Positions 1 to 64,000 of a stretch of DNA of 64,000 nt are shown piece by piece; the stretch's first letter is position 1, and every line of letters begins with the position of its first letter. The notes under the pieces were generated by a model that was not told the origin of the DNA, did not search any database, and saw nothing but the letters and a program-made list of their open reading frames with translations. Position numbers and translations under genes: made by a program. Origin of the DNA: Tubiluchus corallicola (Eukaryota; Priapulida; Priapulimorpha; Priapulimorphida; Tubiluchidae); NCBI GenBank assembly GCA_030141605.1, contig JAQGDQ010000023.1:862328-926327 (forward strand), in the 5' to 3' direction.

Positions 1-108
1 TGACATTTGCTATGCTAGTGAAGTAGTAATGAGCCACTCCAATTCAACACAACAAGCTAACCACAGGGAAAAGTTTCGATAGAGATGTTAATCCAGTAAT
101 GTTGAAAT

Positions 109-198
<90 letters not shown>

Positions 199-215
199 TC
201 TCTCTCTCTCGCTGT
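109..215. repeat. CT microsatellite
   Basis: Near-perfect (CT)n from about 109 to 190, then imperfect to 215. It produces an apparent Leu/Ser reading frame that is not a gene. Confidence 0.97.
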
Positions 216-1190
216 CTATCTGATTCCTTCCATTATTCCATTCATTTATCGTTTTTCTCTTTCTCTTTTTCTCTTTCTGGCTGAGAAAGCTATGTTACTG
301 TTGTACAGATGCGATTATAGTCAGTTTCTCAGTTGTTGAGTGGTGATGGAACACTAAACTCAGTGAATCGTGCAGAGAAATCGGAGAACATTTTGCTAAT
401 GATGTCTGTAATCTGTTGCTGCTAAAGCTAAATGTGGCTGTTTCACGCTACGCGTAGCAATAATTCGTCTAATAAGCAAATGTGAGAAGCAACGAGATTG
501 GGAACCTAAGAGGAGTAGTTGATCCATACGTAATATTATTTCCCTTTCATTTTCACATGTGAATTACTGTAACATTCGCAGTTACTTTCGGAAACCAAAG
601 CTGGACTTGAAGTACTCGAAATTTCGATACTTTAGTTCGATAGGAAGTAATTATTGTCATGAAGACTTATAAGCAATTATTGACGTTTTTGGATCAGCAA
701 TAACAATTCAGCAGTAAATTTTCAAATTTCCTGCTGATTTTGAAAGATTAACTGTAAAGATGCTTAGGGTACAGTATTGGATTTGTATCAAGCATCGATT
801 TTTTGCATTTTGCTACATGGCGCATGCGCATCTGTTGATTAGGTAGGATAAAATTACCTCATCAGCTTTCGCGACATTTTCCTCATCCGTTACAAAACAG
901 AATCGTAATAGCTGGTGCATCAATGCTGTACCTGCTCAACCGTTCCTTGATGTCTGTTGTGGGTGCAGTGCATTGTCCAGCGAATATATTAATAAAATAT
1001 ACGTAACTTCTATCCAAATCTTAATGATTTATTGAGCCTTTTGAAAGAGAAGAAGGAAGAAAAATGGTTTCATGCCTGCCCCGTCTGGTGTTAAAGTAAA
1101 TAGTTACGGCATCTTATTTTGTAGTGTCAGTACACTAGCACTCTTCCACCAGCACCCCATGATGAGGCATTAAGAAGAAGACAGAAGTTC
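216..1190. other. no gene seen
   Basis: AT-rich sequence with no open frame of useful length and no repeat I could delimit. It may be intron of the UNC93A-like gene or intergenic. Confidence 0.5.
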
Positions 1191-1214
1191 TGATTAAGTG
1201 GTACATGGCTCGAA

Positions 1215-1300
1215 AATACCCGATGTAGATGGGATTCGAACTCAGAACCCCTGAATCACAAGCGGACATCGTAATCACTAGGCTAAAGCGCCTTTCAAAG
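1215..1300 (-). mobile_element. tRNA-derived SINE head
   Basis: On the minus strand it reads TAGCCTAGTGATTA (A-box-like), a short loop region, then AGTTCGAATCC (B box), the arrangement of a tRNA-derived pol III promoter. It lacks a full acceptor stem and runs into unrelated sequence towards 1100, so it is a SINE head, not a tRNA gene. Confidence 0.6.
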
Positions 1301-1309
1301 CCTACTAAT

Positions 1310-3530
1310 ATCTTAAACGAATTCGAAACCGAAGTTCACACTGACCATAGATATTTGAAAGAGCGACAAGTCCCATAACAAAATACTCGAGTTTTACTCG
1401 AGAAATTCCCAAATTTAGCCTGTAATGTGATTTTAAAAGTTGGTTCAGGTGCATGTTTACTGTATCTAATCAACGCATTTAATAACAGTAGTATAAAATC
1501 ATTTTATTTGTTGCAAATGCATACATTCCAATCATTGGACTTTTAGACCATAGACATTAATTACAAAAAATGTTCTCACTAAAACAAAACATGTAATCTG
1601 TCAGCACTAGATAAATACAGATATATTTATAACTTATGAAGGCGCGAAAGACTGTTGCAATGTAGAATAAAGAAGACAGATTAATCAAGATCGAAATTCA
1701 TGATAAATGCAACACTTGTACAAAGTCGGCCAGAAAAAGCATTACTTCAAAATTCTTCAAAAAATTTTACAAGTCAAAAAGACATGAAAATTTAAGCGAA
1801 TAACGATGAAGATACATATTTTTATACACAAGAAAAAACGTAATTGTAAGTTTTATATTTTAGTTTTACTGAATGTTCTAAAAAATGTGTTGCTTGAAAT
1901 TGTATTTTCATTAACAAAGAATAGAAGGGGAAGTTGTCTTAGCGAAGTGATTACGTAAGAAAACTTGAACCGAAAAACGTTCTAAAAGTTTTTCTCAAGA
2001 ATGGGCTAAAATGAGATTAATTCAGTTTTTGACCAATTCCGACATACCTTGATTGGAATAGATGACATGAAATGATTGAAATGGAAGAAAAGCACATAGA
2101 TTGTTTTTAAGTTGTACAGATAAAGAAATATCAGATAAAGAAGGCTGCATTTCTTTTTCAGTCACATTGGTAAATTTTGGATAATTTTCATATTCTTTGT
2201 TAGGAAACTACTATTTCAAACATCACATTTTTAAAACACAAATTTTTCAACTATTTTTTTCTTGGGTATAAAATATAGATATTTATTGTTACTCTTTAAA
2301 ATTTGCACGCCTTTTTGACTTGTAATTTCTGTTTATTAAAGAATTTTTAGATAATGTTTTTGTCTGGAAGACCCTGGCTGTGCATTATTGACTATCCGGA
2401 AAGACTGTTTTATTTGTATTCTTCAAAAATGTTTCATCCAATTTTTAATAACTAATTTCATTTTTTTCATCTGTTCCAATTGACAGTCGTTCGGTAACCA
2501 TGAAACAGAAATTTTTCTAATGTTAGACCCGTTTTCTGTGATACTAGAAAAAAAGAGTCACTGTGTGAAAGAGAACGTTCGGGAGTCCAAGTGAGTGAGT
2601 GAGTGAGTGTGAGGATGTGTATAAGCTAGTGTTTAAAGAAGTTAATGAGTACATGTGGTTGAAGGAGAAGAGGTCTATGGTGCAACAATAATAGTAAACG
2701 GAATCTACAACAGACCCGCAGATTGGAGTAATTTGTCCATTGTGTTTAATCATTGTTATTACTGTATGCTGCGCTTGCTACAAATAAGCCTACGGTTGTA
2801 TTAATAAACAGAATCCTCAAGAAACTCGCAGTTTTATTTTATTTTATTTTTTCTGGACAACCTTGTATATTTATTTACAATACATATTAATAACCTACAA
2901 AAGGCGAAAGCAGTAATTTCTCATATGTTATAGTGTTTAATTATATTATTACCTTATGCGCTGCTTGCCACAAGTAACAGCGCAGAGACATGGTTTTTCT
3001 CTCTCTATTGTTAATTTTTGCCTGTCTGTAGCCCTCATCAAATCCTCCTTCAACAGCAGCAGCTCTGTTCAACCTTAGTCTACAAAAGGCTCTGTCGACT
3101 TTCCTTTTATTGCATTCGGTTTTCCAATGCAATTACCAGTTTGCAGTTCATGTTATGAAATCATAATTGGATAGTTATGGGAAGGCTGCACCTGCTACTG
3201 CTTGTATATATAAGGATTCCCATGCCAAATCTTTCATCAAAATTCTTATTACGTTCGTATGGAAAGGGCGAATTTGAGTAGGCAGTAATCTTTGTGGCTT
3301 CAAAGCTTCGGTTTAACCAAATAGACACACGGCAAGATGCTGGTGTGAAACATCCAGACATACATGACCTATCGTTATTTAGTAACAGCCAGTGTTAATG
3401 CACTTTTTAATTGTGAAAAGAGCTTAGGATTGTTGATCTTTATTTAATGATTAACAATAAACTTATCAAGTCGACGAAGCCGCATGAATGACGACTTTAC
3501 TCAAACAAAAGATAATGAACATTTTAATCA
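1310..3530. other. no gene seen; short simple repeats
   Basis: AT-rich, with a (GAGT) run near 2590-2612 and a TTTTA run near 2830-2850. A roughly 30-bp motif around the word GCGCTTGC at 2757 recurs in diverged form at 2943. Short open frames on both strands show no protein family character. Confidence 0.5.
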
Positions 3531-3534
3531 TAAT

Positions 3535-3715
3535 ATCAAGATTAATATTAATGGTTTGTACAAGCTCAAAATTAATTAAATTTTGAAACCAAACTTGAAA
3601 AACAGGAAATGTGAAAAGTTGGAGCAAAGCCAGAATTTGAAGTAAGGACTTTCTGCTTACAAAGCAAACATCTTAGATTACTAGACTATCATAATAACTA
3701 CCAACGTTCTTCTGA
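3535..3715 (-). mobile_element. SINE-like dispersed repeat, copy 1
   Basis: Shares its layout with 34275-34445: an ATT-rich edge, AATTAATTAAATTTTG, then a minus-strand tRNA-like head with a decayed B box (complement of GAATTTGAA) and an anticodon-stem-like TGCTTTGTAAGCA. Two copies support a dispersed, tRNA-derived repeat. Confidence 0.5.
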
Positions 3716-3719
3716 CCAA

Positions 3720-4773
3720 TTAAATAAAATAAATAATTAAAATTAAAATTAATTTGATAATTAGTTAGATTCAATGCAGCGTGAGTGAGCTAACATTGGA
3801 AATGTTGTTGAACTCCCTAGCCAGCTATAAAGATGAACTTAAAGAGTGATATCGCTAACGAACCTCACTGGAACTTCCATACTCTGACAAGGGTGCCTGG
3901 TGCTGATGGTGATTATTAGTCCTAATCTGTAAAGAACTCAACCAAATAGTCATTATTGCACTTGTACATGTATTTATGTATGCAAATTTGTATATGTAAT
4001 ATACGTATGTAAGTTTTTTATATAAGCTAAGCTTTGTTAAATAATATACTTTGCTCATTTACAACACATTTACATCATAAATTAAGAGTTTGACTGAGCA
4101 AAAGTGCTACAAAGGGCACGACGATGATGTGCTGTAGTAGAACACTTGAATCCCGCGGGAGAGTTAATTGCCCCAACCTGAGCCCAAATGCTTGGGGTTT
4201 AAATAAACGAAGAGGTTATCGTGACAAAATTGGTAGTCTAGCAAGTCATGAATTCCTGCTCTGTTGTTGACATTTAGATTGAATTTGTATGCCGTGGCTT
4301 TAATTTTTGAAGAACAAACATGAAAACTGTCAAAGAACTTAGTCAAATATTGGGTATTATTACAAAGAGACGTGACTTTCAATTAATGTTAAGGAAAGAC
4401 TTTTCTCTATAAAATTTCAACAATAATCAAAACGCAAAGCACAAAATCTAGAAAAATTTCATGCCACTGATCATAGAGTTTAAATAAAAAAACTCTCCGA
4501 ATTCGATTTGGTTTACAAAAGGTTGATCTTAATTAGTTATTCTCAAACAGTTAGAAAGGTTTATCTCAAACAGTTATTATATTAATTTTATTCTTGCTTG
4601 TATCACCAATAGTAATGGATTTGCCTCATCCAGAAAACTACAAGGAATAGAGCGACTATTCTACTACACCTCATCTTTACTAACATGCAAAGTGTAAGAT
4701 AGAGGCTGGCACCTATAAACCGTCACAATATCAATCGTGGCTTAGCATTTTCTCTCTGGCCCTCAACTGTTAG
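3720..4773. other. no gene seen
   Basis: AT-rich; presumed intron upstream of the first UNC93A-like exon found here. I looked for an earlier exon of that gene and saw none. Confidence 0.4.
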
Positions 4774-4839
4774 AACCTTAATTATGTCTTGGAATCGTTC
4801 TCCAACATGCCTTACGCAGCTGACTTGGACTTTGTTATG
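4774..4839 (+). CDS. UNC93A: UNC93A-like exon (22 codons)
   Basis: Acceptor after a pyrimidine-rich stretch ending TTAG at 4773; donor ATG|GTAAGT at 4839/4840. It reads NLNYVLESF, then YAADLDFVM, matching in position the loop just before the SYV-CAL motif of UNC93A. The exon is short and less conserved than the next two, so it is the least certain of the three. Confidence 0.6.
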
Positions 4840-7800
4840 GTAAGTCCCGACATGTTGTTGCTAAGTGAGGCCTTGTTTTAAACATTCGGCTTCAATAAGG
4901 AAAATTGATGAGTTTTCACAAACAGCTGGTTGATGGCATAGCTACAATGTAAAAACTAACATTGTTACAACAATTAATGAAACCCAGAGAAACATTAATG
5001 CCATGACAAAGAAGAGATTGTGTCGAGCACTGTTAACTTTATGGCACTGAATCGCTCTGCGCCCACGCAGCAATGTTTGGGAATACGTATAATTTATGTC
5101 CCTGGTTTATCCATTGCGCAACACATCTAAAACGAAAACTGTTCTGATTGGTATTTTCAGAATAACATACAAAATGACTTTGTGTGTCACAAAATGACTT
5201 TGTGTGTCTTTCCTGACAGGTCTAGTTGCTCACTCATCAAAACTAATATAACAGTTAGAAAAAGCGAGGAAAGGAGAAAAAGGAAAATAAAGATACTAAC
5301 TCTCACTTCACTAAATTGTCAAAATTAATGTTTTCGTGGTTGTCTCTTATATGACTAGTGACAGAGCAGTATTTGAGCTCATGACTCTCAGTCCGAATCT
5401 CTCCACACAGACACTAGACACATAGAGTCTATTTTCATGTTGTTGATAGGGCTCAAATACATGTTTCAATTTTCGGGTTATACGATTGTAACCGCATTCC
5501 TGTGTAGAGTATTCTGTCTGTCTCTCTTTGTCTTCTTCTCTTTGTACATTCTCTTTCTCTATTACTGTAGGTGATGAAAAAATTTTTGGGTGTCTAGAAG
5601 AATGCGAACCTATTTGCTTCAGGCTTGTGTTGCGGCTGCATCGCAGTTTATTAGTTTTATATACTGCCAAAACAAACAATAGTTTGTATTTCTTTTCAGT
5701 CGTATGTATTCTGCGCCCTGAGAATTCAAGATGTGGGTTACACGATGATTTGCTACGGTTTGACGGCTGCCGCTACCGTCATAACTATAAGTCATGTAAC
5801 CAAACATATCAACCGACTTGCCATTATGACGGCAGGATTGATGTTCCACATTTGCCTGTTCTTTGTTCTCTGGTTGTGGAAACCAGCTGCTGACGACCAA
5901 CCCATCTTCTATGTAGTGGCCAGTGGCTGGGCACTCTGCGACGTTATATGGAATTCACAACTATACAGTAAGTTCGAACTTTAGTACATCTAATTTAACC
6001 CAACTGGACCCTTACTGTAAGTCTCTACTTATAAGTCTGTGCTTCTTAACTCTTAGCCGACCAAAGGGTTTTTATATTACAATAAACACCAAGCAGGTAA
6101 ACAATTACCCCGTGAAAGTTTTGCTTAATATGTTTTACTAACTGAATAAACTGACAAAATAGTAACCAAGGTGATCCTATTAGTACAAAATCAAGTTCTG
6201 CTCAAAGTTGGTGTAGATATAGGAGGGCACAAAGGAAAAAAGTTCTACCACCACACTATATTAATTATGCTATATTATTTAAGCTTTGTTTTTCAAATCT
6301 TGTGAAAATTTTTATAATGCCTAACGATGTTCACTGTTTAATTCTAAGACATCCACTTCGAATTCACTTGCTGGATTTTCTAAAATTTCATCTTCATCAG
6401 CTTTAAGCTTAGTTCAACTGAAGTTCCGGCCATATTACTAAACGAAGGTCCACAAGCTTTAATATGAAATTTTCTCAACAGATCGTTAGAAAAATCTCTT
6501 TGCAGAACTGTTGGCCGAATCGGAGGTCTGCAACAGTTCTTAATTTTTAAAGTAAACACATAGTGCTGCCAGAAAGAAAAATACTGCAAAGTAAATTCCA
6601 AAATTTAATAAAAAAACCAAGGTGTAATACGTTACCCCACATTTGGTAGTATCTGGCACCCGTGTTTATAAAAAAGCATGAATAATACTTTTCAACAAAA
6701 CCAAGGTATGGTTGCATAACAAATCGAAAAATACTTAATCACTGCTAGTTAGAAGTTCGTTGTGTGCATCAATATAAAAAATGTGAGCACTTCTGGGATA
6801 ATTTTTTACCCCACCTTGGTCGGCTAAGGGTTAAATTGAACATAATTGTTATTTCTTAAGCTGTTTCAATCACTGAAAAATCTTTTTGACAATTTTCAAT
6901 GCTGACAATCTGACTTACTGTCTGTATATTTACGAAGTCTGTGTTAAATTCTCGCAGAAATCAAAAACTGTAATTTTACACACATAATTTCAGGCTTGCC
7001 ACATAGTTTTGAGATTTCACATCCATGTTCACATCCATATCGACCAATTTTGCATAGACATCCATGGATAAATCCATATCCAACCCAAAAACGTTTATTG
7101 CCCATCCTTGCAATCATGTCCTCTGAATACCCACTAAGTACAAAAGGTTTATACTTTCTACTGGCATTAAATATAAGAAAGCAAAGGCATAAACGTTTGT
7201 AGTTGTTGAAACCAAGCCGTGCTTTTCTCAAATGCGCAAAAGTACCATGGAGGAGGTAAAAGTCATAATAAAATTCATTGTCAGTAGAACAAGCTTTCAG
7301 AAAACTTTAAACATAAAGTGTAACTTAAACAGTCACTGAGGCGACTTTTCGTCCAGTTCTTCAACTTCATACCTATTACATTTCGACAGTGTTCAGCTCC
7401 TCTGAGTGCTGAACAGAACATAAGCTTCTGCTTCAGCATAGAGATGACTTTGAATTTGGCTTTGCTGACGTAAGTTATTCAAAATTAGTAATATCACTAT
7501 AACTTAATGTGAATCACGTACAAATATCCATGGTGGATATCATATCCTCGGCAACCTTGTATATCTTGCCCCCTCCACTGGAGTGGCAAACGCAAACGAT
7601 TTATGATCGTTTGCTAGGGCTTTTAGACACTGCCTTAAATTTTATTCATCATCATATCTTTCATCCATCTTTTATTTCTTTTCTGCAACACCTACAATCT
7701 TCACAAACCTTCTTGACTTTAATAGTCTTCCACTACTTTCACTTATAACATCATTAATTGAAACATCTGAAGTATAAATTAAACTGGTTTTATAATATCC

Positions 7801-9968
7801 CTTACGCAAATACAAATGTTCTGTGGTGTCTTGTTTATCGGACATAATAAATTATTTTTAAAGGAGTTCTTGTAATACAATTTTACTGTTACCATGTCTA
7901 GCCTTCTATCTTTAATGTTTTTTTTACATCTGATGAATTAAATTTTGTCATATATTCTTTCAGGCCCCATTTATGTTCTTCTCTGAGAAATCTCACTTTT
8001 GAACTTTCGTCCAGTAATTTGTTACATTCACTTAGAATTTGTTTTGTAATTTCTTTTTTATTTCTTTTTTTCCATTGAAACTTTTCCACAATTAATACAA
8101 CCATTGATGGGCCATATTGTATTGTCGGTGAAGTGCCATTTATTTTCTCCCCTCTTCCCAACTGTACGTTGCAAAGGCTCGCGTACGCTGCATTACGAAG
8201 TCATTCTGTGTATAGTAGGTGTATAATCAACCGCAGGTAATGATTCCGCGGTCCCCTAGCACCACCTGCTCCGTACTAGAGGTGCAGTACAAGTTTGCTG
8301 GTCCGTTTTACTCTTTCTATTTTGGCATTTTTCAACGGTTTTTGGATAAGCTGTACAACAGGATGTAGCAGCATGAACTTCAACGCAAGACTGCTTGGCC
8401 GACGTCAGTTCAATATGTTAAGTCGTTTTAATTTTGAATTGTGTTTTCATGTTGTAATTTACTAATTATATTTTTCTCTTCTGTATGTTTTGATTGTAAC
8501 TACAGAGGGCTAAGAACGAAACAGTAACTAAATATATGTTAAATTTTCATGCATGTATACTTTTCACAAGGCAGCACTTCTTTTGCTTTTAGCCATTCCG
8601 TGAAAAGTAAAACAAGCAGCCAGAGAAGTGCAATTTGCAAAACCTGGTTAATCGTTGGCATTTGTATATCTGGTCAACCCTAACCAGACATTTCTAAAAT
8701 TTATTATCGCTGATGTCATTTGCAGTTATTTGGAAATTTATTTTCCGCGAATTTGCGAATTAGAACGGGCAAATTATGCTTCGTGATATTTTAGGTGCTA
8801 CTTCAAAACTAAATTTAACTCAAACATGAATATTTGGGAAAATAGTCAACTCTTAGTCAAGTAATTTATCAAAGTAATTTGCTTCATTTAAATAGCGAAG
8901 GCATTAAATTGTTTATGTTGCACTTGAAACGAATATTAGTGTGACTAGTCAAACACTGCGAAAACGTTTTGAGCATAATCATGCAGTAAAACGCGAACAT
9001 TCTACAAAGGGGAAAGACTTATTAGACTGAAAGTAATTTTTCACTTTTGGGAATGATTTAAAGTCATCGACAAAATAACGAAAAATTCGCTTTACCTACG
9101 CGAGATTAACTACGAAGCTAAAAAATAGAGAATAATAATTATGTGGTTTTTCTTGCAAATAATGACTACGTTACCTTATACTTTATGATGATGATGATGA
9201 CAATAACACAAAAAGCATCATTTAAAGTGGATAACACTAACCGTGTACTGATTACATCAAAAATGGTCCACGACATACAGATTTTGACGAGTTACAATGA
9301 ATATGATTGAGACAAGGTTAATATGATAAAGCTTCTTCCCTGACTCTGTTATGCAACGAGTGACTGGCAATGAACGGCTCTCTGCACAATAATAATGAAA
9401 AGAATAAACAAATAAGCCAACAGGAAGCTACAAAACTACATAGGCAGATCAATACACAGTAAGACAATTAAAATGCGGAATGATTAACCGAATTAATCTG
9501 TAATTATTAGGGAAATGAAAAAAACACCGCGTAATCAACGGACTGAGAATTTGCGATCTTGTAATGCGACGTAAAAAATTCAACATTTCTATTCATATTA
9601 TGGTAAAATAATTACAATATGATAAGCGTATGCGAAGGATTGTTTTATTACGGTTATAAAGTTTACAAAAACTATGCAACGTATTTTTAATAACGTGCTT
9701 GAATGGAAATTGAATATTCGCGTGCGTTCCGTACGACATCAGTTACTGTAATACATTATTAATGAACAATATAATAGCTTTGTGAAACACGTAAACACTG
9801 CATAAGCTCGTAATGTAAAAGCGAAATGATTTTGAGATTTTGAGATTGTACTCGCTCTGTATTGCAGTATTGATTTACTTCGTGTCAGGAGTATACTAGC
9901 TGACTATGTTCACTCACTTTGCATAATAGCACTATAGTAGACGTAACCAAATCTAATGCATTTTTATC

Positions 9969-10047
<79 letters not shown>

Positions 10048-10409
10048 TCTCTCTTTCTCTCCTCTTTCCCTCCCCTCTCTCTTCTTTCTTCCCTCTCTCA
10101 CTCTCTCTCGTGGCCTGCTAAAAGCATTTGTTTTTCCAGCTTCGTTTGTTGATGTTTGTCAACATGAAACTTATTATTTTTTCAGACATGATAGCTCTTT
10201 TAATGGGTGACTGCTATGAACACGCTTATGTTGCTTACTACATGGTTCAAGCAGCAGGACTCTCGGTAGCATTTGGCTGCAGCCCCTACGTATGCACACA
10301 GATCAAGATATGCCTCATTGGTGGTACTCTTGTACTGGGCTTAGGCATCTATAGCATCATTGAACTGAGAATTCAAAAGTTAAAGAAAGAGTTAATTGCT
10401 TCATTTTAA
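4774..10409 (+). CDS. UNC93A: UNC93A-like multi-spanning membrane protein, C-terminal part (5' exons missing)
   Basis: Three exons: 4774-4839, 5700-5967 and 10186-10409 (stop TAA 10407-10409), all GT-AG and phase compatible (0, then 1). Together they give about 185 residues. The middle exon reads SYVFCAL, then GYTMICYGLTAA, then three hydrophobic segments ending SGWALCDVIW, the signature C-terminal half of UNC93A (major facilitator-like fold, about 450 residues in full). The last exon continues with AYYMVQAAGLSVAFG, one more membrane segment and a basic tail. UNC93 proteins sit in membranes; UNC93A itself is poorly characterised, while relatives regulate potassium channels (UNC-93) or Toll-like receptor traffic (UNC93B1). 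The first half was not found in 1-4773, so upstream exons probably lie outside the window. Family assignment is strong; the A subtype is inferred. The 4.2-kb last intron holds a piggyBac-like element and a CT tract. Confidence 0.85.
5700..5967 (+). CDS. UNC93A: UNC93A-like exon, three membrane segments
   Basis: Acceptor TTTTCAG ends at 5699; donor ACA|GTAAGT. It encodes 89 codons plus one base, with hydrophobic spans beginning at GYTMICYG, LAIMTAGLMF and IFYVVASGW. The CAL...GY.MICYG and WALCDVIWN motifs are the best family evidence in this gene. Confidence 0.88.
6046..6834. mobile_element. piggyBac-like non-autonomous element
   Basis: Flanked by TTAA on both sides (6046-6049, 6831-6834). 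Inward from each TTAA the ends match in inverted orientation: CTCTTAGCCGACCAAAGG against CCCTTAGCCGACCAAGG. TTAA duplication with CCCTTAG-type ends is the piggyBac pattern. ACCAAGGTG-like words recur inside (about 6162, 6612, 6700). No transposase frame. It lies in the last UNC93A-like intron. Confidence 0.75.
7592..7614. repeat. short perfect hairpin
   Basis: Nine-base arms GCAAACGAT and ATCGTTTGC around a five-base loop, just after a smaller inverted repeat around CCACTGGAGTGG. No function assigned. Confidence 0.5.
7620..9960. other. UNC93A-like intron, nothing further identified
   Basis: AT-rich intron. An 87-codon minus-strand frame (7898-8161) is Lys/Glu-rich but has no recognisable family, non-ATG start and no supporting neighbours. 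Confidence 0.4.
9970..10118. repeat. CT microsatellite next to a splice acceptor
   Basis: About 36 uninterrupted CT units followed by impure CT-rich sequence, ending roughly 65 bp before the acceptor of the last UNC93A-like exon. It could act as an extended pyrimidine tract; that is inference. Confidence 0.95.
10186..10409 (+). CDS. UNC93A: UNC93A-like terminal exon
   Basis: Acceptor TTTTTTCAG ends at 10185 and restores the frame (A|AC). It encodes NMIALLMGDCYEHAYVAYY, a Gly-rich membrane span and a C-terminal span followed by the basic tail RIQKLKKELIASF and TAA. The acceptor lies about 70 bp downstream of a long CT microsatellite. Confidence 0.88.
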
Positions 10410-10852
10410 ATGAATCTACTCATGGCACTTAAACATTCCACGTGTTAATTACCCGTGCTTCCGTTCTTTCGTGAAAAATCTCCATGCTTCCAATTATCAT
10501 CGCCTTTATACGAGTTTCGTGCTAAGCAGCATCTCTGTAAACGTACATATTTTTGATAAAATTGTACAGGATATATGAATTAATTATCATTATTTTATCA
10601 CAACGAAAGTTTTGATCGCATATTAATGTTGCATTACACGTAAAAGAGTTGTGTTTATTTGTATCTAATGTGTAACTGCTCAAATATTATAAAGTTTTTA
10701 TTGTTGGTAAAAATGAATAATCTGCACGGAATGTACGTACGCATAGATTTTACTTAGACTCATTAGCCTAATTGCTGTTGTTAACGTAATTTGCTTAATT
10801 CAGTAACTATAGACTAAGAATACACCTTTCAGATTTAAACGCTTACTATGAA

Positions 10853-10858
10853 AATAAA
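10853..10858 (+). terminator. candidate poly(A) signal AATAAA for the UNC93A-like gene
   Basis: A canonical AATAAA about 445 bp after the stop codon. The region between shows no other coding signal, so a 3' UTR of this length is plausible. No cleavage site was identified. Confidence 0.35.
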
Positions 10859-10979
10859 CCAAATGATCTGATACAGATGATATTTAACTTTTCGCAAATT
10901 TTCGTAGTTATCCCGGTGTCATCATGTTTCAAAAACAATTTGAACTCGAGCTTATGATCGGGAGACTCGTTGAACTCGA

Positions 10980-11455
10980 GGTCGTGGGTAAGAAATGACT
11001 TCAATGCTGCCATCGTCAATTTCAGAAGGCATCCAAAAAAACTCCGAATATGTCAAACGATGCAGAATTCGTTCTAGAATATTTCTGTAGATTTCCACAA
11101 CGATCAGTTGCGAATTGGAGAAGTTTCATGACTAGTCATTGCGGAATCCTAGGCTTTTTTTGAAAACGATGTTTTCACCACCAAGTTGAATTAAAAATGG
11201 TACATCGAAAAAATTGACTCCTCAATTCATGCGGAATTTTTCTATTATATTCCTGCACTAAAGTTTTTACGATGATTCGTTGTGAATTGACGACACTTGG
11301 ACTTTTTGGAAAATAATGTTTTCGCCATCAATTTGAATTCAAAACGGTGGTTCGAATTTTCAACTCCGTCGATACGGATTTCATTCTAATATATTCAAGG
11401 GAAGTTTCCTGACGATCCCTTGCGAATTCAAGGAGCCTTAGCTTTTTTCAACAAG
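10980..11455. repeat. diverged tandem repeat, about three units of 145-170 bp
   Basis: Recurring landmarks in order: GCGGAATTT-like, ATATATTC-like, ACGAT-TTGCGAATT, TTTTTGAAAA, TTTTCACCA-CAAGTTGAATT, GGTACATCGAA. Good matches begin near 11060, 11230 and 11375. The first unit is the most diverged. Confidence 0.6.
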
Positions 11456-11712
11456 TCATCCCTTATCAAGAAGAACATCCAGAAAAGCAGCGATTTGGGT
11501 CGAACAAGAACGGAACTGTTTGGGTCGCGTTTCGTCGCGCTCTAGGACACCGAAAACGGCTTACTAACACACCTGCACTTAATTTTATCATCCGTCTGTT
11601 ACTAATAATTAGTTCGTAAATAAAGTATTACATTAAATAAATCGCTTGCTATTATTCTTGTGCTTGTTGCAGCTAGACATCCAATTATCATTCACTAATA
11701 TAACTGAGAAAC

Positions 11713-12354
11713 TTAAAGGAAAACAGGAACAGGAAGATTTTTCATATCATACCTCATTTTGAACTACGACAAAAAGCATATATTTTAACACCTATAATAA
11801 TCCAAAGCGTTTCTGATAATTGAATAAGAGGTAAAACTTAACTAACAGCGTGCAGGTCCAACTAATGAGGACATAACCCTTGAACATAATTTTTAACAGC
11901 ACAAACATTCCATGAACATGTTATACAAAAAATCCATTTTTGCGTTGTATGTGCGAAAGCGAAATTCGAAGTTCAGTGCTGCTGTACAACATTCAGTGTG
12001 ATATACAAAACTCGGCAAATTTTACGATGAAAATTCAAATTTCAAGTTTACCGCTGTGCTCACGAATGGGCTTTCGCACGTGTGCACTATGTCACAACCG
12101 AACACCTCTGAAATGAGAGGTGCCGTACCAGTTTTTTGTGCAACGCGTTTCCCAAATGCAGGCGCTAGTGCCCGTCTAACCAGCGGATGACAAAACGTGT
12201 GTAACAGCGAAGAAGTAGCCACGCGAACGCGAAATTGCGTTTCTGTGCTAATATTTCTTTTATGTAAGCCATTCTTGAAAAATAGCATGTTGCCTTTTAA
12301 TATTATATACATTAAATTGTTTTGAGCTACAGATTGAGTCCGGTTTTCCTTTAA
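11713..12354 (+). mobile_element. TTAA-flanked element family, copy 1
   Basis: TTAA at 11713-11716 and 12351-12354. Ends match inverted: TTAAAGGAAAACAGGA against TTAAAGGAAAACCGGA. It shares several hundred bases of internal sequence with 21082-22283 and, inverted, 33277-33858. A 120-codon minus-strand frame lies inside. The AGG-type termini and TTAA duplication suggest Kolobok, or else piggyBac. Confidence 0.8.
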
Positions 12355-12359
12355 GAATT

Positions 12360-13681
12360 TTATTTTGATGATTTTGATTACCATCCACTTTTCTGTGTGG
12401 ATTGCTCTACGTAATAATAGTATAGTGGATACAATACTTATTTCTTCCAGAAGTTATCCACTTGTACACTAGCTACGGTCGAACTATTCACGTTAAATTT
12501 TTATTATAGGTTTTACTAACTTAGCTTATATAAAATTCTTGTAACAAACGTCATTTGCAGATATGCAAAGTCATCACAGTTCAGTATATAAAATCGAGCA
12601 CAATAATCTCACTACGAAATTCTACTGGTTTCCAATGGCTTTTATTATAGTTTTATAACCATCGCATCACCTAATGATACTGGCAAGACTTATATTAATA
12701 AGGCAATTAATAAAAATACTACAATCTAGAAAAAAACGGCCTTTCACCCTACATTATATTCCAGAGAAAGTTAAAAAAAGAAGAACAACGAATAATTACT
12801 AAATGTTCTTATCGAACGTTCCCTTTGTTAGGTATCTAGATACTTCAAAGGTTATGGACATGAAATTGCATCTGGCAATTAGAATGTAGAATATATTTTT
12901 GCAAGAAAATTTTAGATTAAAATAAATTTTAGGTATGGCATGTCGTCAGTTAGGAAAACCTGGTGCTGTCACAAAGTACTCTTACAACAACACCTTAATT
13001 TATTAGCAAAATGTAGCCCGATTATGTAGTCACAATGCACTATTACAAGGGACTTTCAGACATAATTTGACAGATTCAAAACGTGAAATGTCAAGGACGA
13101 ATTTTAAGTGCTAAAAATATAAATTGGCTTTAGGTGTTATTTAGTAAAACCATGGATTACCGACGTGGGTCTTATTTTTTATATGTATGTATCTCACACA
13201 CTAACGCTGGTTATGTTTTTTTGCTTTTTTAACAATAAACAGTTACGCGATGTGGCTCGAAATCATCAAAACACATCATACCTTGCATCAAGTTGCCAAG
13301 CTACCGAGGCGTACAATGTCTACTGCATTACGGGTTGAGAACAAATTCTCCCGCTATTATAATAATCGGACATCCCATCAGCAACTAGGTTAGATTAATT
13401 TATAGTAGATTATTATATTTTCTATAGAGACCATGCATGATGCGACGCTGTAATTGCATCCAGTCAAATGGAACCAACAAACAGGACTGGTTTAGGAAAA
13501 AATAAAATAGTAGCCAAGCTTTAGTTGATAATGACGTAAAGATATTTGCTTGTTGTATCAACGAAAACAAAGTACGTTAACTTGGACACAGGGCACTGTT
13601 ATAGCTAGATTAAAGGACAAATGAAATTGTGATTCAAGAACCACACAAGTTGAAATTTTACATGTGGTGAAGTTGAACAAT
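12360..13681. other. no gene seen; upstream of the Cys-rich gene
   Basis: AT-rich spacer. I could not pick out a convincing promoter for the gene starting at 13682. Confidence 0.4.
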
Positions 13682-13742
13682 ATGAACAACTGCCGGACGG
13701 TAACGTTGCTTCGAATCGTTTTGGCCATCCTGGCAACGCTGA
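13682..13742 (+). CDS. Cys-rich secreted protein, exon 1 (signal peptide)
   Basis: ATG at 13682 opens twenty codons reading MNNCRTVTLLRIVLAILATL, then donor A|GTAAGT, a strong 5' splice site. The nearest upstream ATG (13661) meets a stop two codons later. The link to exon 2 rests on phase and on the fit of signal peptide to Cys-rich domain. Confidence 0.5.
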
Positions 13743-16700
13743 GTAAGTTTCTTTTACTACGAAAGATAGGTAATAAAACCAAAATGTGCACAATACTTCT
13801 AAAAAATTGTGATAATAAGAAAGAAGCTCGAATTGAATAGTTCTAGTAACAAATTTTCAAAACGTTCCACAAAAATTCAACAAGGATAGCAGTAATTAAA
13901 TCACCAAAGAGGCCAACTTACACACTAACTACTGATGCGCCAGTACTGAACCTACTACTGAACCTAAATTATCGCCCAATTGCTGGAACCTTTTCGAAAA
14001 CTCTATAAATGTAAGAGTACACTTCCGTGTATTGTAAAGTTTATATCTACCTTGACAAAAATAAAAAAGTCAGCTAAAAGAGAGCAACTCAATGACTTCT
14101 TAAATAATCAATTCAGTGGAGGCAAAACATATTATGGTCTTCGGAGCTTTAAATTACGGATCACGGGTGAAAAAGTGGCAAATTCCACTTCCATCGAAAC
14201 AATTAATGTCGAAACTAAACAGATAAAAAATGTTCTTCAAAATAATGAACAACAATACTTGGTGTGGCTACATGATGTTAATTATCTTGAAAAACGCTTT
14301 TCATTTGTTAAGGCAAAGCAAAAGCTGTCGCTTAAAGCATCTCTTATCACAGATGCTAATCAAAAACTTTGATTAGTTATTAAATGTTTTTAAACAGACC
14401 TTTCCTGGTAAGCATATTATGACAAGCATTATAACACCTGAAAACTTAGTTTGTGACTGCGTAATAATCGCAAAATCTACTTCTAGAGGTATGGGAACTG
14501 CCTTTTCAGAAAGCAGTCAGTTTGTGATAATAATAATAATTGATGATAATAGTATAGTAACTAAATTCGAAGTTCATGTTCTGATTTACCATACGTTGTA
14601 TGTACTCTTGCACAACATCAATATTTTTATAAAAATCACAGTGCTGATTAAACACATTATTTATTTAATGTCAATTGATTGTCGTATTATCATCAGATTG
14701 AGTGAACAACTAGGACTAAATTACAATGGTGGCCTTCTGGTGGTGCAGGTGTTATTGATGATTGAAACTTAAGTGCGACGATGATAACGACGATTATGCT
14801 ACTGATAAATCAGTGACTAAAGTACCACGCTTTCAACTGTCGACAGCAGTTCCTCGGGGAACAAAGATTCCAATTCCTTAAAGCACTTTGTAAGAAAAGA
14901 AAAATATCTTGAGCTAAAAATATTCATTTAAAAAAACGAACCAGCAACCAAGAGTTCTTGGTCAATCTCTCCATCGGGTGAGCTGTACGATCAATCAATG
15001 CATTCTTCGATTTGAAAGCTGGGATGGGGCAGATGTCATGAACTTATACGGCCATACTGTAAGAAGAGATATCACACCAGTTCCAGTTTGCAATTTTTAC
15101 AGTACTGCACTGGTATTCCTATCTCATGTATACTGAATAGAATTCGCAAGTTACAATGGAAGTTGGAAAAAATCAAAATGTGGAACTGAAAAACAAATTA
15201 GAGCTTTCCCAGTAATTATTTCAATGCAAAGCAATAATGAACGCAAGCACTCGCGAGCAGTAGGCTTTGATCAGGTATTTGGATTTGAAATTAAGAAACA
15301 AATGCATTAATATACGCTTTAATTATAATTTTACTGTGAATTTAGAAATGTCAAGCTTTCCTTTTGAACTACAGACTGTTGCACTGCTTTAGCATATTGC
15401 TTTACCGTTTATTCTAAAACATAAAAAACATACACAAGGCAATATGTTTGGCTGCAATACGGCCGCCCGCTTTTCGAGGTGGCCTTTACCTTATCTGGCT
15501 GTATTACCCATTTTCAGGTCCCCTCAGCTACTCAGCTTCAATACATGTAATTATAATTGAGAATTAGTCTTAAGTTGTTACAGAAATCTGTATTTCCTTG
15601 AATGTTTATATGTTAGCTAAATAAATAAATCTTGCATCTTGAATCAAAAGAGAAGCTAGCACTTGTATTTACAAAATTTCTAACTGATGTATTTTTCCAA
15701 TGACCAAGACTTACAGAATGCTGTTGGATGCCCAAGGCATTTCCCAAAACAGATTCAAAAATGCACAGACAGGCTTCGAACCCAGCTGAGTCATGTCAAA
15801 AGAGGAAATACCGATAATTACAGCTCTCGTGAAACCCTCTGCAGGTAGGTCTATTCTCAAAAGTTTTGCCAGTGTGGTGTTTAATATCCAATGTATGTCA
15901 GTATCAGGGTGTAATAACGGGGTACTTACTGGACACATCGGCTGTATTGCGGTTTTATAATTTACCTCAACCCAATATGTCCACTTTTCGATCTTAGTTG
16001 CCAAGATTTAGTAATTCCATACTGTGCATGTAGTGAAAATTACAAAAAAATTGTGCTAGAATTTCTGGAAAAAGAAAAGATTTGCTCTTTTATTTTCACC
16101 GAGACTCGCACGAGCACGCTGGCAATGCCATTTGTTTCTATGGCAAGTACAAGACACTTTTTATTTCTTAATGTTGTAGTTTGGACTAACGGTTAAACAA
16201 AAATTATGTTTGTCGATTAACAAATGTCAAACGCGGACTGCATTTACTAGTATTGTGTAATCATAATTTTGTTGCTGGTTTTAATAACGTATAGGCACTA
16301 TGATGAAACAGTACAATGTGTAACAAGGTTAACTTCAAGTTGCAACCAAACTGCAATGGATTCTGTCACAGAACTTATCTTCACGCGTTTGGAAGTTCTT
16401 GCTGAACATATGAGCACCCAATGTAAGATACCCAATCAGCGGCCATTCTCTTTCTCAAACCGCGATCGTTTACAGCAACCTAGCCATCAATTGGAGCTGA
16501 CCACAAAAAACAGTGATATTACATCTGGAGGCCTAGATAAACATTCTTCAGTTTCTTCTGTAGAAAACTTTACAACACAAGCTACTGTAATGATGAATAC
16601 TGAAACAAATGAAGAAATTGTAAATGAACTTGCAGCAACTGCTCTGGGCAGAGCTGAAAACAAAACAATACAAAAAAATATCTCAATTGCAAGTGAGAAC

Positions 16701-17560
16701 AACGAAATGACAATAACTGCTACTTTAGTAAACTCGGTAGTAGCTAATCCAGGTACACACTATCAAACAGAAAGACATGACAAGGCAGCATACTGTGACC
16801 ACTTGTTACAACCATGTCTGCAGATGATGGACAATGCAATAAGAGGTCGTTTTGGAATATGCAAGTAAGTGGTAAAATTGGCAGATTTAATTTGTAATTA
16901 CTTATAAGCTTAGGTACTCATTGCAGTACTTAATTTCCAAGTTTTTTTCTCATATTGGCCTAATTTTTCTGAGATTTTGGCAAACATTAAAACCATACAC
17001 TAGAATTGAACCACTACATCACATAGCTCTTGACAGTGCACTAAATAAGTAATATCGTTTGCAAAACAGTTGCCCACTAAAGATTGGTAAATTTAGAGTG
17101 TCACTATGCAAACCAACTTCTAGACTCTAGCAAGCTAACAGTAAAGCTTTCACTATCACTTAACTACTGATAGATCACCACCTTTTTCACACATAACTGA
17201 AACAAAGCTCAAGGAAATTTATGTATGTACAGATGGTAGTTATCTGTAAAGTAGTCAACTAATGCAAATGTTGATTCTTGTGCTTTCAGAGTACAATCAC
17301 AGATAATCTTGTGCCTTAAAGAAAAATCAAATAAGGAGTGCAAGTATGTTCCAAAATCAAGTCGTTCTGGAAAAACTACCGACAAATTTGTTGCAAAATA
17401 CAAGAGGCTTTGCTGTGGTACTCAACAGGAAACAGCTAAAGCAAGCAAGCTCCACTGCCACAAAGCAACAATCATGTATATGCTCTTACATGCTGTAAAG
17501 TTTAAAATATTTTTTGAGTTCATTTTTAATACATTAAAATTTCAGAAGTTGTTTTGCTGA
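13682..17560 (+). CDS. secreted protein with duplicated six-cysteine module (unrecognised family)
   Basis: Model of four exons: 13682-13742, 15709-15844, 16295-16864, 17290-17560 (stop TGA 17558-17560); 345 residues, GT-AG introns, phases 1, 2, 2. Residues 1-20 form a signal peptide (Arg5/Arg11, then a Leu/Ile/Val/Ala core). Module 1 has cysteines at 28, 39, 65, 74, 82 and 109; module 2 at 233, 240, 255, 264, 273 and 297. Spacing is alike in both: C-x8-C, then x7 or x8, C, then x23-26, C. The roughly 120-residue linker between them is rich in Ser, Thr and Asn with several N-glycosylation sequons. The C-terminus is Lys-rich, then hydrophobic. The pattern recalls nematode DUF19/T20D4.11-type extracellular domains, but this is only a spacing resemblance. 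Exon 1 and the exon 2 acceptor are the weakest points: a second acceptor (exon from 15717) is better but needs another upstream exon. No function is proposed. Confidence 0.6.
13980..14372 (+). other. unidentified 130-codon open frame in an intron
   Basis: Open for 130 codons without an ATG at its start; Lys/Asn/Leu-rich with SGGKTYYGLRSFKL and YLVWLHDVNYLEKR. It falls in intron 1 of the Cys-rich gene model. It might be a mobile element remnant or an alternative exon; no family recognised. Confidence 0.2.
15440..15650 (+). mobile_element. possible LINE 3' end
   Basis: Ends in an AAATAAATAAAT run followed by CTTGCATCTTG, as is common for CR1/L2-type 3' tails. The upstream part is too short to place in a family. 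Confidence 0.25.
15709..15844 (+). CDS. Cys-rich secreted protein, exon 2 (first half of module 1)
   Basis: Open through NAVGCPRHFPKQIQKC and ending at TLC, with donor AG|GTAGGT in phase 2, which fits exon 3. Two acceptors are possible: AG at 15707-15708, which matches exon 1 phase, or the more canonical TTACAG ending at 15716, which would need an unseen intermediate exon. A 97-codon open frame also exists on the opposite strand here; I treat that as a shadow. Confidence 0.55.
16295..16864 (+). CDS. Cys-rich secreted protein, exon 3 (module 1 end, linker, module 2 start)
   Basis: A 570-bp exon, the longest uninterrupted coding stretch of the locus. It starts HYDETVQCVTRLTSSC and ends in RGRFGIC with donor AA|GTAAGT. 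Between the modules are sequons such as NFT, NKT and NIS. Confidence 0.68.
17290..17560 (+). CDS. Cys-rich secreted protein, exon 4 (module 2 end)
   Basis: Acceptor GCTTTCAG ends at 17289. It continues VQSQIILCLKEKSNKEC, a Lys-rich stretch, CC and a hydrophobic C-terminus before TGA. The tail could indicate membrane association, or the true exon could end earlier at an unrecognised donor. Confidence 0.62.
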
Positions 17561-17600
17561 CAGTATGAAACAAATAACAATAATATAGTAATTATATGTT

Positions 17601-17606
17601 TTTATT
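17601..17606 (-). terminator. candidate poly(A) signal for GPN1
   Basis: TTTATT on the plus strand is AATAAA on the GPN1 strand, 332 bp beyond the GPN1 stop. I saw no canonical hexamer nearer to the stop on that strand. If used, GPN1 mRNA would overlap the 3' end of the convergent gene. Confidence 0.35.
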
Positions 17607-17685
17607 ATGAAAATCACATTTCTTCTTCAACCAACTATGACAAGCATTGTTTCTCCACAAAGAAAACACAAATCATTATTATACT

Positions 17686-17691
17686 AATAAA
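17686..17691 (+). terminator. candidate poly(A) signal AATAAA for the Cys-rich gene
   Basis: Canonical hexamer 126 bp after the TGA. A second AATAAA-like run lies near 17740. The opposite-strand GPN1 signal is 80 bp to the left, so the two 3' ends appear to overlap. Confidence 0.4.
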
Positions 17692-17937
17692 TTTCAAAAA
17701 GGGCAATTTGCTAATAATTAGGAATAACCTTGATTACTTAAATAAATAAAAATTTCAGGCAATTTTTCATTTCAAAAAGAGACTTTCCTGGATTTCAACA
17801 TTACATAATGATAATTCTAGGCGAAGTGTATCAGCGATATGGCTAGCTAATCGGTACAACAAATTTCTATGTTGTATTGAAATAAATCTTATTTACAGTT
17901 CTGAAACATAAGCTACAAATAAAAAAATGTTTTTACA

Positions 17938-18032
17938 TCAGGAGGTGGAAGGTGGCGGTTTCGAATGCTGATTGTCATGCTGTGCCAAAAATCTCTTAAA
18001 TGACTCGTACTCTTTTCGCTCATCGTCGTCAT
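17938..18032 (-). CDS. GPN1: GPN1 exon 10: C-terminus
   Basis: Encodes [18 protein letters not shown] and a Pro/Ser tail ending TGA (17938-17940). It resembles the human tail in the acidic run followed by a short Phe-containing helix. Confidence 0.85.
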
Positions 18033-21000
18033 CTAAAAAAATCGGTATTTATTACAAGTTGATTAGGTTTAAAAATTAACAGATTAAAATGATGAATTAC
18101 TATAATGGTTCTTGGAGCTTGCAACAAAAGAAAACTTTCCAGTTTGAAAGGTCAGAATTAGTTGCTGAACTACTTTAGAACCTAAAAGCCTCAACGTGAA
18201 AGAACCGTTTTAAAAACATTTGTGGTAATGTCATCGGTGTGGTGATGTGGTGATTCAGACAGTCCTTATTCTTAGTGCTGCCAGATAAAGAGTTAAATCC
18301 AACAAATGTGCACAATTTTCTCAAAGCACTTCCTCATATAAGGAAGACTCAAATAAGAGAGAGATGCAAATAAGACTGTGAATGATAAAACTCAATAACA
18401 AATTTAATCAAACAAAAATGCCACATTATTACAGCTATATAACATGTATAGAAGTTTATAGATCCTATTATTATTTGAATATTGAACTTTACCACTTTGG
18501 AAATGTGGAGTAGAAAGCACCTATGTGATTTTTTTTGGATTTTCTCTAGCTGTCACACACCTATATTCCATGCGGTATCAAGTGACATTAATTGGCGGTC
18601 ATTGTATTTTAATAAGGACTATAGGCAGTAACTAAACATTTTTGCTCCTAAATTTTGGTAGTGTTAGCAGAAATTTGCATTGTTCATTCTGTAAATCAAT
18701 TTGTTATGTTTCCTCATAATATCAACTGCATCAATCGAGTTACCGTTCAATAAACAGCCAAGATGTTCAACCTTATTGCACCAAATCAGCAAATTTGTCT
18801 TTCCCTGTAACTCAAAACTGTATTTTGTGTTGTCAATTATTTTGCATTTGCTAGTCTAATTATACTAATTAAACCTTGGATTTAACTACTTTGCAAAAAT
18901 TTGTTCAAGGTTTTGTTAACTTTTTTCTCATTCTCATTTATGTCACATAAGTGTTAAAAGGAAGAAGTTAAGAACTGGTACGACTTGTACGACAATAGTT
19001 GCCCAAGAGATACAGTACCTTCTTCCTCATCCTTCCCATCGTCCGAATTTTCAGAGTCCAGACCAATGTGCAAAAGTATATCCTCCGAGGTGCTGCTAGT
19101 ACTTGCTGTTATGAAAAAAACATATTCCAAGATTATCAAACTTTACTTAAAACATTTACATTCAAAAATTATCAAACTTTACTTAAAACATTTATATTCC
19201 AAGGTTATCAAACTTTACTTAAAACATTTATATTCCAAGATTATCAAACTCTACGTAAAACATTTATATTCCAAGATTATCAAACTTTACTTAAAACATT
19301 TACATTCAAAAATTATCAAACTTTACTTAAAACATTTATATTCCAAGGTTATCAAACTTTACTTAAAACATTTATATTCCAAGGTTATCAAACTTCACTT
19401 AAAACATTTATATTCCAAGGTTATCAAACTTTACTTAAAACATTTATATTCCAAGATTATCAAACTTTACTTAAAACATTTATATTTCAAGGTTATCAAA
19501 CATTACTTAAAACATTTATATTCCAAGATTATCAAACTCTACGTAAAACATTTATATTCCAAGGTTATCAAACTTCACTTAAAACATTTATATTCCAAGA
19601 TTATCAAACTTTACTTAAAACGTTTATATTCCAAGATTATCACTTTACTTAAAGCATTTATATTCCAAGATTATCAAACTTTACTTAAAGCATTTATATT
19701 CAAAGATTATCAAACTCTACATAAAACATTTATATTCTAAGATTATCAAAGTCTACGTAAAACATTTATATTCTAAGATTATCAAACTATACGTAAAACA
19801 TTTATATTCCAAGGTGATCAAACTTTACTTAAAACATTTAATTCTTTAAACTTTACTTAAAACATTTATATTTAGGTTATAAACATTACTTAAAACATTT
19901 ATATTCAGATTATAACTCATAAATTTATTTGGTTTCACTTCACTTAAAACATTTATATTCAGATTATCAAACTTTACTTAAAACGTTTATATTCCAAGAT
20001 TATCACTTACTTAAAGCATTTATATTCCAAGATTATCAAACTTTACTTAAAGCATTTATATTCCAAGATTATCAAACTTTACTTAAAACATTTATATTCT
20101 AAGAGTATCGTACTCTACTTAAACATTTATATGATATAGCAATGCACCAGACTTTAGATGGATCGTTTTCTTGAAATTTTACATAAGATTTACATTATAT
20201 GCATTTTGTTGAAATGAAACATTTATCATTCATTTTACGTACTATATTTTTACTTGCATGTCTGGAGCTACTCACTAAAAATTAAAAGTGAAAACTGATA
20301 AACTTTCACTCATCAAACTATTTTGGCATATAATGACTACTTTCAGAGCACTATGAACTTTTTTTGGTAAATCATTTCTGGCAGTTAGTCCTCGCATAAT
20401 GATACCCAGCTTAGCGAAGTTTCGATTTACCTACGCTAATCTTTGTACATATGTATATTGCTAAGCAGTTAGCAAACTAGTAATCAATGGATTAACTACG
20501 ACTAGACTCATTTATAGATACCTGCATTTGTAGCAATGGCATGTCCGACTATATCTTTTCTCACTCTTTGAAGTTGCTTCTGTTCTCTCTTTTTTTCTGC
20601 CTTTTTTAGCTGTTTTACTAGTGTATCATACTGAGGACGATATTCACTATAAACAAAAAACAGAAACACATCTACACCTTGGTCTGCATGTCCAGCAATA
20701 ATCATTTAGTGAACAAACAAATAACACTAAAATGCTTACAACTCAGAAATTGTTAGGAGTGAGCAAGCAAATTTTGGATATCACAAAAGTAAAATGGTAT
20801 AACTAGGGTGCCAAATTCGAGAATTAATTTTCTAAGTTTATTTGCTTTGCTTTCAAATGCCTTTAATGTTAGTGCAGAGCTTTAAAATGCCTTACAGCAA
20901 AGTCTGCCTGTGGTAAATACACATTACAAAATTAACTTTTGAAATAAAATTTTTAATGAAACATGTGGAAACTCAATTCTCCGGGAAGATTTTGTTACTG

Positions 21001-24000
21001 CAAGCCTTAACCAGTTTTTACTAGTTTCATTGAATAATTTTTAAGTTTGGCTTAAGTTTTAACATAGTGTATGTGTAATTGTTGAAAGGAAGACAGGATG
21101 ATTTTTCATGTGCTACCCTACTTTAAAATAGTGTAACACAGAGATGGACATAATCTGTAAGACATAAGCTATGAGGAGAAAACGCCACTGTACAAAAAAT
21201 GAACGTATGCTAACCAGTGGTCCTTGTTTCACAGATAATCCACTTGCCATCTTCCGTCTACCGCAGTTTCCCTGCCTTAAGACGTCAGCCACAATTCAAG
21301 GTAGGCTCCTCACAAGCCGTTTTGAGTGGTTCAAAAGACACCTTATTCCGAAATGAATTTGGCTGTTAATTTTATTTGCCTGGAGAAGTTTTGGGTCATA
21401 GCCAATGCAGTAATTAGCATATTTGTCATTTTTACAGTGCACAATTCATTTATATCATAAGAATTCATATCAGAATGGTCTCATACACACGAAAAAGCAA
21501 TTTTTAAGCACAGCATTTCAATAACACTACAATTATATATGTGCATTGCCTAAACAATATACAACAATATGCCTTAATATTTACGCAAAGTAAGGAGCAT
21601 AGTGTGAATTGTGATACATGCTTTATGGAAGAAGGAAGACACCTTCTGGCTTACAGATTATGACTTGCTCCTTTTGCCTTTGTTGGTGTGACATGGGCTT
21701 AAAAAGTGCACATTTTAACACCTACAATACTGTCAAAGCTATAATAGAGGGATAATTAAATAACATATTAAAAAACTTAATTAATGGCCGAGGAACACTG
21801 TTAGTGATGACGTCATAATTGAAAATAATTTTCAGCAACACAAACAGTCCACGAGCATGTTGCACATGTTTGTTAAAGCGAAAACTGAAAAACAGTGCTA
21901 CTGTACAACATTTAGTATTGCACACAAAAACTCGGCAAATTTCAAGTTTAAAACTTTAAATTCAAAGTTTACTGCTGTGTTCATCCATGAGTTCTCGAAA
22001 GTGTACACCACATCACAAATAAACATATCTGAACTCAGAGATACAGCACCTGTTTTTTACGCAACGCATTTTTGACATGCAGATGCCAGTGCCCGTTTAA
22101 TAAACGAATCACGAAAAATGTATGTAACAAAGAAGAACTAGTGGCGCGAATGCAATATGAGGTTTCTGCCGTAATAATTCTTTCACGTTAAGTCACTGTT
22201 AAAAAACCATCTGTTCCCTTTCAATATTTTACAGATTAGATTGTTTTGAGCTACAGTTTATGACTGGTCCAGTTTTCCTTTAAGTTCACAGCACTTTAAT
22301 TAAATAAAACAAACAACTTGCGCATAAAATGCCAGATAGAACTACTACTTGGTTATTTTCATACAAAAATAAATGATTCGTCGGAAGTAGAGATTTGCAG
22401 CAGATAAAGACAAAGACACTAGCAATTACACTGACTTACAAACATGGCAGAGCAGATTAAATAAAGTACAGTAAGTACTCACTTAAAGACTCCCAATTTA
22501 GACACGTTTTTGACGACGATGAACGTTTGATACAATTTTCTCAAATTTTACGTTATGTTCATTTTAACAATGAAAGTTGTACAAAGCAATTTTTTATTTT
22601 AGCAATTTTTTTACCTAATTGGAAGTGTGACTTTCTCACATGTTGGCTTTAATCACATACGAGGACTGGAACAGCATGCAGTAGTTTAACATGTTTATCG
22701 AGCTTGAACACAAGAGAATTGCCTCAATCAGCGACAACAAAGGAAAACCAACTTCTAGTAAAATTCTAGTGACACTCAAAAATCCCAATCTGGTAAGTCA
22801 TTGTAAAGCGAAACTATTTCCATAATCACGTACAGAAATTACTGCCAAATGCTAGCCGTTTGTATCAAGCGAGATCTATTTTTGACTTATACACCTACAG
22901 GCACCTGGAAGCAAACTTTATGCAAAGGAATTTTGTTTGCAACCTGTTGCTATAACAAACAGCATCTAAACGAAATTGTCCCAAGGCTGCCTCGAGGTTT
23001 GGCTTTTAATCTACAGTGTTTAATTGCGAAGGGCTTCAACACTAATGAATGAGAAACTGCTAGCTAGGCATTGGTAAGAAAGATAGGTGGTTTCAAGCAA
23101 GCAGGAAGATATTAATAGTAGAAATATGAATAAAACTCACTAAACATATAATTTATATCAATTAAGCAGCATTGATTTTTGCCTCTGGTATCTGGAATGT
23201 ACCTCAATTCTTTTGCATTACTTTCTATGAAAGTCAGGCTCTGGAATAGGGATGTCACGATGCTCCAACAGTGAAAACCCGGAGCTTAGAAACCGAATCC
23301 AAATCGGAGCTTTGATCTGATGCCATTTGCTGATGTTCTAAGTTAACTTAGATCCGACCTGATTCAGCAAAGACTTTTGAAAAAAAATCCAATTCATTTT
23401 CGGCTACAGAGGCGATTCAGTAGCACTTTATTATAAAAGCATTATACGCTCATTCACCTTTAAAATTTTTGGCAAAATCCTGAAATTGCTACCATTTTTG
23501 ATAATTTTGCCCTACCTGAAATACATTGACGTCACCATATTCAGTTTCAGCATGTGTCCAACTCATGAAATCCTGAGCGAAAGCATACATCACATTACTA
23601 TTTTAACAGCTAGTTTCAACAAAAATATTAAGATTTCTCGTATTACTTTGACAGAACACGGCTTCGCCAACAACACACGATGTGGCTTAAATGGCCGTAG
23701 TTTTTTGTCATCCACATTACACGAACTCACGGAGCATAGGTAAAGCCACCCCAAGGAATTTTTTGACTAACAGATCATTTTATATTGTTAGTCATTGGCA
23801 CAAAAAATCTGTCACAAAGTAATTAGATCATCTATAGTTTTCATTATTGCAGAATTACTGTCAAACATGTTGCTCAGACATGTCATCTGTAATCTTTGTG
23901 AAAAACACACTGCTCTTCCCAATCTGCTATAATTTGGTTCAAAACTGCAGTTGAAAGAACAACCTAAAAAACTGAGATTTGAATTTGATTCGGTTTCGAT

Positions 24001-27000
24001 AATTATTTTAAACTCAGATATGGATTCGATCCGGATTCGAAAATTATTACGAAAATGAGATTGCCGTAGATTCAGATTTGGTAATTCCAGATTCGTGACA
24101 TCTCTACTCTGGAATCAGGAACGTGTCTCAATTTTTTAACATTACTTTCTATGGAAGTCAGGCTTTGTTTAGCAACTTTTCACTTAATGCCGTATTTTGC
24201 TGGAACGAATAACGTCGTTAAGTGAGGACTTACTGTACTATAATAAAAAATACACAGTGAAACTATCCTGCTCACACCTGCTTTACTGTATTTTCTATTC
24301 TAGTGCACCATTATAATCTACTTTACCATTTTGACGTTAATTAATGTAATTGCTACAGTTTTTACCTTAGCTGCTTATGCAAAAGACTGCATAAATAATG
24401 ACAAGTGACAACTTGTAGGTGCAATTGCAGCTTGAGGGAAAGTAAGAATAGTTTTGCTTTAGTGGACATATTTGAAACAGGAAAGGTCAAAGCAACAAAG
24501 CTTACTGCCATCCCTTACAGCAAGCCTAGACTAGCACTGTTTTTGTCGCTGCTTACTTTATCAGATATTCACATGTTTGACAATCAAAGTTGGCCAAAAA
24601 ACATCCGAGTAATACTATAAAGCCAAGTGCGCAGAACACTCTGCTAAGCTCGTAAGCCATGACATGGATTAGTTTCTAGAGCAGCACTGGTTTTCTATAA
24701 CAACTTTATGACAGATGTTTTAGACTTACGTAATATATTCTACTGCTGCTTCATTTACTAGTTCAAAGAATTTGTCCATTCCAACTCCTGTTACTGCAGA
24801 AACTCCCACGGTCTAAAAATAAAAAAGGATTATTGTATTAGTGCCTCAGCTTCAAAGACATCAGGTACGTATAAGTGCAATTACCCATACAGTCATTTTT
24901 TATCCACAAATTTAGCAGCAGTTCAAATTTAACACTTTGATAAAAATGTTCTGATTGAGATTGTATTAAAAGGAATTATAATAAACTGTCATAATTATAT
25001 AATTGTACTCATTTTTGTTACTAAAAGGCTGAATAAACAAGTTAAGATATTGTGAAATGCCCGTACAAATATATTTTGCAGAGTCAAAGCATATTAGATT
25101 ACCTTCTTCTTAACCCAAAAAAGTATTGATTCATGTTATTCTGGATTAACGTTCTCACACACAACTGTTTACACCAAGAATTAGCATGTTAGTTTAACAT
25201 AATTATGTATGAAAAACGAATAAGAAAGACCATAGAATGCAGTGTGATTTGTCCAGTGTGAATTGTTTTAGCGAATTTTTTTTTTTCAATACGTTTTGAA
25301 TGTTATTTAAGTTCAGTGAAATGTCATGTGTTTGAATAGTTATGAATGTTCTGCAGTCCAAGGTGCAGTGTTTCCAGCATGTGTCACATTTCAGCAGCTA
25401 ATATAGTCATTTCTGCTTCGCCGCGTTTGTCACCGCTGTCTAACAGTCTTGTTGTTGAGGGTCATTAAGTGAAAAAATGCAAAATTGTTAAAAAATATGT
25501 TTATAACAAAGATGCTGATCTAGCTCAAGTTAAAAAGCAGGACAAGCGTGCAGTCTTACATCACAGTCTTGTTGACTTAGCACACAAGGCGGATTATAAT
25601 AAAACATAGTTTGAAAAAAACAGCAGATTTTATTGGGTTAAGGTATTACACAGTCCATTCCAGCAACAGAGGATACATTAAGTGGCTGGCTTTGTTATCC
25701 ATGGATTTATTAAGCCATACAAGAATGAGTTAGCTGTATGAAGTGGAAATGACTCTTGACAAGTGATATCTAGTTCTCTGACAAAAGATCACAGGACATT
25801 GTTAGCTTCATTCACAATTACATGTGGATGATGAAATAATGTTAGAAAGTTCAATATATACAGTGCCATAAAAACCTATTGGCTGTACGAAATATTAGTG
25901 TTGAGTCATTCTTATTAGCTATTAATTTTGTTTCAGTTTTCTGTTCTGTCTACATGACTGGTGATGGCTTGTAAGTCGAAGAGAATAGAATAGAAATTTA
26001 TTTTTTACATAGATGTACATCAAAATTGTATATAATACAATGTTTCCATTTATGGTCATGCATGGTTAGCACATTAAATAGATAATTTCAAATAAGTAAA
26101 ATTAAACAAATAAAAATTTCACATAATAGTACGCATTTAAATTAAAGGCCTAAGCATACCAAACAGAAACATCGTGAATTAAAATGAAGCCACAATTTTT
26201 TGTTGTAATCTCTGCTAGATTGTGTTTTCCAGCTATAGATCAGTTACATGAATTCACGAAAAATAAGAATATAAAACAAATGACAACAACCAAACATCAG
26301 AATTAACTAACTGCATTTTTGCAGGATAAACAAACACAATTCCTTACTTTTAAACAGTTGTAGAAATCATCAAGAACAAGACTCATTGATCTTGTGAGAT
26401 TTGACACATAAGAAGTTTCTTGTTCTAAGGCTTCATGAAAAGTTTGAAAATCAGTCATCCACTCAACAGCAAACTGATTGTCAACAATGTCAACCTGAAA
26501 CAACAACAGCAAATTCAATACAATAATTATGTGTCATGGAAAATCAATATTATAGTAACACTGTAAGCTAGTTCCAAGTTTTCAAGATGAAAGCATAATA
26601 TTACAAATCAGTAGCTGGTGAAACTGCTTTGCAGTTTACAAATACTGTTTGTCATTACAAAATGCATAAATTGTCTTGTAATCTAACAAGACACAAACAA
26701 ATAAATCTGATATAACGCATATAAATAAAAACACACTTATAGGTCTCTTTATTTGGAGATAAACACCCAACATTAGGTATTCTGACAGCCGCACAAGTTT
26801 CGTCATTTTGATTTTAGCTTATGTATGCACAGACAATGTAATATCAATGGAAACAACGAAATGGGTGACATGATAGAAATTTGTTCAGGATTGTTCCAAT
26901 ATAACTATAGCCAGATTGTCGCATATTTAACCTCTGAAATAAACTGAATAAACTGATGTTTAATGCTGTCCAACATGGATTTCGCTGTGCATAATACAAA

Positions 27001-30000
27001 AAAAATCTACAAAATGGAATTTAAAGGAAAGTGCACTAATTATCGATAGGAAACAGTTCAACAACCTATCAAATTATAAGTTATATTTTAATAAGCGGTT
27101 GAACTGTTTCTCACTGATAATTAGTGCAATTTTCTTTCAAATCTAGTTTAGCAATTAATGTAATGTTTTTATTTGTATTGTAGTTGCAGATGAAGCCCTA
27201 TGCAATGTGAAATATGTGTTGGACATATAGAAACACTGCTCTAAGTAAATAACAAATTACAGAGAAGTATGATTTGTCATAAGTTTTAGTAATGCGTATT
27301 TTATAAAAAAACAATGTTTAGGAAATAATTCTGGCTACAAGCATGCATTCAGCCTAACAAGAGTAACAAAACAACGTCATTTAGGCAAGGCCAAATACTT
27401 GCATGTTTTTTAATATACATATTCACACTTTTAAAAACTTATTATCAGAAAAGCCAGGAGTGATGTTAAAAAATTAGATACCTTGTTCATTGCCACAATG
27501 AATGGAAGCTTGTACTTGTACATTATACTGCATGCATACAGCATGTTTGACATAAAGGTGACAGGATTAACACTTCTAGCTGTATCCATTACATACACTA
27601 TTACTGTAGGCAATGTTGAACCCTGTAATACATGATACCAATCATCACTTAAACAAACAATAAAATTAGTATATAGTGATACATGTAAACTGTTAATTAA
27701 CAAAATAGGCATTATCAAGTTAATAATAACTTCCGTGGATTATCCTCTTAGAGAAGATGATGATAATACCTATGACTGGCATAGAATTAAATGGAGAAAA
27801 CATTGTTCATTGGCTAGGATTTGAACATGGGACTTCGTACTAGTGAGGCAGATGCTCTTACCCCTCTGTATGACAAACATTCCTTTTCAATGACTTCAAT
27901 CATGTTTATACATTGCAAAAATAGTAAGATAAATGCAAAAAGTGAATGACAACTTTCCACCTGCTGCAATGTGAAATTGCTTAGTGCAGCTGCATCCACT
28001 GGTACAACTTTTCTATTAAGTAATAGAAATGAGTGGATCAGAGTTGTTTCATTGTAGTCCAGCAAGTAAGTAAGTGGGATTTGCTATAAATGAATTTAAT
28101 TATACAAAGCAGCAACGAAAACACGATTTAGCAAGCATATAGAGCGCAGCTATCTTTTAACTATTATCTAAAATTTTTGCCGAGACCTTTCAAAGCTACT
28201 GTGCGCATACTAAAACGTTTTACTGCAAAAATAATTACAAAATTAATGACTATTTCAGCGATTATTTCATTACCACATACTGCATATTAAACTTTGCGTA
28301 AATAATTCTTAGAAACTACATCACATTCATAAACTTGCACACATTTATACGCCCTGAGCTTAAATTCCTTTGTAAACAGGCAGAAAATATATTTAACAAT
28401 AAAAAAGATAAGTTTAAATATAGAACCAAGTAAAGAAAGTGCATATTTTAACAGACTAATGTCTTCCATGTAGTGCACACTCACTCTCAAATGTGCAGTA
28501 GATTGGGGTGAAAATGAATTTGTTTTCATGATTGTTTCTACTATTAAATTTGTATGAAATTAATAACATGCCAAAGTTTCAGTTATAATTTGTCCAGAAG
28601 CTGACCAAGTAAAGACTTCGATTTGTCCAGGAGTGTCCAGTAAAACATACCTGTAAAAAACATCTTAAAGTATTGTCATACATCAGCATGCTTGAATTCT
28701 CCAAAAACAATTTAAAAATATATTAAATATACTATTAGGCATAGATATAGATATACAGACACCTTCACTTACTTTAGACTTAACACCCATTAAGCATAAA
28801 ATATAATTACGAAAGATTAAAAACTAGAAACTACATATCATTGAATATTTAAATCTACACAACCACATTCTGACAAGCTGTTAATTTATCTAATCAAATT
28901 TGCACAACTTGCATTTTCTAAGTCAGTTTAGCATTAACAAGTCAAGCAAATTAAGACCCGGACAGTTGCACCTACAAAAATTAAATATTCTCAAGAAATG
29001 AAAATGTGAACGTGATTGTCAATGTGCGTACTTGTATTCTTTGGCTCTCTTGCTCAAGTAGCTCATAACTTGGTCAAACTTGGTCGTAAAAAGATTTAGA
29101 GATGTCACAATAGCACCATTAGGTCCCAACGAATACCTAAGATCATACTGGTTAAAGAATAAACAGTATGAAAACTTTTCAATGCATATCATACAGATTC
29201 AAAAAATCCATATAAATATGTACTTTAATGCTGTATAGAAAAAACACATAAAAATTTTTTATAAAATAATTTATGCCAAGTCATTAGGAAAAAAACAGTT
29301 CACTCTACGCCAGAGTGCTTTCTGAAACATGAGAATCACAGTAAAACGACATATTTCAGCCACAATAATAAAAATAAAATTCAGTTTGCTTACAGTCCCC
29401 AAGTTGTATACTTGCATGAATAAATGCATCATTAAATGGTGTCTAAAATTTTCAAAATTTTTGCAAGACTTGATTTCACAAGAAAGAGCATTCCAGAGAC
29501 TGTGGCCACTAGACCTAAAAGAATGGTTTTGAACCATGCTAAGCTTATACACAGGTAAACGTCATTTGTCTGATCTTAGACTGTAAGATGAATAATGTAA
29601 AGAGAGAAGTTCACAGATGTACTGAGGAGCGTCACTATGTAATTAAGTATTAAGTATTTTAAGTATCACACAAGTATTAAGATTTTAAAAATAATCCTGT
29701 ATTTAGCAGGCAACCAGTGCAGATGATACAAGCCAGGCATGACATGATCAAATGGTTCTTAACTCCAAATGTACAAAACCTGAACTACAGAAAAAGAGAA
29801 CTGTAATCACGGTAGTTTAAAAGTTATTATCCGTAGACTAGTAATTTCATTTGCAAACACTAGAAATTTGGAACGGTGCACACATTTGTCTGTCTGTTTG
29901 TTTGTTTGTTTCTGTGCAACTTAAGACTTTACACTGTACAACTGTCAAATATTATCCAATAGAGATTAGTTTCAATAAATTCTTTAAAGGATACTGTTTC

Positions 30001-31021
30001 ATAACTTCTTTGTAGTTGACAGTATCTCTGATGTCAATATTGGCTGGGAAGTTCAGCTCATACACAGCAGGATCCAAGTTGATTACATAAGGTGGAGTTT
30101 TCGTTATGTGCAGATGAGATGTGAGTCTCTAAAAATGAATTTTAACATTATAATTTTTATGACATTTTACAAGCTTGTAATGAATATTTTGGCTACTACA
30201 AGTAGCCTGCAGCAATAACTACGGAAAAGGCTGAAAATAACATACAAACTTTAAGCAATTTAACAGTATAACCAGGGGAACCATACTTTCGTTATACATG
30301 GTGCGGGCAAAGTGCGAAACCGGGTATTCTATAGAATGCTTAGACACTTTATGGAGACCAAGTAAAGTGTCTAAAATAGTCTTTCTACACTTTTCCTATG
30401 CATTACATCTATATAATGCAAAAGTTTATCTAGATAAAGTGTGTAACAGAATTAACTGCCTACCGATTTCGAACAAAACTGTTCATTATCAAGGCATTTA
30501 AAACAAAGAAATTTACCAGAATTTAGAAACAACATCGAAATACAATTCCGTGGTTTGATAGCAAAAGGATTACAATATAACATTATATAGATAATTTAAC
30601 AATTCACCTTACAGACTACATATCTTGATTGGAAACTATGTAACACTCCACGAACAAACTAACACGCTGGTAGTATTGCCTTGCATAAAACCGGTCGGCA
30701 GTAAATTCTATTGTGATGTAATTATGCTTATTTGCCAAATATGGATAATTCAATATGTGTAATTCTTACATATTTAATATACATTTCCTAGGCATTTTAT
30801 AAAATGCTAAATAAATTTTAGTTAATTTAAAAATAAACAAATACTCAATTGTTCTGATATAATTTTTCTAGGTAATGCCATTTCATTTTACATTTCACAT
30901 TTCCCATGTGTAAATCTGAATTCGACAGTTGGGATTGGTCAGCTGGATAGGTAGCACTCAAGCAGACAAATAAACAGATAGACAGATAAATAGGTAGATG
31001 GATGGACAGACAGAGGGACGG

Positions 31022-31052
<31 letters not shown>

Positions 31053-32201
31053 GGAGGGAGGGAGGGAAAGAGGGAGGGAGGGAAAGAGAGATATGCAAGC
31101 TTTATGGTCTGCTGTGCAAGGTTACAATTTGTAAATCACTTTCATTTCTAATTTTAATTTATTGAAAAAAATTGTTCTGACAATACCAGTCATAGTATTT
31201 AAGCTGTGCAGGCAGGCAGAATTTGTATTTACACAAGCTCTAAGCCGTGCGTAAAATTACAATCTATCAAACTTAAGAAGGTTTTTACGAAAACTGGTTC
31301 CGTGGGTAGCTTTAACAATTTTCTTACGCACTCAATATTACGAAAAAGTTGTATGTAAGAAATTAATGAATCTAGTCCCAGGCTTCCCAGATATGGAAAG
31401 TGATCCACCTGGCACAGCAGCATGTTAGAAATGATGACGTTAGACCACATTGCCAACAAAACAATTAACTCACTTGAACTGCTTGCTTAGCTTAGCAGCT
31501 AAATCATATTATCTATTCCATACGAGGTCTCTAGGTAATGTATAAAATTGCTAGGAAAAGTTTGATTCAACATAAATTATGTTCATGTTTTTACATTGCC
31601 ACAGTCAATAAACACATTTTATATAAATCCTAGCTTTTATATAAAACATCTAGGCAAAGTGTGAAATTCAAACAGATCTCCACACTTTTCCAGAAATGAA
31701 GAGCTGTTATATGAAATGACTAGGAATTTTACAAAATGTCTAAATTTTACACATTGCCTATATATACTTGAATGTCATATGCTAACAAAACATAATATAC
31801 AAGTATATCACAAAATAACACCAACAAAAAGGCCCTATCAACATAATAGATAATAGATTACAAGGAGTAGAAACTGACTGGGCACATATAATAAAACCAG
31901 TATTAGTATTAGGGCAATTTAAGTCAGTGCTCACAGCACAAAACAAGTTATATGTGAAAAAAACAACTAAATATACAACACTTGCATGTATATATCTTAT
32001 GTGTTACCAGAAAACTTTGTAGAATTTTGTTATGCTTACCTGAATAAAAGTTGATTTGCCAGATCCTGCCATTCCTAGTATGACAATGCACACTGGCACA
32101 GAGCTATAGTCATGCTGCTGTTTATCAGCATCAACTGGGACAGCTGCAGCTCCCACTTTATCGATTCCACCTCCAGCCGCTTCATCCACATCAGCATTCA
32201 T
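17938..32201 (-). CDS. GPN1: GPN-loop GTPase 1 (XAB1/MBDin), complete
   Basis: Ten coding exons, 385 residues (human about 374): 32040-32201, 29995-30128, 29032-29136, 28572-28650, 27482-27622, 26348-26494, 24730-24812, 20522-20646, 19019-19105, 17938-18032. GPN1 pairs with GPN3 in the assembly and nuclear import of RNA polymerase II. G1 is GMAGSGKS (43-50), followed by the diagnostic Gly-Pro-Asn loop LGPNG (102-106), DTPGQIE (139-145), NKVD (206-209) and SAV (261-263). A charged coiled-coil-like stretch around residues 285-320 and an acidic run near 345-359 close the protein. ATG at 32199-32201 is preferred over the in-frame ATG at 32241-32243 because it gives a human-like N-terminal length. 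Intron 2 looks U12-type and intron 4 GC-AG. Introns hold a minisatellite, transposons and a LINE remnant. Confidence 0.96.
19019..19105 (-). CDS. GPN1: GPN1 exon 9: acidic region
   Basis: Encodes [18 protein letters not shown] then an Asp/Glu-rich run. Its acceptor (AACAG) lies only about 23 bp from the edge of the minisatellite, leaving a very short normal 3' splice region. Confidence 0.85.
19129..20137. repeat. 36-bp minisatellite, about 28 units
   Basis: Unit length 36, core words TATTCCAAGATTATCAAAC and TTTACTTAAAACATT. About 20 tight units followed by several degenerate ones and four tight ones. Variants recur in order (units 1-3 resemble 5-7; units 14-16 resemble 24-26), showing duplication of multi-unit blocks. 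It sits in the GPN1 intron between exons 8 and 9. Since 36 is divisible by three it stays open in two plus-strand frames (217 and 251 codons), which are not genes. Confidence 0.98.
20522..20646 (-). CDS. GPN1: GPN1 exon 8: charged helix
   Basis: Reads [20 protein letters not shown] and continues QLQRVRKD, the heptad-like charged region of GPN1. Donor CAG|GTATCT, phase 1. The 36-bp minisatellite fills most of the following intron. Confidence 0.93.
21082..22283 (+). mobile_element. TTAA-flanked element family, copy 2 (longer)
   Basis: Left end TTGAAAGGAAGACAGGATG (TTAA decayed to TTGA), right end GTCCAGTTTTCCTTTAA. It matches copy 1 on both sides of a roughly 560-bp stretch (about 21135-21695) absent from copies 1 and 3, so either this copy has an insertion or the others have deletions. 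In GPN1 intron 7. Confidence 0.7.
22469..24235. mobile_element. pogo/Tigger-like element, copy A (split by a hAT)
   Basis: TA on both sides (22467-22468, 24236-24237). Inverted ends CAGTAAGTACTCACTTAA and CAGTAAGTCCTCACTTAACG, the CAGT start and TA target of Tc1/mariner-pogo elements. Internal sequence matches 57798-58491. No transposase frame. About 900 bp once the nested hAT is removed. In GPN1 intron 7. Confidence 0.75.
23247..24106. mobile_element. hAT-like element nested in copy A
   Basis: Inverted ends TAGGGATGTCACGA and TAGAGATGTCACGA, flanked by perfect 8-bp duplications CTCTGGAA at 23239-23246 and 24107-24114. The 860-bp interior is rich in ATTCGA-type words near the right end and has no long frame: a non-autonomous hAT. 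Confidence 0.88.
24730..24812 (-). CDS. GPN1: GPN1 exon 7: G5 motif
   Basis: Reads [16 protein letters not shown] and continues to VEYI. Acceptor TTTTTAG; donor AC|GTAAGT in phase 2, matching exon 8. Confidence 0.93.
25975..26060 (-). mobile_element. possible LINE 3' tail
   Basis: On the minus strand it ends ATAAATTTCTATTCTATTC, a short repeated tail typical of CR1/L2-like 3' ends, with nothing identifiable upstream. Confidence 0.25.
26348..26494 (-). CDS. GPN1: GPN1 exon 6
   Basis: Forty-nine codons. It starts VD, completing NKxD, and includes FAVEWMTDF and [17 protein letters not shown], almost unchanged across animals. Donor AAA|GTAAGG. Confidence 0.95.
27021..27142. mobile_element. fold-back (hairpin) element
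   Basis: Two roughly 40-base arms: left includes GTGCACTAATTATC then GAAACAGTTCAAC; the right arm carries the complement in reverse order. The loop is about 35 bp. The left edge TTAAAGGAAA resembles the ends of the TTAA family. In GPN1 intron 5. Confidence 0.65.
27482..27622 (-). CDS. GPN1: GPN1 exon 5
   Basis: Forty-seven codons from [17 protein letters not shown] to LPFIVAMNK, ending at the Asn-Lys of the G4 motif. Acceptor TTACAG; donor AAG|GTATCT, phase 0. Confidence 0.95.
27815..27875 (-). mobile_element. tRNA-derived SINE head
   Basis: On the minus strand: GGTAAGAGCATCTGCCTCAC, then CCCATGTTCAAATCCT as B box. The acceptor stem is missing and the following body differs from a tRNA. In GPN1 intron 4. 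Confidence 0.55.
28572..28650 (-). CDS. GPN1: GPN1 exon 4: G3 motif
   Basis: Reads [19 protein letters not shown]. Coding must stop at TTG before GCATGT, because reading on meets an in-frame stop and the next exon is in phase 0; that implies a GC donor. Confidence 0.9.
29032..29136 (-). CDS. GPN1: GPN1 exon 3: GPN loop
   Basis: Starts at GTATTC so that the join reads [18 protein letters not shown], aligned without gap to other GPN1 proteins. Using the nearer AG at 29149-29150 instead would add four residues and spoil the alignment. Donor AA|GTACGC. Confidence 0.92.
29380..29770 (-). mobile_element. LINE ORF2 C-terminal remnant
   Basis: On the minus strand the end of the fragment reads [20 protein letters not shown] and then [10 protein letters not shown], matching the WN-LP / FK-LK-LF tail of CR1/L2-type reverse transcriptases. 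Upstream, in broken frames, is the LHWLP-RI-FKIL-like block. Several stops and frame changes. In GPN1 intron 2. Confidence 0.7.
29884..29911. repeat. short TGTT repeat
   Basis: A run of TGTT/TGTC units in GPN1 intron 2. Confidence 0.8.
29995..30128 (-). CDS. GPN1: GPN1 exon 2
   Basis: Begins RLTSHLH and includes [11 protein letters not shown] and [11 protein letters not shown], hallmark GPN1 sequence. It ends AAACA followed by GTATCCTTT, the U12-type donor consensus, leaving phase 2. Confidence 0.95.
30960..31095. repeat. GATA/GGAC then GA-rich simple repeat
   Basis: Starts with ACAGATAGACAGATAAAT-type units, moves to GGATGGACAGACAG and then (GA)n with GGGA blocks. In GPN1 intron 1. Confidence 0.9.
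32040..32201 (-). CDS. GPN1: GPN1 exon 1: N-terminus and P-loop
   Basis: Fifty-four codons, ending [12 protein letters not shown] with donor CAG|GTAAGC. The N-terminal 35 residues are Asp/Ala/Gly-rich and unconserved. An AG just upstream of the ATG could be the acceptor of a 5' UTR intron, with a possible donor near 34850. Confidence 0.92.
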
Positions 32202-33013
32202 GACGTGACTCTTAAATACCTTAAAATTGAAAAAATCTTGCATGAAAATTGAAATCTATTGCGAAAATTTGGCAAGAAGATCGTAAGACTTCTGTAAAGT
32301 GGTGCATTAATGAACACAATGCTGTTCGGCAGAAAGAAATTTTTGTCTGCTATTCAATGCTTAGGTACACATTATAATCCCAACCTCTTTCATCCTTTGA
32401 TCAAGTGCTTAAAAATTTTAGGAATAAAATAATCTGAATTTGATAGCAAATTTTAAAGTCTGTTTCACCAAATGGCATTTCATAAATATATAAATATTTG
32501 TTTTATGTTACATTTGTTTTCTTACGTTTATAAAAATCAAAATTTTTAGAAAAAATGCAAATCGATAGCCTAAAGTGGCATTTATGTAACTTGCGGATGC
32601 AGACGCGTTTCAATGCATCGTTTATGCAGCCTGCTGATGCGTTAAATATTCGTTTTCTGCAGCTATTTCCTATTGATTTTTTTCTGTTGGTTATTTTGCA
32701 GGTTGGAAAACGCATCCACATCCACAAGTTAATTAAACGCCACTTAAGGCACTTAGATGTCAACCAAAAGTTATCCAGAACTAAAACACAAAGGCACATA
32801 ATCTAAAAATAAAAAATGCAAATACACAGATCCAAAAAAATAACAGAATAGAAGAGAATCCAAAACCTCCAACACTTTACTTTAGGTGAATCACATAAGA
32901 CTGACAAAAATAATACGGTAAAAATTACACTTTTGCAATAGCTTGCAAAATATGAGAAAATTTGGAGCATTAACTAAGGTCATCCCATATGCGGCAATTT
33001 CTTAACGAAAGGG

Positions 33014-33238
33014 CAGGACTGGCTCCGGGTAAAAGTATTTTAACGCCCCCTCCTCAAAGGTCAATCCTTTCCCCCCGCGGTTCTCTCTACACACAAAATA
33101 GTGAATTGACACAGACACTGTGCTATTACTTATACTAAACTTAAAAATTAAAGAATTACTTCCAGAATTTGCCCTTTGTCCACAAAATTTGGTGCCCTAG
33201 GCCAAATGGCTATTTGCCTAGTGGTAGAGCCACCCCTG
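33014..33238. mobile_element. 225-bp hAT-like MITE
   Basis: Ends CAGGACTGGCTC and, inverted, CAGGGGTGGCTC. Flanking octamers CGAAAGGG (33006-33013) and TGAAAGGG (33239-33246) agree at seven of eight bases, as expected for a hAT duplication. It lies upstream of GPN1. Confidence 0.75.
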
Positions 33239-33276
33239 TGAAAGGGTATTTGCTACAACTAACAAACATGTTGTCA

Positions 33277-33858
33277 TTAAAGCAAAACAAACCAGACCAA
33301 ATCTTAAACTGTAGGTTAAAACAATCTACTCTTTAAAAGATTGAAAGGAAACATGTTCAAAAATGACTTACGTGAAAGAATTATTACCACACAAACACAA
33401 CTAGTTCCTCCCTGTTACATTTCGTCATTTGCTAGTTAGACGGGCACTAGCTCCTGCATTTCGGAAACACATTGCAGAAAAAATGTGCTGTACCTCTCAG
33501 TTCAGATGTGTTAGTTTGGACTAACTACACACGTTCGACATCTCATGAGTGAGCACAGCGATAAACTTGAAATTTGAATTCTTATCTTAAAACTTGCCTA
33601 GTTTTAGTACAACACACTGAATATTTTACAGTAGCACTGTTTTCGCAAACACGTGCACATGCTCGTGGAATAATTTTGCAGTTAAAAATTATGTTAGTTC
33701 GTGGTATCATCAATAGTTGGGCTAGCCCACTTTAATTAAGCTTTTAATCAATTATTTAATTACCAGAAATGCTTTTGCAGAATAAATTGTTAAAATGTAT
33801 ATTTTTATCAGATTTGAAAATGGGGTAGTATATGAAAAATCATCTTGTCTTCCTTTAA
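33277..33858 (-). mobile_element. TTAA-flanked element family, copy 3 (inverted)
   Basis: TTAA at 33277-33280 and 33855-33858. On the minus strand it starts TTAAAGGAAGACAAGATG and follows copies 1 and 2 along most of its length. It is 38 bp from the neighbouring hAT MITE. Confidence 0.78.
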
Positions 33859-34274
33859 ACTAAATATGTCCACATAGCCCAGTGGCAGCATAATGGAAGA
33901 AATCAGTTCAACATAGAGCAAGCTGGTAATGATGAGCCTGCAATATACCACTTAGAATGAAATTAACTGCTGGTCTGTTATTGTGAATAACAAGGACAAA
34001 ACAAGTTTAAATTTCAATCAGTTTCATAAGTTTAGCAGACATAATTAAGAAATTTAGTTAGTTATATATTAAATTTTAATACTAAGACGGGCAAGCAGGA
34101 TATCACACTCTACAGAGCAATTGCATTAAATGTATTTGTGACCCTCTGAATTGTAAAATTTTTGTAAGTCTTTGTAGAAATTTAATATGAATAATAGTTA
34201 AGGTGTTGAAAATTGCACAACCTACTGCTGTAAATACACACTTAAATAATGATCTTGCCTCTTATCAATTATTA

Positions 34275-34445
34275 TAATCTTAATATCAAGATTATTATTA
34301 TTATTAATGGACAAGTCTACAATCAATTAAATTTTGCATCAAATTTGAAAGCAGAAAATGCGAAGAAATGAGAATGCAGCCTGAATTTGAATCACTGATG
34401 TTCTGCTTATATTGCAGATACCTTACAATATCTGCTAGGTCACCT
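34275..34445 (-). mobile_element. SINE-like dispersed repeat, copy 2
   Basis: Parallels 3535-3715: (ATT)n edge, CAATTAAATTTTG, AAATTTGAAAGCAGAAAATG, then a minus-strand tRNA-like head with decayed B box. Confidence 0.5.
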
Positions 34446-35012
34446 CATCTCACCGTGATCAATTTGTAATTGCAAATGTAATTTATTATCAAGACAGTCC
34501 AAATTTCGTCCTTTATAGCGTTAGTGTCAAAAAAGATAAAATTAGTAACGGATAATCAGCAAGAGTGCAGGCAATCGGCAGGGTCTAGACAATCGATAAT
34601 AATAGAGATCGTATGTACCATAAAATTAAAAAAAGGACAAATTTCTTAGCATGTTTGGTTTATTTTAGTATTATTGCTTAAACTTAGAAAAATATTATGA
34701 AGAAATAAACTTAGAAAAATATAATGGTGGCTGCCGCCACTCACTTAAAAACTGTGCTGTATCTGGAGGACTTCATGACTTTTCGCAAGCGCGTCGCAGT
34801 TTTCCATAAGTGTACGCTGCTATTCAAACTTTTGCAGCTTAGTGAGCTTACCTACGATTCATGCAAAACTATCATAAAATTAGTTGTCTAATTTTGTGTA
34901 AATACTTACTATATTTTGCACAGAAATTGACAGTGCATTGGTTTTCTTCAGCCGATGAACGACATCATCCGTAAAAGAATGAGCGTTCAAAATGGGAGAG
35001 CCGAAGCGTGAA

Positions 35013-35182
35013 ATGATCGCGACTTTAAGTTGATTTTACAAAATACACAAGGTACTTATCACACTTTTATTACTAAATGCTTCTAACTTTTTTCATGAAC
35101 ATTGAAATAAGCCTAACTTCCCGAAAGGCTTAATCTTTCTGCAAAAAATATTTAGTAAAATCACCTTAAAGTTGCGACCATA
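35013..35182. mobile_element. 170-bp fold-back element
   Basis: Thirty-three-base arms at 35013-35045 and 35149-35182 agree at about 29 positions; the shared core is ACTTTAAG followed by TGATTTTAC. The loop is about 100 bp. It lies immediately upstream of the LINE fragment. Confidence 0.65.
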
Positions 35183-35214
35183 TTACTTTCTTCTAGATCT
35201 AATAAATATATTAT

Positions 35215-35488
35215 AGGGTGCATTTATAGGCTCGTCCTCGTCTGCAGACAACAATCAATTACTTTTAAACCTGTTTGATGCCAAGTCACACTATAAGAAC
35301 ACCAAACTAATTATTGTAGGAGACTTTAATATGATACGACTCACTGCTATGCACTGGAGCAAAATGACTAAGCACGACCGGAATGACACACTCTTAGAGG
35401 CTCAGTCCATGGGTACTGTATGCAAAAATCTACTATACCAATAACAATTACAATTCGTTACATGGACCAAAATCCCAGCTACCTGGAT
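35215..35488 (+). mobile_element. CR1/jockey-like LINE, endonuclease part (5' truncated)
   Basis: Reads NNQLLLNLFDAK and KLIIVGDFNM, the GDFN motif of the apurinic-type endonuclease, with one stop before the break. The LINE resumes at 37504 after a 2-kb TTAA element. The 5' end of the LINE is missing. Confidence 0.8.
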
Positions 35489-37503
35489 TTAAAGGGGGAA
35501 TATCACCAAAATTAAGTTGAGCTTGAATAACTCGCGATTATATTGCGAGTAGAAATACGTACCATTCTTCACGAAAATTTCATGTTTAAGAATCCTTGGA
35601 AAAAGTTCAGATAAAGTTTTACACAAGACGAACATTTGACTAGGCCACCATTGAATATGGACCTGCGCACCCGCCTCTGGTGATGAAAATTGCCGTATTA
35701 CAGATGAAACTTGGCAAAAGTTCCAAGGGGAGAACGACTGTACACAACACTTGTTTGAGTATTTGTTTGCATCGACAAGCAGTGTCAGCATACAGTACTT
35801 TTACACAGTTTATACCAAGTGACGTAAAGATTAGCTTATTGTGGATTAAATGCGTGATTTGCTCGGTTTTGGTCATCGTCATTGTTAGACGGGATGCAGC
35901 AGCCAGACGGAAAGTGTCGGGATAAGAAGCCAAATTATAGAAACTTTTAGTTTCCAATGAGCAACAGAAAATTATTGAAACAATCCAAAAAAGCTGGATT
36001 CACTCTTACAAACTGTGTGATAATTTCTCAGCTGTTTGCTTTGAAACATGAGTTTAGAACATGATGAACTCTAGTGTTAAAAATATTGTGCTTACACTTC
36101 GGACAGATTTAGTCAGATGCAGTTTTTGATACTGTCTTTTTTAATTTGTTTCATTTTAAGCCCTAGTGCATAGTTTATCAATGCAGTTTAGTCATCCCAG
36201 ATTTGTATCCATTTCAATCAAAATATCACAATTACTTTACGTAATGCAATTTTTTGCACTAAACTTTTATTTATTATGCTTCTTCTTCCTGAATTTTGAA
36301 TATTAACTAAAGAAAAAGACATTGTAAATCGTAAACTGACAACTGTAAATCGTTGATCCTTACACCATAAACAATGACTTCAGTATATTTGGCAATATGT
36401 GTACCACAAAGAGTGTTGTACTATATTATTTTGTACTACATATACTTTTTTCAGCTTTGTAATAGAATAAGTGTCAGAATAACCTTGCTTGAGATAACAA
36501 AATAAATAATTATTTTGTCATCGAACCACATCATATTGTAAGTTTTTTATTTTGTAAATGTGGACAATAATACGTTAATAATAAATGTATTATTATCATT
36601 AATTTTATTTCAGTCCAACTGACCACAAGAATTTTATTTAATTCCAATATTTAAATAATACTGCTGTGTAAAAATAAACACAACATGCAACATGCTGTTA
36701 TCATGCAAAACCAAAAACTAATGAACAGCAGTTAAAGTTCTGGTTGATATTAACAGTCTCACTGATTCAACTGATTGAAACACGACAAAGTTAAAAATGT
36801 TCATATAATTCATATTAATCAATAATTCTACAGCTAGTATGTTATAGTCTCTGTGTCCATGGGGTTCACATATTTTTTGTCAAGGCTGATAAAATGAAGC
36901 TGTAACTAAAAATTGTCATACTAGCATTATAATTATGCTTCAGTGTTTACAAATTCATTAATTCTTCTAGCAGAATGAAGTTACTTTATCGGACTTGTTT
37001 TACAAGAAAAGAACTTTTGTTACCAAGGCCCACACTTCTGCAGCTTGTACTGCTGACAATATTTTCAATAATGCCACAAGAATTTTCACAATATGCTGTA
37101 GGCCAGTCTACTTTGCGCAATGATTGTTTACACATTTATTAGAATATAGCTTTTGCAGAATTTGATGAAAATGTGACTGAGCACAACGACAATCGTTTCT
37201 ATGAGCTGGCTACCTATCCGACGCAAGGTCAAATGCTGTAATGTAGTAATAACAGCTTTATTTTTAGCCCAGTTGCATACGACAGTATCACGGGTACACT
37301 CTACTACGTTATCAGCAGAGCTGCGCTAGTTCAATTTTTTTCACCGAGAGAGGCGTAAGTGCAGCTCCATAGTATTTCCCGCAAGATACAAAAAAGTTAA
37401 TTACTCATTAATTAGACAACGTACTGCTAAAAAAATTCACCAAGTTGTTCACGGGCAACTATAAAATAAGCTTAACTTGATTTTCATGATATTCCCTCTT
37501 TAA
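35489..37503. mobile_element. 2-kb TTAA-flanked transposon inside the LINE
   Basis: TTAA at 35489-35492 and 37500-37503. About 38 bases of inverted ends: left TTAAAGGGGGAATATCA, right (inverted) TTAAAGAGGGAATATCA, continuing with AAAT-AAGTT-AGCTT in both. Removing the element and one TTAA restores the LINE frame across LDLIFTND. Inside, frames are 105 codons or shorter with no recognisable transposase, so it appears non-autonomous or decayed. The superfamily is Kolobok-like or piggyBac-like. Confidence 0.88.
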
Positions 37504-39860
37504 TTTTTACAAATGATCCAGAACTTGTTTGTGATGTAAATGTTAACAAACCACTTGGAAAAGCTGACCATAACATCTTAAATTTTGACACATGTACAGA
37601 TGTAGTACAAACACTCAAGCTCATTTTTCTGGAAAGAATTTTTTTAAAGCAAACTACGGCTAATTGAATAACATATTCTTGCAATCAAACTAGGAGGAAG
37701 CAATAACATATAAGCCTAATCTAACAACAACAACTTTTTTTACCAATTTATGGAAACAATGAACCAGTTTACACCTGTAACTATGTCGAGTAAAACCGGT
37801 AAACTCAAACCAGCCTAGATGACAAAAGAAGCTCTTCAAGCTGTAAAATCCAAACGTGCTAAATGGAGATTATACTGTGCTAGGTGAGATCTTACTAGTT
37901 TCAACTTGTACGCTCGATAAAGAAATACTACCACTCAAACTATAAGAAAAGCAAAAAATTACGAAAAACGATTAGCAATGTCAATAAAATCGCATCCCAA
38001 ATGCTTCTGGGAGTATGTCAACAACAATTTAAAGAAACGTGACAAGGTCCCTACATTAAAGGAAAATGGAGAGGAAGTTGTTGATGATGCATGCACAGCT
38101 GAACTACTTAACGAACATTTCTTTAGTGTTTTCATGGAAGAAGATGATCGAGCTGCTGTACCAGTCACCCGTACGAACACACTGATCAACACTGTTTGCA
38201 TTACTGAAGAGAATGTATCCAAAGCCATAATTGATCTCAAAGCTGATTCCTCCATGGCACAAGATGGTATTTACCCATTTGCAAAAAAAAACAATTAGTA
38301 GCAAATTTAACAACACTATTAGTATTATTTTTAAAAGAAAGTCAATTAGTGAGAGCAAATTACCACAAGTATGGAAGAATTCAACTGAGTCTCCAATTTT
38401 TAAGAAAGAGTGAACTAAAAATTAACTATAGACCGATAAGCTTATATGTAAATGTAAATGTAAATTTACATCAATTATATGTAAATTTCTTAAGTAATTA
38501 GAAATACTATTTATGACCATCTAGGTATCAATGAGCCATATTACCCTCTCAATATGGATTCATAAAAGGAATTTCCTACATTTTAAACCTACTTGAGTCT
38601 TTAAATGACTGGCAAGAAGCTCTGGACAAAGGATTTTCTGTTGACGTAATATTTTACGATTTGCAGAAAGTTCCACACAGAAAGTTAAAACTTGCCACCC
38701 ATGGCATCACTGGCAATCTCTACCACTGGACAGAAGACTTTCTTAAAGACCGCTCACAATGCATTAGAATAAACTCTGAGAAACCTTCATGGAGACCCGT
38801 TAGGAGCCTAGTGCCACAGGGAAGTGTATTAGGGCCTATACCATTCCTTATGTTAATCAACGATGTATCAGACAATTTAAATTTATCACTGAAAATGCTT
38901 GCTGATGATACCAAAATCTACAGGATACTGAAGTCAAATATTGACTACCATAGATTCCAAAATGACCTCCACGGTTACAAACTTGGCAAATGCCTTTCAA
39001 CGTGGAAAAGTGTAAGGTTCTACATCTAGGGAAAGACAAGGTAACTCCTGGCTACGCAATGATGCAAATCAGTCAGTTCCAATAATAGCAGTAACAAAAC
39101 AGAAACTTGAGTGTTTTAATTTGACAAGTCTCTTACATTTGATGAATACATGGACGAAATGTCCAAACGAGCTAGGAAACGATTATGGATGATAAGGTGC
39201 TGTTTCACCTATATGGACATTGATATGGCAGCCATTTTATATAAAACATTCGTAAGACCAACATTAGACCACTGTGATGTAATTTGATGTCCATCCAAAC
39301 TTCAAGCAGTACATAAGGTAGAATCTATTCAACACAAGGTCACCAAATTAGTACCATCAATCAAAGATCTAACACATGTACAGAGAATGCAGAGACTGAA
39401 TTTGGCATCCATATGTTGCAGAAGAAAAAGAGGTGACCAAATCATGCTGCATATATACAACAACCTTACAAGAATTGATAGCAGAAAATATTTTTTAGTT
39501 AATCCATGTGGAGCAGGATACAAGATTACAAAGCCCAGATGTAGAAACAAGAACAGATTCATTTACAGAGTGATAAATGATTAGAATTCCCTCATTGATA
39601 TGGAGCACCACATCAGCAGATCAATATAAGAAGAAACTAGACATCTATTGATTTTGGAAGACCATCCAATGAGGTTCCACAATCTGTTCAAGCCTGAGTG
39701 GATTCTAAACGGTTTTAAAATCCAAGTCTTCTGCAACACCATTCCGTTTATCATAAACCAACATATCTGACCTGTGTGCCATACCACCACTGACATTGCT
39801 GCCTCACCATACCATGACAACTGCCGCTAGACAGCACGTCCACTTGAGAGACAACTTTAG
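37504..39860 (+). pseudogene. CR1/jockey-like LINE ORF2, decayed
   Basis: After the TTAA element it continues the endonuclease end (FTNDPELVCDV, then PLGKADHNIL), then KCFWEYVNNNLKK and the reverse transcriptase: LVPQGSVLGPIPFLMLINDV, LADDTKIYR and the thumb/tail (VRPTLDHCDV, KVESIQHKVTK, RRKRGDQIMLHIYNN). The longest intact piece is 122 codons; several frameshifts and stops break the rest. A 3' tail is not obvious. Confidence 0.85.
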
Positions 39861-39869
39861 AGAGAAAAT

Positions 39870-40585
39870 ATAAATGTAAAATGCTAGAGAGAAAACGTGT
39901 GATAAAACAATTTACAGAGGTTTAACAGAGAAACAACTATGGGCAAAAAGCCTACGCATAGGCTTCGCCTAGACGATCTACGATAAAAAACCTAGCCCAA
40001 AATCCCAGCTTTAAAGAAATGCGAAAGTGCAGGCTTCCGTACTTTTAAGCCCTCTTAAGAAACATAAGAAGGTAATTATATTGCCATTCGTTTAACATCA
40101 GGAATATTTTTTGATACGTACAAAACGCTTTTCGAAACGTTGACACGCTCATCCTAGCCAATCTGAGTAATCTTTTGTTTGGCATTGCAATTTCTATTGC
40201 GACCATTGAGGAACCGCGTCATGGATAGAAATACACAATGATCAGAATCTGATAAGTATAATTCAGTGACTGAGTGATAACACAAAAATAATTAATTCTT
40301 ATGACGTTAGCTGTAATAACAACATTAGCAGTAATAACAAATTTAAATATCCCAAAATTAAAGATAACCAGGAAAAGGAGAAAAAATAATGTTTCAAACA
40401 GCCATTGCGCAGTTTTATTATGGTGGAAACTAAAAACAGACTTTAAAAAATCACAAGAAATTCTTATAATACAATTTTTTAGTTTTTTAGTTGATGTTGT
40501 GACGACAGCAAAATGTTATTTGTTTTCTCGAACCTCACCCCTACAATATATGGCTTTTTTCATTAGTAATAATAGTTAGGTGTGT
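39870..40585. other. no gene seen
   Basis: Contains a small palindrome (GCCTACGCATAGGC, near 39950) and AT-rich sequence. No coding or mobile features identified. Confidence 0.4.
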
Positions 40586-40900
40586 GCATCGAAGGTTTGA
40601 ATTCGATTCGAATGAGTTTTTTAAGTCGAATTCGATTCGAACCAAAAATTATAGATTCGAATGATTCAGCACTTCAACCACATATGTTCTTTATCATTAA
40701 AACATTTGAAATATCATGAATTAGCACAAGTTAGTTGCGATTTCTGTGCTTAATCTTTAAACGAATTATTAGTGGTTTTACTACAGAACAAAATCGGGTA
40801 ATATGCATGATTTGTGTAACACTGCCTTTTTACTGGCAGTTCGAAAATCTTTACTACTTAGTTCGAATTCGATTCAATTTCTAAATTCTAAAATTCGGTA
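40586..40900. repeat. cluster of GAATTCGATTCGAA words, possible decayed hAT
   Basis: GAATTCGATTCGAA at 40599-40612 and 40628-40641, with GAATTCGATTCAA at 40865-40877. Similar ATTCGA words occur at the right end of the nested hAT at 23247-24106, suggesting a relative. No clean ends found. Confidence 0.4.
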
Positions 40901-40929
40901 TTATTGACCCCACAACAAGCTACCTATAA

Positions 40930-42050
40930 CGAATTGTAGTGAGTTGACAATGTTAACCATTAATTTTAAGTGTATAATAATAAGCAAAGAATCTTCAATT
41001 AAGTATATTGTAAATCTTTATTATCACGGGCACTCCGACTTTTGGAGGAATGTGTAGAACTTAGGATATAAGTAGGATTTAGTAATTGTAAGTTAACTAA
41101 AAAAACCAGTCAAATATATAGTTATTCGTAATTATATGCAAGGTGATCAATCAGAATCAATTGTAATGATTCGCGCAGTGGTTTCATGGCAATACAATTA
41201 ATTTTACATTGAAAACCTGCATTTTTAATACTAATGTGTTTTAAATTATTTACCGGCCAATTAGTTCTCTACTTGTAAATATGTTTATGGTCAGTGCTAA
41301 TTTTTAATAATGTATTTTAATATAGAAACTGTACGTTCTTAAAGAAATTCAATAATTAAAGAAACTACCTAACGTGTTTTAATATGTATTACTACGATAC
41401 AAATAATAACAATGATCTATTTTGATGTAATGGCTTGTAGTACTGCAACTGAGCGGCTATTACAATTTAATAAGCGTCTGCGCGCATATATATTGCACCA
41501 TCTTATGTAAAATCCGATTTGTTGTCTATATACTTAAACGTGAGTCACTGAATATCATTTTTAATGTGGGTTCAGGGTTTTTCTCGATGGCGCATTATAA
41601 ATACCACGCAAGGGGAAATTTCTTTGAAACAAGATTTTTAAACCAAGATTTTAGATACCTTTTATTTCATCAAATCAAAATTGCATGTGGCCATTGTCAT
41701 AATTTCTGTAGTCTAATCCCCCAAACAACGTCTTCTATCCTCTACCAGCCTCTACCCACGCCATAATGGAGGGATTCTGACTTTGCGTGCGCATACCGGA
41801 CTTTACAAGCAATTTTTATCGGCAAACACGTGAGTTTTAATAACCTACAACTGTGTTGTTATCGTGTTTCTGTAGTTTTTGTTTAAGTTGTTTCGTGGTG
41901 TGGTTACTGTTTTATTCCATTGCTTGTTAACTACGGTTTGCAAGTGATTTGTTGGTAAGCAATAAAGATTTAATCAACTGGTACTATAATTTTACTTTAC
42001 GTGTAGTTGGAAATTGAATGGATTGGGAATTTTCTCTGTGGGACGAAACA
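40930..42050. other. no gene seen
   Basis: AT-rich spacer between repeats. A 66-codon plus-strand frame (41566-41766) has no family character. Confidence 0.4.
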
Positions 42051-42058
42051 ATGTGTTA

Positions 42059-42520
42059 TAGTCAATGGACGTCAAGTAAGTTGGGCAGATGTCATCAGTG
42101 GTATATCAAAAGACAGTGTTCTGTGCAATTCACGATCTACATAAGTGATTTGTTAGAAGTCTTTACCTGCATGTGGTAACAGCTTATTTGCACACGACAC
42201 AAAAATATATGATAAAGCTTGTTGTCCTAAGGACAATGAGCACTTGCAAAACAGGACGTTGTATTGATCGAGCAGATCATTGGTGTTACCAATAGCAAAT
42301 GAATTTTAATATTGAAAAGTGTGATTTATTAACCATTGGAAGACCAGATGTTGCAGATCACAAGTATGCTATAGCACAAGGACTAAGCCATGTAGAAACT
42401 ACAAATGTCACTGAGCAAAAACACTTGGGCATCATTGTTGACAACATGCTTAAATTTCAAAGCCACATTAATCATACTGTTAATAAAGCTCACAGAAGGC
42501 TTATGCTTATTCAGTGAAAC
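42059..42520 (+). pseudogene. LINE reverse transcriptase fragment (thumb region)
   Basis: Reads MNFNIEKCDLLTIGRPD, EQKHLGIIVDNMLKFQSHI, then VNKAHRRLMLIQ, the usual order after the ADDT palm motif. The preceding 240 bp shows the palm region with stops. It joins an earlier part of another LINE copy at about 42520. Confidence 0.75.
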
Positions 42521-44945
42521 TTCCCTTATTTGCCGCTGCAGTGGTTGAGGAACTAATGTATATAGGTCCGTTGGGATTAAGTGACTATTCAATTCTGTGC
42601 TTTCGCTTTATATGTCAAATCGCAATGGCCCATAACTCACAGGTGCATTGGAATTATAATACAGCTGACATTTCTGCCATTAGGGATGAAGTTAAATCTG
42701 CTTTTTGGAACTTATCAGATGGAGATATTGGTTAATAGGACAATTTTGTAATTCAGAAGAATACACTTAAGACAAACTTTATCAGGAAATCTTCTGCTAA
42801 TGGGAAATAAACATAAAGCACCTCTGAATGTACAATGTAGGCAGCTTTTGCAGAAGAAAAGATGTCTCTGGAAAAGGTATTGCGCAATTCTTTCTAATGA
42901 AAGTAGATTAGAATATAACAAAGCACGAAATCGGGAAGCAGAGAAGAGATTATGAAAAAAAATGCACATGATGCCAAAAATAATGCAAAGGCTCTGTGGA
43001 AATGCATTGTCTAAATATAAACTCCAGGAAGGGATTGGTGAACTCTTCAAAATGCCAAATGATAACAGCTCTGATTTAACTACTAGCAATGAGGAAAAAT
43101 CAGAAACAAAACATTGTCTGAATATTTTGGTAGTGTCTTTGTACAAGAGGATCTTGCCACACCTATCGCAAGTTTGCAACTAATGACGCCTGAAACACCT
43201 ATGGGAAATCTAGTTATCACTGAGGAAATGGTATTTGAGAAAATGAAGGGACTCAATATGACCAAATCAGAGGGATTGGATGGTATGCATCCACGTCTAT
43301 TACAAGAAATGGCTGATGAAATAAAAGGACCACTAGCAAAACTATTTAATTTGTCATTAACGCAAGGTCAAATTCTGTAAGCATGGAAAAATGCAAGAGT
43401 ATCAGCTATACATAAAAAAGGTAATAGAAAGATGGCAAGTAACTACCGATCGGTATCACTAACTAGCGTAGTCTGTAAAGTGATGGAAATGTTTGTCTGA
43501 GACCACATACTGGACTATTTGCCAAATAACAGACTTATATGTAACAACCAGTATGGTTTTTTGCCTGGGTGTTCTACTAGTTTACAGTTGTTTTCTTGGC
43601 TGTGGAGAAATGGGCTGAAGCACTAGATAATGGGGATGAAGTGGATACTATTTACATAGATTTTGAAAAGGCTTTTGACCGAGTTCCGCATTTCAGACTT
43701 CTTCGAAAACTCGAATCCTACTGTATCAATAAAGAAATTGTTACCCTTTATCAATAGAGAAATAGAGAAAACAGAAAGTAATGGTTCAAGAAAGTAGTTC
43801 AAGTTAGCAGCCAGTGCATAGTGGTTTACCACAGGGAAGTATCCTCGGCCCGGTGCTATTTTTCTGATATCCATCAATGAGCTGCCAACAAATATTGCCT
43901 CTAGTACACTGATGTTTGCAGATGACACTAAACTGTACAGGGTAATACAATCAGAAGAAGACAGGGAAGCTGTCCAGGAGGATCTCAACAACCAGGAAGG
44001 TAAAATGGAGTCAAGACTCTCTATTGAATTTCAACACTGAGAAATGTGTGTTGTAAAGAGAGATGGGAGAAAGTGAGTAAAGAGAGATGTGAATGAGATG
44101 ATGATGTGAGATGTGAGTGAGGTGTGTTATAAATGTTGTGCATGTGAGAAATGTAAAGCTATAAATATTACAAGTAGTAAAAAGACAATCCTGCTACTGA
44201 GCATAAGTTGATTTATGGGAGAGATTGCAAGCAGATTCCATGGGTGACATCCAAAAGGATGTGCGAGTAACATTTGACAGACTGCTAACTTTGAAGGGGC
44301 ATGTTTAAGAAAAAATCAGTACTGCCAAAGCAGTGATGGGAATAATACAGAGAAATTTTATCAATATGGATCATGATACCTTTGTTTGGTTATACAAGGC
44401 GCTGATGGGGCCACATCTTGAATTTTCTAGCTCGGTTTGGCATCCTGTTATGATTGGCTTAATTGATAGCATTGAACAAGTTCAGAGATACGCTACAAAA
44501 ACCTTGACCGACTTAAAAGGATTACCATATGAAGAGAGACTCAGGTAACCTAAACTACCTACACTGGCTTACAGATGGCTTAGAGGAGATATGATAGAAA
44601 TGTATAAAATCCTGCGCCAAAAATATGTCACTGCTGTTAGCCCCAAGTAACATCTGAGTGCAGAGGTTGCTAGAAGTTCAACAAGAGGACATCATCTGAA
44701 GCTATATAAGAGTAGAGCAAGTAAATATGTATGTCTTCACAGCTTTTCAAGTAGGATCTTTAACACCTAGATTAGTCTGACAAATGAAGTGGTATCTGCA
44801 CCCATTATAAATACATTAAATAATAATAAGGCTGGATAAGCATTGGGCTTCGAGAGATCTGGTCTACAATTATAAGGCCTCAGTTGAGGATTTGATGTCT
44901 GACAAATGTGCAAGATTTGGCTAGAAGTTTTTACTTTTCCAAAAA
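42521..44945 (+). pseudogene. LINE ORF2 (endonuclease end to C-terminus), decayed
   Basis: In order: GPLGLSDYSILCF (endonuclease SDH-like motif), KKRCLWKRY linker, LVITEEMVFEKMKGL and LDGMHPRLLQEMADEI, NYRSVSLTSVVCKVMEMF, YIDFEKAFDRVPHFRLL, ADDTKLYR, a purine-rich insert near 44050-44130, then HLEFSSSVWHPV and TRGHHLKLYKSRASKY. Many stops and frameshifts. Same broad CR1-like class as the LINE at 35-40 kb but clearly a different sequence. Confidence 0.85.
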
Positions 44946-45230
44946 ATCCTGAGATATCCTAAGGTAAGGTTATTTAGATGGGCCCAGGATGATGCAATGG
45001 TACAAGTCAATGACTAGGCCAATTTTGGATTATAGCGATGTAATCGAGTGAGGCAAGGTATGATAAGAAAATTGAATCTGTTCACTGGCAGTTTCCGGAC
45101 TACCATAGTCTACGAGAATCAAGACAATAAGACTAACTACTTTAAAATATAGGCGCATGTGGCAGGATTTGATCCAAACCTTCCACATCTCAAAAGGTTT
45201 CGATCACTTTGATGCTAGCAAAATGTTTCC
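44946..45230 (+). pseudogene. third LINE C-terminal fragment
   Basis: Reads YKSMTRPILDYSDVIE and KKIESVHWQFP, a second copy of the RP-LEY-VW / IE-VQ block already seen upstream, with several stops. It shows that at least three partial LINE copies are stacked here. Confidence 0.6.
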
Positions 45231-45244
45231 ATCTTTGACATACC

Positions 45245-45469
45245 ATGGTACTAGATGGCATGCTTACAAAATCAAGAAGAGAGCAGCCTCCAATAGATAG
45301 AACAGAAAATGATAGACTCTTTCAATGCATATGGTCCCAATTAAATCGATATTGGCAGCATAACCCAGAAAAGATTAGTGATCCAGGACTGCTTCAATGG
45401 CAGCAAGATGCCTTGCAGCACATTCCGTTATTATGGAATGCCGCTGTTTCTTTTAATACACAAATATAG
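45245..45469 (+). other. unidentified 74-codon open frame
   Basis: ATG-initiated; contains PPIDRTENDRLFQCIWSQLN, then QWQQDALQHIPLLWNAA. It lies directly after the LINE remnants, so a mobile element origin is likely, but I do not recognise it. Confidence 0.25.
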
Positions 45470-45479
45470 AAACCAAAGA

Positions 45480-47133
45480 ATATTAGAGAGGTTTATTTGT
45501 AAACTATTTATCAGCTTAACCTGTATCCTTCGACAGTAACTGTAACGGTTGTTATACATAGTTCTTTGGCAATGTTGCCTGCATACTGCCACATCCAGTA
45601 TAGAAAAGTCTAAAATATCTGATATTAAATGATAACTATTGCATGATAACCTAAATTGCACAATTTCATGTGCTAAAACACATTTAGTGTAATGCGTGGT
45701 AACCATTAATAGTCTATTAGTCACATGTTGTACAAGAATGAAGAAGAAAAAGAAGAAGTATTAAAACAAGAAGTATAGAAGAAGTGTTAAGGCTGTTGTC
45801 CCTAGTATAACTCCATGCTGAGTTTTGCAATCACTCTCCTAATTTGATCTGTTTCTCTTACATTCTCATGTGAATCTAATCTTAATTTTCATCATCAGTT
45901 CTCCTTTCACTATCATTTCATTACTCTTACTACCACCCTGGTATTTCATTCTCCTTGTTTATTTTAGTTCACACATTCTGCATTTTTTCTTTCCATTTTG
46001 CGTTTCTGCTTAGGCCCATACAAGTTCATCTCTCTGCCTGAGCCAAAATCTGAATATTTTGTGAAACTTTAATTGTTTTGGTTTGTTTGTTGCAGTAGTA
46101 GCCTATGTTTATAATCTTTATTGCTCTACTTTGTTCACTGCAGTAATATGTGCGTGGTGTTTTGAACTTTCAATGCAACATGGCCCCACATTTATCATGT
46201 ATGGTATGGGTCTATAATATGTCCTGTAAGTATGTGACATTGGGCTCTGTGCTTGAGCACTCTTAAGAGCAGCTTTGGAAATCGCATTTTCGGCACACTT
46301 TGGTAAAGATGAGTTAAAATACCTTTTGCTTATAAATAAATTTAAAACCATACTTATTAAAGTAGACCCATACATGCGTATGGTGAGTTTGACCATTCAG
46401 CTTCTTATCAGTATTTAGTTTATGGAAAGTGGCTTCAAAATGCTCTTAACATTTGTCTCCATCAGTTTCCAAATGCTGACAACTTTCTCAGAGTCCTGTT
46501 TTGCTGCTGATTTTTATACACTGTAGTCTTAGTTATTATTTAAAGTCGGAGTAGATTCAGATGGGTAATAAATCCAGTTATTTTCCGCCTAGTTCTTTAG
46601 CTTATTCTCACCAGTAATTTGTTTTTGCATAAACTCCAACTGCATTGCTCATCAAGTAGTGACCAATGAATGAAAAATTCCACAATTAAAACCAAAGAAA
46701 AAGAAAGAATAAACACAACGTTCCTAACTACCACTGTAGTTCTTTTTTAGGTGAACAAAAAAGTGGTAGCTTTACGTATTACAAGTGTTTTTTTCTTTTT
46801 TTCTTGTTTTTAATTGTGAGATTTTTATTTGTTGTTCCTTGTCATTAAGAATTAACCTGTGTGATCAGGTAGTTAACTAAACCCTCACTAGTAAATTAGT
46901 TGCAAGGGATGCAAAGTTGGAGCTATTTTTGCTTCTCACATGTCTGGCATTGGTAGTGCTGTAGCCCCTCACCTGAGTGGCCACTGCTCTTGTTTGGGAT
47001 AATTTGTATTAAAAATATTACAAATGCAAACTGTCAACTCTACTTAGGTATTCTGTTAGTTTGCTTTATTAAGTTTTCATTTTCCAGTGTGGACACATGT
47101 TGTTTGCCATGATTAACTTACTCCTCTTTACAG
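45480..47133. other. MVP upstream region, no gene seen
   Basis: Should contain the MVP promoter and a 5' non-coding exon, since the first coding exon opens with a splice acceptor. I could not place either. Confidence 0.4.
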
Positions 47134-47142
47134 ATATTGAAG

Positions 47143-47294
47143 ATGAGTAAGCAAGGACGTGCTGGAGGTGACCGGGATGACTCGGCAGTCTACCGTATTC
47201 CTCCACATCATTATCTTCATGTAATTGATCTAAACAGTAACATAACACGTGTCGAGTTGGGCCCGAAAACTTACATTCGCCAAGACAATGAAAG
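47143..47294 (+). CDS. MVP: MVP exon 1 (first coding)
   Basis: Exon begins at 47134 after CTTTACAG; ATG at 47143. Codes for MSKQGRAGG, then [15 protein letters not shown] and [11 protein letters not shown]. Donor AG|GTATAG, phase 2. Confidence 0.94.
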
Positions 47295-50200
47295 GTATAG
47301 CAACTTAGTAATTTGCTTATTGTCTGAACTTTCATTGTAAGCGATGCATGTAATGTATTCAATCCAGTCATGTAGAAAATTTATTTATGTATCATTTTTT
47401 TAGTAAGCAAGTGGGTTTATTAGATACAGGTTCTGGCTATTAATAAAAAGTATAGCCAGTTAATAGGATCAATTGTAGACTCTACATTTCTGCTAATTTA
47501 ACTGTTTATCCATAGAGTAATGTGAGCGTATACTAATTTTTCTATGTCATCCTTCTTGTTGAATTTTATTACATGTGTCTGCTGATTTGGGACATGAGAT
47601 ATACTGAGATAAGGCCCGTTGTCTAGTGTTTAAGTTACTGTGCTTACTCAGCAGTGTCTCTTGAATAGAACTCTACTAACTGTTGTACTACAATACATGT
47701 TACAATGTATATGACTATTATTATGAATATGACTGTATATTATGTATATGACTCAGGAATGTTGTTATGAATGACATTATTGACATGTCAATTGTGCATA
47801 TTGCATATAATTTTTCTGCTAAGGAGGTTATGTTTTCATCATCATTTATTGATTTGTTTATTAACAGAATTTTGTAAAAATACTAAACTCATTTCTAAAA
47901 AAATTTCTGGAGGGATTGGGCATGGGCCATGGAAGGACATTTTTAGTTTTGGTAATGGTCAATACAGTGAGATCATTAGATATTGTTATATAGTTATTGA
48001 GATGACGTCAGAACAACTAGCGACCTCTTTACCTAAGTATCTGTGTTATACTCTGCAAGCCTTGGCGGAGACAGTGGTCTACTAAGTGCCATTCTAGTTC
48101 GTATATGTAACTTGTCGTATGAGGAACGTGTGTCACTGAAATGTGCTTCCTTAATTTTGCAAAGCTACTGTAACACAATATTTATAAATTTTAAAATTTT
48201 GTGTAGGTGCCTGCTTTCCTCACTGAACAACTTTTAGGTAGATCTCATGATTGGTATGCATTTTGCAAGATTTATATAATATTTTAAAAATGTAAATACT
48301 CCATTCTTTAAATTACTTTTTAGAGTTTTACTGGGTCCGGAGCAGATGGTAGTCGTACCACCTCGTCATTACTGTGTCGTAGAAAATCCTGTTGTTATTG
48401 ACAAGGATGGAAAACCAGTGCTTGACAAATTCGGGCAAGCTAGATTACAGCATGCTGATCTGGAAGTACGTTTAGCCCGTGATCCATTTCCTCTTTATCC
48501 CGGGGAACGTTTGAAGCAGGTAATATATTACATTAAAGCTATTGTAATATTTTTTAATTGCTTTTAAAATTTCTTGTTCAATTTGGTTTCTTCAAGTCTG
48601 TTTTTAGTATATTTTGTACGTGTTGTATTGAACTGTAAATTCTTATGTACAATCAATCTTGAGTATCTCATCGTATCATGCAGTGGTGTAGGTTTCTGTC
48701 CTTTGCATATATAAATAAGGTAACACCTTTTTACATGTGTATTCAGTAAAATGCTAGCCATTTCTCTCGCCTAGTGGAAGAACTCTTGGTAGCAAGACCA
48801 AAAATGCCAACGATCATAATTGCAAACATTTATCAGTTTCAGCTGTGTTTTACTTTATGAAAATCAAGCTAAAGCAGTAGATAGCAAAAGTGTGCATTTA
48901 TTGTGCAAAAATGTGGACCTATGAAATTGAAAAATCATAGAAATAATATTCTTCTCATTTTCAAATCTTTTGTCACGTTTGTATGACCTATGTCATTTTT
49001 CATGTATCAAGACGAATTTGAATTGATTATTGTCTAAATTTGGATGAGTAGTTCTTGGTGTCATAAGAAAGATCGTATGGTCTCATCTGAATTGCCTATA
49101 ACATATATGATGATGTTATGAACGTTCACATTTGACTGGAAAAACTTTGCCTGTATAATAAGTTAATAATTTCTCTGTGTGTAATACATTCATTATCTCC
49201 TTCATTGTTAATCAGTTATTGTACTACAGGCTGTATATGGTAACTAGGTAATGCATAAATTAAACATTATGTTAACTTGAGTGGGCTTGTATATTAGAGT
49301 TGTGCATGCAGCTATGTTGCCAAGATACAGAATGTCAATATAGTCAGACTTGTGCTTTATGAGTGTATTGTATTTCATCTGTACAAAGTACAACATTTAT
49401 TGACCGTTAGGTAAAGTAGGAACTCTTTGGGTGGGGTGGTTGTTTCCTTACTGTTCAAACAAATAGCTTTGGTGTTGTGAACAAACTTATTGATAAAATG
49501 TTGATCATTTCATGTAAAACTTCCATTGACTTACTTTTTAACTCGCCATTGAAACCGACTTCTTGAAGAAGCTAGCTCCATTTAGAAATTTACCTTTTAC
49601 CTGGAAAAAGACCTTTAAAAATGTAATGTTCCATTGTGATTATAAGTTAAAGCTTTTAACCCCTGATGTTTAGTAACTTTTTTCTGTATAACTGTCCATC
49701 TTTCGAGATCGTACCATGGTGTGATGGTGACCATTGATGGTGACCAACAGTATGGTGACCGTTGACCTCAGTTGATCGGGTTGAAGAATCTTGATGTGAT
49801 TAGGTTTTTTTAACATATGTATGTCTGCCGTAAATTTGAAATTTTTTGCGGATAGAGAGCCCTGTTACAGTAGACTTGTGTTAAGTAATTTTTTGAAAGT
49901 GTTCATGGCTAACTCATATGACAGGAATTTAATGCTTATAGTGGGATCATTATACAACTCCTACATCACCTGTTATCCAACAAGCACAAATGAAGTTGTG
50001 ACTTCTACATGTAAGAATAGCTAAGGTAAAGTTTGATGTACAGACTAAGTGTTTTTCATAAACTGTGACAAGGCAGTAGTCAAAGTAGGGAAATGGATCA
50101 AAATATACATCCGTAAGACTTTTACAGATGTATACATATGTCTCTGCTGAGGTTTGTGGCATGCCAGATGGAAATTTGTAAAGAGACAAGTGAGACACCT

Positions 50201-53200
50201 CAACCTTGTGTAAAAGTTTATTTGAGCACAGATAATAAAAGCGAAAAAAGACTTGTGCAAAATAGCATTTAATGGCATTTTTGGTTATTGTGCTGCAAAT
50301 GCATGAATCTCTTAACAGTATACACACAAGTGTAAGTAAAAACACTGTACACATTCTAGCATTCACATGTTCATTTTATAGGTTCATCTGCATTACAATC
50401 ATCATAACTTGTCATAAATTGCAACTTTGTAATATTAACATATTTTAATTAAGTTGTGTTTAAAGTGCAGATTTCCTGTGACCTTCATAGTCATATTTTT
50501 AATTATTTATTGCTGATAACAGGTAGTTACACCCCTGACCGTAGTTACAGCTAACAAAGCTTTAAGACTACGTGCGGTATTGGATTTTGAAAGTGCTGAT
50601 GGGACAAAGAGAGTAGCTGGTGATGAATGGCTGTTTGAGGGACCTGGTAAGTTAAGTTCTCTGAAACATAAAAAATTGATTTCCTTTTTATTAAGCGTTT
50701 TTATTGATATTTATGCTGTTAACATCTCTAGTACACTAATAGGTAATATTAGTATAATAAGCATCATAATGTTAGTTCTGTTTTGCATGCCTGATGGTGT
50801 AGCTAAAAAATTTTGCCTGTCGAATATAAATGTTATTCATGAAACTATAAATTGTTTAATTAAATTATGGGTTCAATAACTGGTGCAATTTCGTGCAATA
50901 AAATTAATTTTTATGGATTAGTTGTTGGTATAGGTTTAGCATATTTGCAGGTACATATTATCCACGTAAAGAAGTTGTAGTGGAAGAAACTATTACTGCT
51001 GTTATTGTAAAAAATAATCAGGCCATAAGACTTCGAGCAAAGAAAGAAGCTAAGGACAGAGATGGAAACGATCGGGTTACTGGTAAATTGTTGTTGGTAG
51101 TTAAGTTTTCTAAGTTAGCTAACATTAACCTAAGTTTTCACTTTTTATTACATGTTTATTATTATTCTTAAATGGCAGACTTGATAAATTGACAAGTGAA
51201 TGATTTTTAAACTAACGATTTTCAATGCTAATAAGCTAACTTGACAACGTTATTAAATGTAGTTTTCATTTTCTGTAGGTGAGGAATGGCTGGTGAAGAA
51301 GACTGGAGCATACCTCCCTGGTGCACATGAAGAAGTAGTTGATATAGTCCAGGCATACATTCTCACAGAGAAGGTGATATGAAATCATTTAACTTAAAAT
51401 GGGTTGCCTTTTTTCTGATTTCAGTAGCTTTGCTAAACGTTCGTTTGAATTAGTGCCTCATTTGTAATCGATGACATGGTGAACATTACATATGTCAAAG
51501 TTCTGTTACGACAGTTTTTAATTTGCTACATAAAATCTTTTATAATCTTTTAAGATGGGTAACTATGTAGAATGGTTCTGCTTTATATGGGAACATTGAC
51601 AGGTTGTTTTTAATAACAATTAAGTTATTGTTAGTAAAAGAAGATACTGTAGCTGCTGTTAATACTGTGTATGTCAACAAGTCCACGTTCTCATGTGTTT
51701 TCGTTTCAAACTATAAAATAATTATGATGATTTATAATTCTGGATTTTCTTGTGCACCTCCAGGAATAGAAAGAAAAAGTTGAAAAATATTGGCACTTTA
51801 ACATCACACTGAAATGCGTTCAGTTCGAAACATAGATAAATTGTGAAGAAATTCTTTGATATTGAGAGAGTGGTATATTATTACAGAGAGCTCTGCATGT
51901 TCGAGCAGTCAGAACATTTACTGATGATTTTGGAATACTTCGCAAGAACGGTGAGGAGTGGCTGATTACATTCAATGACACCGAAACACACATTCCTCAC
52001 GTTTATGAAGCGGTACATGCACTTTCTATACAATTTAGAAATGATCAAGGCTGCCATTGTGGAAACTTCAACATTATTAACGTACTTGAACAGTCAATAG
52101 CCGCATAACATATGAAATTCTGAAAATGAATAATTTGTAATAAATGGCAGAGTTTGTGCTTTATTACTTTTATGCACCCCACATCATTTTTGCGATGGTG
52201 CAGCAAACATATCCTGTTTACTTCTTATTTATCAAATTATATTTTAAAGTATAAAATGATATGAAATTTGAAAAAACAGGAATAATTCCACATAAAGCTA
52301 TTTTTACATTATGATTTACCTTACTTCAGTAGAATCTATCTCCCCCTTTCTGACTTCCTCCAGAGATGAGAATTTTCCGCGGATATGCGGAATTCCGAGT
52401 TTTTGGAAGACCAGTAGTGTCATTTTTGTAAATCGCGTAAATTTGTTGAAAAAAATTTTCGGGGTTGGAACTCGTTTTCGTCGAAATTGTAATCAAAACT
52501 TTCAGTAGCATTTTTTCGAGGTATTTATTCAGCTTACCTTTTATCTCCTAGATGTTAAAATTGCTGAAAAATTTTGGCTAAAATAGGTCAAATAAAGCGT
52601 AGATATCGTTTATTTGTTAATCTGTACGCTTTGTAGCATGCCTTTTACAGCAATGCGGCATATCTTCATTGCTGACAAATGTGAAACTTTGAGGCCTCCA
52701 GACACAAACAACCGCCAAAGCGTAATTTGAATAAAACCAAGTTTAATTTTATAATTTATGAAATATAGGCATCAAAATATATACAAAATAAAATTTGTTA
52801 ATTTTTTTAAACTCCACAATCATATGTATCATGTATCCTTGATAGTTGGGTATTTTAAATTATGCATGAAACAAGGTAATTGATATTTTAAGTTCACTTA
52901 GAGGTTCTCTACGGTCACAAAATTGCAATTTGTTGCTGGCTCCAAAGGGGGCTTCGCCCCCTTGAATGCCCCCCTCAACCCCATTGGGGCCTAGGCGGCC
53001 CCCAAACCCCGGCCTGTTTCAGAGTTTTTTGCATTTTGTCATGCTCATCCCTGTTCCTCTCTTTCCCCTGCTCTCTGTCCTTTACTGTAGCATTATCCAG
53101 TCATCTGTAGATTAAATATAAAACAACTTAAGAGCACCCAGGTATGTACGGTTTATGGCGTAAAAAATTGCAGTTAGTGCTTTTGGTTGCACTGTTTCAA

Positions 53201-56200
53201 AGTGAAAACGCAAAATTCCCTCAAGATCTCCAGCTTATTAAAGTAAAAAAAAACTAACGAACTGTGGCAACTCTTTCAAGAATTACTTTTGAAAACTCTC
53301 ATCTTAGACGAAAAATGGCATCATCCGATTTTCGCTCATTATAGGCATTTGCTCTGCCCGGTGTTTCAATAATATTTTTTTGATTTATAGAGCCAATTCT
53401 ATAATCTAAGTAACCCACCCGGTACCTGTTATATGCTTGCAAGTTTACATGCGTGTCTAAAAGTCAACAAAATTCTGTACAATTAATGTACACTACTTAC
53501 ACATTTTACGGTATAATCCCGTGGATTAAAGCTATGTAACCAACGTAAACTTGATCATAATTGATCCAGTGACTAATTTTTACATAAACACAGTTAAATA
53601 CAATGGTAGAATAACGAACTTTTGAGTGAACTGTAGAAATTTCTCAATGCGTACCTTCATCACAGTTTACCTTCACAGCATTCACGCTGCCCAGCAGTCA
53701 CCAGCTTACTTCATTTTTTTCAAATATGCTGGCAGCGACTATCGTTTGGCGGAGATAAAAAATATTTAAATTTCTGTTACATTTATAAGCAGAGCATTCT
53801 ATGTGCTTATATTGTGTGGTGATTTCAATATTTTTAATTATATATTAAAATGCAATAAGTGTTGTTCGAGGGTTGGTTCTTCCTTTAAGGTTAGCCAATA
53901 AACAAACTTATGTGAACAGCAAAGGCAGATTAAATGTAAGTTAAAGACGTTCAGCTGGTGCATATCACAGATGCCACATTGTAATTGTGGAGTGGAATTC
54001 CAAACGGAAATAAATTTTTGGTCTCGTGGCCATGCTTCATCTGTATGATACAAGACGATATAAAAACTTGGCTGAAACAACGCAAATAAGCTAGCTGTAG
54101 TTTTAGCAGGGGTGCCCATTACATCTACTAGTCAATCACAAAGATAGTGTGGGTAGATCGCATGCACTTATTTTTCAAGAAAATAGCTACATTGTATACT
54201 CCACTGGTTGTTTTCGCTGGTTTCCGTGTCAGGTTCACTGCTAGGCTGGGAGAATCAGACTCGCTAAGGAAATTTTAATTAAAGTCCCTGTCAGACATGG
54301 TGAAATTTTGCAATGCTCACTTGGAACACAAAAAAGCGATGTAAAGCCACCACTGAAATGCCCAAATGTGCAAGAAATGTGAGAAGCAATCTGATTGGCT
54401 CGTATGAAGGCCAGCCAGCCAGTCTCGAGGCTTGTATTGTCAGACCAGCGGATTGGCTGGCCCAGTCTTCTTTTTGGTGCGCCAAGCAGCTGCTGTAAAA
54501 TTCAACCAAGCTAACCTGTAATTTATTTCTACTAAACTTAAGAAAGGGTATAAAAATTAGTCTGAGAGCTGGACCAAGAAAGTAGCCAAAAAATGTAGAG
54601 AGTTGTATTGTGCAATAAGGGTTCGTGCAGTTATGCAAGGTACAACCACTTATATCATACAAACATATTCATAAATAAATATATGTTTTGCATTTTTGTA
54701 GTAGGTAGATCATTTTGACTTGGTCATTTTATAAGTACCTCACAAGCTGAAAAAGTGTGGTCACCCCTGCATTATAGACACACATTTACAGTTGACGTGG
54801 AATCCAAATTTGTGAAAGTTTAATGTGCATTGTCTATCTCACAATGAGTAAATGTCAAAGTTTTGAATTACATAAATAAGGAGACTACATGACGAACTGT
54901 GTTCTGAATCTTGGCTATCAAACTGTTAAATGATGATGATTTTGCAGAAAATTTGTGCATTGTTAGGTGGCACCACCTAGTGGTAGAACTTATAAGGAGT
55001 AGAATGCTAGGTGATGAGGCAAGTTAGTTAGCATGAGCAGGTGTGTGTGAATGGTTAAACTGTTAGAATGTAGACATTGAATCAGACAGAAGCCACTAAA
55101 AGAGCCAAAAATGTATGTATGAATCTATCTATATAGATCTATTTTGGAATTTTGCTTGGGTTTAAAATATATGTACAATATGATATAATTACTTTGGAAA
55201 CCTGCAATGTTAAATTTCATTAGTTTTAATTACATTATTACAGATTGAATGTACCTTGCCAATTTATAATATCACACAGGAAGAAAACGTTAAATATCTG
55301 GAAGAAATTTGGCAATAAAAGTGACATTTTCTATGGATATTCAGCATTGAGGAGAGTCTTCTTTGGCAAAGTGGTACAATCCTATACAAACTGAATGGCT
55401 CTATAGAGTTATTCATGGGCGAGTAACACAATGACCTGCTTATTCTCTTTACCTCATTTATATTTAATGTGTATTAATGAGTCATTCACCTGTTTTAGGT
55501 TGTAGGTGAAGTTAATATAACAACATTAAGTAACAGGCAATACTGCGTTATCGTCGATCCTATTGGAAATGATGGCAAACCTCAGCTAGGCAAAAAACGA
55601 CTAGTGAAGGTATAAATACGTGTTAGTTGAGTTAAGATTTTGCTCAACACAATCATCACATATTATTTAAAAATTGTAGTTTACCATTACTTTACATTTC
55701 CATGTCTGACATTGCATTGAATTCACACCACATCGACCTCTTCGCCCTAATTTTATCTGCACATTTGTTGTTTGTTTGTTTGGTTGTTCATTTTTTAGTT
55801 TACTCATTCATTTGTTTATTATGAAATTATCTGTTTGTGTGTTTGTCTTATCATGTTTGTCTATTTATTTATTTGTTTATTTTATTCAATCTTTCACTTG
55901 TTTATTTAAAATATTCACTCATATTGTTAACATTCATTTTGGCTGACATGGTGCATGTGGCAATTACCAGTAATGTAATGATAAAGACATAAACAGACAC
56001 AACATGCATACCAGTTAAAACCAAAACTAAACTGTATAAACGTAGTTTATACCTTAAGAGGTAAAATAGAATTGACATTTCACTAAATTTATTACTTATT
56101 TACTTTTAGAAAATAAATGCCAGCATCCACTTAAGTATACACACGGGTCTAGTTATTCAAACACAGTGATCTGTTGTACCAACTGCACGCTTTCACCTTT

Positions 56201-59200
56201 GGTCTGTCACGAGCACGATTCTTACCTAATGAAAATTTAATGGATACAGACCATTACAAAAGTCTAAAATCACACTCGGTGAAAAGCAAACAACGATTTT
56301 TAATTTAAAACTTGTAGATTGTGCAGTACATTGTCAAATGACAGAAAATTATAGTTAGGCTATTTCTACACTCTACATTTTCTGACTCTTGCCTGTGCTT
56401 GGCAATAGGATAAACCTTTGCAGCAACACATGTTCAACACTGTAAACGAGCTTCTCAAAATAATTGTGGGGGAAAAGAAAGTTGATGAACATTACTCCAG
56501 CTTTATCTAAAGAGTTTCTCAAAAATTCGAAGTACTCACAAATTCAAATACTTGCAAATTAAATTCACTAATAGCAGATTCTAAAATTTTGAAGTTATCT
56601 AGTCTAAATATTGAAATGTTGAGTCTGTGAACAGTGCTCATGGATTGATAAATGTGGCACTGATTTCAGCTGCCTACTGTAGCCAGTGACCTGCCATGGA
56701 GCTAGTATTTACATACTTCCAAATGGCATAACATCTTAACATTAGAAACTGAAGAACAGATGTCAATATTATAACATAAAAATTGTGGCAGTTGCTCCTT
56801 AAACCTGAAAAAATTTGAAAACTTGACCAACAGACAAAAAATGCAATGACTATAAGTTATTTTTAAGTTTTACAATAATTGTTTGATTTTTTCACTATCA
56901 CAACAAAATGATGTTCATTATTAATCATCAAATATAAAAATACATTACTGGTACAGAATTTTTCTATTTAGGGAGAGAAATCATTTTTCTTGCGCCCCGG
57001 TGAGAAGCTGGAAGCTGGTATTCAAAATGTATTTATACTTGGTGAAAATGAAGGGCTGATCTTACGAGCAAATGAGTCATTCAGTGATGCAACTGCCGTA
57101 TGTCCAGTTATTGTATAATTTTAATAGCTTTTATAATTTATTATATTCAAGAGTTGTGAATCAACTATTTCAAAATTTTACTCGGTAATATTTTATATAC
57201 TGTAAGGTATCCACAAAATGTTGTTGTAACATAACTATTTTTAAGCAAAAAGCTTCTGTTTCTGAATTTGTAAATTTACCGCTTTTAAAATAAATTAGAT
57301 GTTTACTAATTATGCTTAGTTTCTGCTTGATGTCTAGTAGCTTTTGCTAGACAATTATACAATTATATAAGAATTTACACACTTCACCTGACATTTTTTT
57401 TGTACATGTGTAACTTTTAAGACTGAGTAGTTTAAGGACTTTTCCTGGTTAGGGTAAAACTCGCCAGCCAGGTGACAGGTGGATGATCAGAGGACCAATA
57501 GAGTATGTGCCACCAGTTGAGGTTGAAGTCGTGGCCAGACGAACTGCAATTCCACTTGATGAGAATGAAGGAATATATGTGCGTGACATTAAAAGTGGAA
57601 AGGTATCTGAAATGTTGAACATGGTTATTAATTTTTTGTTGGTTAATTAATCTAAGACTTTATTAACTACAACTTTATTAACTAGAAATGTCTTTAATGT
57701 TTTACTACTCCCATAGTTTATTCAATGCACATTGTTACTGATAAAGTCAGTGCTATACGGCCATTCAGTAAACATTACTATCAATATTTCTACAGTACAG
57801 TAATCGCTTCATGTCTTCCTGTTTAGCGATGTTTCGTTTTAATGATGCTGATCATTTGACACCTTTTTCACTTAACAATGCACGTTTCACTTTAACGACT
57901 ATTTTTGTACTTTGCTCAAGGCAAATTTTGATTTTGTCAACGACATTTTCACCTAATTTGATGCATTAAAACTGTACATTATTCTGTTCTAAAAATGCAC
58001 TAGTAACGTAAACAGTGTAATTATTATATACATTTTTGCTTCTGGGCTAACTACTAAATGCTACACATTTAAATCAAGTGAGACCTATCAGCAAACTTTA
58101 TGCATGCAACCTGTTGTTATAGCAACTAGACTAAGTATCTAGATAAAATTCCCAAGCTCGCCCAGGACTTGGCTTTGACTTTGCAGTGTTTATTATTTAA
58201 CCGTTGCCTAGGCTTAAACTTTAACGAAAGAGAGACCGCTATGGCTAGGTAATGGCAAGTAAGATATATAGGTGGTTTCAGGCAAGCAGAAAGAAATTAA
58301 TCAGTAGAAATATGAATAAAGCTCTTAAAATGTTTAAGTATATTATTTAACCAGTATTGATTTTTGCCTCTGGAACGTATCTCAATTCTTTTACATTACT
58401 TTCTATGGAAGTCTTGGCTTCATTTAATGACGTTTCACTTAATGTCGCCTTTTGTTGAATGGCATTAGCATCGTTAAGCGAGAACTTACTGTAATATACT
58501 TATCTTAATGAAAAGTTTTCCAATTAAAGTGAAACTAGACTATTCTCATGCTGGAGATGTTTTAAAAGCGGACTTCTTTAAAAGTATTTTACAATGTAAT
58601 ACTTCCTTTTTCTTTGGAGCCACATTTTTTATGCAAAATATAAAAAAATCAGGTGGGTGGTATTATGAAAGAGCAGATTGTGAGACGTTGTTGACCTCCC
58701 ACAATATCTAATAAAACTTGTATGACGACAGTCGAACAGACTATAGTCACTGATTGGATCTCAAGCATATCTCCATTTTCTCAGATTAAACGTTAATTAA
58801 ACGAATATAAGATTTTGGCAGCGAGATTTAACTAATTTTCACAAACTTTGATTAAAATCTAATTCTTTTAGCTTTTTTAATTTATAAATATCTGCTGCTA
58901 TTTTCAAACTCCTTTCCTGCAATCATTAGCTTGAGTTTTGAAATTTGTCTTATTTTTTCAAAAATATTACACCCATTAAGTAAACATTTGCCTAATATTT
59001 TAACAAAAGCATTTAAATGTACATGTTCATTTAGGTACGTGCTGTCATAGGTCATACATACATGCTTAATGAAGATGAGTGCTTGTGGCATAAGTTACTT
59101 CCTCAAGCTATAGAAAATATGCTCTCTGATCGTGCTCCCTATAGTTCAGAAGCTCGTTTACCTTTTACATATTCTCAGAGCATCGCTGAAGAGAGAACGA

Positions 59201-62200
59201 TAACACAATGTACTAATATTATTGACATGCATTACGACAGTGTTCAGCAGCAGGTGAGGGCATACCAGATCCATAAAAGGACAGACAGCAACCCAGAATG
59301 GAACGTGCAAAAAGCTGAAACGCGCGATAAAAAACTTTTGTTAAATGTTTCTATCAGTAATTGTTTAGTGCATTCAAACACTTGCGTACATCCTCACCCA
59401 AGGCAGCATGTTTGTTTAATCTGCTTTGTACATATAACTTCATAACATGTTCCATTCTTTTTCTGTCAAGGTTCCACATATTTTTTTGTATGACTATCTT
59501 GTAGGTTAGAGCAGTTAATGGAGAAACATACATGTTGTCTCAAGACGAGGAGCTTTGGGAGAAATCAGTAAGTCTAATGTTTGGAAAGCATGATTACTTA
59601 ACCCTTGGCTACTGGTGCCGTTTCATGTACTTGTCAGTACCATGCATTACTACATATACAAAGAAGTGGTGTGCCTTATCTATTGGAAGTTACAAGGATA
59701 TCTTACTGTTATTTAGTAAAAGTTAGTTATTAAGTAAAATTATCAGGTACCTGTAGTTTTATTTAATGTAAATGGTGCAATTAATCAATGAACGTGCACA
59801 TAAATTGTGTACATCTGTTATTTTGAAATTCTAATTCTGAAAAATTGATTCAGTAACAGTGGCCAGATACCTTCACAATTTTAATGAAGCTTTGGAAAAT
59901 AAGAACCTAATTTTTTCAGCATAATCCAGTTTGCTGTCATCAACAGAATATGTACAGCCTAATAAGATTATTAATAAAATGCTTTAGGTGTATTTTGAAA
60001 GTGGTTTTGCAAGTCAAAATTTCACATGATTTAATCAGCTAACAGGCTGTATAATAGCTGTGATGGTATGTTATACATTAACTACAATCGCTATTTAATT
60101 ATATTTTAGTCATCTGTTTCAGTTGTTTTGCAGCCTCTTATTTAACAATTTATTTAATTTATTTGCAATTTTGAACATCAAGGTCAAGATCAAAATACGT
60201 ATAGCATTTTAGCTCAAGTTATAATAAATTTTTATTTTGGCCTATGCATTCTGTTGATGATGGGTAGTTGCCAGGGTTATGATAAAACATTTAAGTTTTG
60301 CATTTTCAAAACTTTATTAACATATTGGAGCTGCTAAGAAAAGTGGCTTGGTAATGTTGGATGGTCTCAGAATCAAATTATGTAATTTAGATAAAACAGT
60401 TGGATGTGGCTGCTTTGCAGCAGTGATGGTGAGGGTTAATAGTTGTTTTTCAAAAGTTTCCGGTTGTAGTATCGGTGTAACTCGCATGGAATTTTAGGTT
60501 AGACTGTCTGTAAAAATTTCTGAATTAGTGCACTATTATTAAAGCTGTGATATATTTAATTGTCACTAACATTGCTTTTCACACTAACTATACTTCTGAA
60601 CAGCATTCGTAGATTGCTTATTTTATTCCGTTCTTAGAACAAGCTTTTGAGATAAAAATTTCATAACTAAAATTGTGCTGATTCTCTTTTAAGCATATTA
60701 AATACTTGCTTGTATTAAAATATGACTTGACTAAAGAATGAATTTGAATTGCTGCCTCCTACAGCTGTGGTCAATATTCTCAGTACTCCTTCTAATTTCT
60801 GTTTAACTGCAGTCTTTGAAATATCTGCAACATTTTTTATAGATGTTACCAGCAGTAGAAGATTTGCTAACACAGGAACGTGATCCATATGCAGATCGCA
60901 GCAACCGTCAGGGAGGGTTACAGCGTCAAACTCGTGATAAAACTCGTGTTGTTACTTTCAGAGTTCCACACAATGCAGCTGTACAAATATATGATTATAA
61001 GAACAAAAAAGCAAGGTAGCTAGATTAATCTCTTGGTCTGATTTGTTATATAATAATAATAATAAGAGAGAGAGAGAGAGAGCAGGAGAGTGAGAGAGGA
61101 AGAGAGAGCAAGAAAGAGAGATGTGTAAGGTGGTGTGTAGGTGGTATGGTGTGGTGCAGTGCGGTGTGGTGCGATGAGGTGGAGTGGTATGGTGTGGTGT
61201 GATGAGGTGGAGTGGTGTGGTGTGGGTTGTGTGTTGATTTGTGCACAAAATTCTTTTTGTGGGGTTTGGCTAGTACTTTTATTAATGTTATAAATGTTTT
61301 AAAAACAGCTGACTTTACTTAATTTCTTGCAGAAAAGTTTCTAGGGTAAGTGTCCTATTATGCTTATCGAATGTCAAACCCTTTCACAAAAACCATTGAG
61401 CATGTATGTGATAGAAACAATTTGTTTTGTCCTTTCTACACATATCTCAATTTTATAATAAAAATCGTTACTAATGGTGTGCTAGAAAGTAAGGTTAATT
61501 ATATTTTTATATAAAACTATGACTCAACACGAAACAAAATAGTCCTATTAATGCACTATGTCTCCTTTTGTTTCATTGTAAAAATTTTGATTAATTAAAG
61601 TAACACTGATTCCACTAGCGTTCGGAGGGCAAATAGGTTATTAGGTTTCCCGTATTGCATGATTTACCTTGGGTCACTCTGCATTCATGCAAATGTTGGT
61701 CATATATGACTCAAAATAATGACTTCTGTGTGTTTTGAGGTGAAAACCAATGCAGCATGCTGTTCCATGATTCCTCTACAGAAAATTTACAATCTGGATC
61801 GCCTCAATAAGATTAACAGATTTGAAACTGACTTTATTGGGGAAAAAATTAAATCGGCTCTTTGTGCTGTTTTGCTCGGGCCAATATTGTTCAATTGTGG
61901 TCGTAAAACACACACAGTAACTACTAGGTTATTTTTCTTACCTTAGAATAATGGGATATGTAAACTGTTTTATTATTTTCTAGATGTGTGCATGCCACAA
62001 TTTTTTCTGATTATTTTCGAGAAAAAGTATAAAAGAAATTGCTTTACTGTCAATTGCATTGAATATTTGCATCGTTGTATTAATTTTTGTGGTTAGTATT
62101 ATAATAGCATAACCACATTTCTAGAGTTTTTAACAATTTTTTTGGAGACGCAATTAACTTGGAGAATGTTGTTTGCTAATTAGAGCAAAATGATGTAAAC

Positions 62201-63094
62201 GTTGAAATGCTACTGGCTAAGAAAGAATTCAATAGTTAGTTGACACCTTAACATTTGTACTGCGAGTGACTTTTGGATTTTTCTTGTGCTGCCTGCAAGT
62301 GACGCTGAACCACACACAAGGTCAGCGAGTTATGCTCTGCAAACAACCACTTTACAAGGAAGAATGAGTTTTAGTGAGTGTCATAGTAATAATAACACCT
62401 AAAACTTGCAGAGTTGTATTCGGACCAGAACAAGTAATGTTGAACCCAGATGAGCAATTCACACAACTGAGTTTATCAGGTGGTAAACCGAAAAAACCCA
62501 ATGTGATCAAAGCATTATGCTTGCTACTGGGACCCGATTTTTTCACCGACATAGTAACCGTGGAAACAGCTGACCATGCCCGCTTGCAGCTTCAGCTGGC
62601 ATACAACTGGTAACTGCTTTAAATTTGGTTTTATTGTGTGTGTATCCTGTAACACTTCTAAGACGTCCAAATGTGTGTTATTTTACATGCCAGGGTAATT
62701 TTATTTGTTACCAACAACAATTTACTTCTCATTTATATTGGATTTTAAACATGTAATTGTACACTATTCCAAATGATTACTTTTTAACATTCAACAGAGT
62801 AATCGTGTTTTGTCTTACCCTAAAAAAATTTGCTATTGAAATATACGATAATTTTTACGATGTGAGTACACTAAGCACTGTATCGTCCCACATCTCCATC
62901 TACCTTACCGTTAGTATAAAAATGATTCATCACTGATAAAGGTAATTTTCTGCAGGCATTTTGATCTGGGAAATAAGGAGTCTGATTCCTATAAGCTTTT
63001 TAGCGTTGCTGATTTTGTGGGTGATGCTTGCAAGGCTATTGCATCTCGTATCAGGGGCTCCGTAGCTGCTGTGCCTTTTGATGATTTCCATAAG
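47143..63094 (+). CDS. MVP: major vault protein, N-terminal 668 residues (3' end beyond window)
   Basis: MVP is the main wall protein of the cytoplasmic vault particle. Fourteen coding exons: 47143-47294, 48324-48519, 50523-50646, 50951-51082, 51279-51373, 51887-52012, 55499-55609, 56972-57097, 57453-57602, 59035-59253, 59505-59567, 60843-61015, 62412-62609, 62956-63094; all GT-AG and phase consistent, open throughout. The N-terminal structural repeats are clear ([58 protein letters not shown]), then the shoulder ([52 protein letters not shown]). ATG 47143 is chosen because the next motif lies a human-like distance downstream; an acceptor at 47133 implies a 5' non-coding exon. Unusual point: exons 10 and 11 both carry the VRAV-TYML segment, making the protein about 70 residues longer than the human one up to this point. 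Confidence 0.97.
48324..48519 (+). CDS. MVP: MVP exon 2
   Basis: Sixty-five codons. It reads [17 protein letters not shown], a linker with DKDGKP, then [19 protein letters not shown]. Donor CAG|GTAATA, phase 0. Confidence 0.96.
48520..50522. other. MVP intron 2, nothing identified
   Basis: Two kilobases of AT-rich sequence with a short GGTGACCATTGATGGTGACC repeat near 49725-49765. No repeats with clear ends. Confidence 0.4.
50523..50646 (+). CDS. MVP: MVP exon 3
   Basis: Reads [20 protein letters not shown] and ends [11 protein letters not shown] with the Gly codon split (G|GT). Acceptor GATAACAG. Confidence 0.96.
50951..51082 (+). CDS. MVP: MVP exon 4
   Basis: Reads [35 protein letters not shown], then DRVTG with the Gly split. 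One vault repeat unit. Confidence 0.96.
51279..51373 (+). CDS. MVP: MVP exon 5
   Basis: Reads [20 protein letters not shown] and ends in AYILTEK. Donor AAG|GTGATA, phase 0. Confidence 0.96.
51887..52012 (+). CDS. MVP: MVP exon 6
   Basis: Forty-two codons: [16 protein letters not shown], then NGEEWLITF and THIPHVYEA. Acceptor ATTACAG, donor GCG|GTACAT. Confidence 0.95.
52361..53053. mobile_element. 693-bp hAT-like element with 6-bp duplication
   Basis: Ends CAGAGATGAGAA and, inverted, CAGGGATGAGCA. TTCCTC lies directly outside both ends (52355-52360 and 53054-53059). The right part holds a GC-rich palindromic block (GGGGGCTTCGCCCCC) unlike anything else in the window. No long frame. In MVP intron 6. 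Confidence 0.7.
54107..54769. mobile_element. 663-bp hAT-like element
   Basis: Ends CAGGGGTGCCCA and, inverted, CAGGGGTGACCA. Outer octamers AGTTTTAG and CATTATAG agree at only five of eight bases, so the duplication is decayed or misjudged. Inside are two ATTGGCT words and GGGTATAAAAATT, a promoter-like arrangement without an attached gene. In MVP intron 6. Confidence 0.6.
55499..55609 (+). CDS. MVP: MVP exon 7
   Basis: Thirty-seven codons: [20 protein letters not shown], then [17 protein letters not shown]. It is preceded by the 3.5-kb intron that holds two hAT-like elements. Confidence 0.95.
55765..55915. repeat. TTTG/TTTA-rich simple sequence
   Basis: Impure repeats of TTTG, TTTA and GTTTGTTTG in MVP intron 7. 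Confidence 0.7.
56972..57097 (+). CDS. MVP: MVP exon 8
   Basis: Forty-two codons: [20 protein letters not shown], then [11 protein letters not shown]. Donor GCC|GTATGT. Confidence 0.95.
57453..57602 (+). CDS. MVP: MVP exon 9
   Basis: Fifty codons: [20 protein letters not shown], then [19 protein letters not shown]. It ends phase 0 exactly where VRAV follows in other MVPs, so either exon 10 or exon 11 could follow in frame. Confidence 0.95.
57798..58491. mobile_element. pogo/Tigger-like element, copy B
   Basis: TA at 57796-57797 and 58492-58493. Right end inverted: CAGTAAGTTCTCGCTTAACG; left end CAGTAATCGCTTCATGTC, more diverged. Internal blocks shared with copy A include AACCTGTTG-TATA, GTAGAAATATGAATAAA and TTACTTTCTATGGAAGTC. 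In MVP intron 9. Confidence 0.75.
59035..59253 (+). CDS. MVP: MVP exon 10: first copy of the VRAV-TYML segment
   Basis: A 219-bp exon in phase 0 at both ends (73 codons). It reads [20 protein letters not shown], then [12 protein letters not shown], and goes on for about 40 residues ([17 protein letters not shown]) with no counterpart I know in MVP. Its first 40 residues parallel exons 11 plus 12. Because its length is divisible by three it could be skipped without changing frame. Confidence 0.8.
59505..59567 (+). CDS. MVP: MVP exon 11: second copy of the VRAV-TYML segment
   Basis: A 63-bp, phase 0 exon reading [21 protein letters not shown], with good sites (TTGTAG acceptor, TCA|GTAAGT donor). 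Joined to exon 12 (MLPAVEDLL) it gives the usual MVP order. Confidence 0.88.
59568..60842. other. MVP intron 11, nothing identified
   Basis: AT-rich intron between the short exon 11 and exon 12, without delimited repeats. Confidence 0.4.
60843..61015 (+). CDS. MVP: MVP exon 12
   Basis: Reads [20 protein letters not shown], a basic stretch, then [19 protein letters not shown]. Donor AG|GTAGCT, phase 2. Confidence 0.95.
61060..61220. repeat. GA then GTGTGGT-type simple repeats
   Basis: (GA)n from about 61066 to 61125, then GGTGTGGTGTGATGAGGTGG-like units to about 61220. It gives His/Thr- and Leu/Ser-rich false frames on the minus strand. In MVP intron 12. Confidence 0.9.
62412..62609 (+). CDS. 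MVP: MVP exon 13: shoulder domain
   Basis: Reads [40 protein letters not shown], then RLQLQLAYN. Core of the shoulder domain, nearly invariant in animals. Donor TG|GTAACT. Confidence 0.97.
62956..63094 (+). CDS. MVP: MVP exon 14: shoulder domain
   Basis: Reads [38 protein letters not shown], then FDDFHK. The next exon, normally starting NSARII, is not in the remaining 900 bp. Confidence 0.96.
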
Positions 63095-64000
63095 GTTAGT
63101 GTTAATATTTATACATTTAACTCGGTTATTGAACATCATGTAGCCAATTTATAGTGATTCACTTCAATTTGTCAAGATGAGAAGGCAAAGTGCAGGTACA
63201 ATGGTATATCGACGTCATCTCGGCTACTGAAATTAAGATAGCACTGAGGCAGGTCAGTGAGTGGATGGTGAACCACTTTAATTCTTCCTCTGAGCGATTA
63301 CGTATGCCATGCTGACTATGGCTGTTCACTTCATAGAGAGGATGTATATACATCCAAATGTGGCTAAGACACCTTTGGCAGTTCATCCATCTTACAGGCA
63401 TATCCTTGATAATAAGTCAGGTTCACGTTGTTGTAAATGTTGCATTATTCTAGTTGAACAAAAACAAAAATAAATTAATTTAATTTTAAGCCATTGCTAA
63501 TAAAACCTTTATTCTATCACAGCAATGTAAGTTAAACTTTCATAATTTCAATGCATAATAAGTACAAGCATACACAAGTTTTATCACAATTGCTGCACAA
63601 AACACTTTAAATTTTCACATCACAAGAATAGCATTTTTTGACATATCAGATAGTTAGTGTATACAGAACTGCATAGCTTATATAAACTTTACGAAGAAGC
63701 CAGTTAACTGCCAATGCATATGAAGTCACGTGATCAAGCCAGCATAAAACTATATAATGAAACCATGTAGGTAACCTGTAGGAGCAAAACTGCAAACCTA
63801 CAGACAAACGTGTACAGATTATTTATGAGCAACAGAAGATATTAATTTAACTAAGTGTTTTCAAAGTAAAAAAAAATATTTGAAAGGAGCAAAACTGCAA
63901 TATTGATCAAAGTATAAAAATGAAAAATAATTACAAAAACCTAGAATTGAACTCATGCCACATGCGTCGTGACACTCCGGAGAACAAACGACAAAAAACT
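63095..64000. other. MVP intron 14, start only
   Basis: Follows donor AAG|GTTAGT. No further MVP exon before the window ends. Confidence 0.6.

Follow-up and report, generated by a model that had tools for sequence, protein, structure and literature searches.

Two published accounts (PMC12547018, PMC13347060) describe vaults as being among the largest eukaryotic particles, with a strongly conserved wall chain and a function that is still open. In the priapulid Tubiluchus corallicola, the segment VRAV...TYML...DE.LW.K of this chain is encoded twice in the MVP gene, by exon 10 and again by exon 11. The question raised by this locus is what the additional exon 10 is, where it comes from, and which chain or chains the gene may produce. 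The gene was analyzed in a window of 64,000 nucleotides of contig JAQGDQ010000023.1, in which the initial annotation had pointed out the repeated motifs.

The MVP gene and its exons

The MVP gene is intact and composed of 18 coding exons, of which 14 are located in the window and four beyond it, and all 17 introns are of the GT-AG type (Table 1). The product has 863 amino acids without exon 10 and 936 with it, and a product of 915 amino acids is obtained in frame when exon 10 replaces exon 11 (exons 9-10-12). Each of these three products runs from an ATG to a single terminal stop codon without interruption. The initial annotation had described exon 10 as a 219 bp exon with phase 0 at both ends, whose skipping or inclusion would give a standard-length or a long chain; both statements hold, the two chains being open to the end. 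Residues 14 to 595 of the 863-aa form match residues 5 to 593 of PDB entry 9z4w with an E-value of 2.2e-260 (the search covered the first 595 amino acids). The Pfam families PF01505, PF17795 and PF17796 (vault repeats) and PF11978 (shoulder) all exceed their cut-offs. An organization in nine repeats with a single VRAV-TYML segment is respected if exon 10 is skipped and lost if it is included.

A search with the profile PF01505 in the genome (343.5 Mb, 2344 contigs) recovered the MVP locus alone, present in at least three contigs. The window is 100% identical to the other two MVP contigs over the two 10-kb stretches (20 kb) compared from each, and the three contigs most likely represent redundant assembly. 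Since these stretches are identical, the three contigs bring no independent support and are uninformative on haplotype polymorphism. The Rfam scan of the window at gathering scores gave no match, so that no vault RNA gene is detected beside MVP at this threshold.

Table 1. Positions of the MVP coding exons in the window.
Feature	Position	Strand	Description
MVP gene, coding exons 1-14	47143..63094	+	exons 15-18 outside the window, on the same contig
MVP exons 1-5	47143-47294, 48324-48519, 50523-50646, 50951-51082, 51279-51373	+	
MVP exons 6-8	51887-52012, 55499-55609, 56972-57097	+	
Exon 9	57453-57602	+	first part of the repeat receiving exon 10; ends in phase 0
Exon 10 (extra)	59035-59253	+	219 bp, 73 aa, phase 0/0
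Exon 10, core	59035-59127	+	31 codons; homologs are human MVP 398-428 and joined exons 11 and 12
Exon 10, tail	59128-59253	+	42 codons; start coincides with the start of the human flexible loop 429-449
Exon 11	59505-59567	+	ordinary VRAV-TYML segment, 63 bp, 21 aa, phase 0/0
Exon 12	60843-61015	+	LPAVEDLL, loop and start of the last repeat; phase 0 in, phase 2 out
Exons 13, 14	62412-62609, 62956-63094	+	

Origin of exon 10

The coordinates, phases and shared motifs (VRAV, TYML and DE.LW.K) of exons 10 and 11 were confirmed. In a local alignment with the product of exons 11 and 12 taken together, exon 10 scores 97, the best of 2000 shuffles reaching 48. Taken alone, it matches human MVP at residues 398 to 429 with an E-value of 2.5e-5 (phmmer) and the Pfam family Vault_4 with 26.8 bits (cut-off 22.9). 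This homology spans the junction of exons 11 and 12 unbroken, to about residue 40, and exon 10 possesses its own motif LPQAIENML, the counterpart of LPAVEDLL in exon 12. Exon 10 is thus equivalent to exons 11 and 12 minus their intron. The annotation had already seen that the start of exon 12 recurs in exon 10, which stands, with the correction that it does so as part of one unbroken copy of the two fused exons. The intron that now separates exons 11 and 12 may have been gained later in the ordinary copy or lost in exon 10, or the copying may have proceeded from a spliced form. Within the window and 20 kb beyond it, the algorithm BLASTN with positions 58500-59504 as query gave only the self-match, and TBLASTN gave the two known copies and no third copy of note. 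Exons 10 and 11 are neighbors in the same orientation and display significant homology, as is the case for duplicated exons. With a homology to exons 11 and 12 far beyond chance, the partial duplication inside the MVP gene suggested by the initial annotation is supported.

A tree of the core was built from 24 rows and 31 columns. Good support is obtained for two of its 18 inner branches, and the tree tool flags exon 10 as a long row with deviating composition. Exon 10 groups with the eukaryotic MVP rows (support 99/97). Its branch length of 0.77 is roughly fourfold that obtained for the ordinary copy (0.19). It is placed beside the mammals and not beside the second copy of its own gene, with an unsupported value of 84/62, so that the tree fixes neither the age nor the lineage of the duplication. 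The identities of exon 10 to the outside rows are below those of the ordinary copy in all 22 cases, although exon 10 obtains a slightly higher BLOSUM score against rat. Taken together, these comparisons suggest that exon 10 evolves faster than the ordinary, more constrained copy.

Possible splicing and coding character of exon 10

Exon 10 is bordered by an acceptor ending in ...catttag (5.47 bits) and by the donor CAG/GTGAGG (7.12 bits). Over the 17 introns of the gene, donors range from 0.59 to 10.28 bits and acceptors from 0.35 to 9.54 bits; the values of exon 10 fall inside these ranges, and its splice sites are thus ordinary by the standard of this gene. The features of a cassette exon are present, namely an equal phase at both ends, an open frame and splice sites, and the frame permits insertion (9-10-11-12), skipping (9-11-12) or exchange (9-10-12). 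A complete, slowly evolving standard chain accompanied by a faster exon 10 is what is expected of an optional cassette. Alternative splicing of exon 10 is plausible. We consider, with a probability of about 0.5 and on the basis of one assembly, that exon 10 is a real coding exon resulting from an old intragenic duplication and working most likely as a cassette exon. The analysis establishes the gene structure, the homology, the frame, the coding character and the single copy in those relatives that allowed a comparison; for exon 10 we infer its splicing-in, its optional use and its effect on the particle. An old duplication of the region that now forms exons 11 and 12 (the second part of R8 and what follows) would have given exon 10, in which the R8 part would have been retained and the remainder replaced or lost. 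Skipping of exon 10 would give the standard 863-aa wall chain, and its inclusion would add 73 residues between the positions equivalent to human 397 and 398, giving the chain of 936 amino acids. In this long chain, the exon 10 copy could complete R8, the tail would continue from the position of the loop, and the exon 11 copy would then follow. A part of the subunits would in this way gain a partial or divergent extra repeat in the wall.

The insertion point, between the residues matching human 397 and 398, is located in the last but one repeat (Vault_4), and the last repeat (Vault_3) separates the insert from the shoulder. The position near the border of repeats and shoulder given by the initial annotation is thus not exact, one further repeat being found before the shoulder. 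The names R8 and R9 given here to these two repeats follow the count of nine in the vault papers and the order of the Pfam families in MVP. The structural report on human vaults gives lateral contacts in R8-9 between Asp383 and Arg474, Arg461 and Glu492, and Lys476 and Glu485 (PMC13347060). Since R8-R9 bears these contacts in the human vault, an insert at this place should matter for packing.

The tail of exon 10 consists of 42 residues, in agreement with the approximately 40 residues announced after the repeat, and is better described as a stretch without significant MVP similarity. By shuffling, its p-values (local and global) are 0.33 and 0.08 against the rest of exon 12, 0.85 and 0.44 against exon 9, and 0.80 and 0.42 against human MVP. 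The tail begins with a weak 16-residue echo of exon 12. A derivation of the tail from the start of R8 was not significant by shuffling, and one from the start of the last repeat was likewise rejected, with an anchored score of p 0.11 and a better score after a shift of 6 residues. The model obtained with AlphaFold2 from exon 10 and 13 of 19 bacterial segments is of too low quality to be usable (mean pLDDT 54.9, pTM 0.21), with two helices and no strands. The start of the tail falls where, in human MVP, residues 429 to 449 are described as a flexible loop that is not resolved in the structure (PMC13347060).

A rival reading is a constitutive inclusion, where all transcripts would be 9-10-11-12 and all chains would have 936 amino acids, forming a wall with a tenth, divergent repeat whose first two strands would come from the tail and whose third would come from exon 11. 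The ordinary splice sites are in agreement with such a use, and the length of the exon is near one repeat period: 73 residues separate the arginines of the first and second VRAV, and 77 residues separate the ordinary VRAV arginine from its counterpart in the last repeat. Set in this register, the tail shows again four residues with which the last repeat begins (N, Y, D and R), and the BLAST alignments of exon 10 extend into the tail (residues 54 to 66) in four of 19 bacterial MVPs, with 26-33% identity. However, the register match is not significant, exon 10 is less constrained than the ordinary copy, and the insert would part Asp383 from Arg474, a lateral contact of the R8-9 cluster in PMC13347060. 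Because another register scores better, the tail is not claimed as a further repeat despite its fitting length. We regard constitutive inclusion as unlikely.

The codons of exon 10 were compared with those of the introns, using a codon model trained on the same MVP gene minus exon 10. Exon 10 is stop-free in the used frame alone, the other two frames containing stops. Its codon score as a whole is above that of all 392 stop-free intron windows of 73 codons, and the score of the tail is above 99.2% of 1864 stop-free intron windows of 42 codons (overlapping windows in both cases). The tail is less distinct when synonymous codon choice alone is considered, 6.8% of the intron windows reaching its score, and it ranks among the lowest 7% when compared with coding windows of this gene. 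In the 31-codon core, pS is 0.74 (near saturation) versus a pN of 0.32, with pN equal to or above pS in 0.1% of 2000 bootstraps; this pairwise contrast is partly carried by the constraint on exon 11. A pS near saturation with a low pN indicates that the similarity of the proteins has outlasted the synonymous similarity. Read in this way, the values say that the duplicate copy is old, and that at least one of exon 10 and the ordinary copy, probably both, were constrained. Exon 10 therewith looks like coding sequence. A leftover of the duplication that is no longer spliced in, or that is included by rare splicing error, would explain the long branch of 0.77, a tail unrelated to the MVP parts compared and the low rank of its codon score among coding windows. 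But a neutral relic of such age should have lost its frame, sites and codons. In exon 10, the frame is open, the splice sites are ordinary and the codons are coding-like along all 219 bp despite saturated synonymous sites, which argues against a relic; we regard it as quite improbable.

Very doubtful in our judgment is the mutual alternation of exons 10 and 11 (9-10-12 or 9-11-12). In the 915-aa product, exon 10 would supply the end of R8, and the flexible loop preceding the last repeat would be lengthened. In its favor, the form 9-10-12 keeps the frame and contains no internal stop, the two exons open with one shared motif in equal phase, and exon 11, with 63 bp and the weakest of the 17 donors (0.59 bits), could be the one skipped; the tail, in turn, starts exactly at the unresolved human loop, where extra residues should disturb least. 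Against it, the two exons are of unlike size (219 versus 63 bp) and not of like product, and LPQAIENML of exon 10 would be repeated by exon 12. A replacement of exons 11 and 12 together, considered separately, is out of frame and barred by the entry of exon 13 in phase 2.

From the sequence, we conclude that a conserved gene underwent a real and old partial duplication, and that the resulting exon keeps the frame and looks like coding sequence. The cassette reading can be carried further to one MVP gene with two lengths of wall chain, exon 10 adding a tenth, divergent repeat and splicing setting the proportion of taller or mixed-length vaults; to this extension we give little credence. From a natural insertion of a part of a repeat in the wall, one would learn if a longer chain is tolerated by the 39-fold shell. 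A splice switch of this kind, if true, would offer a natural means of acting on vault size.

Comparison with other MVPs and with duplicated exons

According to the initial annotation, human MVP has one copy of the segment, and a two-copy arrangement general among MVPs would have spoken against a duplication particular to this gene. The human PDB chains indeed contain a single segment at residues 398 to 428. With exon 10 as query, one matched stretch was found in each of six full-length PDB sequences of MVP. The bacterial set comprised 20 MVP loci (L015-L034), mostly from cyanobacteria and Thiotrichaceae, originating from one scan of bacterial and archaeal genomes. With the product of exons 11 and 12 as query, the VRAV-TYML segment is single in 19 of these 20 loci, with an E-value below 1e-10 in each. 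L033 starts past the segment, L029 starts shortly before it, and the frame of L032 is broken after it. A second stretch appears at chance level in two bacterial loci (E-values of 3.1 and 5.8), and in one with the human query (0.15). The published lengths are 847 amino acids for sea urchin, 861 for rat and 859, 867 and 872 for salmon louse; those of sea urchin and louse leave no room for an insert of 73 residues. The two-copy arrangement is therefore not general among these proteins. No MVP relative was confirmed in viral contigs and no match was found in plasmids. In the open-access literature, no title or start of abstract among the matches listed describes an MVP with a duplicated segment. 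As far as this literature and a comparison set with few animals show, the duplicated segment is new as a variant of MVP.

The MVP of Tubiluchus corallicola agrees with the mammalian proteins (rat and human, PDB) in the succession of repeats and shoulder within the stretch covered by the search, and is of nearly equal length once exon 10 is omitted (863 amino acids here, 861 in rat). It differs from them by two VRAV-TYML segments instead of one. In the 19 loci covering the segment, the bacterial MVPs contain the homologous region, again in single copy, with 35-54% identity over the product of exons 11 and 12. Sets of MVP paralogs are reported in several papers, with three in trypanosomes, three in salmon louse and two in Dictyostelium (PMC12547018, PMC11219742, PMC550661), and in T. 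brucei one shell is common to the three paralogs (PMC12547018). Such sets are likewise a route to more than one wall chain. Contrary to these paralogs, which are separate genes, the variety here would arise from one exon of one gene.

Tandem exon duplication accompanied by alternative splicing is a general mechanism. The MVP gene shares with it the presence of adjacent homologous exons of equal phase, and departs from it in that exon 10 corresponds to exons 11 and 12 fused and followed by an unrelated tail, so that the two copies are of unequal length.

Repeats and a reverse-transcriptase-like frame

In the window a 36-bp unit is repeated in tandem about 28 times and, as the length of this unit is a multiple of three, the array reads as long repetitive open frames. 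A frame resembling reverse transcriptase was also detected, and the profile search gave a PF00078 match of 28.9 bits within it, slightly below the cut-off of 29.6. Another region of the window displays a resemblance to this frame, judged by eye only.

Surroundings and copies of the MVP locus

The start codon of the major vault protein gene (MVP) is preceded, 9 bases upstream, by a pyrimidine-rich stretch with ACAG at its end, which perhaps marks an intron within the 5' UTR or an acceptor site for trans-splicing. Downstream of MVP and on the same strand, about 15 kb past the end of the window, there is an open frame of 236 aa with a PTB/PID domain (PF00640, 21.5 bits versus a cut-off of 20.9). 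In the genome assembly, the MVP region is present three times (contigs C1787, C2138 and C2264), with 100% identity over the stretches compared; the total sizes of C1787 and C2264 are 14 bases apart.

Coordinates of the features around MVP
Feature	Window position	Joined coordinate (L010, beyond the window end)
36-bp tandem array	19122-20132	
Reverse-transcriptase-like frame	37921-39026	
PF00078 match	38535-39026	
Region resembling this frame	~42700-44000	
Pyrimidine-rich/ACAG stretch	47118-47142	
PTB/PID open frame		78842

A cyanobacterial relative

In the cyanobacterial locus L032, the open frame of the MVP relative ends at 614 aa, yet the match to MVP continues further along the locus; this is a frame break or a sequencing error.
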